Below are positions 1-48,799 of a DNA stretch of 48,799 nt, in pieces. Position 1 is the first letter of the stretch; each line of letters starts with the position of its first letter. A program made the translations under genes and the position numbers. Under the pieces are notes generated by a model. The model made no database searches and was not told the DNA's origin. It saw only the letters and a list, made by a program, of their open reading frames with translations. The stretch is from Oscillospiraceae bacterium. Lineage in GTDB: Bacteria > Bacillota > Clostridia > Oscillospirales > Oscillospiraceae. The stretch covers positions 1-48,799 of the forward strand of contig WQWC01000011.1 of NCBI GenBank assembly GCA_009785525.1, given 5' to 3'.

Positions 1-227
1 CGCTCGTAGCGGCAAAAAAAGCCGACCTGATGCCGTGCGCAATAAAGTATACCATAACAATCCCGGACTTACACCTCGTTTTCATTCATCGGGGTGTAAC
101 GCAGCTTGCATGAAGTTTATTTTACGGGAATTGGTTTCCCTTTCAGCACATAATATAAGCCGAATTCAAGTGAAATTTTGAGGAAACAGAAGTAATCACG
201 TGATTTTTGGAGTTTTTAGCCACTGAT
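1..227. other. Non-coding stretch upstream of ctsR
   Basis: No convincing coding frame is visible. It holds a 10-bp stem-loop (69-78 pairing with 90-99, one G-T wobble), a small GGGAA/TTTCCC hairpin near 126-140, and a perfect 12-bp palindrome AATCACGTGATT at 194-205. None is followed by a clear T-run, so I do not call a terminator. The palindrome could be a regulator site for the ctsR operon or for a gene outside the window; that is a guess from symmetry only. Confidence 0.5.
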
Positions 228-228
228 T

Positions 229-245
229 GGTCAGGAAAGGTCAAA
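229..245 (+). promoter_or_regulatory. Upstream CtsR box (two mismatches)
   Basis: The sequence GGTCAGGAAAGGTCAAA matches the CtsR heptad direct repeat (RGTCAAANANRGTCAAA) with two mismatches in the first half. It lies just upstream of the putative -35 element of the ctsR promoter and pairs with a perfect box downstream, as expected for autoregulation. Confidence 0.65.
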
Positions 246-252
246 ATAAGAG

Positions 253-281
253 TTGCTGAATCATGGAGAAAGGCGTATTAT
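253..281 (+). promoter_or_regulatory. Putative sigma-A promoter of ctsR-mcsA-clpC
   Basis: TTGCTG (253-258), a 17-bp spacer, then TATTAT (276-281). Transcription would start near 288, inside the perfect CtsR box, so bound CtsR would block it. The -35 is weak (3 of 6); the -10 is good (5 of 6). Confidence 0.55.
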
Positions 282-288
282 AGATTAA

Positions 289-305
289 GGTCAAAGATGG
301 TCAAA
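289..305 (+). promoter_or_regulatory. Perfect CtsR operator
   Basis: GGTCAAAGATGGTCAAA matches the CtsR consensus RGTCAAANANRGTCAAA at every fixed position. A third GTCAAA half follows at 305-310. It overlaps the predicted transcription start of the operon, the usual arrangement for heat-shock repression by CtsR. Confidence 0.9.
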
Positions 306-327
306 GTCAAACCAAGGGGGTGAAGCG

Positions 328-777
328 GTGAGAGTAAGTGATATCATAGCCGGATTTATTGATGACATGCTCAATCAGCTCGGCGGAACGGCGGAGCTTC
401 AGCGCGCGGAGCTTGCGACAAGGTTTAACTGTGTACCGAGTCAGATAAACTATGTTATTTCGACGCGTTTTTCACCGGAGCATGGGTATATTGTTGAAAG
501 CAGACGCGGCGGCGGCGGTTTTATCAGGATTACAAGAGTTGAGATGGAACCGGAAAAGCTGATTATGCACACGGTAAACGCCATAGGCGATGAGATAGAT
601 ATAAATTCGTGTTCGGCGCTTATAGCGAATCTGCTCCAAGGTGGCGCGATAAGCGAGTTGCAGGCGCGGTTGATGCTGTCGGCTACAGGAAACAACGCGC
701 TACGCCCGGCGCGGGTAGAGCAGCGGGACACGCTGCGGGCGAGTATTTTTAAACAAATGCTGATTAACACACTATAA
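328..777 (+). CDS. ctsR: Transcriptional repressor of class III stress genes, CtsR
   Basis: CtsR is a dimeric winged-helix repressor that binds heptad direct repeats and is released on heat or protein stress, derepressing clp genes. The 149-residue length is normal for the family. The N-terminal helix-turn-helix region (about residues 20-50) is followed by the glycine-rich wing SRRGGGGFIRI at about 58-68, the hallmark of CtsR DNA binding. The C-terminal domain is where ClpC/McsB normally act. The start is GTG, placed by a good ribosome site (AAGGGGG, 7 bases upstream). First gene of ctsR-mcsA-clpC, directly behind two CtsR boxes, so it is almost certainly autoregulated. mcsB, the usual arginine kinase that inactivates or marks CtsR, is missing from the operon. 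Confidence 0.96.
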   Translation: MRVSDIIAGFIDDMLNQLGGTAELQRAELATRFNCVPSQINYVISTRFSPEHGYIVESRRGGGGFIRITRVEMEPEKLIMHTVNAIGDEIDINSCSALIANLLQGGAISELQARLMLSATGNNALRPARVEQRDTLRASIFKQMLINTL

Positions 778-795
778 TACTGGGAGGTATAAAAC

Positions 796-1224
796 ATGAA
801 ATGTCAAAATTGCGGAAAGAATGAAGTAAATTTTCACTATTCATCTAATATAAACGGATGTGTGACTGAGACAAAGTTGTGCGCCGAGTGCGCACGTCAA
901 TCGGGGTATGATATGGGTCGGATGTTCACAGGCTCCAACATGGCCGACGGATTTTTCCCCGGAGTTTCCGGCTGGAGGGGCGGATTTGCGTCCGCGTTTG
1001 GATTTATAGCGCCGCGGCAGTTTGCAGAGCAGCCGCAGATGGGTATACTAAATGAGGCCGGTAAAATCTCCGAAGAGATTGAGAAAAGTCAGGAAATTGA
1101 CGAAGAGATGAAAAAACGGCGCGAAATCAACGTCATTCGTGAAGAAATGCGCATGGCCGCTGAAAACGACGATTTTGAAAAAGCGGCGCAGCTGCGCGAC
1201 AAAATCAAAGAACTTGATGAATAA
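796..1224 (+). CDS. mcsA: McsA-like zinc-finger/UVR protein, short form
   Basis: McsA normally activates the arginine kinase McsB and helps deliver clients to ClpC. Here the N-terminus has one zinc-binding set, C3-x2-C6 and C29-x2-C32, and the C-terminus (about 112-142) has a UVR motif (DDFEKAAQLRDKIKEL) of the type that docks ClpC. The middle (about 45-90) is rich in Gly and Phe and contains no cysteine, so the second zinc finger of Bacillus subtilis McsA is missing. The protein is 142 residues, against roughly 185 in Bacillus. A strong ribosome site (GGGAGG) sets the start. It sits 18 bp after ctsR and 46 bp before clpC, where mcsB would normally be. The lost finger and absent mcsB together suggest an adaptor that works with ClpC alone; that is inference. 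Confidence 0.9.
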   Translation: MKCQNCGKNEVNFHYSSNINGCVTETKLCAECARQSGYDMGRMFTGSNMADGFFPGVSGWRGGFASAFGFIAPRQFAEQPQMGILNEAGKISEEIEKSQEIDEEMKKRREINVIREEMRMAAENDDFEKAAQLRDKIKELDE

Positions 1225-1270
1225 GGGTGCGATATGCGCCCGCTAAGCCAAATAAAGGAGGCAAATACAA

Positions 1271-3745
1271 ATGAGATTTGAAGACAGATTCACAGAACGC
1301 GCGAAAAACGCGTTTGAGCTCGCGCAAGCGGCCGCGTCTGAATTGGGACACGGATACGTCGGCAGTGAGCATATATTGTTAGGATTATCCAGAGAAGGCG
1401 GAGGCGTGGCGGCAAAAGTCCTACGGGAAGCGGGGCTTGAGAGTCAGCTTATCTTCGACCTGATCGTAAAAAACGTCGGCAGAGGCGGCAGGGGAGAGAT
1501 CCCGACACAGGGCCTGACCCCGCGGGCGAAACGCATTGTGGAAGTCGCGGTTATGGAGGCCAACAGATTAGGCCACAGCTACATGGGAACAGAACATTTG
1601 CTGATGGGCATTATACGCGAGTATGACAGCGTTGCCGCAAAGCTGATTGTCGTCACCGGCGTGGATCTTAATAAGATTTACACAGACATAATAAACGTGT
1701 TCGGCAGCGGAGAATATAAACCTGCAAGGCAGTCGGCCGGTAAGTACAAGAAAACGGAGACAAAGACGCTTGATCAGTTCAGCCGGGATTTGACAGAGGC
1801 CGCCGCCGACGGGGCGCTTGACCCTGTTATCGGCAGGGAAAATGAGATTCAGCGCGTTATACAAATACTCTCACGTCGGACGAAGAACAACCCGGTGCTG
1901 ATTGGTGAGCCAGGTGTCGGAAAAACGGCGATAGCCGAAGGGCTGGCGCAGAGAATTATAGAGGGCGACGTGCCAGAAACGCTGCTGAACAAACGCGTGG
2001 TTACGCTGGACTTAACGGGAATGGTCGCCGGGACGAAGTATCGCGGGGACTTTGAAGAGCGAATCAAAGCGGCGATTGAAGAAGTGATGAAAGCCGGGGA
2101 CATAATACTGTTCATCGACGAGATGCACACGATCATAGGTGCAGGCGCGGCCGAGGGCGCAATTGACGCGGCGAATATAATCAAACCCGCGTTAGGCCGC
2201 GGAGAGATGCAGATTATCGGCGCGACGACGCTGAATGAATACAGAAAACATGTTGAAAAAGATGCGGCGTTAGAGCGCAGATTCCAGCCAGTGACGGTGA
2301 ATGAGCCGACGCAGGATGAATCGGTGCAAATTTTGATGGGGCTGCGTGATAAATACGAGGCGCACCACAAGCTGAAAATCACCGATGAGGCGATTGAAGC
2401 CGCTGTTAAAATGTCAAGCAGATACATCAATGACAGATATCTGCCCGACAAGGCGATAGACCTTATTGATGAGGCGGCAAGCAGAGTCAGGATTGACAAC
2501 CTAAAACTGCCGCCTGACCTGAAAGACCTTGAGACGCAGAAAGAAGCGCTGGCAAAGGAAAAAGAGGCCGCTGTGCAAAGCCAGGACTTTGAACGTGCCG
2601 CCGGTCTGCGCGACAAAGAAAAGCAGCTGGGCGAGGTTATTGAAAGATCCCGAAAGAATTGGGAAGACATCAGAAGCGGCAACTCGGGAAGTGTGGAGCC
2701 GGAGGATATCGCGGCGGTCATATCAGGCTGGACCGGGATTCCGGTAACAAGCATCACCCAAGATGAAGGAGAGAAGCTGCTTAAAATTGAGGAAAATCTG
2801 CATAACCGCGTTGTCGGCCAAGATGAGGCCGTCACGGCGGTGGCGAAGGCACTCAGACGCAGCAGAGTCGGCTTGAAAGACCCGAAACGCCCGATAGGCT
2901 CGTTCCTGTTCCTGGGGCCAACAGGCGTGGGCAAGACAGAACTCTGCAAAGCACTTGCCGAGGCGATGTTCGGAGATGAAAACGCCATGTTGAGAGTCGA
3001 TATGTCAGAGTACATGGAAAAGCACACAACGTCAAAACTAATCGGCTCGCCGCCCGGATACGTCGGCTATGACGAGGGCGGGCACTTGACCGAAAGAGTG
3101 CGCAGAAGACCATATTCGGTGCTGTTGTTCGATGAAATCGAGAAAGCGCATGAGGATGTGTTCAACATTATGCTGCAGGTCATGGAAGACGGGATATTGA
3201 CCGATTCGCAGGGACGGCGGGTTGATTTCAAGAACACGATAATCGTTATGACCTCTAACGCCGGGGCGCGGAATATCACTGAAAACCGCACAAAACTGGG
3301 CTTTACCGCAGGCAGTGGAGACAGTGAAAACGCGGAATCCGCACAGTTGAAAGAGCTGGTTATGGAAGAGGTAAAACGCGTGTTCAAGCCGGAGTTCTTG
3401 AATAGGATCGACGAGACGATCGTGTTCCACAAGCTCAGCGAGGAGAACATTCTTGATATCAGCTACAAAATGCTGGACATTGTGACAGCCCGGATGGAAA
3501 CTATCGGCGTTAAAATGATTGTAGATCAGTCCGCCGCGGTGTTGCTTGCGGAAAAGGGATTCGACCCTGTATACGGAGCCCGGCCATTAAGGCGGGCGAT
3601 ACAGTCAGCCGTTGAAGATGTGGCGGCGGAGAAAATTCTTGACGGCAGCATTCAAAGCGGCGACAGCGTGACAGTAGCGGCGATTGACGGGAAGATAGAG
3701 TTCACGAAAAGTGAAGTGACGCAGCAGGAATATGTGACGGTGTAA
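1271..3745 (+). CDS. clpC: ATP-dependent Clp protease ATPase subunit ClpC
   Basis: Hsp100 unfoldase that feeds substrates to ClpP in the cytoplasm. The 824-residue protein has the full ClpC architecture: two Clp-N repeats (about 5-140), AAA+ module 1 with Walker A GEPGVGKT at 212-219, a coiled-coil middle domain with a UVR motif (QDFERAAGLRDKEKQL, about 438-453), and AAA+ module 2 with Walker A GPTGVGKT at 549-556, followed by the D2-small domain. The middle-domain UVR motif is what separates ClpC from ClpA and ClpB. A near-perfect AAAGGAGG ribosome site precedes the ATG. Last gene of the CtsR-controlled operon. No truncation or missing nucleotide-binding residue is apparent. Confidence 0.98.
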   Translation: MRFEDRFTERAKNAFELAQAAASELGHGYVGSEHILLGLSREGGGVAAKVLREAGLESQLIFDLIVKNVGRGGRGEIPTQGLTPRAKRIVEVAVMEANRLGHSYMGTEHLLMGIIREYDSVAAKLIVVTGVDLNKIYTDIINVFGSGEYKPARQSAGKYKKTETKTLDQFSRDLTEAAADGALDPVIGRENEIQRVIQILSRRTKNNPVLIGEPGVGKTAIAEGLAQRIIEGDVPETLLNKRVVTLDLTGMVAGTKYRGDFEERIKAAIEEVMKAGDIILFIDEMHTIIGAGAAEGAIDAANIIKPALGRGEMQIIGATTLNEYRKHVEKDAALERRFQPVTVNEPTQDESVQILMGLRDKYEAHHKLKITDEAIEAAVKMSSRYINDRYLPDKAIDLIDEAASRVRIDNLKLPPDLKDLETQKEALAKEKEAAVQSQDFERAAGLRDKEKQLGEVIERSRKNWEDIRSGNSGSVEPEDIAAVISGWTGIPVTSITQDEGEKLLKIEENLHNRVVGQDEAVTAVAKALRRSRVGLKDPKRPIGSFLFLGPTGVGKTELCKALAEAMFGDENAMLRVDMSEYMEKHTTSKLIGSPPGYVGYDEGGHLTERVRRRPYSVLLFDEIEKAHEDVFNIMLQVMEDGILTDSQGRRVDFKNTIIVMTSNAGARNITENRTKLGFTAGSGDSENAESAQLKELVMEEVKRVFKPEFLNRIDETIVFHKLSEENILDISYKMLDIVTARMETIGVKMIVDQSAAVLLAEKGFDPVYGARPLRRAIQSAVEDVAAEKILDGSIQSGDSVTVAAIDGKIEFTKSEVTQQEYVTV

Positions 3746-3750
3746 ACACT

Positions 3751-3803
3751 GTAGGGCCGACCACCCTGGTCATCTGTGGATGATCAAGGGTGGTCGGCTC
3801 TAC
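3751..3803. repeat. Intergenic palindromic element, copy A
   Basis: Arms 3751-3774 and 3779-3803 are near-perfect inverted repeats around a TGTG loop, starting GTAGGGCCGACC and ending GGTCGGCTCTAC. The outer ends resemble the TGTAGGGG / CCCCTACA ends of the elements at 20.36, 37.4 and 43.0 kb, but this copy is a single long hairpin rather than a pair. It lies directly after the clpC stop codon and could also help end the transcript. Confidence 0.7.
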
Positions 3804-3823
3804 GGAGTCTCTAACCAGCGCGG

Positions 3824-3851
3824 AGCCGGACATATTACATGTCCGGCTTTT
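3824..3851 (+). terminator. Rho-independent terminator after clpC
   Basis: A 10-bp perfect stem, AGCCGGACAT (3824-3833) with ATGTCCGGCT (3839-3848), a 5-base loop and a short T run. The sequence is almost the same as the terminator at 4988-5024. Confidence 0.8.
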
Positions 3852-3868
3852 GCTATGTCTTAAAACGC

Positions 3869-3898
3869 TTGACACTGTAAAGAAAATGATGATATCTT
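3869..3898 (+). promoter_or_regulatory. Putative promoter of the 3.9-kb lipoprotein gene
   Basis: A consensus TTGACA at 3869-3874 and TATCTT at 3893-3898, 18-bp spacer. The -35 is perfect, the -10 moderate (4 of 6). Another TATTAT at 3907-3912 lacks a matching -35. Confidence 0.45.
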
Positions 3899-3934
3899 TA
3901 AGATGGTATTATAGTGGGAAAGGATAGTGCTTAA

Positions 3935-4981
3935 ATGAAAAAGAAATTTTTCACCCTTGCGATGGCTTTGGCAATGCTGCTGACAATACTTGCGGCCTGC
4001 GTGGAGAACGTGCCCTTCGAACCCCGGTCGGCTGAGCGGCTGCCGGAAGTTGCGGCTTACGAAGAAAATTCGCCGGTGCGGGAGGAAGATGACGAGAAAG
4101 AGGATGGACCTCCCGAACGGCAGGAACGCGGACCAGTGCGCGGCGTCTGGGAAGACAACGTGTTCACAAGCGAATACTTGGGCCTTAGATTTGTCATGCC
4201 CCACAGTTGGGTGGCGACTACTGACGCGGATATAGCGGATCTGATGGGATTAGGCGCGGATATGATGGCGATATCCGGAATTGAAATTCCCGGTGAATTC
4301 TGGGATATGTTCGATTTAAGGGTGTTAATTGATATGGTGGCAGGTAATCCCATTGCCGGCTCAAGTGTCAAAATTGCTTTTGAAAGACTCACATTTCCCG
4401 TGAGAGGGATTTCCGCTGCTGAATACATAGCATTGACTGCGGAGCAACTTGAGCAGATTGGCATGGGCGTTAATTTAGATTTCCCGGGAACTGTAAGAAT
4501 TGGCGCTTACGATTGGTACTCTTTTGGAACGGCAATGTATCTGCCGATGGGCGTGGTTGCCTATGGTCGGCAGTTTATTAACGTGCAGGACGGCTTTGTC
4601 AGGACTATCGGAATCACAGGTGCTGACCCGGAAGCGCCTGTTAACGAGGTATTGGCTATGTTCATCGGTCTGGAAGACCCCATTCCGGAACAAGCCGCCC
4701 CGGAAGAAGTTGCGATAGAGCACGCGGAAGCATTAGTCGGTACATGGGTGTGGGATGAAGATAATACCTATAGATACGTTTTCTACGCCGATGGACGCGG
4801 TACACGCGGATTCCCTTGGATGACAGAGGAGTTCGAGTGGAGAACAGAGGGCGGTGACCACTTGCTGATTGGTATTACGGCTTTTGCAGTGGAAAGCTGG
4901 ACATTTACGATAAACGATGATGTGCTTACCATAGACAGCAGACAGATACCAGGATTGACATTTAATTATTACAGAAACTAA
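3935..4981 (+). CDS. Secreted lipoprotein of unknown function
   Basis: The N-terminus is a lipoprotein signal: KKK, a hydrophobic run and the lipobox LAAC with the lipidated cysteine at about residue 22, so the protein should be anchored to the outer face of the membrane. It is followed by a low-complexity acidic, Glu-rich linker (about 30-70). The central region (about 80-260) has no recognised domain. The C-terminal 80 residues (from LVGTWVWDEDNTYRYVFYAD) look like the small beta-barrel, lipocalin-like domain seen at the end of many clostridial lipoproteins; this is a resemblance, not an assignment. Single gene with its own candidate promoter, between two nearly identical terminators. A role in binding or the envelope is possible, but I cannot name one. 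Confidence 0.85.
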   Translation: MKKKFFTLAMALAMLLTILAACVENVPFEPRSAERLPEVAAYEENSPVREEDDEKEDGPPERQERGPVRGVWEDNVFTSEYLGLRFVMPHSWVATTDADIADLMGLGADMMAISGIEIPGEFWDMFDLRVLIDMVAGNPIAGSSVKIAFERLTFPVRGISAAEYIALTAEQLEQIGMGVNLDFPGTVRIGAYDWYSFGTAMYLPMGVVAYGRQFINVQDGFVRTIGITGADPEAPVNEVLAMFIGLEDPIPEQAAPEEVAIEHAEALVGTWVWDEDNTYRYVFYADGRGTRGFPWMTEEFEWRTEGGDHLLIGITAFAVESWTFTINDDVLTIDSRQIPGLTFNYYRN

Positions 4982-4987
4982 AACAGC

Positions 4988-5024
4988 GCGGAGCCGGACA
5001 TTTTATTTGTCCGGCTCCGCTTTT
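4988..5024. terminator. Bidirectional terminator
   Basis: A 13-bp perfect stem (4988-5000 with 5008-5020), a 7-base loop and T runs on both sides. It serves the plus-strand lipoprotein gene and the convergent minus-strand gene at 5026-5382. The left arm, with flanking CAGCGC, repeats the terminator after clpC. Confidence 0.9.
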
Positions 5025-5025
5025 C

Positions 5026-5382
5026 TCATTGCGTCTCGTATTCAGGCACATCCTCAAAATCCTGCTTATCGCGGGGTCTATGCGGCTCGCCTTCAAACTC
5101 TACTCTCGGGCGGCCACACTCCACGCGATCTTTGCCGATTTCAACATTGGCGCCGAACACCACAGGTATTTCAACCCTTATCCTCTGCGAAATAGTAAAA
5201 CAGCAGTGGCCGCGCCGTTCACATCTGCCATCCTCCGTCACCACTGGTCTGCCGAAGCACTCAACAGTGACGGGGCCGGTTATGGCAAACGGCCTGATTT
5301 CAACAGGCTGACTTATCGTGGCAACCTGACTGGCGACTGTCGGACAGCTACCGCTATGTGTTGTGTTAACATTATCACTCAT
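5026..5382 (-). CDS. Small conserved-looking protein of unknown function
   Basis: 118 residues, no signal peptide and no membrane segment. It has six cysteines, including a CERRGHCC cluster near residues 53-60, and a beta-rich stretch around 60-85 (TISQRIRVEIPVVFGANVEI). I do not recognise the family. The regular hydrophobic/charged alternation suggests an all-beta domain. This strand is preferred over the overlapping plus-strand frame because the ATG at 5382 has a clear AGGAGT ribosome site 8 bases upstream and because the gene ends exactly at the bidirectional terminator at 4988-5024. Divergent from the succinyl-CoA-synthetase-like operon. The cysteine content might suit a spore or envelope structural protein, but that is speculation. 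Confidence 0.65.
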   Translation of the reverse strand: MSDNVNTTHSGSCPTVASQVATISQPVEIRPFAITGPVTVECFGRPVVTEDGRCERRGHCCFTISQRIRVEIPVVFGANVEIGKDRVECGRPRVEFEGEPHRPRDKQDFEDVPEYETQ

Positions 5383-5460
5383 GGTTTAACACTCCTAAAT
5401 GCTATGTTAGACCGCAAATATTATTTCGGTCACTATTATCATATGCCCGCATACGGCTTG

Positions 5461-5490
5461 TTGACATTAGCGTGCGAATAATTATATAAT
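5461..5490 (+). promoter_or_regulatory. Consensus sigma-A promoter of the sucCD-like operon
   Basis: TTGACA (5461-5466) and TATAAT (5485-5490), both perfect hexamers, spacer 18 bp. The predicted transcript starts near 5497, about 25 bases before the TTG start codon. This is the strongest promoter match in the window and suggests high basal expression. Confidence 0.85.
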
Positions 5491-5522
5491 GTATTTCATT
5501 ATGATTTTGAGGTGTATATAAG

Positions 5523-6680
5523 TTGAATCTCTATGAATATGAAGGCAAGGCTATATTGGCAAAACACGGCATACGTGTTCCAAATTCGGTTTATGTCGCT
5601 GACGAGACTGAACTCGGCAAGCTTGAGGACATGACATATCCGTGCGTGATCAAGGCGCAGATCCTGCAGGGAGGCCGGGGCAAAGCGGGCGGAATCCGGC
5701 CTGTTAACAATGTTGAAGAGGCGAGGGCGGCAGCGCGGGATCTGCTATCGAAAGAACTGAAAGGCGAACGGCTTGCCGGTGTGCTGGCTGAGGAGCAGGT
5801 TAGTATAGCAAAAGAGCTGTACTTAGGTATCACTGTTGACGATGTTGCCGGGAAGCCGCTTTTGATAATATCGGCCGAAGGCGGCATTGAAATCGAAAAA
5901 GTGGCCGAAGAGTCCCCTGAAAAGCTTGTGAGGTGTTATCTTGAGCCGGGCGGAATGTTAGATTCCGACTCAGCGGTACAGCTCTGCCGTGAGGCGGGGA
6001 TTGCCACAGGCGGTATGGTCGAGATAATCCGCGCATTGGAAAAAGCGTTCCGTGAGGAAGACGCGAATCTTATCGAAATAAATCCGCTTTGCGTGCTTGA
6101 TGACGGCAGAGTCCTTGCCTGTGACGCGAAAGTGATTTTAGACGACTATGCGCTGTTCCGCCATCCGGACGCGCCGAAGCATGAGATGCTGGAGTACAAC
6201 GAAGATCCGTTTGAGCGCCGGGCGAAAGACAACGAATATATCATGGTGCGTCTCGGCGGGGATATCGGCATTATCAGCGTCGGTGCGGGATATGGCATGG
6301 CGATTGTTGACGCGGTTAAAGCCTACGGTGGCTCCCCGGCAAATTTCGTGGATCAGCTTGGCGGCACACCGTTTGAACGCACGATAAATGGAGTTCTGGA
6401 CATGTCAGAGGAAGATCTGACGATCAAAACGGTTCTTATGAGCTTCATGTTAAGCGCTTCGTCGCTGGGCGGGCTTGTGGAGAGTATGTTAGAGCGGTTT
6501 AAATCGCGTCCGCCGCGAGTACCGATTTTCGGCAGTATAGGTGCAGCATCTGCCGCAGTGCGTGACATGGATTTACAAACGGCGGTTGAAAAGCTGGAAA
6601 GCGCCGGGATAAAAATGTTCCAAGACGCTCGGGAGGCAATCAAAGCTGCAATAAAATACGCCGGGGAGGTCGTGGAATGA
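5523..6680 (+). CDS. sucC: Succinyl-CoA synthetase beta-subunit-like (ADP-forming) protein
   Basis: The beta subunit binds the nucleotide (ATP-grasp fold) and, with the alpha subunit, interconverts succinate + CoA + ATP and succinyl-CoA + ADP + Pi. The 385 residues match the family length. The N-terminal NLYEYEGKAILAKHGI, the ATP-grasp loop GGRGKAGG (about 50-57), and the metal/nucleotide segment NLIEINPL (about 181-188) are typical. The gene starts with TTG, supported by a GAGGTG ribosome site and by alignment of the N-terminus with the family. The stop codon overlaps the next start (ATGA), so the two subunits are probably coupled in translation. The acyl specificity cannot be read from sequence; malate-CoA ligase or another dicarboxylate is possible. 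Confidence 0.9.
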   Translation: MNLYEYEGKAILAKHGIRVPNSVYVADETELGKLEDMTYPCVIKAQILQGGRGKAGGIRPVNNVEEARAAARDLLSKELKGERLAGVLAEEQVSIAKELYLGITVDDVAGKPLLIISAEGGIEIEKVAEESPEKLVRCYLEPGGMLDSDSAVQLCREAGIATGGMVEIIRALEKAFREEDANLIEINPLCVLDDGRVLACDAKVILDDYALFRHPDAPKHEMLEYNEDPFERRAKDNEYIMVRLGGDIGIISVGAGYGMAIVDAVKAYGGSPANFVDQLGGTPFERTINGVLDMSEEDLTIKTVLMSFMLSASSLGGLVESMLERFKSRPPRVPIFGSIGAASAAVRDMDLQTAVEKLESAGIKMFQDAREAIKAAIKYAGEVVE

Positions 6681-7540
6681 GCATATTAGTTGATGAACGC
6701 ACCAGTGTTATAGTATACGGCATAACCGGCAGCTATGGCGGTGCGCAAGTAAAAAGCATGATTGATTACGGCACGAATGTCTTGGGCGGCGTATCGGCAA
6801 GCAAAGCAGGGATGACGCACTTGGACAGGCCGATATTCGGTACGGCCAAAGAAGCGGTGGAAATGACAAACGCGAACACAGCAATATTCTATTTACCCGC
6901 CGGGGCAATAATGGGGGCTGTTACAGAGGCTATTGACGCTGGGGTAAAGCTGGCATTCATCGCGACGGAAGGTGTGCCGGTACATGATGTGATGATTCTG
7001 CGTGAAAAAGCGAAAGAGCGCGGTGTGTGGATAGTCGGGCCGAACTCCCTGGGATTAACCTCGCCCGGCAAAGCGTTTGTCGGTTCAATTGCGCCAGAGT
7101 TCACAAGCCCCGGCGGTATCGGAATATGCTCCCGCAGCGGCACGGTGTCACTTGCTATCTCGTCGCACTTGACGATGAATGGGATAGGGCAGTCCACGGT
7201 TATCAGCATGGGTGGCGACCCTGTGTTGGGGCGCAATCCTATCGAATATCTGTTGGAGTTCAACAAAGACGATGAGACGACGGCGATGGTTCTGATTGGC
7301 GAAATCGGCGGGATGAAAGAATACGAGGTGTGCGAAAGGCTCGGCGAACTGAATAAGCCGCTGATCGCATATATCGGCGGCAAAAGTGCGCGAGAGGGCA
7401 AAAGAATGGGACACATGGGCGCAATCATCGGCGGAGCTGGGCAGGACGCCAGAAGTAAAATGAAAGCCCTGGAACAAGCGGGAGCGATTGTTGTGGATAC
7501 ACTATGGGATATAGCCGATGTGATAAAAGGGCTGGGGTAA
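6677..7540 (+). CDS. sucD: Succinyl-CoA synthetase alpha-subunit-like protein
   Basis: The alpha subunit binds CoA and carries the phosphohistidine of the reaction. An N-terminal Rossmann CoA-binding domain starts with GITGSYGGAQ (about 15-24), and the phosphorylated histidine is conserved as His246 in RMGHMGAIIGG. 287 residues, the usual size. The CoA loop differs from the commoner GxxGTFH form, having GGAQVKSM instead, so the pair belongs to a divergent branch of the ligase family and its true acid substrate is uncertain. Starts inside the sucC stop codon. With the fumarase and fumarate-reductase genes elsewhere in the window, a place in the reductive succinate branch is reasonable. Confidence 0.88.
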   Translation: MSILVDERTSVIVYGITGSYGGAQVKSMIDYGTNVLGGVSASKAGMTHLDRPIFGTAKEAVEMTNANTAIFYLPAGAIMGAVTEAIDAGVKLAFIATEGVPVHDVMILREKAKERGVWIVGPNSLGLTSPGKAFVGSIAPEFTSPGGIGICSRSGTVSLAISSHLTMNGIGQSTVISMGGDPVLGRNPIEYLLEFNKDDETTAMVLIGEIGGMKEYEVCERLGELNKPLIAYIGGKSAREGKRMGHMGAIIGGAGQDARSKMKALEQAGAIVVDTLWDIADVIKGLG

Positions 7541-7542
7541 TG

Positions 7543-8304
7543 ATGAGTTACATTGAGAAAAATTCTGACGCGTGGGATAAGAACGTCGAAAGCAAAAACT
7601 TCTGGACTTTGCCTGTTTCGGCGGAAGATATCGAAAACGCCAGAAACGGGAAATGGGACATCGTCTTAACGCCGATAAAGCCCGTACCTAAAAGTTGGTT
7701 TCCTGCTGACTTCAAGGGATTAAAAGTATTGCTGGTGGCTGGCGGTGGCGGTCAGCAAGGTCCGATTTTATCTGCTCTCGGAGCAGATGTAACGGTATTC
7801 GACAACAGTAAAAAGCAACTTGAGCAAGACGAGTTCGTGGCAAATCGTGAAAACCTAATCATTAAAACGGTGCAAGGCAATATGCAAGATTTATCAGCTT
7901 TTGCAGATGAGTCATTCGATTTCATCATGCAATTCGCGGGATGCTTTGTTGATTCTGTTCTGCCTGTCTGGAATGAAACCTACAGAATATTGAAAAGCGG
8001 CGGTTCAATGCTTGCGGGGCATAACCATCCATTTGAATTTATTTTCGATGTTCCGGAAATGGAAAAAGGAAATCTTGTTGTCCGTCACAAAATTCCGTAT
8101 TCTGATATTAAAGACTTAACGCCGGAGGAATTTGAGCGAGTCACAGCAGATGGAGTGTGTTTCGGCCATTCGCTGCACGATATGATTCAAGGTCAAATAG
8201 ACGCAGGGTTTTTAATTGCCGGGTACTATGAAGATAGCGGATGTGGTTATGTATTGGACGAGTATATAGACACTTTCTTTGCAACTAAAGCAATAAAGGT
8301 GTAG
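7543..8304 (+). CDS. Class I SAM-dependent methyltransferase, substrate unknown
   Basis: A Rossmann-type methyltransferase fold is visible: motif I KVLLVAGGGGQQGPILSAL, the acidic end of strand 2 (VTVFDNS), a motif II-like aspartate (VQGNMQDLSAF), and the post-motif YRILKSGGSMLAGH. Methyl acceptor unknown. The frame is open from 7504, but the sensible starts are the ATGs at 7540 (overlapping the sucD stop, TAATG) or 7543, both behind a purine-rich GGGCTGGGG site; the protein then begins (M)MSYIEKNSDAWDKNV as in relatives. About 253 residues. Translational coupling to sucD suggests co-expression, but methylation has no obvious part in succinyl-CoA metabolism. Confidence 0.85.
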   Translation: MSYIEKNSDAWDKNVESKNFWTLPVSAEDIENARNGKWDIVLTPIKPVPKSWFPADFKGLKVLLVAGGGGQQGPILSALGADVTVFDNSKKQLEQDEFVANRENLIIKTVQGNMQDLSAFADESFDFIMQFAGCFVDSVLPVWNETYRILKSGGSMLAGHNHPFEFIFDVPEMEKGNLVVRHKIPYSDIKDLTPEEFERVTADGVCFGHSLHDMIQGQIDAGFLIAGYYEDSGCGYVLDEYIDTFFATKAIKV

Positions 8305-8323
8305 TTGAAAAGGGGGCGGGGAG

Positions 8324-8680
8324 TTGAAGCTGACAAGAGATGAAGATAAGCTGATTTGCGTGCTGTATCGCGAATATTTAAAAGCTATCGATAACGGCGC
8401 TCCGCGGGAGAAGGCTACGGCTTTCGGGCACTCGGTTGATATTCAGAAGAGTTTACTTCCCGGCATTGACCCTGAACAGGTTGCGGCGGATTGTATAAGA
8501 CTGCGTGACGAGGGGTTTATAGGCTGTTTTCAGGCCAAAAATATCGCGTATACCGTGCAGCTTGAAAATAAGGGCATACGGCAGATGGAAAAGCGGTTCC
8601 CAAAGGGACTTGAGAAGCTGGAGGAGTACATGGTGCAAACTCTTGAAATGGCGCAGGATGGGTATGCACTGTTCAAGTGA
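8324..8680 (+). CDS. Small winged-helix-like protein (YjcQ-like)
   Basis: 118 residues, mostly helical, with two features of a winged-helix fold: a helix-turn region around 45-70 (DPEQVAADCIRLRDEGFIGC) and a following strand pair ending in LENKGIRQMEK, reminiscent of YjcQ-type proteins. The resemblance is weak and I do not claim DNA binding. It starts with TTG behind a purine-rich ribosome site (AGGGGGCGGGG), 19 bp after the methyltransferase, and is probably the last gene of the transcript from the 5461 promoter. A strong terminator follows after a gap of about 40 bases. Confidence 0.7.
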   Translation: MKLTRDEDKLICVLYREYLKAIDNGAPREKATAFGHSVDIQKSLLPGIDPEQVAADCIRLRDEGFIGCFQAKNIAYTVQLENKGIRQMEKRFPKGLEKLEEYMVQTLEMAQDGYALFK

Positions 8681-8723
8681 AGTTTTATACGGAGACGCGG
8701 CGATTGTCTCTCTTGAAAAATCA

Positions 8724-8763
8724 AAAAACAGCGCCCGGCAAATCAAACCGGGCGCTGTTTTTT
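8724..8763. terminator. Bidirectional terminator
   Basis: A stem of about 15 bp (A-run, ACAGCGCCCGG with CCGGGCGCTGT, T-run), loop about 8 bases, with A and T runs making it work on both strands. It separates the plus-strand gene ending at 8680 from spoVT on the minus strand. Confidence 0.92.
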
Positions 8764-8768
8764 GTAAG

Positions 8769-9308
8769 CTAATTTTCAAGCTGTTTGCCTAAAAACGCGG
8801 CGATTGTCTGCGCAAGCTTATACTCAACCTCGCCGACCTGCTTGTCCCCTTCCGAGAAGAACACGACACAACCCAGCACATCACCCTCTGACAGAATGGG
8901 CGCGGCTGTTTCGATTACATATTTATCGTTCCCGTCCGTCATTGGAATGCCGCGCTCACCACTTTTCCGCTGGTATTGACGGCGGCCTTCCATCAACTGT
9001 TCAAGTTCGTTACTGATATGTTTGTCAGAAAGCTCTCGCTTCGGCACTCCGCAGACGGAAATATACGTATCTCTGTCAGATACGGCGGCAAAGCAGCCCG
9101 CGGTTTTGTACATAGTCTCGCACAATTGGCCGGCGGAATCCGACCATTCTCCCATAGGGGAGTATTTTTTGAAAATTACCTCCCCGTCTTTTTCTGTATA
9201 TATCTCAAGAGGATCTCCCTCGCGAATTCTCATTGTGCGGCGGATTTCTTTCGGGATAACTACACGTCCCAAGTCATCTATCCGGCGCACTATTCCGGTT
9301 GCTTTCAT
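8769..9308 (-). CDS. spoVT: Stage V sporulation protein T (SpoVT)
   Basis: SpoVT is the late forespore regulator that tunes sigma-G genes in endospore formers. The N-terminal AbrB-type swapped-hairpin domain (about 2-50) has the family sequence ATGIVRRIDDLGRVVIPKEI. The C-terminal GAF-like domain (about 55-178) includes the typical YVIETAAPIL segment. 179 residues against about 178 in Bacillus. The ribosome site is GGAGG just before ATG. A sigma-G-like promoter is visible upstream, fitting forespore expression. Monocistronic, with the bidirectional terminator downstream. The best single sign that the organism makes endospores. Confidence 0.96.
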   Translation of the reverse strand: MKATGIVRRIDDLGRVVIPKEIRRTMRIREGDPLEIYTEKDGEVIFKKYSPMGEWSDSAGQLCETMYKTAGCFAAVSDRDTYISVCGVPKRELSDKHISNELEQLMEGRRQYQRKSGERGIPMTDGNDKYVIETAAPILSEGDVLGCVVFFSEGDKQVGEVEYKLAQTIAAFLGKQLEN

Positions 9309-9342
9309 ATCATGTGGCCTCCAATTTCGGTTTTTACAGCAT

Positions 9343-9371
9343 TAGTATCCTCAGTATTATTTTGTATATTC
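9343..9371 (-). promoter_or_regulatory. Sigma-G-like promoter of spoVT
   Basis: On the minus strand, GAATA (plus coordinates 9367-9371), a 17-bp spacer and GATACTA (9343-9349) sit about 35 bases before the spoVT start. The Bacillus sigma-G consensus has a similar -35 (GNATR) and a CATNNTA -10; only the first base of the -10 differs. Confidence 0.45.
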
Positions 9372-9511
9372 AGATATTAATTTTTTTACCGCATATTGGC
9401 ACCATGGTCGGCTTAACAAATCAACACAATGGCGTTATTCTCGAGGCTTTCTTTAGTGTAACTCATCATTGGCAAACCTACAACTGTAAAAAACAACCAA
9501 ACGCAAATGTC

Positions 9512-9540
9512 TTGCATTTTATCAAGAGTTGTAATATACT
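9512..9540 (+). promoter_or_regulatory. Putative promoter of the large S-layer-type gene
   Basis: TTGCAT (9512-9517), 17-bp spacer, TATACT (9535-9540), about 60 bases before the start codon. The 9309-9598 gap otherwise holds only the divergent spoVT promoter and AT-rich sequence. Confidence 0.5.
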
Positions 9541-9598
9541 ATTAAGTTAGATTGGGCATTCTATAACTAATTTTATCAAGGTTCAGGAGGAATTATCT

Positions 9599-12500
9599 AT
9601 GGATGGTAAGGGCAAATTCAAAAAAGGACTGCGAAGGCTTGTCACACTGCTGATTGTTTTGAGCTTTATAATGTCCACCATGGGCTCTGCTTTTGCAGGT
9701 AACTTCGGCGAAAGCGATGCGCACGAAGGGCTGGGATATTTGCCTATTGTTCCACTGTCTCCGTTTTATGTGACGTTTGAAGCCAATGGCGGAACCCATA
9801 TTGCAGGCTGGGACCCACCGAATAACTCAATACCTAATACCGGTCCGGGCGGCACAGTTGCAAATATGGTGCCGGCCCCAACTCCGCCCACCGGTTTAAC
9901 ATTTAGACAATGGAACACGGCACAGAATGGCTCAGGCTCCGTATTTACAGGTGACACTCCTGTTACTGACGACATGTCGGTTTACGCGCAATGGGCCGCA
10001 TTGATGACGTTTCACCTCAACGGCGGAGAGGGAACTGCGCCGGGATCATTCTTTATTTCACCGGGAAACTCCGTGGATACTGAACCCGGCATTAGCTGGC
10101 CGAATGATCCCACCCAGCTTGGCCATAATTTTGAAGGTTGGTTCACCTCGGCCATCGGAGGCACGGAAATCTTCTCAAATACGCCTATCAACGCTAACAC
10201 TCCCGTTTTTGCGCAGTGGACGCCGATAGAGAATTTTACGGTTACGTTCAATCCCGCGCCTGGGAATCCGGCCGATGCGCAAATGACTCGGCAGGCCTTT
10301 GCGGGCCTCAGTATCGCCGCGTCATGGCCGGCGCTGAATAACCTCCCCGCGCCTGACTTTGGGCGTTCCGCTCCTCTGGCAACGCTTCCGGGCCGGACGT
10401 TACATAGCTGGTGGACGCTGGAGGGCGGGATGGATACTCTCGGAAGCACATTCTTTGCCCTGCCGAGAACTGGTGCGATTCAGTTTAACCACGCGCTTTT
10501 GCCGGTCAACAGCAATATGACGGTTTTTCCCCAATGGGTGGCGAGGGTGAGTTTTAATGCCAATGGGGGAAGCAATGCCCCCAACGGATACTATCGCGAT
10601 ATATTACCATCGGTGATTAATAATAATGGCTTCGGAACGGTTGATGCCGATGGTGTTGGCAGTGTTGGCGGAAACTCCGTTACTAATCCTCCATGGCCTG
10701 GATGGGACGGGACTTGGCCGTCGTCAGCCGACGGTATGCCGCCTGATCCGTCAAGGACCGGGCATCAGTTTATCGGCTGGGTCTCGGCGCCTCCGGCTCC
10801 TTGGATGCCGCCTGTGCTGGCACCTGGGACTACGACCCCGGGCAATTTGCCCGCTGGATTTACACCGTTTTTCGGTGATACCCCGGTAGAAAACAGCATG
10901 ACTGTCTGGGCGCTTTGGCAGGAAAACCCGCCGTTAACAATCCGATTTAATGCCGAAGGCGGAACCTGGCCGGTGGGTACAAATGACCCTGTAACCGTAG
11001 ATGTCGCTGAAGGCGGAAGTATTCAATCAACTACCGGTGCAGTCATGCCGCCTATCCCGTCGATGGACGGACATGTCTTCATGGGCTGGTATTTTGTGCC
11101 TGATTTTCCGATCACAACTAATGTAAGACCCGCCATGGGAACCGGAACCACTCCTGACGCCAACGACAGTTTACGGGCGTACCGTACAGTCCATAGCGAT
11201 ATGATAGGTGATAACGGCTTCGTAAATGTATATGCTCTTTGGCTGCCCTCTGCTATGGTGACATTTAACCAAGGCGGCGGCGATTTTGAACCGATATTAG
11301 ATCCGACCACTACTCCGGCGGATATGGAGCCAGTTCGATATGTTCCGACAAGTGGTTGGACCTTTCACATTTTGAATCAGGTAATTCAAACATTTACTCC
11401 GCCGCTGCCAGTGACAGATCCGAATTTTGGGGGACGATTCTTCACCGGTAATGATCGGTTTAATCTTCAAGGCAACGATCCGCCGGCCGGGAGTCCATTT
11501 CAATTTTTGGGCTGGAACACAGATTATTACGGCAACGGCATTCGGTTCCGCCTGACTAACCCGGGTGCTATGCCGATAACAGATGCTGTTCTTGTAGATG
11601 ACGTTCTTGATCTCTATGCCATGTGGGCCCCAAGAGTGCGATTCCACAGCAACTGGGAATATGCCAAATCCGGCGCTGGAGATGGGGGGAATCCTCCCTT
11701 CATTGACTATTTCATTGCGTATGGACGGAATTTTGGCAATCACCATCTGCATCCTAATATCGGGGTGCTTGTGGGCGCTACTTGGACGCAAATCCCGCCG
11801 CTGGAATTCCCGGGGCCGGATAACTGGCCGGGCGGGTTCCCCCTGCCCGAACATGCGTTCGTGGGCTGGAACACAGCGCCGGACGGCACCGGCGATTGGT
11901 TCGAGTATGACGACAACGTATACGAGGTTACATCGGTTTTTGCAATCTGGTCCAGTGATATTGTGTTTCGGCCCGGCATAGCTCCGCCCGGAGTCATACT
12001 GGCTGGGAATGAGACAAGGCCTGTCCCATATCCTGCCGGCCCGCTGGTTAATATGCCGCCGGATCCGATATGGATTGACACGGTTACCGGGGATGAACGG
12101 ACATTCTTAGGCTGGTATGGTAACCCAGACGGTACTGGAGTTCATCTTACTCCCATTCTCACAATAACCGGCGCGTATACATTTTATGCAACATGGGCCG
12201 TAACCGTGATATTTGACGCCAACGGTGGAATATTTGCACCCGGAGGAACAACTTCCGTGGATGGAAGTGAACGCTATTTTGTTAATCCATACTTCATCGG
12301 AGGAACAGGGTCATGGAGAAATCTGCCTCAGACGCAATGGCTCGTTCAACCCACGCGTCAAAACTGGACCCTTGTTACTGGAGATATATGGAACTCCACG
12401 CAATATGCATTTGATCCGGTCACAAACTTGCCGCTTGCCGCCGGTGTTATATATCCAGAGGATGGGGAGGTTATTGACTGGAACATAAGGCTATACGCGC

Positions 12501-14785
12501 GGTGGGAAGGTGTTGTGACGTTTGATCCGAACGGCGGTACGTTTGGCGTCAGCGGCCCAACGACGACTGATCCGCGTACATTGAGCGAGTATGCCACAAT
12601 TACGACAATGATGCCTAGCACGACAATGCCCGACAACCCAGTGCGTGATGGTTATACGTTCATCGGCTGGTTTTGGGTAGAAGAGGATGTATATGTAGAC
12701 GGGGATTACGTCGATGTTATCAACAGGTTTGACGCAGACACGCCGATGACGATGGGTGATGTCACCGTTTTTGCGCAGTGGCTTGAGATAGAAAAAGCAG
12801 TTGACAGGACATTTGCGACGGTCGAAAACACGATAACGTATACGATAACTGTAACGAATGATGGTGCTTTCGACCTAGAAGACGTGCTTGTCACTGATAT
12901 AATCAGCTCGCATTTGGCGTTTGTCCCGGCCGACCTGCCGGAGCATGATCTGGGCAATGTGACAATAACTCACTCTGCCGGCGGTACGACAAGTTACGGC
13001 ATAGCAAGCCAGTCGCTGACGGTGATGATTGCTGAGCTTGCAGTGGGTGACACCGTGGTGATTACATTCCAGGTTGCCGTATTGGCGGGCGCGCTGGGAC
13101 AGACTATCCCGAACTATGCAACGGTCTCCGGCATCGCACCGGGCAATAACGGTAGTTGGTCGGGTAATACGAACATTGTCACGACCGTGGTGCCGAACGT
13201 TCCGGTCATAAAGACCGTCAGTCAGTATCTTGCAGAGGCCGGCGATACGCTGACCTACACGATAACGATAACAAACAACGGTACTGACGCGCTGACAGAT
13301 GTGGTCATCACCGATGCGATTTCGCAATTGTTGATTGTCGATGAAACCACCATCACCAGCGATGTAGGAACGCCCGTCTTTAACACGGCGACTAACACGC
13401 TGACACTAACTATTCCGAATTTTGACGTGGGTGCGAGTATTACGATCACATTCGAAGCGGAAGTTGATTCCGCCGCGCTGGGGCATTATATCCCGAACTT
13501 TGCAAGAGTAACAAGCGATGCTTGGGACGGCGGGTACATAGACTCTAACTCGGTTGTGACCGACGTGCCGAATATTGTGTTTGAAAAGTCGGTTGACCTC
13601 AGTGTTGCGAGGGTCGGGGATATACTGACCTATACGATAACAGTGACGAACCGCGGTCCGCATGATCTGACAAACCTGACTGTTACCGATGTGCTCCATG
13701 CGGCATGGTTAGCGTTTGTTGAAAACAGCGTGTTGATAGCTCCTGCCGGTACGGCAACATATGGCTTTAACTTGGCAACCAGCACGCTGACGGTGAATAT
13801 CCCGCTGCTTGGGGTGGGAGAGGCTGTGGAGATTACTTTCCAGGCCGTTGTACAAAGCGCCGCGGCCGGAAATGAGATTGAGAACATCGCGATCATTGAT
13901 GGGCCCGGGCTGCCGGAGGGTGGAGTTGAATCTGACCCGGTTGAGGTCGAAGTGGCGCCGCCGGGCGGAGGCTACGTTGTGGTGCCACCTGGCGGCGGTT
14001 GGACGCCTTCTCCGACGCCTCCTCCGACACCGCCAATGTTTCCGACACGGCCGGCTGAACTGTCGAGGCCAGCAGTCCGTCATCATGCGTACCTGATCGG
14101 CTTTGAGGATGGCACGATTCGGCCAAGGGCGAACGTCTCAAGGGCGCAGGTGGCGACGATATTCTTCAGGCTTATGTCAGATGGTAGCAGGGCAAATTAC
14201 TGGATGCAGACAAACCCTTACCCCGACGTGGTGTTGGAGCAGTGGTTTAACAACGCGGTGTCGACAACGACAAATGCGGGGATGTTCATAGGGATGCCGG
14301 ATGGTACTTTCCATCCGGATCGCGCGATAACGAGGGCGGAGCTTGCCGCCGTCATTGCAAGAATGATAGGTGTGACGTACAATGGAGAACCGTTGTTTAA
14401 TGACATTGCCGGACACTGGGCGGAGGGTTATATCAACGCCGCGGCGCGCAACGGCTGGGTCATCGGGTATGAAGGGCTTGGCGGGAGATTCATGCCAAAT
14501 CAGCCGATAACAAGGGCGGAAGCGGCGGCGATGATAAACCGCGTATTTGAGCGGCTGCCGGAAACGCCGGATGATCTGCTGGATGGTATGCTGACATGGC
14601 CGGATAATGCGAATCCGAATGCGTGGTACTATCTGTATATTCAGGAAGCGACAAACTCTCATTATTATGAGATGAAAGCTGATGGCGCCCATGAGACGTG
14701 GATACAGCTGATACCGCCGCGCCCATGGCATCTGCTGGAGCGGCCGGAGTCTGTGCCGGAGGATATCTTCCGGATACAAAGTTAA
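9599..14785 (+). CDS. Large SLH-anchored surface protein with InlB-type and DUF11 repeats
   Basis: 1728 residues. A signal peptide (about 1-35; KKGLRR, a hydrophobic core, GSAFA) exports it. About ten divergent InlB/Listeria-Bacteroides-type modules fill residues 55-1060; each opens with VTFxxNGG, has xGWxxxxxG in the middle and ends in VxAxW. Three DUF11-type beta-sandwich repeats follow at about 1062-1200, 1201-1324 and 1325-1450, each with TYTITVTNxGxxDLxxVxVTD. A Pro/Gly/Thr linker (about 1452-1490) leads to three SLH motifs (about 1495-1680) with PRANVSRAQVA, HPDRAITRAELA and MPNQPITRAEAA, which bind pyruvylated secondary cell-wall polymer. A 45-residue tail ends the protein. Typical of an S-layer-associated adhesin or structural protein. 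Start fixed by AGGAGG 8 bases upstream. Monocistronic. Confidence 0.93.
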   Translation: MDGKGKFKKGLRRLVTLLIVLSFIMSTMGSAFAGNFGESDAHEGLGYLPIVPLSPFYVTFEANGGTHIAGWDPPNNSIPNTGPGGTVANMVPAPTPPTGLTFRQWNTAQNGSGSVFTGDTPVTDDMSVYAQWAALMTFHLNGGEGTAPGSFFISPGNSVDTEPGISWPNDPTQLGHNFEGWFTSAIGGTEIFSNTPINANTPVFAQWTPIENFTVTFNPAPGNPADAQMTRQAFAGLSIAASWPALNNLPAPDFGRSAPLATLPGRTLHSWWTLEGGMDTLGSTFFALPRTGAIQFNHALLPVNSNMTVFPQWVARVSFNANGGSNAPNGYYRDILPSVINNNGFGTVDADGVGSVGGNSVTNPPWPGWDGTWPSSADGMPPDPSRTGHQFIGWVSAPPAPWMPPVLAPGTTTPGNLPAGFTPFFGDTPVENSMTVWALWQENPPLTIRFNAEGGTWPVGTNDPVTVDVAEGGSIQSTTGAVMPPIPSMDGHVFMGWYFVPDFPITTNVRPAMGTGTTPDANDSLRAYRTVHSDMIGDNGFVNVYALWLPSAMVTFNQGGGDFEPILDPTTTPADMEPVRYVPTSGWTFHILNQVIQTFTPPLPVTDPNFGGRFFTGNDRFNLQGNDPPAGSPFQFLGWNTDYYGNGIRFRLTNPGAMPITDAVLVDDVLDLYAMWAPRVRFHSNWEYAKSGAGDGGNPPFIDYFIAYGRNFGNHHLHPNIGVLVGATWTQIPPLEFPGPDNWPGGFPLPEHAFVGWNTAPDGTGDWFEYDDNVYEVTSVFAIWSSDIVFRPGIAPPGVILAGNETRPVPYPAGPLVNMPPDPIWIDTVTGDERTFLGWYGNPDGTGVHLTPILTITGAYTFYATWAVTVIFDANGGIFAPGGTTSVDGSERYFVNPYFIGGTGSWRNLPQTQWLVQPTRQNWTLVTGDIWNSTQYAFDPVTNLPLAAGVIYPEDGEVIDWNIRLYARWEGVVTFDPNGGTFGVSGPTTTDPRTLSEYATITTMMPSTTMPDNPVRDGYTFIGWFWVEEDVYVDGDYVDVINRFDADTPMTMGDVTVFAQWLEIEKAVDRTFATVENTITYTITVTNDGAFDLEDVLVTDIISSHLAFVPADLPEHDLGNVTITHSAGGTTSYGIASQSLTVMIAELAVGDTVVITFQVAVLAGALGQTIPNYATVSGIAPGNNGSWSGNTNIVTTVVPNVPVIKTVSQYLAEAGDTLTYTITITNNGTDALTDVVITDAISQLLIVDETTITSDVGTPVFNTATNTLTLTIPNFDVGASITITFEAEVDSAALGHYIPNFARVTSDAWDGGYIDSNSVVTDVPNIVFEKSVDLSVARVGDILTYTITVTNRGPHDLTNLTVTDVLHAAWLAFVENSVLIAPAGTATYGFNLATSTLTVNIPLLGVGEAVEITFQAVVQSAAAGNEIENIAIIDGPGLPEGGVESDPVEVEVAPPGGGYVVVPPGGGWTPSPTPPPTPPMFPTRPAELSRPAVRHHAYLIGFEDGTIRPRANVSRAQVATIFFRLMSDGSRANYWMQTNPYPDVVLEQWFNNAVSTTTNAGMFIGMPDGTFHPDRAITRAELAAVIARMIGVTYNGEPLFNDIAGHWAEGYINAAARNGWVIGYEGLGGRFMPNQPITRAEAAAMINRVFERLPETPDDLLDGMLTWPDNANPNAWYYLYIQEATNSHYYEMKADGAHETWIQLIPPRPWHLLERPESVPEDIFRIQS

Positions 14786-14849
14786 AACGGCAAAATAGAA
14801 AAGCCCTCCCTATGGGACGGCATCACAAAACGGTAATAGGTTGTTCTAA

Positions 14850-14877
14850 GGACGGCGCAGCTTGCGCTACGCCGTCC
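14850..14877. terminator. Possible terminator hairpin between convergent genes
   Basis: GGACGGCG (14850-14857) pairs with CGCCGTCC (14870-14877), with 3 more pairs inside. No T run follows directly; the nearest is about 15 bases away on the plus strand. Position between convergent stop codons makes it a likely but weak terminator. Confidence 0.4.
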
Positions 14878-14895
14878 AGCTTTGATTAGCCTTTT

Positions 14896-15996
14896 TCAAT
14901 TGACTTTATGCCGCGTTAGAAAGTCAATGTCAAACTCAAGCCCGAGTCCTGGGGATGCGGGAAGCTCATAATATCCATCGATAATCGGCGGCTGGTTTGT
15001 AATAATATCCCCGCCGGGGCGCGAGCCTTCAATGGTCGGAAAGACCTCCAGATATAACCCGTGTGGTGCCGGACTCATCATATGCGCGGAGATCTGCGGC
15101 CAAAAGTGCGGCGCGATTTTCAGATTCCACGCCTGCACCATTGCCGATACCTTGACCATCTCCGTAAACCCGCCGACACGCGTAATGTCAAACTGTAGCA
15201 CATCGACCGCTTCTGCAATCAGCAGATCACGGCAACCGTATTTTGTGTACTCGTTTTCCCCAGATGCCACCGGGGCAAGTGCCGTATCGCGAACCCTGCG
15301 CAGTCCGGCAATATCGTCGGCGTGCACCGGTTCTTCAAACAGGCATATTCCCACGCCATCTGCCGCGCGTAGAAAGCGGATTGCGGTCGCGCAGTCGTAT
15401 ATCCCGTTCGCATCCACTATCAGCTCAATATCGCTGCCGACCGCGTGTCGGACTTTCTCCAGCCGGTTAACATCCGCCTTAATATTCTCGCCATTGTCAT
15501 AGCCGACTTTGACTTTTAATGTCTTATAACCGTCTGCGATGTGTATTAGGGATCTCTCCACCACTTCGTCGTCAGGCATCGACAGAAATCCCACGCTTGC
15601 ATATGCCGGTATTTTTCTCTTCGTCCCGCCGAGTAGTTTATAGATCGGCTGGCCCAGAATCTTACCGCGCAAATCCCAGATCGCGATGTCAATCGCACTG
15701 ATGCCGAGCAGTGCCGCGCCCTTGCGTCCGGACGACCGTATGGCACGGAACATATCGTTCCAGATATCCTCATTCGCAAGAGGGTCTTTGCCGACCACCT
15801 CTTCTATGAGGTTCATTTTTATGTACTCAGCGACAGGTTCCCCAAACGTCACGCCGAATCCGTCGGTACCGTCCTCCGCGATAACGCGCACCACGACATT
15901 TCCGCTGTATTTTAAGATAAAGCTTGAATCGAACGGCGGATCCTCCGCTCTGAAAATCGGCGAAAAAACTTCAACGGCCTTGATTTTGTTAGACAT
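14896..15996 (-). CDS. Mandelate racemase/muconate-lactonizing-enzyme family protein
   Basis: Enolase-superfamily acid-sugar dehydratase or racemase. Its chemistry starts with removal of a proton next to a carboxylate held on Mg2+. Visible are the KxK base motif (TLKVKVGYD, about 165-168), three metal ligands in DANG, EEPV and GENE at the ends of successive barrel strands, and a His in APHFWPQ as the opposite-face acid/base. 366 residues, normal length. The exact sugar acid cannot be told. It lies downstream of a second enolase-superfamily gene on the same strand, 183 bp away, with an inverted repeat between them. Possibly one sugar-acid pathway. Confidence 0.88.
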   Translation of the reverse strand: MSNKIKAVEVFSPIFRAEDPPFDSSFILKYSGNVVVRVIAEDGTDGFGVTFGEPVAEYIKMNLIEEVVGKDPLANEDIWNDMFRAIRSSGRKGAALLGISAIDIAIWDLRGKILGQPIYKLLGGTKRKIPAYASVGFLSMPDDEVVERSLIHIADGYKTLKVKVGYDNGENIKADVNRLEKVRHAVGSDIELIVDANGIYDCATAIRFLRAADGVGICLFEEPVHADDIAGLRRVRDTALAPVASGENEYTKYGCRDLLIAEAVDVLQFDITRVGGFTEMVKVSAMVQAWNLKIAPHFWPQISAHMMSPAPHGLYLEVFPTIEGSRPGGDIITNQPPIIDGYYELPASPGLGLEFDIDFLTRHKVN

Positions 15997-16106
15997 AGTT
16001 AAACTCCCTATAAAAATTTTACATTAAACCTCTTGCGAATCTCCCGTAATCAAAATCCGTCCCGAAGGCGGATTCATTCCGCCACAGAGACTAACTCTGC
16101 TCCAAA

Positions 16107-16174
16107 TTCTTGCAAAACCCCGGGGCCCCCGGCGAATCATAGATTCGTTGGGGTGGGTCGCAGTTTTGCAAGAA
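16107..16174. repeat. Inverted repeat between the two enolase-superfamily genes
   Basis: A perfect 12-bp pair TTCTTGCAAAAC (16107-16118) and GTTTTGCAAGAA (16163-16174) encloses a GC-rich loop that itself has a small stem CGAATC-ATA-GATTCG. There is no T run for a clear terminator. It may be a relic of a small mobile element or a regulatory structure. Confidence 0.55.
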
Positions 16175-16179
16175 ATCTA

Positions 16180-17304
16180 TTAAAAATATCCTTCTTCGAA
16201 CAGTATCTGCGGCGTCTCCTGCGCCGGGTATTTTGCGCACGCTTCCGGGTCAAAGTCAATTCCGAGTCCCGGTACGTCCGGCACGGTGAGGCAGCCGTCT
16301 TTTATCTCCAGCTTTTCGTTCGTCACTTCCGCGCGGTACGGTACATCGTTCATCATCTCCAGAAACTCAAAGTTAGGCATGGTTGCGCATATGTGCATCG
16401 TCGCGGCGGTGCCGATCGGTCCGTTCGGGTTGTGCGGGGCAACCTGAATGCCGTACACTTCGGCCATAACGCCGATTTTCTTGAGTTCACTCATGCCGCC
16501 GCAGTGCAGGAGATCCGGCTGAATGTAGTCCGCGCCGTAGTTTGCGATAAGCTCACGGAACATCGTTTTGCCGAAAAGACGCTCACCCGTCGCCGTTGGC
16601 ACGGGGCTCTGCTTATGGAACTCAATCGTATCTTGCACAATATCCGTGAACACGGGCTCCTCCATAAACTTCGGTTTAAACGGTGCGAGCTCTTTCGCAA
16701 TTTGCAGGGCAGTATGCAGATTGAACCTGCCATGCACCTCAATAAGCAAATCGACTTCCGGGCCGACGGCGTCCCGCACAGAGCCGACGGTCTTGATCGC
16801 CCGGTCCATCGCCTCATTGCTGATTGTTACCCAGCTTGTACCGAACATGTCCCATTTTAACGCTTTCGCGCCGCCCTGCACGGCTTCTTTTGCGCGGGCC
16901 GCGTACTCGTCCGGGGTGTTTGCGTCATGTGTCCAGCCATTCATATATACCCGCAGCTTATCAACATGCTTGCCGCCGAAAAGCTGGTAAGCGGGGAGGT
17001 TATAGCATTTACCCGTAATATCCACACACGCCATCTCTATCGCCGCGATTGCTGAGAGTGTACAGGGATCAGTGTGCCAATACGTCTGCCGGAAACATTC
17101 AAAGAACATATGTTCAATCCGGCGGGGATCCGCACCAATGACATACGGCCTTAAATCCTCAAAAGCGCCCATCGTCGCGTTTGTCTTCCACTCAATCGTG
17201 GCCTCACCGACACCGTATATCCCTTCGTCTGTAAACACTTTGACGAAAATATAGTTGCGGTACCCGGCGAAGACTGCGTACGTCTTGTAATCAACAATTT
17301 TCAT
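16180..17304 (-). CDS. D-galactonate-dehydratase-like enolase-superfamily protein
   Basis: Resembles the galactonate/gluconate dehydratase branch of the enolase superfamily, which turns an aldonate into a 2-keto-3-deoxy acid. Key positions: KALKWD at the base region, EVHGRFN as the first metal strand (Glu rather than the Asp of DgoD, followed by the His base), EEPV, GERL, and the histidine strand APHNPNGPIG. About 374 residues. The frame stays open to 17319, but the ATG at 17304 is chosen because GAGGAGG lies 6 bases upstream of it and family proteins begin MKIVDYK. Divergent from the phosphotransferase gene. Substrate uncertain. Confidence 0.87.
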   Translation of the reverse strand: MKIVDYKTYAVFAGYRNYIFVKVFTDEGIYGVGEATIEWKTNATMGAFEDLRPYVIGADPRRIEHMFFECFRQTYWHTDPCTLSAIAAIEMACVDITGKCYNLPAYQLFGGKHVDKLRVYMNGWTHDANTPDEYAARAKEAVQGGAKALKWDMFGTSWVTISNEAMDRAIKTVGSVRDAVGPEVDLLIEVHGRFNLHTALQIAKELAPFKPKFMEEPVFTDIVQDTIEFHKQSPVPTATGERLFGKTMFRELIANYGADYIQPDLLHCGGMSELKKIGVMAEVYGIQVAPHNPNGPIGTAATMHICATMPNFEFLEMMNDVPYRAEVTNEKLEIKDGCLTVPDVPGLGIDFDPEACAKYPAQETPQILFEEGYF

Positions 17305-17346
17305 AGCGTCCCTCCTCATATTGTTATTTTGTAATCACTATATCAC

Positions 17347-17375
17347 ATTATCATGTCCTATACAATATCATGCAA
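17347..17375 (-). promoter_or_regulatory. Putative promoter of the galactonate-dehydratase-like gene
   Basis: On the minus strand TTGCAT (plus 17370-17375), 17-bp spacer, GATAAT (17347-17352), about 43 bases before the start codon. Confidence 0.45.
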
Positions 17376-17377
17376 CA

Positions 17378-17414
17378 TTGCGCGGCCGGTTATTATCGTG
17401 CTATAATCACGATA
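17378..17414 (+). promoter_or_regulatory. Promoter with palindromic operator over its -10
   Basis: TTGCGC (17378-17383), 18-bp spacer, TATAAT (17402-17407). The -10 sits in the centre of a perfect 7-bp inverted repeat, TATCGTG (17394-17400) and CACGATA (17408-17414). A repressor dimer bound there would block the promoter. It lies between divergent genes and could control either; which regulator binds is unknown. Confidence 0.5.
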
Positions 17415-17463
17415 GCGTGTAATAAACGTATGAACATAATTTGCTATACTCGGAGGTAGAAGC

Positions 17464-18348
17464 GTGAGCGTTGAGATAAAAGATATTCTTGGTTTCTGGA
17501 ATATAAGAAACGTAGAACTCATTCAGAAACTTGGCGAAGGGACAGTTGTTTATATCGTTGAAACAGAACGGGGGACCGTTGTCTTAAAGAGACATAAAAT
17601 AAGCTTGCCTGAAAAGTATATTCAAGGCAATATCCGTGCCCACGAATTTCTCGGAAATAAGCTGAGAATAGCTCCTCAAATCTACTACAGGCCCGACGGG
17701 ATGGCCTTTTGGAAAAGCGACACTCATTATTATTATCTGATGGAATTTATTCAGGGAATACATGTGCAGGAGACAGCGCATGATGAGTGGCTGCTTGGTG
17801 AAGCAACGGCAAAACTGCATCAATTAACGGGATACAATTTCCCGTGTGAACTTGATGCGAATGAGCAGATTAGAATAATAAAGACATGGTACAGTGATAG
17901 AAAGTGGAAACCGGAACTTGATATGCTGATGGACTCATTGCCGGATTTCAATTCATACAGTCAGTGCTTTATCCACACTGATATTGGACCGCATAATGCC
18001 ATAGTGCGAAATGGCGCTATCGTTTTTATTGACTTAGACGGTGCGGGTATAGGGTCGAAATATCTTGACATCGGATACCCCTTCATCGCACAGTTCGTCG
18101 CGTATAATAAAAAATCGGGAGAAACATACTACAAGTTTGATGCTGCAAAAGCGTTTTTAGAAGGCTATTGCAGCGTGAGCAAGCTCACAAAAGCCGAATA
18201 TGATTTAATATGGCACGGCGCTGTGTTAAGGCATATTTATGAAATGCAATACTATGGTGAAGAGGCTGTGGAGCCTCTGTGGCACATCCTAAATTTTGGA
18301 CTGCAACAAAAAGACAATCTTTTGCAAATCGTTAATTGTATAGTATAA
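17464..18348 (+). CDS. Aminoglycoside/choline-kinase-type phosphotransferase
   Basis: A protein-kinase-like phosphotransferase (APH fold) of 294 residues. The N-lobe has a glycine loop and lysine (LGEGTVVYIV ... VVLKRHK). The catalytic loop reads CFIHTDIGPHNAIV (about 173-186; Asp in HTD is the base, Asn binds metal), and the metal-binding Asp follows in FIDLDGAGIG. The spacing matches APH/ChoK-type enzymes such as CotS- or spectinomycin-kinase-like proteins. Substrate not predictable; a small alcohol or sugar is usual, and a drug is only one option. GTG start behind CGGAGGT. Single gene with a palindrome-controlled promoter. No clear terminator downstream. Confidence 0.85.
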   Translation: MSVEIKDILGFWNIRNVELIQKLGEGTVVYIVETERGTVVLKRHKISLPEKYIQGNIRAHEFLGNKLRIAPQIYYRPDGMAFWKSDTHYYYLMEFIQGIHVQETAHDEWLLGEATAKLHQLTGYNFPCELDANEQIRIIKTWYSDRKWKPELDMLMDSLPDFNSYSQCFIHTDIGPHNAIVRNGAIVFIDLDGAGIGSKYLDIGYPFIAQFVAYNKKSGETYYKFDAAKAFLEGYCSVSKLTKAEYDLIWHGAVLRHIYEMQYYGEEAVEPLWHILNFGLQQKDNLLQIVNCIV

Positions 18349-18423
18349 GTATTTTTCAGTCGAAGTGGGTATAGCTTGAAAAAGAGGTAAATGCCCGAAT
18401 GTCCGGGGCGTATTCTATCCTGC

Positions 18424-19599
18424 TTAAAGTCCTTTCGTAAATTTTTCAATACGGTCAACCGCAATCTTTATATTCTCCAGCGAATTAGCGTAAGACAGCC
18501 GCATATGCCCTTCTCCGAAAGCTCCGAAAGAGGAACCCCATGCGGCGGCGACGCCGGCTTCGTCCAGAAGACGTTCGGCAAACAGTTTATCCGGCAGACC
18601 AAAGCTGGATATATCGGGGAATACATAGAACGCGCCTTGAGGCAAACAGCAAGTGATGCCGTCAATCGAATTAAGGGCGCCCACCAGATAGTCACGCCGT
18701 TCTATGAAAGCTGCGCGCATTTCGTCTACGGCGTCCTGGGGGCCGTTAAGCGCTTCTATACCTGCTATCTGCGTGAAGGACGCGGTGCAGGAATTGGAAC
18801 TGACCACTAATAATTCCATTTGCGCTGCCAGTTCCGGGTGCATAATTCCGTAACCCAGCCGCCAACCGGTCATTGCATAGGTCTTCGAGAATCCGTCGAG
18901 GATGATAGTCCTGTCCTTGAAACCAGGCAGGGAAGCCATGGAGCACACGTCACCCTCAAAAATCAGCCGGTCATAGATTTCATCGGAAAGGATGAAAATA
19001 TCCGGGCGGTCTTTGAGTATTTCCGCCATTGCTTCAATATCGGACCGCGTGAATACGCCGCCTGTGGGATTTGACGGGCTGTTGATGAATATCATCTTGG
19101 TTTTCGGTGTAATAAGCTTCTTAAATTCGTTCAAATCCAGCCTGAAATCGTTTTTGGCCGATAACCGCAGTGGAATGGGAACTCCTCCCGCAAATCGTAT
19201 ACATGATTCATAAATCGGGAATGAAGGATTGGGGTACACAACTTCGTCGCCGGGGTTAATAAGCATCAGCGTCGAAAAAAATATTATTGGCTTGGCCCCG
19301 GGTACAACCACGACCTCTTCCATTGCGGTTTTGATGCGTTTGTGCCGTGCGGCATATTCGGCGATAGCCTGCCTTGTCTCAGGATAACCCGGAGTAGGGG
19401 AGTATTCCGTATAGCCTTCATTAAGAGCCCGGCAGGCCGCGGCGATGATGTTTTGCGGAGTCTTAAAATCCGGCTGGCCTATTTCCAGATGTACAATATG
19501 CTTCCCCTGCGCTTCCAGAGCCTTGGCTTTCGCCAGAATAGCAAAAGCAGATTCGTTATGCAGAAAGCCCATTCTTTCTGCTAATTTGTTTTCAAACAT
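18424..19599 (-). CDS. PLP-dependent class I/II aminotransferase
   Basis: A fold-type I aminotransferase of the aspartate-aminotransferase group (AspC/PatA-like), 391 residues. The PLP lysine is Lys239 in GFSKTYAMTGWRLGY. The phosphate/pyridine contacts are in NSPSNPTGG (about 173-181, Asn) and SDEIYD (about 205-210, Asp), and the carboxylate-binding Arg is near the C-terminus (MRLSYA). Strong AGGAGGA ribosome site at the ATG. It probably moves amino groups between an amino acid and 2-oxoglutarate, but the amino acid is unknown. It is read separately from the large operon upstream, whose terminator lies between them at 19718-19753. Confidence 0.92.
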   Translation of the reverse strand: MFENKLAERMGFLHNESAFAILAKAKALEAQGKHIVHLEIGQPDFKTPQNIIAAACRALNEGYTEYSPTPGYPETRQAIAEYAARHKRIKTAMEEVVVVPGAKPIIFFSTLMLINPGDEVVYPNPSFPIYESCIRFAGGVPIPLRLSAKNDFRLDLNEFKKLITPKTKMIFINSPSNPTGGVFTRSDIEAMAEILKDRPDIFILSDEIYDRLIFEGDVCSMASLPGFKDRTIILDGFSKTYAMTGWRLGYGIMHPELAAQMELLVVSSNSCTASFTQIAGIEALNGPQDAVDEMRAAFIERRDYLVGALNSIDGITCCLPQGAFYVFPDISSFGLPDKLFAERLLDEAGVAAAWGSSFGAFGEGHMRLSYANSLENIKIAVDRIEKFTKGL

Positions 19600-19717
19600 A
19601 TGACGCCCTTCCTCCTAATAATATGGTTAGTGCCGATGCATCTCCTCGTTTAGAGAGATCACCACTTTTTTATCAATTATAGCAAATTTTGCCGGTTGCA
19701 GCAAGGCAAGAAAGGAG

Positions 19718-19753
19718 AAAAAATGCGGAGACTTCGTATGTGAAGTCTCCGCA
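19718..19753 (-). terminator. Terminator of the 13-kb reductive operon
   Basis: A perfect 12-bp stem, TGCGGAGACTTC (19724-19735) with GAAGTCTCCGCA (19742-19753), 6-base loop, and on the minus strand a run of six T (plus 19718-19723). It follows the fumarase beta stop by about 30 bases and marks the downstream end of the array. Confidence 0.93.
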
Positions 19754-19784
19754 GAATTATATTTTGTTATCAAAACTCCGCGAC

Positions 19785-20324
19785 TCAGCGTTTTCTGTCA
19801 TAGACGTCATTCCCGTCCGAGTCCAGAGCCACCACAACCGGTAGTTTCTCAACTTCCAGGCGTCTTATGGCCTCCGGGCCTAAGTCTTCAAAATCGACCA
19901 GCTCTACGGATTTCACGCACTCACTCATAAGGGCGGCGATGCCGCCGATGCCTGCGAAATACACTCCGCCGTGTTCTACAACCGATTTTTTCACAGCATC
20001 GTTGCGGGAGCCTTTTGCGATCATTACTTTCAGCCCTTTTGCAATAAGGTCTGGTGCAAAGCTATCCATCCTCCCCGCTGTTGTGGGGCCGATTGAGCCT
20101 ATAACCATACCGGGCTTTGTGGGCGAAGGTCCCGCGTAGAAAACAACATTCCCTTCAAAGTCAAACGGCATTTCTTCTCCCGCCGCAAGCATATCTGCCA
20201 TACGTTGGTGTGCGGCGTCGCGCGCTGTGTATATAGGTCCGGTGATGTAGCAAATTTCGCCGCATTTAAGGCTTTTTATCGTCTCATCGGAAAACGGTAT
20301 CGTTAATTCCCGAAACTCAGCCAT
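19785..20324 (-). CDS. fumB: Class I fumarate hydratase (or related hydro-lyase), beta subunit
   Basis: The smaller subunit of the two-subunit, [4Fe-4S]-dependent fumarase/tartrate-dehydratase family, interconverting fumarate and malate (or a related substrate). Family segments: CYITGPIYTARDAAHQRM near the N-terminus, YAGPSP, GSIGPTTAGRMD, and GIGGIAAL. The frame is open to 20405, but the first 27 residues would be read from a palindromic repeat; the ATG at 20324 has GGAGGA just upstream and gives the family N-terminus MAEFRELTIPF. About 179 residues. It is 181 bp after the alpha subunit, an unusually wide gap filled by repeat element B. Tartrate or mesaconate specificity cannot be excluded. 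Confidence 0.9.
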   Translation of the reverse strand: MAEFRELTIPFSDETIKSLKCGEICYITGPIYTARDAAHQRMADMLAAGEEMPFDFEGNVVFYAGPSPTKPGMVIGSIGPTTAGRMDSFAPDLIAKGLKVMIAKGSRNDAVKKSVVEHGGVYFAGIGGIAALMSECVKSVELVDFEDLGPEAIRRLEVEKLPVVVALDSDGNDVYDRKR

Positions 20325-20356
20325 AATGAATCCTCCATTATTCGATAAAATTTTTA

Positions 20357-20416
20357 TGTAGGGGACGATGGTAATCGTCCCGCTAAATACCGGGCGGCTT
20401 GCCATCCGCCCCTACG
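20357..20416. repeat. Intergenic palindromic element, copy B
   Basis: Outer ends TGTAGGGG (20357-20364) and CCCCTAC (20409-20415) face each other. Inside are two hairpins: GGGACGAT-GGTA-ATCGTCCC, and a second arm with GGGCGG and CCGCCC around CTTGCCAT. It sits between the fumarase alpha and beta genes, and the rest of the 181-bp gap (20417-20505) contains another GC-rich hairpin region (CGTGCC with GGCACG near 20468-20503). Confidence 0.85.
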
Positions 20417-20505
20417 TACAGATATTCAATCATATCTAATGCGCGCTGCGCCCGCAGGCGCGTTCTCCGTGCCAGTTTCGGCTTTGTTGGAGCGCCCGGC
20501 ACGTT

Positions 20506-21348
20506 TTAAAGAACAGTCTCTTCGTGACGGTTTGCATGGCAGGCGATGTTGACCGCCACCGGCAGACCCGCTATGTGGGTGGCATAAGTGTTGATATGCA
20601 CCGCCATTGCTGTGGTGATACCGCCTAAACCCGCAGGTCCTATGTTCATAGTAGCATTGATTTTTTCATGGAGTTCCGTCTCTAAATCCGCCCAATATGG
20701 ATCGGGATGCCGTGAGCCGAACGGCCGAAGTAATGCTTGTTTGGCCATTTTTGCACACAGCTCGAAGCTTCCGCCCACGCCCACGCCCACAACTATGGGG
20801 GGACAAGGGTTCGGCCCTGCCAGCCTTACCGTTTCCAGCACAAAATTCTTAACACACTCGATACCATCTCCAGGTACAAGCATTTTCAACCGGCTCTTAT
20901 TCTCACTGCCGAAACCCTTGGGTGAAACGGTAATTTTCAGGTTGTCTCCCGGGACAACTTCGTAATGTATAACGGCCGGAGTGTTGTCATTGGTATTGGT
21001 ACGATGTATAGGATCCGCCACGACAGATTTACGCAAATAGCCTTCGTCGTAGCCTTTTCGTACGCCTTCATGCACAGCCGCGGTCAAGTCCCCGCCAACA
21101 ACGTGTACATCCTGCCCCAGCTCTAAGAAGACTATCGTCATGCCGGTGTCCTGACAGATAGGCATATTGCGCTCAATCGCGACATCTTGATTTTTCAGCA
21201 TATCTTCTAAAACTTGTCGAGCGGTTCCCGTTTCCTCCTTGACAGCTTGTTCCATATATGCCCGCACATCGGGCGCCACAACTACACATGCTTTTATGCA
21301 TAGTTCGGCAACCGCGTCCGTAATCTTGCTAACATGAATCTCTTTCAT
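20506..21348 (-). CDS. fumA: Class I fumarate hydratase (or related hydro-lyase), alpha subunit
   Basis: The larger subunit of the heteromeric iron-sulfur fumarase, which carries the [4Fe-4S] cluster. Cysteines in MPICQDTGM (about 62-70), GPNPCPPI, and GGSFELCAKMAK are in the expected positions for the three cluster ligands. 280 residues, matching TtdA/FumA-alpha proteins. A purine-rich AAGGTGGT ribosome site precedes the ATG, 15 bp after the DUF4387 stop. In this operon fumarase would make fumarate from malate for the neighbouring fumarate-reductase-like subunits, or the reverse. The same fold serves tartrate dehydratase and mesaconase, so the substrate is an inference from context. Confidence 0.9.
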   Translation of the reverse strand: MKEIHVSKITDAVAELCIKACVVVAPDVRAYMEQAVKEETGTARQVLEDMLKNQDVAIERNMPICQDTGMTIVFLELGQDVHVVGGDLTAAVHEGVRKGYDEGYLRKSVVADPIHRTNTNDNTPAVIHYEVVPGDNLKITVSPKGFGSENKSRLKMLVPGDGIECVKNFVLETVRLAGPNPCPPIVVGVGVGGSFELCAKMAKQALLRPFGSRHPDPYWADLETELHEKINATMNIGPAGLGGITTAMAVHINTYATHIAGLPVAVNIACHANRHEETVL

Positions 21349-21363
21349 AATTACACCACCTTT

Positions 21364-21672
21364 TTAATAACTGAAGGTAAGCAGCGGTCCGTGCTGCTGC
21401 GCGCCGTAAACATCCTTTTCACCCAGCGCACCGGAGGCAAATGGGCGGACGATGGTGATTTTCACGGCTTTGCTGGGTGGGAAAGCTATGACAGAAAGCA
21501 CTTCAGACTCCGGCATGTTATACAGTTTTGCGAAAACGGCTTTTGTCATCACGTTTTTTGCCGCAAAATCTTCAAATACCGCCTGCTCTTTAAAAATGAT
21601 ATCGAAAGTAAGCTCGTAGGGCCCGGAGTTTTTACTGCGGATAACTGCCGCCACATCAATTAACTTGGTCAT
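21364..21672 (-). CDS. DUF4387 family protein
   Basis: 102 residues that match what I know of DUF4387: MTKLIDVAAVIRSKNSGPYE at the start and a C-terminal GAQQHGPLLTF. The family has no established function to my knowledge. It usually occurs beside AtuA/DUF1446-type proteins, and here the start codon overlaps the stop of the AtuA-family gene (ATGA), implying co-translation and probably a complex. The conserved RSKNSGP and a TFDI segment suggest a compact alpha/beta fold. A ribosome site GGGGGCG lies upstream. Located between the AtuA-like and fumarase genes of the reductive operon. Confidence 0.85.
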   Translation of the reverse strand: MTKLIDVAAVIRSKNSGPYELTFDIIFKEQAVFEDFAAKNVMTKAVFAKLYNMPESEVLSVIAFPPSKAVKITIVRPFASGALGEKDVYGAQQHGPLLTFSY

Positions 21673-23039
21673 AATATCGCCCCCTTGTCACATTGGTATA
21701 ATTGCGCAGGAAATAGCTCGCAAGGGTCGTCAACCTCCATCAGACAGTACAGGCTGAAAGCATAAACCACGCCGCCGCTGAAATCCGATGGTGAGAACGG
21801 GAACGCCAGGTTTCCCGCAGTGGCTATGCGCCCTTCGTAGCCATAATGAAGCAATGTGGAGCGGGCAAAAGCGCATATAGTGTCCGCATGGGCGGTGGTT
21901 TCAGCCACAGCTTCAATGATAATGGCCACCTCACAAGGCACGGGACCGGCCGCACCGTAAAAACTCGCGCCTGTCTGGCCGTAAACTTTGAAATCCAGGA
22001 AGAATTCTCCCAACTCTTCAAAATTGCTGGCTACACGTTCTTTAACAGCTTTCACGATGTCATCCATCTTGCTTATCATAATGGGGTCAGCGGTGGCGGC
22101 GAAAGACACGGTGCGATAACCTGCTTTGCGTGCCGCCTCCAGCTTGAGGGTATAGACATCATCCGGGATAAAGCGGCTGCCGCGTACAATGACGGTGCCC
22201 TCGCTGGCTTGCTCAAACGTTGTTTGGGTCAAATCCAACACTCCGCCGGGTCCGGGGAGCCGGGTGGGATTGCTTTTTTCATATAATGTATGGGCCGCGA
22301 TTGACGTGGCGGTGCATTTGCGTATTGGATCCAAGGTGGCAACTTCAAAGTGATCTTCGCGCAGATAGGCGAACATGCAGTCACTGCCGCTGCCGGGCGT
22401 TGCCGCGATGGCGGCACACTCCAAAATCTTGCCCATATGCAGTGCAAGCCCTGCGTCAAACCCCTCTATAACAGCCAGTGCGGCGAACACCGTGGGGTCA
22501 TACGCACGCCCGGTGACGATTACCTCTGCACCAGCTTTAAGTGCTTCAACCATCGGCTCGTGTCCCATTTGGGCTACGATATTAACACTGTCTTCAATAT
22601 CCTTCACAGTGGGTGCAGGCGCCGGGAAATATTCTCTCAGTTTCCCCTCGGCAAGCTTCTTTTTCACCACTTCCGGGTCAATCTGGGCGGAAATAACAGC
22701 CATTTTAAACGAAAGGCTCTTCTCCGCCGCGATTTCTTTGATAATCTCCACATTCCAGTCCAAATGACTGTCGGCACCGGCGCCACCGGCCGTGCCGATG
22801 ATGACGGGAATCTTCGCCTCAAGTGCTGCTGTCAGCATGAACTCTAAGTCCCGTTTCACAGCCCCGCGGTCGGTAAAGGACTTGCCGCTGCCCAAATAAT
22901 ACGGCCCGGGATCAGTGGAACCCGCGTCCACAGCTATCACATGAGGCTTTAGGGCCATACCCGCCTCAAAAGAGGACGCTGGGAATCCATAGCCCAAAAT
23001 GGCGGTGGGGGATAATACTCTATGTTCTTTCATAACCAT
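21669..23039 (-). CDS. Acyclic terpene utilization AtuA family protein (DUF1446)
   Basis: 456 residues with the family features: an N-terminal GYGFPASSFEAG, AVDAGSTDPGPYYLGSG (about 34-50) and IGTAGGAGADSHL (about 80-92), followed by the long conserved domain. AtuA-type proteins are named after a Pseudomonas gene for citronellol catabolism, but the biochemical role is not settled. Terpene degradation is unlikely in an anaerobe's C4-dicarboxylate operon. It is 13 bp behind the flavoprotein and overlaps the DUF4387 gene by 4 bp. The start could be the ATG at 23039 (AGGAGG, 4-base spacer) or at 23033 (10-base spacer). I infer a two-protein enzyme with DUF4387 acting on an organic acid or its CoA ester, low confidence. 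Confidence 0.82.
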   Translation of the reverse strand: MVMKEHRVLSPTAILGYGFPASSFEAGMALKPHVIAVDAGSTDPGPYYLGSGKSFTDRGAVKRDLEFMLTAALEAKIPVIIGTAGGAGADSHLDWNVEIIKEIAAEKSLSFKMAVISAQIDPEVVKKKLAEGKLREYFPAPAPTVKDIEDSVNIVAQMGHEPMVEALKAGAEVIVTGRAYDPTVFAALAVIEGFDAGLALHMGKILECAAIAATPGSGSDCMFAYLREDHFEVATLDPIRKCTATSIAAHTLYEKSNPTRLPGPGGVLDLTQTTFEQASEGTVIVRGSRFIPDDVYTLKLEAARKAGYRTVSFAATADPIMISKMDDIVKAVKERVASNFEELGEFFLDFKVYGQTGASFYGAAGPVPCEVAIIIEAVAETTAHADTICAFARSTLLHYGYEGRIATAGNLAFPFSPSDFSGGVVYAFSLYCLMEVDDPCELFPAQLYQCDKGAIL

Positions 23040-23052
23040 CTGTCCTCCTGAT

Positions 23053-24657
23053 TCAGTTTACTTCCCGCGTATAGTCCGGGAATAACTTAGGCGAACGTCT
23101 GTCTGTCTCAATACCGGCTTCTTTCAGCGCTTTGGAGTAGTCATACACATGCTCCAGCGACAGCTTTTTGCCTAATTTAACTTCGGGAACTTTTTTTGCG
23201 GCCTGCTGCCCGCAAAAACGGCCGAAGACGACAAAGTCCAATACAGAGTTGCCCAGCACACGATTGCGTCCATGGATGCCGCCTGATGCTTCACCGCCAA
23301 CGAACAGATTTTTTATTTTTGGCGTGGTAGCGTCAGCGTCAATTTCCATGCCGCCGTTTTGATAGTGTATCGTGGGATAAACAAGTACAGGTATTTCACG
23401 TACATCAATACCGTAATTCTTATACATGCCGTACACGGCGGGAATACTCTTTTGAATAAAACCCTTGCCGTTTATCATGTCAATCAGCGGTGTGTCCAGC
23501 CAAGCCCCGTAACCATTTGGTGTGGGTATGCCTCTATTTCTCTGGTTACATTCGCGGATAATGGCGGAAGCGGCCACGTCTCTCGTTTCCAGCGGATGCA
23601 CGAAAGCCTCGCCATCAATATTCAATAGCATAGCGCCGATGGCCCGTACCTTCTCCGTAACCAACGCACCGAAGAGCTGAACGGGATATGCCACACCGGT
23701 CGGGTGGTATTGTATGGTATCTTGATACAAAAGATTAGCGCCCGCGCGGTAAGCCATAATCAAACCATCCGCCGTTGCCCCGTAGTGGTTCGATGTGGGG
23801 AACCCTTGGTAGTGCAGTCTTCCCGCGCCGCCTGTTGCGATAATCACGGTTTTGCCTTTGGCAATTTTATATTCGCCTGTTTCCAAGTCTTTCAGCACCG
23901 CTCCGGCAGCGTTCCCGTTTTCATCCAAAAGCAAGTCCAAGGCGGCGGTAAACTCGATTACAGGAATTTCAAGATTCCGAACCTCGTCGCGCAACACACG
24001 CATGATTTCCATGCCGGTATAGTCCTTGCTGGCAAGCAGTCTTTTGCGCGATATGCCGCCGCCGCCGGTCGTGACCATAGTGCCGTCCGGTTCTTTATCG
24101 AACAGAACGCCCATGTTATTAAGCCACTCTATACAGCCCGGACCATCCATTACCAAGCGCTTCAAGAGTTCCGGCTTTGCCGCATAGTGGCCGCCGCCGA
24201 ACGCGTCAAGATAGTGTTGCATCGGCGAGTCGTTTTCTTTGGTCGCCGCCTGAATGCCGCCCTGGGCCATCATGCTGTTGGCGTCTCCCAGGCGCAGTTT
24301 CGTGACAATCAGTACGCTGGCCCCGGCCAGATGCGCTTCAACAGCCGCCGCTGCACCTGCACCGCCACCGCCTATAATCAGCACATCCGCCTCATAGTCT
24401 ACTTTATCCAAGTTGATATCTACATCATGGATGAGGCTGTTGGAGTTCAACAGATCCGCCAGCTCCTGCGGCGCTCTTTCGCCTTTATTCGGTCCGATGC
24501 CGATAGTATCGAAAGCATGATCCTTATAATCGGGATGAAACTCTCTCAGCAGGGCGTCTTTTTCCTCTGCGGTTAGTCTTCTCGGCTCCGTTTTAAGTCT
24601 TTCGGGCCGTGTGGCTTCCACTTTTTTTATAGATTCCAGCATTTGCTCGGTCAGCAT
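23053..24657 (-). CDS. frdA: Soluble fumarate-reductase-like flavoprotein subunit
   Basis: FAD-binding domain of the succinate dehydrogenase/fumarate reductase family. The dinucleotide motif is VLIIGGGGAGAAAA at 92-105. Active-site groups are all there: HPTG, the TE...R segment, ETRD (proton-transfer Arg), HYQNGG (His) and GRNRVLGNS (Arg). The histidine that binds FAD covalently in membrane Frd/Sdh is replaced (NSMMAQGG at 127-134), so FAD should be non-covalent. There is an extension of about 88 residues before the FAD motif; in usual FrdA the motif is near residue 10. 534 residues. No membrane-anchor genes are nearby. It follows the iron-sulfur subunit by 13 bp. Aspartate oxidase-like or other 2-enoate reduction is possible, but the paired Fe-S subunit favours fumarate reduction. 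Confidence 0.88.
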   Translation of the reverse strand: MLTEQMLESIKKVEATRPERLKTEPRRLTAEEKDALLREFHPDYKDHAFDTIGIGPNKGERAPQELADLLNSNSLIHDVDINLDKVDYEADVLIIGGGGAGAAAAVEAHLAGASVLIVTKLRLGDANSMMAQGGIQAATKENDSPMQHYLDAFGGGHYAAKPELLKRLVMDGPGCIEWLNNMGVLFDKEPDGTMVTTGGGGISRKRLLASKDYTGMEIMRVLRDEVRNLEIPVIEFTAALDLLLDENGNAAGAVLKDLETGEYKIAKGKTVIIATGGAGRLHYQGFPTSNHYGATADGLIMAYRAGANLLYQDTIQYHPTGVAYPVQLFGALVTEKVRAIGAMLLNIDGEAFVHPLETRDVAASAIIRECNQRNRGIPTPNGYGAWLDTPLIDMINGKGFIQKSIPAVYGMYKNYGIDVREIPVLVYPTIHYQNGGMEIDADATTPKIKNLFVGGEASGGIHGRNRVLGNSVLDFVVFGRFCGQQAAKKVPEVKLGKKLSLEHVYDYSKALKEAGIETDRRSPKLFPDYTREVN

Positions 24658-24670
24658 AAGTCATCCCCTC

Positions 24671-25345
24671 CTACTTTTCGATGTCCCTGGCATTGTACAG
24701 CTCTTTTATTTCATCCAGCGGTTTTGCAAGTAATTCTGCCATAATAGCGTCCAGTTCGCCATTGCGCACTGAAGCGGCTTTAACTTTCATGTGTTTTGCT
24801 TCCGGTTGTATGTATTTGCCTACAAGCCTTCTGGCAAGCAAGCCGACCATCGGGTGAGAAATCCCGGCTGGGCACCTAGAGGCGCAAATACCGCAAGACA
24901 CACAGTCGAACGATTCGTTAGCGCATTTCTCCAGCTCGTTGCGTTGGGCATAGGCGATGTACTGCATGACATTCAGTTCCTTTGAGCACGCTTTTGTACA
25001 CGCATTGCACCCGATGCAGGCATATATTTCAGGATAAAGCTGCATCATTAGCTGCTCTTCCGGTTTAACCGTTTCCATATCATATACCTTCTTCACGGTA
25101 GGGAAATAGGGCAAGGTGGCCACGTACATTCCATCCTGCACCTGAGTCTGGCACGCCAGGCAAGATTGCAGCGTGTTTGAGCCCGCGACCCTGTAAATAA
25201 TTGCGCACGCCCCGCAGAACCCGTAGCGGCACCCGCAGCCGCGCAACAGTTGATATCCGGCATATTCCATGGCCGTCATAATAGTCAAATCTGCCGGCAC
25301 GGAGTATCGTTTGCCGTAAAAATAAACATTTGCCATTTCCTGCAT
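24671..25345 (-). CDS. frdB: Fumarate-reductase-like iron-sulfur subunit
   Basis: An N-terminal plant-type [2Fe-2S] domain has the set CGCRYGFCGAC then SCLAC; two ferredoxin-type sets follow, CIGCNACTKAC and CVSCGICASRCP. This is the FrdB/SdhB plan with two [4Fe-4S] centres, similar to TfrB of methanogen thiol:fumarate reductase but without TfrB's C-terminal CCG (HdrB-like) domain; HdrB is a separate gene upstream. About 224 residues from the ATG at 25345. A TTG at 25369 is also open and overlaps the FlxA stop, but AAGGATGGTG fits the ATG better. It should wire electrons from the Hdr/Flx part to FrdA. Soluble, no membrane segment. Confidence 0.85.
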   Translation of the reverse strand: MQEMANVYFYGKRYSVPADLTIMTAMEYAGYQLLRGCGCRYGFCGACAIIYRVAGSNTLQSCLACQTQVQDGMYVATLPYFPTVKKVYDMETVKPEEQLMMQLYPEIYACIGCNACTKACSKELNVMQYIAYAQRNELEKCANESFDCVSCGICASRCPAGISHPMVGLLARRLVGKYIQPEAKHMKVKAASVRNGELDAIMAELLAKPLDEIKELYNARDIEK

Positions 25346-25365
25346 TTTAATCACACCATCCTTTA

Positions 25366-26205
25366 TCAATACTCGTCCGGCAATTCGTCGATTTCATCAC
25401 ATCGGAATACCGGTCCGTCTTTGCAGACATACTTGGACCCGATGTTGCATCGTCCGCATTTGCCGATGCCGCATTTCATGCGGAGTTCCAGAGTGGTAAA
25501 TACCTGTTCTTTTTTGAATCCCATTTCCATCAGCGAGGCCAATGTAAGCTTGATCATAATCGGCGGGCCGCAGACCAGCGCCGTTTTGTCGGTGCTTATA
25601 TTCAGCTCTTTCGGATATGTTGTGACAAATCCGACATGCCCGTCCCAGCCGGACTGCTCTCTGTCTATGGTTAAGTGGACGTTAGTGTTTGGCTGCGCAC
25701 GCCAAATTTCCTCAATTTCTTTCAGGTAAACCAAGTCGTCCTTAGATCGGGCGCCGTATACAATGTCTACTGACCCGTACTTATCCCTGTTGTCAAAGAC
25801 ATATCGCACCACAGACCCAACCGGCGCGAGGCCGATACCTCCGGCGATAATCAGCAGATTCTGACCCGGCAGCACCGTATCGACCGGGAAGGCATTGCCG
25901 TATGGGCCGCGGATTGTCACCTCACTGCCCACTTCCATCGCGTGAAGATAATCGGTCAGCGTGCCGCATTGTTTGATGCTGAACAGCAGACCGTCATCAT
26001 TTGTCGGTGACGACGTGATGGAAAACATAGCCTCTCCGACTCCGGGGACGGACAACATTGCGCATTGTCCCGGCATGTGGTCAAACGGTTTTTTCCCGTC
26101 AGCGCCAGTGATTTTAAACGTTTTAACATCTGACGTTTCTGTCCTGATATCGGTGATGACGCCTATCTGCGGGATCAACAGATCCGGTGTTTTACACATC
26201 TGCAT
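25366..26205 (-). CDS. flxA: FlxA-like FAD/NAD(P)-binding electron-input subunit
   Basis: Ferredoxin-reductase-type oxidoreductase of 279 residues, like FlxA, HydG (sulfhydrogenase gamma) and dihydroorotate-dehydrogenase PyrK. An N-terminal flavin domain has FSITSSP, the NAD(P) domain has AGGIGLAPVGSVV (about 130-142) and CGPPIMIK, and a C-terminal [2Fe-2S] set CGIGKCGRCNIGSKYVC binds the cluster. It takes electrons from NADH (or NADPH) and passes them to the Fe-S chain of the Hdr complex. The start ATG overlaps the end of the preceding subunit by 14 bp. With the next three genes it makes the Flx module. Confidence 0.88.
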   Translation of the reverse strand: MQMCKTPDLLIPQIGVITDIRTETSDVKTFKITGADGKKPFDHMPGQCAMLSVPGVGEAMFSITSSPTNDDGLLFSIKQCGTLTDYLHAMEVGSEVTIRGPYGNAFPVDTVLPGQNLLIIAGGIGLAPVGSVVRYVFDNRDKYGSVDIVYGARSKDDLVYLKEIEEIWRAQPNTNVHLTIDREQSGWDGHVGFVTTYPKELNISTDKTALVCGPPIMIKLTLASLMEMGFKKEQVFTTLELRMKCGIGKCGRCNIGSKYVCKDGPVFRCDEIDELPDEY

Positions 26206-27220
26206 TCACCCCCAAACTTTTGATGACTTTTACAATATTCAGTGAAGCCGGGCATTTGTTCACGCATCTTCCGCAGCCCACACAGGAATACTCACCATCG
26301 TTCTTGTCGGGGTAGTAAACCAATTTGTGCATAAACCGCTGGCGAAACCGCTCTTTCTGTGTCTTGCGCGGGTTTCCGTGCGCCATCAGGGTAAAGTCCG
26401 AATACATGCATGAATCCCAGCAGCGGTAGCGCTTGACGCATTCTCCGGCATCGAAGTCTTTAATGTCGTAACACTGGCAAGTCGGGCAGATGAAAGTGCA
26501 CGTTCCGCAAGCGAGGCAGGTTTGATACAAAGAATCCCACTGTGGCGCGTCGAACAGTTCAATCAGCCGTTCGGCCTTGAATCGATCCAGCGGTAAGCCG
26601 GAGTTGTACGGCAATGCGTCTATCTTTTGCCGGATATCTTTTTGCTGCGCAGTTACGATATCATCTGCCGCAGATTCTAACATGCTTGAGACGATTTCCG
26701 TCAGCTTTTTGCCTTTTTCCGTTTTCGCTTCCCAGTACAAGTTGCCATCCGCCATCCAAGCTACCACGTCTCCTGCGGGATTTGCCGCATCAATGCTGAA
26801 TGGCTTGCAGAAACAGGTCGCTTGCGGTTCGGCGCAGGCCATCGAGACTATCGTGCCATGCTTTCGGCGCGCCTCGTAAAATTTGTCAACAGGGTCGGAT
26901 AAATACACTTTGTCTAAGATTTCGATTCCCTTAACATCGCAGCCTTTGACGCCGAACACTACGAATGGCGTGTCCGCGAACGGCTCCGCTTCAAGCTGGA
27001 TTTTCTTACCCGCTAAAGCAGCCGTGTAAAGTGTCTCGGACTGAGGCAGGAAGAAATCCTTCGGGGACTTGACTGTCTTCAGCGTATCCAGGTCAACATC
27101 CGCGTCCTCACTCCACGGGGCGTAATTCACGGTCCCTTTGCGAATCGGCAGATAGAGATCCGCAGATTTCGCTATCACGGCAAATAAGGCAGGCAAATTG
27201 TTCTTCGCTATTTTCAGCAC
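26192..27220 (-). CDS. FlxB-like 4Fe-4S subunit (sulfhydrogenase beta-like)
   Basis: 342 residues related to hydrogenase/sulfur-reductase beta subunits and anaerobic sulfite reductase A. The N-terminal half has the FGVKGCDVKGI segment and MACAEPQATCFC; the C-terminal half has two ferredoxin clusters, CLACGTCTFICPTC and CVGCGRCVNKCP. It transfers electrons between the FlxA flavin subunit and HdrA. GTG start behind AAAGGGGG, 5 bp after the previous stop; it overlaps flxA by 14 bp. The B/C naming follows order and size and is not certain. Confidence 0.82.
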   Translation of the reverse strand: MLKIAKNNLPALFAVIAKSADLYLPIRKGTVNYAPWSEDADVDLDTLKTVKSPKDFFLPQSETLYTAALAGKKIQLEAEPFADTPFVVFGVKGCDVKGIEILDKVYLSDPVDKFYEARRKHGTIVSMACAEPQATCFCKPFSIDAANPAGDVVAWMADGNLYWEAKTEKGKKLTEIVSSMLESAADDIVTAQQKDIRQKIDALPYNSGLPLDRFKAERLIELFDAPQWDSLYQTCLACGTCTFICPTCQCYDIKDFDAGECVKRYRCWDSCMYSDFTLMAHGNPRKTQKERFRQRFMHKLVYYPDKNDGEYSCVGCGRCVNKCPASLNIVKVIKSLGVNADV

Positions 27221-27225
27221 ATTGA

Positions 27226-28104
27226 TTACCCCCTTTCATATACGACGCTTGGGTCAGCGTCAGTATCCGCGTCATAATCTGTCAGAGGGCCGGGCGTTTC
27301 CGCGTCATCGCCGGCCTGGAACTCGCCGTATAGTTCGTTGATGTCTTTAATCATTTTCCTATTCAGCAGATGCAGGTCAATAGCCTGCGGGCATACGCGG
27401 CTGCATTCGCCGCAATCGGTACATCGTCCGGCCACATGATATGCGCGGATGATGTGGAACATCTGCTCTTCAAAACTTGTGACATTCGCCTTTTGCTCTG
27501 TATCGTACTTGCCGCTGTCAAAGACGCATTTTTTGCAGTTACACGCAGGACAAACATTGCGGCAGGCGTTGCAACGTATGCAACGGGAGAGTTGATTCTG
27601 CCAGAATCCAAACCGCTCATCCGGAGACATTTTTTCAACGTCGGAGACTTGTTCAAAACGATCTTCCTTCTCGCGGGTTTGGATGTCCTCTCCGATCAAT
27701 TCGTCAAAGACTTTATGCTCAGTTTTGGTGCAGACTTTGCAGCGTTCCAGCAATCCGATCTCCTGCATTTCATCAACCTCTGCGTTACCCTCACAGCCCA
27801 CGCCGATAATCCACGCCTTGTCGCGGGAAACTCGGTTTTCTTTCGTCAGCTGATTAAAGCTGTATGTATCGCACGGCTTCAAGAATACCAGCGTTTTGCC
27901 GTCCTGTTTATTGGCTTCCACCATATACCCGCTCAAATTAGCGGCGCAGAATCTGTCATAGACCAAGTCGTCCAATTCATGTTCGGCGGTGAAAAACGCA
28001 GGTTCCGGATTGTACGGGAAGTCGCCTTTTTTCCAGCCCAAGACACGTTGGACTGCTCCGCTCGTGAGCAATTCTTTCGCACGGATTCTCATTCGCTCTT
28101 GCAT
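27226..28104 (-). CDS. FlxC-like 4Fe-4S subunit
   Basis: 292 residues, paralogous in plan to the following gene: an N-terminal alpha/beta domain with FLKPCDTYSFNQL and IGVGCEGNAE, then two ferredoxin sets, CIRCNACRNVCPACNC and CTDCGECSRVCP, and an acidic C-terminal tail rich in Asp. The tail may be a docking segment. The ATG at 28104 overlaps the MvhD-like gene by 16 bp and has GGAGG 7 bases upstream. Same electron-transfer role as its neighbour. It is tightly packed in the operon (5 bp to the next start). Confidence 0.82.
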   Translation of the reverse strand: MQERMRIRAKELLTSGAVQRVLGWKKGDFPYNPEPAFFTAEHELDDLVYDRFCAANLSGYMVEANKQDGKTLVFLKPCDTYSFNQLTKENRVSRDKAWIIGVGCEGNAEVDEMQEIGLLERCKVCTKTEHKVFDELIGEDIQTREKEDRFEQVSDVEKMSPDERFGFWQNQLSRCIRCNACRNVCPACNCKKCVFDSGKYDTEQKANVTSFEEQMFHIIRAYHVAGRCTDCGECSRVCPQAIDLHLLNRKMIKDINELYGEFQAGDDAETPGPLTDYDADTDADPSVVYERG

Positions 28105-28532
28105 CGCAGATCCTCCAATCTCACGTTTTCGCCCAGCTCATGGATTGTTTCCACGAATTTGTTCATCGTCGCGGCAAACTTCGTGCCCTCAGCCGCTGAA
28201 ACCCACTCCAGATGAGTGCGGCCTTTTTCGATGCCGAGATAATCCAGCAACGAATACAGCAGCGTGATGCGCCGTCTGGTGTAATAGTTTCCGGTACTGT
28301 AATGGCAGTCTCCGGGATGACAGCCGCATATGATGACCCCATCTGCGCCTTTCTGGAATGCCCGCAGCGCAAACAGCGGATTCACCCGGCAGGAACACGG
28401 GACTTTTATAATCTTCACCTCCGCCGGATAGGCCAAACGGCTGGTTCCGGCCAAGTCAGCGCCCGCGTAGGAACACCAGTTACAGCAAAAGGCCACGATC
28501 AGAGGCTTAAATTCTTTATTAGCTACCGACAT
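28089..28532 (-). CDS. mvhD: MvhD/FlxD-type [2Fe-2S] linker subunit
   Basis: The delta subunit that hands electrons to HdrA in methanogen Mvh-Hdr and bacterial Flx-Hdr complexes. Conserved cysteines: FCCNWCSYAGADLAG near the N-terminus (about 15-19), PCSCRVN, and ICGCHPGDCHY; the family signature GADGVIICGCHPGDCHY is clear. About 147 residues. The frame is open to 28631 inside hdrA, but the ATG at 28532 has GGAGGTG upstream and matches family N-termini; it overlaps the hdrA stop by 10 bp. Its presence next to HdrA makes a true Flx-Hdr complex much more likely than a chance cluster. Confidence 0.9.
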   Translation of the reverse strand: MSVANKEFKPLIVAFCCNWCSYAGADLAGTSRLAYPAEVKIIKVPCSCRVNPLFALRAFQKGADGVIICGCHPGDCHYSTGNYYTRRRITLLYSLLDYLGIEKGRTHLEWVSAAEGTKFAATMNKFVETIHELGENVRLEDLRCKSE

Positions 28533-30508
28533 ATCGCATCCACCTCCGCTTGAATTTGCCTGTTTGAGAAGCCTTGCAGATCCATCGCGCCTGACGGGCA
28601 AGTCACCGCGCAAGCCCCGCAACCTTGGCAAAGCGCTTTATTCACCTGCGCCACACGCCGTACTTCTCTCACGCCATGGTCGTTAACTTCGCAATCCTCG
28701 TAGGAAATCGCGCCGTAAGGGCATACGTTTTCGCATACGGAACATCCGTTGCAGTAAAGCTCATCCGGCTTGGCGGTGCAAGGATTACTCATTAGCTTGT
28801 CTTTTACCAGCAATCCAATGACTTTCGCCGCTGCCGCCCCGGCCTGTGCGACCGTTTCAGGGATATCTTTCGGCCCCTGGCACACACCGGAGAGGAATAC
28901 ACCGGCTGTCGGACTTTCCACCGGTCGCAGTTTTGGGTGCGCTTCCGTCATAAAATTGTTTGTATCAATACTGGCTGTCAGCATAGTTGCAATACTCTTG
29001 GCCGATTCAACAGGTTCAATAGCTGTTGCCAATACGACCATATCTGTTTGCAGTTCCATCTTTTTGTTGTCCAGCATATCGACAGCCTGTATCTGAAGAT
29101 GGTCACCGTTGTCAATCACTTTGCCGACCTGGCCTTTGATATACCGCACGCCGTATTCATCTTCCGCCCTGCGGTAGAACTCGTCAAAAGCTTTACCGGG
29201 TGTGCGGACGTCGATATAAAAGATATTCACCTCAATATCAGGATATTTCTCTTTAATCAACATCGCATGTTTAGCCGTGTACATGCAGCAGATTTTTGAG
29301 CAGTAAGCCTTTCCGCGCTGTGTGACGTCACGCGAGCCTACGCATTGTATAAACGTCACGCTCTTAGGTTTGCGCTTGTCGGACAGCCGAGTCAAGGCCC
29401 CGCCTGTCGGGCCGGCCGCGTTGGTCAGCCGTTCAAATTCTAACGATGTAATTACGTCTGGGCTGCTGTCATAGCTATACTCACCAAATTTATCCAAAGA
29501 AACAGGCTCATATCCCGTTGCCATTACAACAGCGCCGTATTTGCGCTCCACGAGTTCGTCTTCTTGCTCGAAGTTGATAGCCTTCGGCGCACAGACTGTT
29601 TCGCATAATCCGCATTTGCCGGTTTTGAATTTTAGGCAAGCCTCCCGGTCGATCACCGGAACGTTCGGAACCGCCTGTGCAAACGGAGTGTAGATAGCTG
29701 GACGGGTGCAAAGTCCCTGGTCAAATTCGCTCGGCGACTTTTTAGACGGGCATTTTTCCGAACACGCGCCGCAGCCTGTGCATTTCTCAAAATCCACGCT
29801 TCTGGCCTTTTTGCGGATGGTAACGGTGAAATCCCCAACAAAGCCTTCCACTTTATCGACTTGGCTATATGTATATAGCGTGATGTTTTCATGCGCCGAC
29901 GCATCCACCATTTTTGGCGTCAGAATACATGCCGCGCAGTCCAGCGTTGGGAATGTTTTATCCAGCTGCGCCATTTTCCCGCCGATACTAGGCGTGGACT
30001 CAACAATATCAACCTCAAACCCGGCGTCGGCTATATCCAGCGCCGTTTGTATTCCGGCAATGCCGCCGCCTATTACTAAGGCGCGTTTTGTGACTGGGCT
30101 TTCATCCGGGAACAGTGGACTGTTTAATTGCACTTTCGCAATGGCTGCGCGAGTTAGCGTCAACGCTTTTTGTGTCGCCTCAGCTTTATCTTTATGTATC
30201 CAGGAACAATGTTCGCGTATATTCGCAATTTCCACCATATACGGGTTCAACCCCGCCTTTTCCGCCGCTTTACGGAATGTTGCCTCATGCATCCGTGGTG
30301 AGCAGGAACATATTACGACACCTGAAAGATTATGCTCTTTCACGGCATTTATTATCATGTTCTGTCCGGCCTCCGAACACATATACGGGTACTCGGCGGC
30401 ATGAACCACACCGGGTTCGGGTTTTGCCATTTCAACAATTTCAGCCACATCCACGGTCCCGGCTATATTGGTACCGCAATGACAGACAAAGACACCTATT
30501 CTCTGCAC
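28523..30508 (-). CDS. hdrA: Heterodisulfide-reductase-like subunit A (FAD, multiple 4Fe-4S)
   Basis: HdrA holds the FAD at which electron bifurcation occurs in methanogens. The 661-residue protein has the full layout: an N-terminal domain (VFVCHCGTNIAG; CSCSPRMHEATFRKA, about 90-105), FAD domain with GGGIAGIQTALDIADAG (about 148-164) and the inserted cysteine segment TLDCAACILTP, two internal clusters (CTGCGACSEKCP and CGLCETVC), and two C-terminal ferredoxin clusters (CNGCSVCENVCP and CQGCGACAVTCP). GTG start behind GGGAGGG. Flanked by hdrC and the MvhD-like gene. Bacterial HdrA proteins may bifurcate or simply transfer electrons; the sequence alone does not decide. Confidence 0.93.
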   Translation of the reverse strand: MQRIGVFVCHCGTNIAGTVDVAEIVEMAKPEPGVVHAAEYPYMCSEAGQNMIINAVKEHNLSGVVICSCSPRMHEATFRKAAEKAGLNPYMVEIANIREHCSWIHKDKAEATQKALTLTRAAIAKVQLNSPLFPDESPVTKRALVIGGGIAGIQTALDIADAGFEVDIVESTPSIGGKMAQLDKTFPTLDCAACILTPKMVDASAHENITLYTYSQVDKVEGFVGDFTVTIRKKARSVDFEKCTGCGACSEKCPSKKSPSEFDQGLCTRPAIYTPFAQAVPNVPVIDREACLKFKTGKCGLCETVCAPKAINFEQEDELVERKYGAVVMATGYEPVSLDKFGEYSYDSSPDVITSLEFERLTNAAGPTGGALTRLSDKRKPKSVTFIQCVGSRDVTQRGKAYCSKICCMYTAKHAMLIKEKYPDIEVNIFYIDVRTPGKAFDEFYRRAEDEYGVRYIKGQVGKVIDNGDHLQIQAVDMLDNKKMELQTDMVVLATAIEPVESAKSIATMLTASIDTNNFMTEAHPKLRPVESPTAGVFLSGVCQGPKDIPETVAQAGAAAAKVIGLLVKDKLMSNPCTAKPDELYCNGCSVCENVCPYGAISYEDCEVNDHGVREVRRVAQVNKALCQGCGACAVTCPSGAMDLQGFSNRQIQAEVDAICR

Positions 30509-30528
30509 GTTATTTCCCTCCCTTGCCC

Positions 30529-30921
30529 TTATTTCGCATATTTCCGAAATGCGCTGGCTAAAAGCTGCTGCGGCAATTCCGGGTCTAATAACTCAGGCAC
30601 ATCATCCGGCGAAAGATAATTTTCGCCCTGCTGTCTGATAACCATTAATCTTGCCGCTTCGATGATCTGCGCCGGTTTTACATCCCGCGGACAGCGTTCC
30701 ACGCAGGCGAAGCATGAAATGCATTTCCAGATAGATTTTGAACTTAACATCGCGTCAATATCGCCGCCGCGCAGATATGAGACAAACTGATGCGGCCTGA
30801 TATCCATAGAATCATAAGAAGGGCAGGAGGCGGAGCATTTTCCGCATTTCATGCATTTCCTGTCTTCCGCGCCGCTGATTGTACGTATTTGCTCTTGCTG
30901 ATAATCATTATTGCCATGCAT
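30529..30921 (-). CDS. hdrC: Heterodisulfide-reductase-like subunit C (two 4Fe-4S)
   Basis: 130-residue iron-sulfur protein that links HdrA and HdrB. Two [4Fe-4S] sets: CMKCGKCSASCP (about 23-34) and CISCFACVERCP (about 67-78), followed by helices. Soluble, with no membrane part, so it is the HdrC type and not HdrE/DsrM-linked. AAAGGAGG precedes the ATG. 13 bp after hdrB and 20 bp before hdrA. Confidence 0.9.
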   Translation of the reverse strand: MHGNNDYQQEQIRTISGAEDRKCMKCGKCSASCPSYDSMDIRPHQFVSYLRGGDIDAMLSSKSIWKCISCFACVERCPRDVKPAQIIEAARLMVIRQQGENYLSPDDVPELLDPELPQQLLASAFRKYAK

Positions 30922-30934
30922 GACGTATCCTCCT

Positions 30935-31729
30935 TTACTCCTCTTTTATTCCCAGCGCTTCCGCCAAGAACTCTGTAAAATAAACAGTTGGCAGAGTCTC
31001 GCCGGTTTTTTTGTCCATGTTATACAAACACAGCGGGCAGGCGGTTATCAACACTTCCGCGCCTTTGGATAGAGCATTGTCAGCAATTTTCCCCGCCATC
31101 TCTTCGGCCATCTCTTTTTCCTTTAATGAGATATATCCGCCGCAGCATTCGTTGCGATATGGATACACCACAGGCTCCGCACCGATGGCTTTGATGAAGT
31201 CTTCAAAAATAGTCGGGTTCTCTGGGTCATCGAATTGCATGACGCTGCTGGGACGCAACAGCATACAGCCGTAATACGCGCCAATTTTGCGTCCGGCAAG
31301 CGGGTTTTTCACTTTCGCCGCCAGATTGTCGAAACCGACTTGATCTCTCAAGACCTCCAGATAATGAAGAACGTTTGCTTCACCATTATATGTATAGGGT
31401 TCTTCTTCCTGGGCAATGTAATTGTTCACCTTTGTACGCAAGTCTTTGTCCTGGCGCATATCTTCGTTTACACGTTTCAAAACGTGATGACAAGCGGAAC
31501 ACAATGTTACTATGCTCTGCCCTTTTTCATCTGCCGCGTGCAAGGCACGGACAGCGGGCAACTTTGTGGCGATTTCATCGGTACCCATTGGATAAACCGC
31601 CCCACAGCACTGCCACGCTTCCACCTCCTCAAGAGTAAAACCCAGCGCCTGCGCACACAGACGGGCATTTTTGTCAAGTTCTTTTGCTTTTGTCTTTAAT
31701 GTACAGCCCGGATAATAGCTGTAGACCAT
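30935..31729 (-). CDS. hdrB: Heterodisulfide-reductase-like subunit B (CCG domains)
   Basis: HdrB carries two CCG domains that hold the unusual non-cubane [4Fe-4S] clusters where heterodisulfide is reduced in methanogens. The first set is C9...C41-C42-G with CSACHH later; the second has CMLLRPS, ECCGGYIS, and ACPLCLYN, all intact. 264 residues. Because a clostridium should not have CoM-S-S-CoB, the physiological disulfide (if any) is unknown; electrons might pass instead to the FrdAB-like pair. It starts with ATG behind AAGGAGG, 49 bp after the symporter gene and tightly linked to hdrC. Confidence 0.92.
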   Translation of the reverse strand: MVYSYYPGCTLKTKAKELDKNARLCAQALGFTLEEVEAWQCCGAVYPMGTDEIATKLPAVRALHAADEKGQSIVTLCSACHHVLKRVNEDMRQDKDLRTKVNNYIAQEEEPYTYNGEANVLHYLEVLRDQVGFDNLAAKVKNPLAGRKIGAYYGCMLLRPSSVMQFDDPENPTIFEDFIKAIGAEPVVYPYRNECCGGYISLKEKEMAEEMAGKIADNALSKGAEVLITACPLCLYNMDKKTGETLPTVYFTEFLAEALGIKEE

Positions 31730-31778
31730 TTGGGGACCCTCCTTCCGGCTTGGTATAATAAATTAATATGTATTTGCG

Positions 31779-33047
31779 CTAACTGCCTCCCGCAGATTGA
31801 TCAACTTCTTCTTTCTTTGGCTTTCCCACGATCTCTTTGTCCACAAAGCGTTGCACGATAGCGCAAACCGCAAAGTCGCCGCCTATGTTGCAAACGCCCC
31901 TGGCCGGACCCGGTATCAAGCGGTCAAATCCGAGAAGCAATACAACAGCTTCCGGCGGCAGACCCAGCATTCCAAGTACCGGAACAAGCATAACGACAGC
32001 CGCGCCGGGTACGCCCGCAGCGCCGAGAGATCCTAGCGTGGCGGCTACGACAATCATAACAATTGACATTGGCTCCAACGCTATTCCGTGGACGTTAGCA
32101 ACGAATACGGTTGCTATTCCCAGATATGCTGCCGTGCCGTCCATATTTACGACGATGCCGTATGGTACAACGAAATTTCTTACCCTGTCTTTTATTCCCA
32201 TCTTACGGGCCACGTCCATTGCCACCGGCAAAGTCGCATAGCTAGAAGCTGTTGCCCAAACAAACAGTGTAGACTCTTTTGAGTATTTAAGGAAGTGCCT
32301 CATTGACATCCCGCCAATAACCTTGGCGAAAAGAAACACCTGCACGCCAAGATGTATTACTAATGTCGCGGCAAGGCACGCGGCGAGAAACGGGGCAAAC
32401 TCCAAGAGTGACGCAAGCCCCTGTCTGCCGACAAGCCAAGCCATAATTCCCATAACCCCGATAGGCATGAACCCCATTACATACGACAACACTTTTTGTA
32501 TAACATCGCTGATAGCCGTGAAAAAATCTATAAGCATTGAACTGTGCTTCTTGTTCGGAATTGCGGCTATGGCTATGCCCACAAAGATGGAAAACGCCAG
32601 AACTTGGAGCAAATCCGCCCTCGTCAGAGCTGTAAATATATTGTCCGGTACTATGCCTAAGATAACGTCCAATACGCCCGGCGCCGCCGCTACCGCACCA
32701 AGCTCCCACGCTTCATCCGGAATTATGCCGGAACCCACGTTAAACAGCGAGGCAAAACCTAATCCGATGGCAATGGCGAGTATCGAACTGATTACAAACA
32801 TAATAGTGGAGATTGCGCCCATTTTTCCAACGCTTTTGCCGCCTACATCGCCCACCGCCACAATAATCATGCTCATTACAAGCGGCAGAACAACCATGGA
32901 TACAAGCCGAACCATAAGTGTACCCAAAAACTGCAAATACGTTGCCGTTTCGCCAAGAATCAACCCAAGTACAATTCCCAGCACAAACCCGCCTAATACC
33001 TTATAAAATGTGGATACCTTCTTGTATGCCCTCCAAATGCTGCCCAT
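31779..33047 (-). CDS. DAACS-family dicarboxylate/amino-acid:cation symporter
   Basis: About 422 residues with eight or so hydrophobic segments and re-entrant loops of the GltP/DctA/SstT family. Signature stretches: a serine/alanine-rich loop (WATASSYATLPVA), the TM7 motif NMDGTAAY, and the C-terminal motif DRLIPGPARGVCNIGGD. It takes up C4-dicarboxylates, glutamate/aspartate or similar acids with Na+ or H+. The frame starts at a GTG (33056), but the ATG at 33047 is better spaced from AAAGGGTG. It stands first in the array, 49 bp before hdrB, and I infer uptake of a C4 acid such as malate, fumarate or aspartate for the downstream enzymes. Succinate/fumarate antiport is usually done by other families. 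Confidence 0.88.
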   Translation of the reverse strand: MGSIWRAYKKVSTFYKVLGGFVLGIVLGLILGETATYLQFLGTLMVRLVSMVVLPLVMSMIIVAVGDVGGKSVGKMGAISTIMFVISSILAIAIGLGFASLFNVGSGIIPDEAWELGAVAAAPGVLDVILGIVPDNIFTALTRADLLQVLAFSIFVGIAIAAIPNKKHSSMLIDFFTAISDVIQKVLSYVMGFMPIGVMGIMAWLVGRQGLASLLEFAPFLAACLAATLVIHLGVQVFLFAKVIGGMSMRHFLKYSKESTLFVWATASSYATLPVAMDVARKMGIKDRVRNFVVPYGIVVNMDGTAAYLGIATVFVANVHGIALEPMSIVMIVVAATLGSLGAAGVPGAAVVMLVPVLGMLGLPPEAVVLLLGFDRLIPGPARGVCNIGGDFAVCAIVQRFVDKEIVGKPKKEEVDQSAGGS

Positions 33048-33056
33048 CAAAGTCAC

Positions 33057-33447
33057 ACCCTTTCGCTAATTAAGCCGGATACAGCAGGCCCGTTCCAAAA
33101 TCTATGCATTATGCTTGGTCAGGTTGCTTCAGAACAGGCTCTATTCTTGCTCCCTACACATGTATGCAATATGAACAAAGTGTTCTTGCGCACGAGTGTA
33201 GTTTGACAGGAATAATAGTTGGTTAAGTATCGCATAGTGCGGGGGGTATTTCAAGACGTATAATCCACAAAATTTTCAATAAAATCAACGACTAAGCATA
33301 GTTAAGTTGCCCAAAAACCAATACGCCCTTATCTGCGGCGATAAACGTGCGAATAAAAGCAAAATATTTGTTAAAATTGACTTATGCAAGGCAACTCTTG
33401 CACAATTGCAGACATGCTTGCATTAGTTGAAGAACCTGATAGAGTGC
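33057..33447. other. Intergenic region upstream of the symporter-Hdr operon
   Basis: No gene seen. A candidate minus-strand promoter lies at 33226-33254 (given separately), which would leave a 170-base leader. A TGCAAG/CTTGCA inverted repeat at 33385-33402, with a further CTTGCAT half site near 33417, could be a regulator site. The leader contains no riboswitch that I recognise. Confidence 0.5.
33226..33254 (-). promoter_or_regulatory. Candidate promoter of the 13-kb operon
   Basis: On the minus strand TTGAAA (plus 33249-33254), 17-bp spacer, GATACT (33226-33231). It is about 180 bp before the symporter start. No other position in the gap has both hexamers with normal spacing by my reading. 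Confidence 0.4.
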
Positions 33448-33489
33448 AAAAAAAATAAGCTGCCGTGAAGTTTTTCGCGGCAACTTATT
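33448..33489 (-). terminator. Terminator of the DapF-like gene
   Basis: Arms 33454-33469 and 33474-33489 form a stem of about 16 bp with one mismatch and one wobble (AATAAGCTGCCGTGAA / TTCGCGGCAACTTATT). On the minus strand it is followed by a run of T (plus 33448-33453). It isolates the symporter-Hdr operon from genes upstream. Confidence 0.9.
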
Positions 33490-33548
33490 AGCTAAAGCCT
33501 GTGTAAAGTTTTTCAAGAACTGTTAAAAATTGCACCCTTGCCGATGAA

Positions 33549-34454
33549 TTATATTTCTAATGTAAATGTATCGCCGAATTCGATGCTTCCTGAAATACGC
33601 ACATTTTTATACATATCTCCGGCATAATCAGCCTCCACCCTGATAAGGCTGCCCGATGGCTGGAGCAGGGAAAAGTTCACACTCTCGCCAATCAAAAAAC
33701 AGTGAAGCAATCCCACGCTCGCGGCGCTGCTGCCGCAGGCTGATTCGTAAGTGCTTGTGTTCGTTGAAGCCACATGTATAAATGGATGTATTTTAAGAAC
33801 GTCCGCTATGTGTTCTAAGAATACCACGTGGCAGGTTTTGCCGCCCGGAAGAGCTTCTTCTTTAATTTTCTTTTCTAAGAAATCCAGGGCAATCTTTGTT
33901 TGTGCTTTTTTGTCTGCGTAATTGGAAAAAATATCACGGATGTAAGGCGCGGCTTGGGTTTGGGGGACGATGAGATGAGGTATGCCGCCGACGGTTACGT
34001 AATACATTCCGTCCTTCAAAGGGACAACGACCTTTGAACTATCTTCGGGTACCGGCATGTATGCCCATGCTTTCAGGCGGACGCCTTTGGAGGAGCGTGT
34101 AGTGATGAGTCCCGCCTTAATAGGCTTCTTCGAACCGGAAACTTTAATCTCAACATCGGGTCCTCCCTTATCACCGCCGAGACGCAAAGGCCCGTGGTAA
34201 TACGCCGCCGCGCAGCGGACCGCGTTAGCACAGAACTCTCCGCCAGTCATCATAAGTTGTGGTGAAGCGGATTTTGCGGTACTAATGAACCCGACCTGCT
34301 CCACTTCGCCATCCGTGTCATTTTTGTGTTTTTCAAGAATTGCGTCTTGAATAATTTTGCGTTGAGCCTCGTCTCGGGCAAGTTCGCCAAGACCTACAAC
34401 CAGCGCCGTTTTATTCCCGCCGGGTACGAAAATTTGATATTGATAGCTTGCCAT
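33549..34454 (-). CDS. Diaminopimelate-epimerase-like cofactor-independent racemase
   Basis: 301 residues with the two-cysteine DapF fold. The first catalytic cysteine is in GGEFCANAVRCAAAY (about 72-86) and the second in ESACGSSAASVGLL (about 237-250). Each sits at a domain-closing loop and together they invert a C-alpha centre without PLP. Surroundings differ from true DapF (which has CGNGxRC and ACGTGACA-like loops), so it may act on another amino acid; histidine racemases of the CntK type share such changes. AGGAGGA precedes the ATG. Single gene with its own terminator. No nicotianamine-like metallophore genes are nearby, so I keep the substrate open. Confidence 0.8.
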   Translation of the reverse strand: MASYQYQIFVPGGNKTALVVGLGELARDEAQRKIIQDAILEKHKNDTDGEVEQVGFISTAKSASPQLMMTGGEFCANAVRCAAAYYHGPLRLGGDKGGPDVEIKVSGSKKPIKAGLITTRSSKGVRLKAWAYMPVPEDSSKVVVPLKDGMYYVTVGGIPHLIVPQTQAAPYIRDIFSNYADKKAQTKIALDFLEKKIKEEALPGGKTCHVVFLEHIADVLKIHPFIHVASTNTSTYESACGSSAASVGLLHCFLIGESVNFSLLQPSGSLIRVEADYAGDMYKNVRISGSIEFGDTFTLEI

Positions 34455-34650
34455 TGTACATTCCTCCTATAATTTTTATCTTACTACATCCTATACATCA
34501 TGCGTAAACACTCTTAGAAATTTAGGAATAGATCCTCTCGCCGATTCTCACATACTATATATTCAGAATACTATGCCTAAGCAAATTTTGCAAGTATTTT
34601 TGAAACACACTGCCGCCCATTTCGGGTTTTCAGCTTTTTCACATCCGTAA

Positions 34651-35598
34651 TCATATAAACAATTCACTTAACGAGTCTCTTTCATGAATAATTTTAATTG
34701 CTTTGCCAAACAAACCCGCAACCGATATAATTTCAATTTTTTCGTTATTAAGAATGTCAGGATTGTTCACGGTATCTGTTGTATACAGTTTCCGTATCAC
34801 ACTACCATTAAGCGCGTCAATTCCTTTTTTCGTTAGCAATGCGTGTGAGACAAAAGCATATACCTCTTCCGCTCCGTTTTCTTTCAGCGTATCGGCAATT
34901 TCAGTAAGCGTGCCGCAGCTGATTGTAAAGTCATCGACTATCAGCGCGGTTTTTTTATCGACGTCGCCTATAATGCCGAGGATTTCGGCCTTTTCATCAT
35001 GCAGCGGCCTCTGCTTGTTCCCGATAACCAGCGGAACGCCGAGTTTATTTGAATAATACCGCGCGTTTTTTGTAAACCCCTCATCCGGAGAGGCTATAAC
35101 GTAATTGCTTATACCCATTCCCTTAATATAATCACAAAAAATATTTGCCGCGTAAAGATGGTCAACAGGTTTGCGGAAAAACCCCTGAATCTGCGGACTG
35201 TGCAGATCCATTGTGACAACCCTGTCCACACCGGCGGTCTCCAAACAATCGGCGCATACCCGTGCGCGGATTGACACCCTTGGTTCATCTTTTTTATCAG
35301 CCTTGGCATAGCCGAAATACGGAATAATCGCCGTTACCGAATTAACACAGGAACGTTTGAAAGCATCAATCCAGAACAGCAGTTCGACAAATTCATTGTT
35401 CGGGTTAAGTCCGATGGTCTGAACGATATACACATCCATACCCCTAACTTTTTCGCCGATTTTTACGTATGTATTGCCCTCTGAAAATGTTATTACTTCA
35501 CTTTTGTTGACAGGAATTTTAAGAAAATCGCAAACCTTTTTTGTGAACTCCTGATTTGAACTGCCGGAAAAAATTTTGATCTGAGAATCATTTCTCAT
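34651..35598 (-). CDS. prs: Ribose-phosphate pyrophosphokinase (PRPP synthetase)
   Basis: Makes PRPP from ribose 5-phosphate and ATP for nucleotide, His and Trp synthesis. The 315 residues carry family motifs: SGSSNQEF, PYFGYAKADKKDEPRVS, MDLHSPQIQGFF and the PRPP loop ALIVDDFTISCGTL (canonical VDDxxxTxGT). The ribose-5-phosphate segment reads SPDEGFTKNARYYSNKL instead of the commoner DxGGVxRAR, and the flexible-loop region is also divergent, so this is a variant class of Prs; in Clostridia such forms can be second paralogs. AAGGAGG before ATG. A terminator separates it from argS upstream. Confidence 0.9.
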   Translation of the reverse strand: MRNDSQIKIFSGSSNQEFTKKVCDFLKIPVNKSEVITFSEGNTYVKIGEKVRGMDVYIVQTIGLNPNNEFVELLFWIDAFKRSCVNSVTAIIPYFGYAKADKKDEPRVSIRARVCADCLETAGVDRVVTMDLHSPQIQGFFRKPVDHLYAANIFCDYIKGMGISNYVIASPDEGFTKNARYYSNKLGVPLVIGNKQRPLHDEKAEILGIIGDVDKKTALIVDDFTISCGTLTEIADTLKENGAEEVYAFVSHALLTKKGIDALNGSVIRKLYTTDTVNNPDILNNEKIEIISVAGLFGKAIKIIHERDSLSELFI

Positions 35599-35620
35599 AA
35601 ATTTATCCTCCTTGTTATAT

Positions 35621-35656
35621 ATAAAAACGGACGCGCAATCAATGCGCGTCCGCTTT
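35621..35656 (-). terminator. Terminator of argS
   Basis: A 9-bp perfect GC-rich stem, CGGACGCGC (35628-35636) with GCGCGTCCG (35644-35652), loop AATCAAT, and on the minus strand TTTTT plus AT-rich sequence after the stem. It lies between the argS stop and the prs ribosome site. Confidence 0.88.
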
Positions 35657-37354
35657 TTACATCTTTTCCGGCGCAGTTACGCCGAGCAAATCCAGGCAGT
35701 TCTTTATTACCGCCCGCGTTGTGTCCGCGAGTTTCAGCCGGGCCAGTAAAACATCCTGTGCCTCGCCTTTAATCCGGCAGGCAGTATAAAACCTGTGGAA
35801 CCGCGCCGCGAGCTCAATCACGTACTTGTTTATCCGCGACGGGTCATAGTCGCGGGCGGCTATCGTTATCTCTTCCGGTAAAAGGGCGATCTGCTTGATA
35901 AGGTCAATCTCCGATTCATGGGAGAGAATGCCCGTGTCGATATCGGCGCAAATTGGCGCGGAGAACCCTTCAGCGGACAGCGCGTCAATCAAGCTGCATA
36001 TTCTTGCATGGGCATATTGGACGTAATATACCGGATTCTCACTGTCCTGGCGAACGGCAAGCCCGAGGTCGAAGTTCAGATGGCTATCCGGCCGGGCGTT
36101 GAAGAAAAATCTGCACGCGTCAACAGAAATTTCGTCCAGCAAATCGTTCAACGACATGGCCTTACCGGTGCGCTTTGAGACTTTGATTGTCTCACCGTCC
36201 CGTGTCAGGCGTACCATCTGCATGATGAGAAAATGGTATTTCTCGCCATCAATGCCGAAAGCCGTGCAAAGCTGCGGGGCGGTCATCGTGGTTATCAGGC
36301 GGATTGCGTGTCCGTGGTGATCCGCCCCCCAGATGTCGATTGCCTTGTCAAAGCCGCGGTCAAGCTTCTCGCGATGATACGCAATATCAACGGCAAAATA
36401 CCCGTAAAACCCGTTTGAGCGTACGAGAACCTCATCTTTATCCGCGCCGAGTTCTGTATTTTTCAGCCACAGCGCACCGTCTTTTTCATATGTCAAACCA
36501 GCTTGTTTCAGAAGCTTCACAGTCTCGTCAATATACCCGTTCTCATGCAGAGAACTCTCATGGAACCACCGGTCGAAACGGATCCTATACCGCTCAAGAT
36601 GTTCTTTCATCAGTGCGATGTTATAAGGCAGGGCGAATTCCGTGAATTTTTGCAGACGTTCATCTTCCGGCAGATCCTTGAGCTTGTCCCCTTCGGCGTC
36701 ACGAATCAATTGTGCCAGCTCGCGGATATCGTCCCCGTGATAGCCGTCGTCTGGGAACTCGAAGTTTTCCTCACCGACAATCAGCTGCATGTACCGGGCG
36801 TTGATTGACCGGCCGAATATTTCTATCTGATTGCCGGCGTCGTTGACTAAAAACTCGCGCCAGACATTGTACCCGGCACGTTCGAGTATTGCCGACAGCG
36901 TATCGCCCAGAACGCCGCCCCTGGCATTGCCGATTGTCATCGGTCCCGTCGGATTTGCCGAGACGAACTCGACCATCACGCGCCGACCTTGTCCGATATC
37001 GACGGAGCCGTAATCACCGCCCATGGCCTCAACCTCACGTATAACCTCGCCATACCATTTGTCAGACAGGACGAAATTGATATACCCTGGCCCCGCGATT
37101 GAAAAGGAGGTGAAGAAACTCCCATCAAGGTCTATATGTTCGCAGAGAATCTCCGCGATTTTCCGGGGCGGCAGCCGCAATGTCTTTGCAGCCGCCATGG
37201 CGTGGGTGGAGGCGTAATCCCCATGAGATGTATCGCGCGGGATTTCCACCGCACCGGAGAGCGCCTCACCTTCAGGCAGTTCGCCTGATGATTGAGCCTT
37301 ATTGTATGCGTTATTAATAAGTTTATCTATCTGCTTCTTTGCTTTATCTATCAT
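35657..37354 (-). CDS. argS: Arginyl-tRNA synthetase
   Basis: Class I aminoacyl-tRNA synthetase that charges tRNA-Arg. 565 residues. The HIGH signature is in the variant form SANPTGPMTIGNARGG (about 130-146), where TIGN replaces HxGH, as in many Firmicutes. The KMSKS region appears as KVSKRTGKAMSL. An N-terminal ArgS additional domain (about 1-85) and a C-terminal anticodon-binding DALR domain (about 450-565) frame the catalytic core. Follows the DUF1934 gene as in Bacillus ywiB-argS, with repeat element C between them. Ends at a strong terminator. Confidence 0.96.
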   Translation of the reverse strand: MIDKAKKQIDKLINNAYNKAQSSGELPEGEALSGAVEIPRDTSHGDYASTHAMAAAKTLRLPPRKIAEILCEHIDLDGSFFTSFSIAGPGYINFVLSDKWYGEVIREVEAMGGDYGSVDIGQGRRVMVEFVSANPTGPMTIGNARGGVLGDTLSAILERAGYNVWREFLVNDAGNQIEIFGRSINARYMQLIVGEENFEFPDDGYHGDDIRELAQLIRDAEGDKLKDLPEDERLQKFTEFALPYNIALMKEHLERYRIRFDRWFHESSLHENGYIDETVKLLKQAGLTYEKDGALWLKNTELGADKDEVLVRSNGFYGYFAVDIAYHREKLDRGFDKAIDIWGADHHGHAIRLITTMTAPQLCTAFGIDGEKYHFLIMQMVRLTRDGETIKVSKRTGKAMSLNDLLDEISVDACRFFFNARPDSHLNFDLGLAVRQDSENPVYYVQYAHARICSLIDALSAEGFSAPICADIDTGILSHESEIDLIKQIALLPEEITIAARDYDPSRINKYVIELAARFHRFYTACRIKGEAQDVLLARLKLADTTRAVIKNCLDLLGVTAPEKM

Positions 37355-37366
37355 TTCAGACCCCCT

Positions 37367-37447
37367 GTGCAGGGGCTGATGCTCACATCAGCCCGTCCTC
37401 AGCAATTAATCTATTTTCGGGACGATGTGGGCATCGTCCCCTACGGG
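37367..37447. repeat. Intergenic palindromic element, copy C
   Basis: Two hairpins in opposite orientation: GGGGCTGATG-CTCA-CATCAGCCC (about 37372-37394) and GGGACGATG-TGGG-CATCGTCCC (about 37419-37441), closed by AGGGG on the left and CCCCTACGG on the right. Stem bases differ from other copies but still pair. Located between the DUF1934 gene and argS. Confidence 0.82.
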
Positions 37448-37459
37448 TTCCAGACATAC

Positions 37460-37879
37460 TTATTGCGCCCTGATATCAATTTTAAACAGATTGCGGCTGA
37501 CCGCCACGTTGTCTACCTCAATGTCGTACCTAATCTCAAGACTCCCACCGTCGTCGCGCATGTTTTTTTTGATACTGTGCGTGTCTATACCCATCGTCAC
37601 AGCGCCGAACGGTGTATCAAACAGGAAGTGGTGCTTTTGATTCTCCGCGAAGATCATGTCCCCGTTAAGTCCGCCGCCCCGTCGCAGAACTACGCGTTCC
37701 GGTTCCACGTCGAACGTTGTCAAAAGCCCGTTGTAGCCTGTGAGCTCGCTTTCAACGTAGCTGAATTTGGATATTCCGTTTTCCTGTAAATACTCACCGT
37801 CAGTCATAAGCTCAAACCCATCCGAATCTTCGTCCGGCGCGGCGTGAGTGCCTTTAATTGAAATCATAACTTTTTTCAT
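37460..37879 (-). CDS. DUF1934 family beta-barrel protein (YwiB-like)
   Basis: 139 residues, all-beta, with the DUF1934 pattern: KKVMISIKGTH at the start, a central FSYVESELTGYNGLLTTF and VVLRRGG, then HHFLFDTPFGAVTMGIDTHSI near the end. Calycin-like fold, no catalytic role known. In Bacillus the homologous ywiB precedes argS, as here. A ribosome site AGGTGG precedes the ATG. Probably cotranscribed with murI upstream and argS downstream, although element C sits in between. Confidence 0.88.
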   Translation of the reverse strand: MKKVMISIKGTHAAPDEDSDGFELMTDGEYLQENGISKFSYVESELTGYNGLLTTFDVEPERVVLRRGGGLNGDMIFAENQKHHFLFDTPFGAVTMGIDTHSIKKNMRDDGGSLEIRYDIEVDNVAVSRNLFKIDIRAQ

Positions 37880-37926
37880 TCTTTGCCACCTATTTCTTTG
37901 TATCTGTTAATCTGTGCTCGCATAAA

Positions 37927-38736
37927 CTATTCCAGCGTTATCTGCTCAACCAACCCGCACATGTCGGATTCCAGAAATCGTGATGCTAGAGTTGAAAACC
38001 CCTCCGCGCTGTCTGTAACGAAGTATCTGGCGTTGCCGCGGCCCGGGTTTTCAGAGAGCATGTCTCTCTGGCGAAGATCCCCGGCGACAAGCCGCGCTGT
38101 CTCCGCGCCGGAATCAACAAGCAAAACGCCTGAACCCATGATTTTTGATATTACATCGCGCAGAAGAGGATAGTGTGTGCAGCCGAGGATCAGCGTATCA
38201 ATGCCTTTTTCGCGCAATGGCAACAGATAATCCTCCGCTATGGCTAATGCCGCGATATCGTCGGCTTCGTATCTGCCATTTTCGACAAGCGGGACAAAAA
38301 GCGGACAGGCTATGGAAAAAACTTCAAGTGCGGGATTCGCTTCTCTTACAGCCGTCTCATATGCGCCGCTGCGTATTGTCGCCTGAGTCCCGATAACGCC
38401 GATTTTGCCGTTCTTTGTATTCAACGCGGCCGACCGGGCGGGGGCGCTAACAACCTCGTAAACAGGTATATCGTATGAACGATCTAGCACGTCGAACGCA
38501 GATGTACAGGCGGTGTTGCAGGCTATAACCATCGCTTTTATGTCAAAGCCTGCGAGAAACTCAGCATCCTGCGAGGAGTATCTGATTATCGTTTCCTTTG
38601 AGCGCGAGCCGTAAGGTACCCTGCCGGTGTCGCCTAAGTAAATAATATCCTCACCCGGTAGAAATTCTGAGAGTTTTTTCACAGTGGTAAGCCCGCCAAG
38701 CCCGGAATCAAAGACCCCGATAGGTCTTGCATCCAT
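37927..38736 (-). CDS. murI: Glutamate racemase
   Basis: Makes D-glutamate for peptidoglycan. The two catalytic cysteines are in VIACNTACTSAF and LILGCTHYPLL; the N-terminus PIGVFDSGLGGLT is diagnostic. The frame is open up to 38853, but the ATG at 38736 is preferred: it has AAAGGGG 7 bases upstream and removes a 39-residue, unrelated leader. About 269 residues. Divergent from the clostripain-like gene. Followed 47 bp later by the DUF1934 gene. Confidence 0.95.
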   Translation of the reverse strand: MDARPIGVFDSGLGGLTTVKKLSEFLPGEDIIYLGDTGRVPYGSRSKETIIRYSSQDAEFLAGFDIKAMVIACNTACTSAFDVLDRSYDIPVYEVVSAPARSAALNTKNGKIGVIGTQATIRSGAYETAVREANPALEVFSIACPLFVPLVENGRYEADDIAALAIAEDYLLPLREKGIDTLILGCTHYPLLRDVISKIMGSGVLLVDSGAETARLVAGDLRQRDMLSENPGRGNARYFVTDSAEGFSTLASRFLESDMCGLVEQITLE

Positions 38737-38853
38737 ATGAGAACCCCTTTCGTCACGCATTTTATTATAATATGCCATAATCGCAAATAATACAAGTGCA
38801 AATATTCCGCCCGTGCCGAATTTATTACCAAATTTTAATTGTGAATTATGCAT

Positions 38854-38882
38854 TTAATATTACGGTTATACTACAATATAAT
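38854..38882 (+). promoter_or_regulatory. Putative promoter of the clostripain-like gene
   Basis: TTAATA (38854-38859), 17-bp spacer, TATAAT (38877-38882), about 30 bases upstream of the start codon. The -10 is perfect, the -35 weaker (4 of 6). Confidence 0.5.
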
Positions 38883-38911
38883 CGCTTTACTTTCGGGAGG
38901 ATATTTCACAA

Positions 38912-40705
38912 ATGCCTAAAAAGATTGCTCTGCTGCTCTGTGCCGGTGTTATCCTCGCGTTAAGCGGATGCGGCGCGCGGGTCAGGACAGTTTTGCCGAT
39001 TAATCGTGAGCGAGTCGAATTCACGCGGGACTTTGAAGCGCTGGACTTCAGCGCTGTGCAATACTCTCCCTGGGATGTTGAATCAGCCGTCAAGACCGCC
39101 GGGGTTCACGAGCCGAAAGCTTACACGATAATGATATACTTAAACGGTTCAGATCTTGAGACGGATGGCGGTGAGGCCACTAAGGATATTCTGGAAATGC
39201 TGTCTTCCGGCGTTGATACTGAGCTTTTTAATATCATCATATTCACCGGCGGGACGTATCGCTGGCGTACTCAGGCAATCCCCGCCGACGATTGCGTTAT
39301 ATGGCGGCTTGACAGAGACGGACTTGCGCGTATAGCAAGCGCCGGTCTTTGTAACATGGGCGACGCGGGAACGCTGTCCGGATTTATAAGCTTCACACGG
39401 CAAGCCTTCCCAGCGGAGCGGTTTGGCCTGATTTTCTGGGATCACGGCGGCGGTTCGATCGCCGGATTCGGGCATGATGAGATTTTTAATGACAGCAACC
39501 TGACGCTGCTTGAGATGGATTATGCGTTCCACCAAGCAGGACTAGACCGCGACAACCTGGAATTCATCGGCTTTGATGCGTGCCTGATGGCAACGGTCGA
39601 GATGGCCGTGGTGTCATCCCGCTATGCGCGGTATTTTATCGCTTCGCAGGATTTGGAGCCGGGCGACGGCTGGGATTACAATTTTCTGGGGGTTTTAAAT
39701 AGCAACCCCGAAATGGACGGGGCAAAACTCGGCCGCGCGATTGTTGACAGCTACATGGCCTTTTACGGCAGGGGTACTATTGAGAATCTTACAATGTCCG
39801 TGACAGATCTTGCGTACGTTAAACCCGTCATGGCTGCGATGGGGGAGCTTATGGATCACTGTTCTGAAAGCCTGATTTTAGACTGGGAGGGGGCTTTCCC
39901 TGTATTTTCCAGGCGGCGGCACAGAACAAAAACATTCGGCGTCGGAACGCGGCGTGATAACAGCTGCGACATGGTGGACACCTTCGACATGGCAAGAAGG
40001 TTGCGCGATATCTTCCCCGAAGAAGCGGCGATACTTCAAAACACCCTCGAAAACGCCGTTGTATACAACAGGCACAATCTGCTGACAGAGGTTGGCGGAT
40101 TGTCCTCTTACTACATCTTCGGCGGAAAGCGGGACGCCGAGAACACGCTCGGGACATATTACGCGCTTAATATGAGTCTGGAATACACAGAATATCTGAA
40201 GAAGTTTGCGGGTGCCGTCGCGATAGGCGTTAACAGCGATGAGCCTCTGGAAACACGTCTGTCACTCTGGCGCGGAAATATAATGATAGGGCAAACCGAC
40301 GACGGAGACATGGAAAAAGACAGACTGTGGCCCGCTATCGAGGGAGAACACGTCTGTCTGTACAGGCTCGGCGAATCTGTCAACGCCGTGGAGTATGCGG
40401 TTCCAATCACGCTCAACGGCGGGGCTGCGGATTTAATCATCAAGTTCAGCGAAGAGTATCCGTCAGGCAGAATAACCGGAATTCGGCATGAAGAGGGATA
40501 TATCATACAAAAAGGCGTTAATAAACTGCGTAACGGAGACAAGATTGCGTTCTGTTACAGAGGGGCAAATCTCGCCGATTGGGCGCTGTCAGAGAGTATC
40601 ACCGTCAACGATGGGCTTACATTGGATTGGATTCCGGCGTGCGAGGGATGCTACACGAGGATTCTTGTACGGGATATATGTTTGAATGAGCACATGCAAA
40701 ATTGA
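38912..40705 (+). CDS. Clostripain-family (C11) cysteine peptidase lipoprotein
   Basis: 597 residues. A lipoprotein signal with lipobox LSGC (Cys about 21) places it outside the cell. The C11 fold begins with YTIMIYLNGSDLETDGG (about 71-87); the catalytic His is His178 in FWDHGGGS and the nucleophile Cys224 in GFDACLMA, as in clostripain. After the catalytic half (to about 400) there is a C-terminal beta-rich region. C11 peptidases cut after Arg or Lys, often after self-processing; whether this one is processed is not visible. GGGAGG before ATG. Single gene, convergent with trmD. Confidence 0.92.
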   Translation: MPKKIALLLCAGVILALSGCGARVRTVLPINRERVEFTRDFEALDFSAVQYSPWDVESAVKTAGVHEPKAYTIMIYLNGSDLETDGGEATKDILEMLSSGVDTELFNIIIFTGGTYRWRTQAIPADDCVIWRLDRDGLARIASAGLCNMGDAGTLSGFISFTRQAFPAERFGLIFWDHGGGSIAGFGHDEIFNDSNLTLLEMDYAFHQAGLDRDNLEFIGFDACLMATVEMAVVSSRYARYFIASQDLEPGDGWDYNFLGVLNSNPEMDGAKLGRAIVDSYMAFYGRGTIENLTMSVTDLAYVKPVMAAMGELMDHCSESLILDWEGAFPVFSRRRHRTKTFGVGTRRDNSCDMVDTFDMARRLRDIFPEEAAILQNTLENAVVYNRHNLLTEVGGLSSYYIFGGKRDAENTLGTYYALNMSLEYTEYLKKFAGAVAIGVNSDEPLETRLSLWRGNIMIGQTDDGDMEKDRLWPAIEGEHVCLYRLGESVNAVEYAVPITLNGGAADLIIKFSEEYPSGRITGIRHEEGYIIQKGVNKLRNGDKIAFCYRGANLADWALSESITVNDGLTLDWIPACEGCYTRILVRDICLNEHMQN

Positions 40706-40747
40706 AAAATGAGAGTGGAAAATTATTTTCCACTCTCATTTTTCAAT
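40701..40747. terminator. 22-bp perfect bidirectional terminator overlapping both stop codons
   Basis: Left arm 40701-40722 and right arm 40726-40747 are perfectly complementary with a loop of only three bases, TTA, which is the complement of the trmD stop codon TAA. The clostripain stop (40703-40705) lies in the left arm, and trmD's last seven codons lie in the right arm. A and T runs are within the stem ends, so it should end both transcripts. Confidence 0.92.
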
Positions 40748-41427
40748 TTCTCAAACATATCTGGCCTTCGCTCCTGCGTCCTAATAAGCGATTGCTCTCG
40801 CCGCCACTTCTTGATATTCTCGTGATGTCCCGACAGCAGAATCTCCGGAACTCGGCGATTTTGCCAGATCTCCGGGCGTGAATACTGCGGGTATTCCAAG
40901 AGGCCGTCCCAGTGGCTTTCATCGATGAAGCATTCCTCATCCGGCAGGACGCCTGGTACGAGTCTGCATACGGCGTCAGCCACCGCCATCGCGGGGATTT
41001 CGCCGCCGGTCACAACAAAGTCGCCGATAGAGAGTTCTTCATCCACGCACTCTTCGATAAATCGCTCGTCAACGCCCTCATATCGTCCGCAGGCGATAAT
41101 CAGGCGGTCGTGCTTCTGCTGAAGTTCACGCGCGCGGTTTTGGTTGAACAAGTTTCCGCATGGCGACATGTAGATGGTGTGAATTTTGCGCCCGGCTTCG
41201 TCACAGATATGCTTCCAGCAATCGTAAAGCGGCTGAGCCAGCATTACGCAGCCGCGCCCGCCGCCGTATGGATAATCGTCGACCTGCTTTTGTTTGTTTG
41301 TGGTGAAGTCGCGTATTTGATGGCACTCGATACGAATAAACCCGCGCTCCTGCCCTCTGCCTAAAATGCTCTCACACAGCATGTCCCCGACAACATCAGG
41401 GAACAGTGTCATAATATCTATTCTCAT
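40723..41427 (-). CDS. trmD: tRNA (guanine37-N1)-methyltransferase
   Basis: SPOUT-class knotted methyltransferase that makes m1G37 in tRNAs and prevents +1 frameshifting. 234 residues. Signature segments: MRIDIMTLFPDVV at the start, DDYPYGGGRGCVM, CGRYEGVDERFIE and the knot SIGDFVVTGGEIPAM. The last residues LKNESGK are encoded by the arm of the terminator hairpin, so the protein's tail is partly shaped by that structure. It follows the inserted CPT-like kinase by 10 bp. rplS, the usual next gene, is absent. Confidence 0.97.
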   Translation of the reverse strand: MRIDIMTLFPDVVGDMLCESILGRGQERGFIRIECHQIRDFTTNKQKQVDDYPYGGGRGCVMLAQPLYDCWKHICDEAGRKIHTIYMSPCGNLFNQNRARELQQKHDRLIIACGRYEGVDERFIEECVDEELSIGDFVVTGGEIPAMAVADAVCRLVPGVLPDEECFIDESHWDGLLEYPQYSRPEIWQNRRVPEILLSGHHENIKKWRREQSLIRTQERRPDMFEKLKNESGK

Positions 41428-41437
41428 TTTTCCATAC

Positions 41438-41992
41438 TCACATATTCTTGTGTTGCGTCCAAAGGGTTTTGAATGCAGTAAACTTTTCGGGACAATCCAG
41501 TAACTCTATAATTTTATTGACACATTCTTCTTTAGAGCTGTTAAACGTATCTATTATTAGGTCGTATTTATCTTGCGGACACAACTGCAAAAGCTGGCCT
41601 TCAGCCTGCCCGATATTGCGGTCTCCGCGTTCTTTTTCCCTGCGTCGGAGTTCTTCCAATGGACAAGTCACATGAACAAACAGAACAGGATAGTTGTGGA
41701 GCAGTTCAACACAATTTTCCATCCAAATTTGATTTACCAGAACGTGGTCAACTATCGTATTAAGTCCCATATCTGAAAAAGCTTTGGCTGTATGGGGCAC
41801 CATTGATATGGCATTATGAAACACCGGTCCACCGTCAGGATGCTCAAATTTATCAACAGGCATCATGCCAATAAACGTATCAAGACTAGTCCAGTAAAAG
41901 GGTTCAATCAATTGTTCCTGCAAGGTTCGTTCTATCGTTGTCTTGCCGGAGCTTGATACCCCGTTCAGAAATATGATTTTACCTTTTTGCAT
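41438..41992 (-). CDS. Chloramphenicol-phosphotransferase-like P-loop kinase
   Basis: 184 residues with a Walker A GVSSSGKT at 11-18 and the fold of CPT-type kinases: the segment WTSLDTFIGMMP after the first helix, and a lid-like LEELRRREKERGDRNIGQA (about 112-130). The family includes enzymes for chloramphenicol in Streptomyces and many of unknown substrate. Nothing here proves drug resistance. It sits between rimM (17 bp) and trmD (10 bp) on the same strand, so it must be cotranscribed with ribosome-maturation genes. I know of no standard reason for a kinase there, so it looks like an insertion that kept operon continuity. Confidence 0.82.
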   Translation of the reverse strand: MQKGKIIFLNGVSSSGKTTIERTLQEQLIEPFYWTSLDTFIGMMPVDKFEHPDGGPVFHNAISMVPHTAKAFSDMGLNTIVDHVLVNQIWMENCVELLHNYPVLFVHVTCPLEELRRREKERGDRNIGQAEGQLLQLCPQDKYDLIIDTFNSSKEECVNKIIELLDCPEKFTAFKTLWTQHKNM

Positions 41993-42009
41993 AGACTATC
42001 CTCATTTAG

Positions 42010-42492
42010 TCACAGTCCCTCAATCAGGCGGAATTTTATATATCCCGCTTCCACATTGATTTCAACAACAAACTCAGGCACAGCAGGTATTAATATCTCC
42101 CGCTCTCCCTTTATAACATATACATTGTTTGCTGGGCGTTCAAGAACATCCTGCACGACACCAATCTCCCGGCCCGATTCGGCGTCGATTGCCGCAAGTC
42201 CGATCAGATCGGCAACAAAGTGACGGCCTTCTTCCAGCTTCACATCATCCTTGGATATTGAGACCGTCTTGTTCTTTAACGCAAGTGCGCCTTCAATATT
42301 AACAACGCCATCGAAAGCTGCTATGACAAAGTTTTTATGCACCCGCGCGGACAAAAGCTTTCGCGGGACACCGTCGATATAGAGCGCCTCAAATCCCGCC
42401 AAAAACGCGGGAGAATCCGCCCAGGGCTGGATTCTCACTTCGCCCCTGATTCCGTGGGTGTTGACGATTTTTCCGGCTTCAAGCAGGTTCAT
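42010..42492 (-). CDS. rimM: 16S rRNA processing protein RimM
   Basis: Assists 30S head assembly with S19. 160 residues: an N-terminal RimM domain with VNTHGIRGEVRIQPW (about 11-25) and a C-terminal PRC-barrel with FVADLIGLAAID and ILIPAVPEFVVEINVEAGYI. The start codon overlaps the khpA stop by one base (TGATG). Ends 17 bp before the CPT-like gene. Confidence 0.95.
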   Translation of the reverse strand: MNLLEAGKIVNTHGIRGEVRIQPWADSPAFLAGFEALYIDGVPRKLLSARVHKNFVIAAFDGVVNIEGALALKNKTVSISKDDVKLEEGRHFVADLIGLAAIDAESGREIGVVQDVLERPANNVYVIKGEREILIPAVPEFVVEINVEAGYIKFRLIEGL

Positions 42493-42722
42493 CAGTCAAC
42501 AATATCAACGCTTATGCGTTTGCCCTGCCGCTGCGCGACTGACCGCATAAGTGCGCGAATCTCTTTGGCGATACGTCCGCCGCGGCCGATTACCTTGCCC
42601 ATATCCGCCGAATTGACACGCAGTTCAAACACTGTTTCATTCGGTTCTTCGCGTTCTGTGACAGTCACGTCGTCCGGATTATCCACAAGATTTTGTGCGA
42701 TGTAATAAAGCAAATCCTTCAT
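42492..42722 (-). CDS. khpA: KhpA-type KH-domain RNA-binding protein (YlqC)
   Basis: 76 residues, nearly one type II/I KH domain. The RNA-binding GxxG loop is GRGG in MGKVIGRGGRIAKEIRAL (about 46-63). KhpA forms a partner complex with KhpB/Jag in Gram-positives and affects cell-wall and RNA regulation. 20 bp after rpsP and one-base overlap with rimM, the common operon order. Confidence 0.93.
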   Translation of the reverse strand: MKDLLYYIAQNLVDNPDDVTVTEREEPNETVFELRVNSADMGKVIGRGGRIAKEIRALMRSVAQRQGKRISVDIVD

Positions 42723-42742
42723 TTAAGTTGCCCCTCTTACGA

Positions 42743-42982
42743 TTAAAGCGCGCCGGCTTTTTTCAGAAGCGCTCTGACAGTATCGGTCGGCTGTGCGCCA
42801 TTTCCTATCCAGTATTTTATGCGCTCTGCATTGACAGTTGTCTCAGACGGCGTCTTCAGCGGATCATATGTTCCGATCTCCTCAATGCACCTGCCGTCAC
42901 GCGGGGACCGTGAATCTGCCACGACTATCCTGTAATAAGGATTCTTCTTTGCGCCCATCCTGCGAAGTCTGATTTTTACCAT
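42743..42982 (-). CDS. rpsP: 30S ribosomal protein S16
   Basis: 79 residues, start [25 protein letters not shown]-type as in all S16 (here split for length). A component of the 30S body. GGAGGT ribosome site before ATG. Element D (43019-43097) lies between ffh and this gene, so this gene may have a processed or separately regulated transcript. Confidence 0.97.
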
Positions 42983-43018
42983 TTTGTGTGTACCTCCAAA
43001 AATTTGATTAAATATATT

Positions 43019-43097
43019 TGTAGGGGCGGATGGTAATCCGCCCGTGTTGCAACGGGATGATTGTGTTACGGCGGGACGATTGCCATCGTCCCCTACA
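43019..43097. repeat. Intergenic palindromic element, copy D
   Basis: The clearest copy. The left unit TGTAGGGGCGGATGGTAAT... (43019-43044) and right unit (about 43072-43097, ending CGTCCCCTACA) are each a hairpin, and the right is an inverted copy of the left. The only changes are CGG to ACG in one arm with CCG to CGT in the other, plus one loop base. The spacer (43045-43071) is unpaired. Located between ffh and rpsP. Confidence 0.88.
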
Positions 43098-43125
43098 GGG
43101 GGCAGCGGGCGAACTCAGTTCGCGT

Positions 43126-44478
43126 CTACATCCCGAACAGGCCCTTTTTGCCTTTTTTACCTCCGCCGAACATTGCCGGCATTTTGCCTTTTGATAATTG
43201 TTTTGTCATCGTCTGCATAAGCTCAAACTGTTTCAACATTCTGTTGATATCGACAACGGCCGTGCCGCTTCCGGCGGCTACGCGCTTTTTGCGGCTTGAG
43301 TTCAAAACTGACGGATTCTCCCGCTCATGCGGCGTCATTGATAGTATGATCGCCTCGGTTTTGACCATCAGATTGTCGTCAATCGAAGCACCAGCTAGCG
43401 CTTTTGCGTCAACGCCCGGCAACATTCCAGCTATATCCGACAGGCTACCCATGGACTTAACCTGGGTCATCTGATCATAATAGTCGTTCAGCGTGAACTT
43501 GTTCTGCCTCAATTTTTCGGCCATTTCAAGGGCCTTTTTCTCGTCAAAGGCCTCTTCGGCCTTTTCAATCAATGTAAGCATGTCGCCCATGCCAAGTATG
43601 CGTGAGGCCATACGGTCGGGGTGAAACGGCTCAATCTGGTCAAGCTTTTCACCTGTACCGGCGAATTTTATCGGCTTACCGGTAATCGCCCGAACTGATA
43701 ACGCCGCGCCGCCCCTGGCGTCTCCGTCTAGCTTTGTGAGTATCACGCCGTCAATCTCAATCGCGTCGTTGAAGGCGGCAGCAGCGTTTACCGCGTCTTG
43801 ACCCGTCATGGCATCTATCACCAGAAGAATCTCCGTCGGCTCAACCGCTTGCTTGATGGCTTTCAGCTCATCCATAAGCGCGTCGTCGATATGCAACCGT
43901 CCGGCGGTGTCTAGGAACACCATATCGTTCCCATGCTTTTTCGCGTGTTCTATCGCTGCTTTGGCGATTTTGACAGGGTTCTCCGTCCCCATTTCAAACA
44001 CCGGGATATCGAGCTGCGCCCCGACTGTCTGCAACTGTTTTATAGCGGCCGGGCGATAGATATCGCACGCGACCAACAGCGGACGCTTGCCGTTTTGACG
44101 CCGCATCAGTGCCGCGAGTTTTGCTGCGTTCGTCGTTTTTCCAGCACCTTGTAGGCCGACCATCATAACGATAGTCGGCGGCTTTGACGAGATGGTAATC
44201 TTCGCACTTTCGCCGCCCATAAGATTACACAGCTCTTCATTAACTATTTTGATAACCATCTGCGCCGGGGTGAGGCTTTCGAGAACATCAGCGCCCAGCG
44301 AACGCTCGCTGACAGTTTTGATAAAATCGCGCACGACTTTATAACCGACGTCCGCTTCTAAAAGCGCGAGGCGCACTTCACGCATTGCCTCTTTGATATC
44401 GGCTTCTTTTAACCTGCCTTTGCCGCGCAGTTTTTTGAACGCGGCGTTTAATTTATCCGATAAACTTTCAAATGCCAT
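43126..44478 (-). CDS. ffh: Signal recognition particle protein Ffh
   Basis: SRP54 GTPase that binds signal peptides and 4.5S/6S RNA. 450 residues. The N domain (1-85), the G domain with G1 GLQGAGKTT (108-116), DTAGR and TKLDGDARGG, and the methionine-rich M domain (about 300-450) ending in the GKKGKKGLFGM tail are all present. It starts 4 bp after ylxM. First large gene of the ribosome-assembly operon. Confidence 0.97.
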   Translation of the reverse strand: MAFESLSDKLNAAFKKLRGKGRLKEADIKEAMREVRLALLEADVGYKVVRDFIKTVSERSLGADVLESLTPAQMVIKIVNEELCNLMGGESAKITISSKPPTIVMMVGLQGAGKTTNAAKLAALMRRQNGKRPLLVACDIYRPAAIKQLQTVGAQLDIPVFEMGTENPVKIAKAAIEHAKKHGNDMVFLDTAGRLHIDDALMDELKAIKQAVEPTEILLVIDAMTGQDAVNAAAAFNDAIEIDGVILTKLDGDARGGAALSVRAITGKPIKFAGTGEKLDQIEPFHPDRMASRILGMGDMLTLIEKAEEAFDEKKALEMAEKLRQNKFTLNDYYDQMTQVKSMGSLSDIAGMLPGVDAKALAGASIDDNLMVKTEAIILSMTPHERENPSVLNSSRKKRVAAGSGTAVVDINRMLKQFELMQTMTKQLSKGKMPAMFGGGKKGKKGLFGM

Positions 44479-44482
44479 CCGG

Positions 44483-44833
44483 TCAACCTTTCAGCCCTTC
44501 CAGCGTAAATACAAGTTTACGCGCCAAATCCGCCGATTCTCCGTCTGATTTTGCCCAAATATCCTGCGCCAGACTCTCAGCGAAAGCGAGTCCGTCACGC
44601 ATTTCAGTCCACCTGCGGATTACGCCTGTTTTTTCCTCCAGCTCTGTGAGCGCTTTCTCGGCGCGGATGACTATATCATATACACCCTGACGGGAAATCC
44701 CAGCCTTTTCAGCGATTTCCGAGAGGGACATATCCTCATTATGATACAGATCGTAGTATTCGCGCTGCTTTTCGGTAAGTAAATCCCCGAAGAAATCCAG
44801 CAGCATTGTCATAAAAAGCGTTTTGTCGTCCAT
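44483..44833 (-). CDS. ylxM: YlxM/p13-type helix-turn-helix protein
   Basis: Small sigma-70 region-4-like protein that accompanies ffh in Firmicutes and stimulates SRP in some species. An HTH is visible in LTEKQREYYDLYHNEDMSLS and EIAEKAGISRQGVYDI. The frame is open to 44872, but the ATG at 44833 has GGAGG 5 bases upstream and matches family starts (MDDKTLFMTMLLDFFG). About 116 residues. Probable first gene of the operon, behind a good promoter. Confidence 0.93.
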   Translation of the reverse strand: MDDKTLFMTMLLDFFGDLLTEKQREYYDLYHNEDMSLSEIAEKAGISRQGVYDIVIRAEKALTELEEKTGVIRRWTEMRDGLAFAESLAQDIWAKSDGESADLARKLVFTLEGLKG

Positions 44834-44877
44834 CTGCGCCTCCGTTGCGTAAAGCAATAATGCTTGACGCATGAGAC

Positions 44878-44906
44878 ATATTACCCCATCCTTGCCGCCA
44901 AGTCAA
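44878..44906 (-). promoter_or_regulatory. Promoter of ylxM-ffh-rpsP-khpA-rimM-(kinase)-trmD
   Basis: On the minus strand TTGACT (plus 44901-44906), 17-bp spacer, TAATAT (44878-44883), about 40 bases before the ylxM start. A hairpin GCGT...ACGC lies in the short leader (44847-44870). Confidence 0.7.
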
Positions 44907-45035
44907 GTGTTTTTTGATTGTTTAGCAAACGAATTAGAAAATTGCAGAAATATTTATTGCATTTTGTACATTTTTGTATTATGTTGTTAATGATAAAAAG
45001 ATATAACACACAGAAACGAAAGTGAGGTTTTTGTA

Positions 45036-46187
45036 ATGATGAAGAAATTTGTTGTACTTGCGATTGCCCTAATCCTTGCTGTGGCAGGCCTTGCCGCTTG
45101 TGCAAACGGAAACGGCGATGACGTGGCCGACGATGACATCACGGCGCTGATGGACGAAATCCTCGCGCACGCGGTGGAGGAGTACGCCGACATTTCCGAT
45201 ATCCCCGCTTACATAACAATCGGAGGCGAGATTTTCAGCACAGAGCTGACCCATCTTTCTTTTAACAATGATCGCCACGGCTCCATGCTTAATCCACACC
45301 CGGGGTTAACAGACGAAGACTTTGAGCCGTTGCGGTACATGACTAATTTGGATTCGTTGTTTATATGGGGGCACCAAATCAGCACCTTGGCACCGATGGC
45401 CGAATTAACGAATCTGACGCAACTGCATTTGCACTTCATGGATGAACTCCACGACTTGACGGCGCTTGCTGAATTAACGAATCTGCGTATTTTGAGCATA
45501 TCTGGCAGCGCATTCAGGAACAACAGAACCCCAATCCGCGACATAACGCCGTTGGCTGAATTAACGCATTTGACGAGTTTGACTATAGACTGGACCACAA
45601 TCGAAGATATAACGCCGCTTGCCGGGTTGACAAGTTTGACGAGCTTGAGCTTGTCCAACAACGGAATCACTGATATAGAGCCTCTTGCCGAATTGACTAA
45701 CTTGGAGAGCCTTAGTTTGGACATAAACCGAATCAATGACTTAACACCGCTGGCCGGGTTGACTAATCTGGAACGTTTGGGCTTGTCCAACAACGGGATC
45801 ACTGACATAACGCCGCTGGCCGATTTAACGAATTTGGAGAGTTTGAACTTAAACATGAACGACATCAGCAGCATAACGCCGCTGGTCAGGTTGACTAATT
45901 TGGAGAGTTTGGACTTGGGCATGAACAGAGTTCGCGACATAACGCCGCTGGCCGACATGTTTTATTTGACGAGACTGATCATGTACTGGAATCAAATTGA
46001 AGACATAACGACGTTGGCAAGGCTGACGAATTTGGAAGAGCTGAACCTGAACATGAACCAAATCACCGATATAACGCCGCTGACCGGCTTGCCGTATTTG
46101 AGCCGGATGTTCTTGTCGTTGGACAGCAACCCGATTGAAGACATGACGTTTTATGAGCAACTGCCTTTTCTCCTACCAAGCAGCTAA
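45036..46187 (+). CDS. Leucine-rich-repeat lipoprotein (internalin-like)
   Basis: 383 residues. A lipoprotein signal peptide with lipobox LAAC (Cys about 22) anchors it outside the membrane. From about residue 100 there are around twelve 22-residue leucine-rich repeats of the internalin type, consensus LxxLxxLxLxxNxIxDITPLAxLTN. The repeats read clearly as tandem units at the DNA level too. No C-terminal sorting signal, so the lipid is the anchor. It ends in a short non-repeat cap. Such surface LRR proteins bind proteins or sugars; the partner is unknown. Start ATG behind GTGAGG. Confidence 0.9.
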   Translation: MMKKFVVLAIALILAVAGLAACANGNGDDVADDDITALMDEILAHAVEEYADISDIPAYITIGGEIFSTELTHLSFNNDRHGSMLNPHPGLTDEDFEPLRYMTNLDSLFIWGHQISTLAPMAELTNLTQLHLHFMDELHDLTALAELTNLRILSISGSAFRNNRTPIRDITPLAELTHLTSLTIDWTTIEDITPLAGLTSLTSLSLSNNGITDIEPLAELTNLESLSLDINRINDLTPLAGLTNLERLGLSNNGITDITPLADLTNLESLNLNMNDISSITPLVRLTNLESLDLGMNRVRDITPLADMFYLTRLIMYWNQIEDITTLARLTNLEELNLNMNQITDITPLTGLPYLSRMFLSLDSNPIEDMTFYEQLPFLLPSS

Positions 46188-46238
46188 AATCGGCGATGTA
46201 ACACAAAGCAGTGGTCAGTATGTTATATTCGTTACCGT

Positions 46239-46382
46239 ATGATTGGAGGAGATGCCTATGATCTGACATTTGATTTTTACAAACGGTGGTGGCAAGGTGT
46301 GCTGCCAAGACAGCTGATAGGGTTTGACACACGGCTTACAAGGAGCTTTGGCTATTTGCGGAAGCATTTAAGTATTTTTTGA
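46239..46382 (+). CDS. Short open frame after the LRR gene, doubtful
   Basis: A 47-codon frame from ATG 46239 with GGAGGAGATG just inside, so the ribosome site is not well placed. It is in the same frame as the LRR gene and the frame stays open back to the LRR stop codon at 46185-46187. Content (KRWWQGVLPRQLIGFD) does not match a family I know. It may be an eroded extension, a fragment of another gene, or chance. Nothing else is seen in 46188-46432. Confidence 0.25.
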   Translation: MIGGDAYDLTFDFYKRWWQGVLPRQLIGFDTRLTRSFGYLRKHLSIF

Positions 46383-46432
46383 ATTGTTTAGTATGTCCGC
46401 GAATAAAATAATTCAAAAGGAGGCTTATTTTA

Positions 46433-46711
46433 ATGAAATGCAAGCTTGTGGATCTCCGCTGTAAGGAGGTAATAAACATACATAACGGGTTTCGTCTGGG
46501 ATTTGTCTGTGACGTGATAATAGATGTTTTAACAGGTCATATGGCCGCGATACTTGTACCCGGGCCGTGCAGGTTTTTCGGCGTATTTGGCAGGGAAGAC
46601 GACTATCTTATCCCGTGGGAGTGCATAAGGAAAATCGGCGACGATATTATACTCGTCAATGTCGAGGACGCATTCAAGCGTGAAAAGCGCAAAAAAATAG
46701 GGTGGCTGTGA
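46433..46711 (+). CDS. YlmC/YmxH-family PRC-barrel-like protein
   Basis: 92 residues of the YlmC/YmxH family of sporulating Firmicutes. Core features: LVDLRCKEVINIHNGFRLG (about 6-24), the GFVCDVIID strand, and IPWECIRKIGDDIILV near the end. It has a PRC-barrel-like fold. YmxH/YlmC genes are often expressed around sporulation, though the function is unsettled. AAAGGAGG before ATG. Ends at a strong bidirectional terminator. Confidence 0.88.
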   Translation: MKCKLVDLRCKEVINIHNGFRLGFVCDVIIDVLTGHMAAILVPGPCRFFGVFGREDDYLIPWECIRKIGDDIILVNVEDAFKREKRKKIGWL

Positions 46712-46726
46712 AGCCACCCTATTTTT
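46693..46726. terminator. Bidirectional terminator
   Basis: A 15-bp perfect stem, 46693-46707 with 46712-46726, loop GTGA, flanked by A and T runs. It overlaps the last codons of the YlmC/YmxH-type gene and the stop codon of the convergent cytidylate-kinase-like gene. Confidence 0.93.
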
Positions 46727-47336
46727 AGGTATCTTTTGTCTCGAGCATGGTCTTTATTATAGCGGCCGCGCCGTTTACACCGGTGAACGATGTGTTGATA
46801 ACAAGGTCAAAATTGCTCATGTTTCCCCATTGGCGGGTGGTGTAATACTTATAATAATTCGCGCGCTGTTTATCAATTTTTTTGATTCTTTCAATCGGTT
46901 TGTCTAACGGCATGTCATAATGTGCCGTAGCCTGGCGAACCCTGTCTTCAATTGTAGCACGGACAAAGACGGTTACCAGCGCCGGATTGTCACGGAGGAT
47001 ATAGTCTGCGCATCTGCCGACAATAACGCAGCTGCCCTGGGCGGCAATCTCCCTGATAACCGCTGACTGCGCCTGGAACACTTTGTCTGTTATCGGCGTC
47101 TCGTAATATGCCTCAATATTTGGATAGGTCGCGTGCATCAGGTTGTGCAGGAATGTGTTTTGAATAACCTCGTCGCGCCTTTCGAGGAAATCAGCGCTCA
47201 TTCCGCTTTTTTCGGCGGACATGTGCAGTATCTCCTTGTCGTAAAAAGGAATGCCGAGTTCTTTTGCAAGAATTTCCCCAACATGTCTGCCACCGCTGCC
47301 GTACTCACGGCTGATTGTTATTATATAATTATCCAT
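46725..47336 (-). CDS. Cytidylate-kinase-like P-loop protein
   Basis: 203 residues of the cytidylate-kinase-like family that is common in Clostridia and distinct from Cmk. The N-terminal loop ISREYGSGGRHVG (about 8-20) replaces the usual Walker A GxxxxGK[ST]: it has GSGGRHVG, lacking the standard lysine at that place. VGRCADYIL and an RATIEDRV-lid with KKIDKQRANYYKYYT follow. Substrate unknown; nucleotide phosphorylation is only a guess. AAGGAGGT-type site is weak. Convergent with the YlmC/YmxH-type gene. Confidence 0.85.
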   Translation of the reverse strand: MDNYIITISREYGSGGRHVGEILAKELGIPFYDKEILHMSAEKSGMSADFLERRDEVIQNTFLHNLMHATYPNIEAYYETPITDKVFQAQSAVIREIAAQGSCVIVGRCADYILRDNPALVTVFVRATIEDRVRQATAHYDMPLDKPIERIKKIDKQRANYYKYYTTRQWGNMSNFDLVINTSFTGVNGAAAIIKTMLETKDT

Positions 47337-47623
47337 TATAAAACCTCCTCGTCCAGCCCATGAGGGCGTCTATATATTTACAGAAAGTGCGGGTTTTCCG
47401 CGCCTTGTTTCTGTATAACAAAATTTTACCATGTTTTAACGACAATTTCAATTATTATTTATTTATTTATAGCGGGTGAATTGCACTGATTTAAATTTGT
47501 TCTCCCCGCCGCAGGCGGGTGAATAAGAAAAACTTTAGTGTGTTTTCCCACTTTTTATTTATTTGCAGTCTTTACTTATCTTACAAACTATTATAAGATA
47601 ATCCAGCAAGGGGTGATTCATTA
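47337..47623. other. AT-rich intergenic region before the homocysteine methyltransferase
   Basis: No gene seen. A short hairpin CCCGCC-GCA-GGCGGG at 47505-47519 is the only clear structure. AT-rich sequence near 47563-47600 (TTGCAG, TATTATAAGATAAT) may contain a promoter but the spacing is poor. I see no S-box/SAM riboswitch or T-box. Confidence 0.5.
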
Positions 47624-48475
47624 ATGTTGTTTGACAATTCCGGTTATTTATTCTATGACGGCGCAATGGGTACAATGCTGCAATCCCGCGGACTGAAACC
47701 TGGCATCCGGTCGGATATTATGAACATATTATCGCCACAGACTGTGGAGGATGTACACAGGTTGTACGTGGAGGCGGGCAGCGATATAATCTGCACAAAC
47801 ACTTTCGGCGCGAATGCCCTGGTTCTCAAAGAAGCCGGATATTCGCCGGAAAAGGTCATTCCTGCCGCAGTGTCGGCGGCCAAACGCGCGGCGGGAGACC
47901 GCGTGAAAGTCGCGCTGGATATCGGGCCTGTCGGCTATCTGCTGGAGCCGCTGGGGGATCTGGCGATGGATAAAGCGTATGAGCTTTTCAAAGAACAGGC
48001 TGTACTCGGCGAAAAATCCGGAGCGGACGCGGTTGCAATCGAAACCATGAGCGACTTAAACGAGATGGAGTCGGCGATACGCGCTGTGACTGAAAACACT
48101 GGATTGCCTGTGCTTGCGACAATGACTTTCGGTCAAAACGGCCTAACTTATATAGGCGTGTCACCGGAGGATTTCGCAGAGTTGGCAGAGCGGCTCGGGG
48201 TTGTTGCCGTTGGACTCAACTGTTCACTCGCCCCGTCGGAGATGTACGAAACGGCGGAGCGGATTGCAAACTCGACAAACCTCCCGCTGATAATTAAGCC
48301 GAACGCGGGCTTGCCGGATTCGGTGACTGGCTTGTACGATATCGGCCCGGTCGAATTCGCACAACAGATGGCCGAGTTTGCGAAAATCGGTGCAACCACA
48401 AAAATAATAGGCGGCTGCTGCGGTACCGCGCCTGAGTATATCAGAGAGCTGAAAGAGATGTTTTCAAAGCTTTAG
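47624..48475 (+). CDS. Homocysteine S-methyltransferase-domain protein (MetH N-terminal type)
   Basis: 283 residues corresponding to the first domain of methionine synthase. The zinc-binding cysteines are C200 (GLNC) and C265-C266 (GGCCGT); N-terminal YDGAMGTMLQ and the segment TNTFGAN are typical. It transfers a methyl group to homocysteine, or serves as half of a split MetH together with separate folate and B12 domains; neither partner is in the window. The gene is alone on the left; a GyrI-like gene follows 16 bp later and may be cotranscribed. Confidence 0.9.
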   Translation: MLFDNSGYLFYDGAMGTMLQSRGLKPGIRSDIMNILSPQTVEDVHRLYVEAGSDIICTNTFGANALVLKEAGYSPEKVIPAAVSAAKRAAGDRVKVALDIGPVGYLLEPLGDLAMDKAYELFKEQAVLGEKSGADAVAIETMSDLNEMESAIRAVTENTGLPVLATMTFGQNGLTYIGVSPEDFAELAERLGVVAVGLNCSLAPSEMYETAERIANSTNLPLIIKPNAGLPDSVTGLYDIGPVEFAQQMAEFAKIGATTKIIGGCCGTAPEYIRELKEMFSKL

Positions 48476-48491
48476 AAAAGGGGATTATTAA

Positions 48492-48799
48492 ATGAGCAAA
48501 TTACAAAACATGCGGTTAATAGAAATCCCGAAATTCCGTGCAGTTTCCTCAGGAGCAAAGACACTTAACGAACTTTTTGGTGATAATGGATTTGATTCCA
48601 CATGGGTCAAACTACACCATCATCTACTTATGCAACACATGTACGAACCCACATGCTTTTTGTGGCATGAAGATATAAATATAGCATGGGACGAAGGAAA
48701 AAACATTTTCATATTGGCAATAAAAGACGATGTGACCGATGAAGATGCAGCCCCATACGAAATTGTCGAATTTCCGGGTGGTATGTTTCTGGTTGCCAC
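48492..48799 (+). CDS. GyrI/AraC-effector-domain-like protein, cut by the window edge
   Basis: An ATG at 48492 behind AAAAGGGG opens a frame to the end of the window without a stop, about 102 codons. The translation starts MSKLQNMRLIEIPKFRAV and later reads FILAIKDDVTDEDAAPYEIV then FPGGMFLV, which resembles the GyrI-like small-molecule-binding domain (SHS2 type). The rest lies beyond the window. Regulatory or ligand-binding role likely, ligand unknown. Confidence 0.65.
   Translation, partial: MSKLQNMRLIEIPKFRAVSSGAKTLNELFGDNGFDSTWVKLHHHLLMQHMYEPTCFLWHEDINIAWDEGKNIFILAIKDDVTDEDAAPYEIVEFPGGMFLVA

Follow-up and report, generated by a model that had tools for sequence, protein, structure and literature searches.

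A tightly packed operon of an uncultured anaerobic bacterium probably couples NADH-dependent fumarate reduction to ferredoxin reduction

A tightly packed operon in an uncultured anaerobic bacterium probably encodes the reduction of fumarate to succinate with NADH, accompanied by the reduction of ferredoxin, which in its reduced form is a strong cellular reductant. In the reading we favor, to which we give a probability of about 0.6, an Flx-Hdr bifurcation engine is the basis of a soluble fumarate reductase that uses NADH. Judged by sequence, NADH-dependent soluble fumarate reduction is likely, and electron bifurcation by the complex is plausible. The sequence supports the mechanism because HdrA carries the K/E pair proposed as a mark of bifurcation, FrdA has the active-site residues of fumarate reductases, and searches found no Sdh/Frd membrane anchor. 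What the sequence itself documents is gene content and order, co-inheritance, cofactor ligands and catalytic residues; a physical complex, direct transfer from HdrB to FrdB, ferredoxin as the low-potential acceptor and fumarate as the substrate are proposals. If fumarate drives cytosolic ferredoxin reduction, succinate formation would conserve energy without a membrane fumarate reductase. The fermentation balances of succinate-forming anaerobes with the operon would then need recalculating.

The hypothesis of a bifurcating fumarate reductase is not new. For the ‘succinate operon’ of the succinate producer Pseudoclostridium thermosuccinogenes, a 2020 paper proposed that fumarate reduction is coupled to ferredoxin reduction, and it refers to a 2019 preprint in which a fumarate reductase is treated as possibly bifurcating (PMC7282089; 10.20944/preprints201912.0288.v1). 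At low CO2 that operon (CDQ83_RS03315-RS03365) was upregulated about 4-fold, though the change was not significant for all subunits (PMC7282089). CRISPRi is reported for this species (PMC9044749). By its described gene content it likewise combines fumarate hydratase, a seven-gene Flx-Hdr set and fumarate reductase. It differs in having the fumarase at the opposite end, by locus numbers, and the accessible text mentions neither AtuA-DUF4387 nor an SDF symporter, suggesting a hypothetical protein as transporter (PMC7282089). The initial annotation knew of no characterized complex of this kind. For biochemistry this holds, as the literature searched yielded no biochemical proof or laboratory test of the enzyme, but the hypothesis itself had been published (PMC7282089).

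Operon layout and boundaries

Within the window, the whole stretch of 48,799 nucleotides that was analyzed, 14 minus-strand genes between 33056 and 19785 form one apparent unit by ORF coordinates and family matches. The order is SDF symporter, HdrB-C-A, FlxD-C-B-A, FrdB-A, AtuA, DUF4387, FumA and FumB, and all features below lie on the minus strand. Profile searches placed every family where the initial annotation had it. Its count of thirteen genes becomes 14, since the class I fumarase is encoded by separate alpha and beta genes. It had also described the genes as mostly overlapping or less than 21 bp apart. The packing is generally tight, but two gaps are larger by ORF coordinates. The symporter and HdrB are about 49 bp apart, and FumA is separated from FumB by 100 or 181 bp, according to which FumB start is used.

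A promoter-like site (33226..33254) lies upstream of the first gene, an extended -10 with 9/12 consensus and the TG extension, which is weak evidence. About 30 bp past the last stop begins a terminator-like hairpin (19724..19753; 12 pairs, 7 GC, tail TTTTTT). In the consensus scan neither promoter-like sites (12 vs 16.1) nor terminator-like sites (17 vs 16.3) exceeded shuffled sequence, so both are consistent with a single unit and argue no further. An Rfam search of the window gave no match.

The SDF-family symporter (31779..33056; Pfam SDF, 331.7 bits) is of the C4-dicarboxylate/glutamate type and may carry dicarboxylates or glutamate. Its best NCBIfam models, DctA and GltP, both stay under their cut-offs, and no SDF match occurs in the flanks of relatives across 126 loci. 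At the other end, the fumarase alpha subunit (20506..21348; FumA/TtdA family) exceeds the cut-off of the fumarate hydratase model NF004885 with 398 bits. The beta subunit (19785..20405, likely start at 20324; FumA C-terminus/TtdB family) exceeds that of TIGR00723 and matches Fumerase_C. Together, FumAB would convert malate to fumarate.

Subunits and the proposed electron path

All seven FlxABCD-HdrABC subunits are encoded in this one unit. The hydride of NADH would enter at FlxA (25366..26205), an FAD/NAD(P)H-binding protein with a DHODB-type Fe-S site (NAD_binding_1, FAD_binding_6, DHODB_Fe-S_bind). FlxB, FlxC and FlxD would then relay the electrons to the FAD of HdrA. FlxB (26192..27220) is a sulfhydrogenase beta/AsrA-like Fe-S subunit by profile matches. 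FlxC (27226..28104) is an Fe-S subunit by a Pfam profile match. Its C-terminal half is similar to the beta subunit of the F420-dependent formate dehydrogenase found in Fdh-Hdr complexes (PDB chains 9t1s_M, 7bkb_E and 8rvu_E). FlxD (28089..28532), of the MvhD/FlpD family (Pfam FlpD, 180.8 bits), likely starts at the ATG at 28532, the mechanical ORF opening at 28631.

HdrA (28523..30508) is a full-length flavoprotein whose residues 3-659 align with 5odc chain A at 712 bits. It would send one electron to ferredoxin, the putative low-potential acceptor. The second would travel via HdrC and HdrB to FrdB and on to the FAD of FrdA, where fumarate would be reduced to succinate. The net reaction would be 2 NADH + fumarate + oxidized ferredoxin giving 2 NAD + succinate + reduced ferredoxin. 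With potentials of +33 mV for fumarate, -320 mV for NADH and -420 to -500 mV for ferredoxin, its dG0' comes to about -49 to -33 kJ/mol. The same potentials make NADH-dependent fumarate reduction strongly exergonic by itself. Flx-Hdr could simply pass NADH electrons to FrdAB and leave ferredoxin aside, and gene context cannot show bifurcation. HdrA itself argues otherwise. Its E359 and K413 align, against 5odc, with E356 and K409 of the HdrA of M. thermolithotrophicus. Both are kept in 58/58 clade I relatives and, among other HdrA proteins whose match is long enough, in 13/13. In the accessible part of one paper, this pair near flavin N5 is proposed to mark bifurcating as opposed to non-bifurcating HdrA (PMC12054007). 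The sixteen cysteines of the HdrA ferredoxin motifs also align with those of 5odc. We thus regard a pathway without ferredoxin reduction as unlikely.

HdrC (30529..30921; Pfam Fer4_8) has two [4Fe-4S] motifs, formed by eight cysteines at positions 23-33 and 67-77. HdrB (30935..31729) matches Pfam CCG in two stretches and has HdrB relatives in the PDB. All ten of its cluster cysteines and both CCG motifs are kept in 58/58 relatives. FrdB (24671..25369, start uncertain), identified by profile and PDB matches, has one [2Fe-2S] and two four-Cys [4Fe-4S] motifs by cysteine conservation in relatives.

FrdA (23053..24657), a flavoprotein by profile and structure matches, begins with an 88-residue N-terminal extension. 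SdhA/FrdA models and structures align with it only as far as about residue 503 of 534, so that it lacks the C-terminal portion of classical FrdA. Residues H318, T334, E335, R338, R359, H431 and R466 are kept in 80/80 relatives. This catalytic His/Thr/Glu/Arg set aligns by column with E. coli FrdA (1kf6/2b76). N127 replaces the covalent-FAD histidine, which is missing in 80/80. The protein falls short of L-aspartate oxidase, NadB (255.8 bits, cut-off 452.75), and a separate NadB is encoded elsewhere in the genome (contig C15, 479.6 bits).

The best curated models for FrdA and FrdB are those of methanogen TfrAB, the thiol:fumarate reductase, which is soluble and uses no quinone. The scores are far under the curated cut-offs (TfrA, 305.1 vs 718; TfrB, 41.7 vs 385). 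Of the 488 positions of the TfrB model, the best stretch of FrdB spans 15-94, and a Pfam search found no CCG domain in FrdB. The HdrB-like C-terminal CCG half of TfrB is absent, so the earlier comparison with TfrAB has to be modified. Because FrdB lacks this half, HdrB and FrdB may act as a split TfrB.

The TfrAB likeness also admits a two-step thiol shuttle. In the first step Flx-HdrABC would reduce a low-molecular or protein disulfide at HdrB while also bifurcating electrons to ferredoxin. In the second, FrdAB would oxidize the thiols to reduce fumarate, as TfrAB does. The complete disulfide-reductase-type CCG site of HdrB fits such a scheme. However, the CCG domain is the thiol-handling part of TfrB, and a profile search of the genome found CCG matches only within the HdrB gene of the operon. 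FrdAB alone thus has no obvious thiol site, which makes the shuttle improbable beside direct transfer from HdrB to FrdB in a physical complex, as we would predict.

The FlxABCD-HdrABC complex of Desulfovibrio vulgaris, reportedly the subject of Ramos et al. 2015, has the same seven subunit types by name. Unlike it, the unit described here includes FrdBA and fumarase, and the high-potential acceptor would be fumarate rather than a disulfide. The methanogen HdrABC-MvhAGD and Fdh-Hdr complexes (5odc, 8rvu, 7bkb, 9sfi) share a full-length HdrA homolog, an HdrB homolog and the FdhB-like FlxC. Here an NADH module replaces the hydrogenase or formate dehydrogenase, and FrdBA stands on the acceptor side. 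With complex II types (E. coli FrdABCD, MFR SdhABE) the flavoprotein active site is held in common. MFR has the CCG protein SdhE as partner, and an HdrB beside FrdBA in a distant locus (L207) matches the SdhE model with 173 bits against a cut-off of 500. Unlike complex II types, our system has no covalent-FAD histidine, FrdA is missing its C-terminal part, and two four-Cys motifs in FrdB replace the [3Fe-4S] pattern. No membrane anchor was found either, as the initial annotation had noted: the two families searched, PF01127 (Sdh_cyt) and PF02300 (Fumarate_red_C), are unmatched in the 96% complete genome.

The operon and FrdBA in relatives

Absence of the arrangement from related genomes would have weighed against the initial hypothesis. 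We fetched 80 relatives, the best among 571 confirmed matches. All 58 of them with at least 7.3 kb upstream have the nine-gene core HdrBCA-FlxDCBA-FrdBA in colinear order. All 70 with at least 1.5 kb upstream are consistent with it, the other 10 being too short to judge. This common order excludes a chance association of the nine core genes. On this test the bifurcation hypothesis stands as a candidate mechanism. FumAB lies within the locus in 55/69 relatives with at least 2.5 kb downstream.

Records that contain the operon include those of isolated, named species (Blautia, Dorea, [Clostridium] asparagiforme), so the proposal is directly testable. In Blautia luti, fumarate reductase activity with methyl viologen is reported and frdAB is strongly transcribed; the scheme in the accessible text assumes an NADH-dependent enzyme (PMC12773636). 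Strain MSK.16.34 carries the Flx-Hdr-Frd-Fum operon (L099). We rejected the activity as proof: the same genome has a second locus (L228) with an SdhA/SdhB pair and an adjacent weak Sdh_cyt match under cut-off, so the activity is not assignable to the operon. Such a weak anchor match occurs in two of the six named genomes searched (B. luti, B. glucerasea) and in none of the other four. In [Clostridium] asparagiforme, one FrdA-like match reaches E 1e-30 or better and Sdh_cyt is unmatched, so no second Sdh/Frd locus was found there.

The best 80 relatives suggested an obligate linkage of Flx-Hdr and FrdBA, which was rejected once farther relatives were sampled. Among 39 more distant loci, FrdBA occurs with reordered Flx-Hdr in five, with HdrA but without close FlxAB in 11, with HdrCB alone in four and with AtuA-DUF4387 in one. 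The remaining 18 encode FrdBA of 51-60% identity with no Hdr gene in the fetched flanks, four of them with less than 3.2 kb upstream. FrdBA thus appears to be a module that needs no Flx-Hdr as such and can take electrons elsewhere. FumAB adjoins it in many distant loci, pyruvate carboxylase in one (L195) and FumC in another (L210), neighbors that fit succinate formation. A quick tree with 67 rows requires four changes to account for the full Flx-Hdr label, or three without L033 and L201, which are labeled ‘no Hdr’ but are truncated contigs, L033 carrying FlxC-B-A. Gain and loss of the full Flx-Hdr set are not separable on this tree.

HdrB and HdrC adjoin FrdBA in several contexts. We tentatively entertain a broader reading, somewhat less probable than our main one, in which anaerobic Firmicutes have connected FrdBA, as a soluble plug-in that reduces fumarate, to HdrBC in several ways. 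The noncubane clusters of HdrB would relay electrons straight to FrdB, as in a split TfrB. Inputs would be interchangeable, among them FlxABCD and a variant of HdrA that carries an additional pyridine-nucleotide oxidoreductase domain. If so, soluble bifurcating fumarate reductases would form a family, and in many gut Clostridia they would tie the formation of succinate to the reduction of ferredoxin, raising the energy yields calculated for these bacteria.

AtuA-DUF4387 and the use of ferredoxin

The AtuA family protein (21669..23039; Pfam AtuA) and the DUF4387 protein (21364..21672; profile match) appear as an insertion relative to other operons. Neither adjoins FrdA in any of 80 relatives, and the single AtuA match among them (35%, L045) lies about 8.4 kb beyond FrdA. 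In the nearest relative, L033, FrdA is followed directly by FumAB, 80-81% identical to that of the window. Same-genus relatives keep AtuA-DUF4387 beside glutamate (methylaspartate) fermentation genes. Methylaspartate ammonia-lyase lies upstream on the same strand in 6/9 such loci, in L187 with four ORFs between, and the other three stop at contig edges beside DUF4387. The present genome has glmS-glmL-glmE-ammonia-lyase without AtuA-DUF4387, and its only DUF4387 found is the one in the operon. In a different lineage, AtuA-DUF4387 adjoins an FrdA paralog and a PrpD-family protein.

These neighborhoods hint at a different substrate pathway in this organism, and they would fit a linked substrate for FrdA such as mesaconate rather than fumarate. 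Against this stand the fumarate-type active site in 80/80 relatives, none with AtuA or DUF4387 next to FrdA, and the gene order of L033. We consider a mesaconate-type substrate very unlikely and take fumarate as the probable one. Among the matches listed, DUF4387 was not found in the literature on methylaspartate and mesaconate.

Nine matches to the RnfC model occur in the genome, and the only one over cut-off belongs to an RnfC2-MetV-MetF type cluster. It was rejected as a membrane Rnf, no RnfD/NqrB-type gene being found in the genome. Reduced ferredoxin would therefore need other consumers, for example a HydABC-type hydrogenase, which the genome does encode.

Gene order and spread of the operon

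The unit comprises fourteen minus-strand genes, starting with an SDF-family symporter (33056-31779) and ending with FumB (stop at 19785). Family searches give the order SDF symporter, HdrB, HdrC, HdrA, FlxD, FlxC, FlxB, FlxA, FrdB, FrdA, AtuA, DUF4387, FumA and FumB. The operon described in the initial annotation is confirmed in content, order and families, and all families listed were found, but its count of thirteen genes was one short. Most neighbouring genes overlap or stand no more than 20 bp apart; wider gaps, of about 49 bp and of 100 or 181 bp, precede HdrB and FumB respectively. 3' of the FumB stop lies a hairpin of 12 pairs followed by a T tail, in a scan that was as a whole no richer than shuffles. 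Elsewhere, the window encodes two neighbouring enolase-superfamily (MR_MLE) proteins on one strand (14896-17319, minus) and a 1728-residue protein (9599-14785, plus) whose domains are of the S-layer homology, DUF11 and Listeria-Bacteroides repeat types.

Genome contigs were scanned by pattern with a seven-sequence FrdA alignment. At least 594 stretches matched, and at least 571 of them code for a relative (E-value 1e-3 or better). The best 80 of these were taken with their flanks. The Hdr-Flx-Frd arrangement, which the earlier proposal was to look for in relatives, is present there: among the best 80, the order HdrB-HdrC-HdrA-FlxD-FlxC-FlxB-FlxA-FrdB-FrdA is present in 58/58 loci with at least 7.3 kb upstream. 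It is compatible with 70/70 loci with at least 1.5 kb, the remaining ten being too short. Of the 69 loci reaching 2.5 kb or more downstream, 55 contain FumAB. Among the carriers are records from Blautia, Dorea, Mediterraneibacter, [Clostridium] asparagiforme, Oscillospiraceae and Synergistaceae, the nearest named record being an Oscillospiraceae metagenome-assembled genome (L041, FrdA 74%). Six genomes among 39 relatives chosen by kinship also hold a close FrdA (62-75% identity). The operon is therefore not unique to the window. No SDF-family symporter was found in any of the 126 compared loci (87 + 39).

Proposed electron path from NADH to fumarate

FlxA belongs to FAD- and NAD(P)H-binding families. 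In a structure-chain search FlxC resembles the FdhB subunit that Fdh-Hdr complexes contain, as would suit a protein relaying electrons to FlxD. Electrons would pass from FlxA through FlxB and FlxC to FlxD and on to HdrA. From standard potentials, the reaction with bifurcation would release about 33-49 kJ/mol. HdrA residues 3-659 align to the methanogen HdrA structure 5odc (712 bits). K409 and E356 have been proposed to divide bifurcating from non-bifurcating HdrA (PMC12054007). Their counterparts (K413/E359) are kept in 58/58 proteins of the close relatives sharing the nine-gene core, and in 13/13 other HdrA with a long enough match.

On the acceptor side, ten CCG cysteines of HdrB are kept in 58/58. 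Cysteine conservation in FrdB gives one [2Fe-2S] site plus two [4Fe-4S] motifs of four cysteines each. In the methanogen thiol:fumarate reductase, TfrB joins a FrdB-like half to a CCG half, whereas the window FrdB resembles the TfrB model over its front part alone and lacks a CCG domain. HdrB is a separate gene, and no CCG match was found elsewhere in the genome. The window's FrdA can be aligned with E. coli FrdA, and H318, T334, E335, R338, R359, H431 and R466, whose roles we take from the E. coli literature, are kept in all of the best 80 of at least 571 matches. Position 127, which aligns with the covalent-FAD histidine, is asparagine in the same 80/80. E. coli FrdA without this histidine keeps fumarate reduction and loses succinate oxidation, a pattern that would fit a one-way reductase.

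The window's own assembly (96% complete) has no match to the SdhC/FrdC anchor families, in line with the earlier claim of no membrane anchor, and none to the RnfD family. It encodes a NadB, a HydABC-type hydrogenase and an RnfC2-MetV-MetF type methylenetetrahydrofolate reductase cluster (L192; contig C27, 5952-9422). Reduced ferredoxin, if made, could go to these enzymes rather than to a membrane Rnf.

The earlier interpretation, in which HdrA splits NADH electrons between ferredoxin and fumarate, is supported in part. A bifurcating fumarate reductase is not a new idea and has been put forward for another bacterium. The Pseudoclostridium thermosuccinogenes 'succinate operon', like the window, joins fumarate hydratase, a Flx-Hdr complex and fumarate reductase (PMC7282089). 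No report of a purified Flx-Hdr-Frd complex was found in full-text searches of largely non-subscription papers. This analysis adds how widespread and modular FrdBA is, the reading of HdrB and FrdB as jointly doing the job of TfrB, the AtuA-DUF4387 link and a caution on Blautia luti activity. In B. luti the Flx-Hdr-Frd operon is accompanied by a second locus, an SdhB/SdhA pair adjoined by a weak anchor-like match (L228:2572-5362). The sections of the published energy balance that were examined do not tell the two loci apart, and the B. luti activity was set aside as support because it cannot be assigned to this operon.

FrdBA as a module in distant relatives

Sampling 398 genomes from the phylum yielded 39 further FrdA loci in 38 genomes, at more than 700 bits against the alignment; the next match scores 294 bits. 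These FrdA are 51-60% identical to that of the window, so the sample holds no further member of the close clade. Full Hdr and Flx lie near FrdBA in 5/39 loci; FrdBA comes first in four of these and last in the fifth, where HdrC also precedes HdrB. HdrA occurs without close FlxA/FlxB in 11, HdrC-HdrB without HdrA in four, and AtuA-DUF4387 near FrdA in one. Eighteen have no Hdr nearby, and in four of these the upstream sequence is shorter than 3.2 kb. In a quick tree that leaves out two truncated rows, the full Flx-Hdr label changes at least three times, with gain and loss indistinguishable.

Because its surroundings vary, FrdBA behaves as a module. HdrB/HdrC is a recurrent partner, and we take these gene contexts as favouring direct HdrC-HdrB-FrdB transfer. 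The 18 loci lacking nearby Hdr suggest other routes of electron supply to FrdBA as well.

Several loci differ individually. HdrC-HdrB lies immediately 5' of FrdB-FrdA in L198, L200, L207 and L212, with no HdrA match inside the fetched flanks. Among the loci lacking close FlxA/FlxB, an operon with HdrCBA and FrdBA encodes a 1092-residue HdrA-like protein (L197:12284-15562) whose extra pyridine-nucleotide oxidoreductase domain (thioredoxin-reductase or GltD-type) may serve as another entry point for NAD(P)H. Pyruvate carboxylase sits immediately 5' of FrdBA in L195:8991-14792, with no Hdr match nearby. A NapC/NirT-type cytochrome c protein precedes FrdBA in L208:7354-10945 and suggests a different electron donor. 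In L152:7656-11479, FrdBA (about 51% identity) adjoins an MmgE/PrpD-family protein and possibly acts on another acid.

AtuA-DUF4387 beside FrdA

In the window, AtuA-DUF4387 lies between FrdA and FumA. The nearest relative (L033) has FumAB, 80-81% identical to the window's, directly after FrdA. DUF4387 occurs in 9/39 kinship-chosen relatives, all of the same genus. Six of these loci have methylaspartate ammonia-lyase 5' of AtuA-DUF4387 and in the same orientation, in one case with four intervening ORFs; the other three stop at contig edges. The window's own genome has a glmS-glmL-glmE-ammonia-lyase cluster on contig C2 without AtuA-DUF4387, and its sole DUF4387 found is the operon copy. The simplest reading of this gene arrangement is that AtuA-DUF4387 moved into the fumarate-reductase operon, which would tie the operon to glutamate or mesaconate metabolism in this organism.

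A protein of about 310 residues (L186:10044-10976; L227:5966-6901) adjoins DUF4387 in 8/9 relatives' loci and follows methylaspartate ammonia-lyase in the window's genome. It has no Pfam match (NCBIfam was run on the L186 copy only). Together with AtuA-DUF4387, it may fill a missing step of glutamate fermentation. In L155:6176-11189, AtuA-DUF4387-FrdA, with no FrdB match, is followed by a PrpD-family protein, and a GntR regulator lies upstream. This FrdA is a second copy in its genome (G130) and may act on another substrate.
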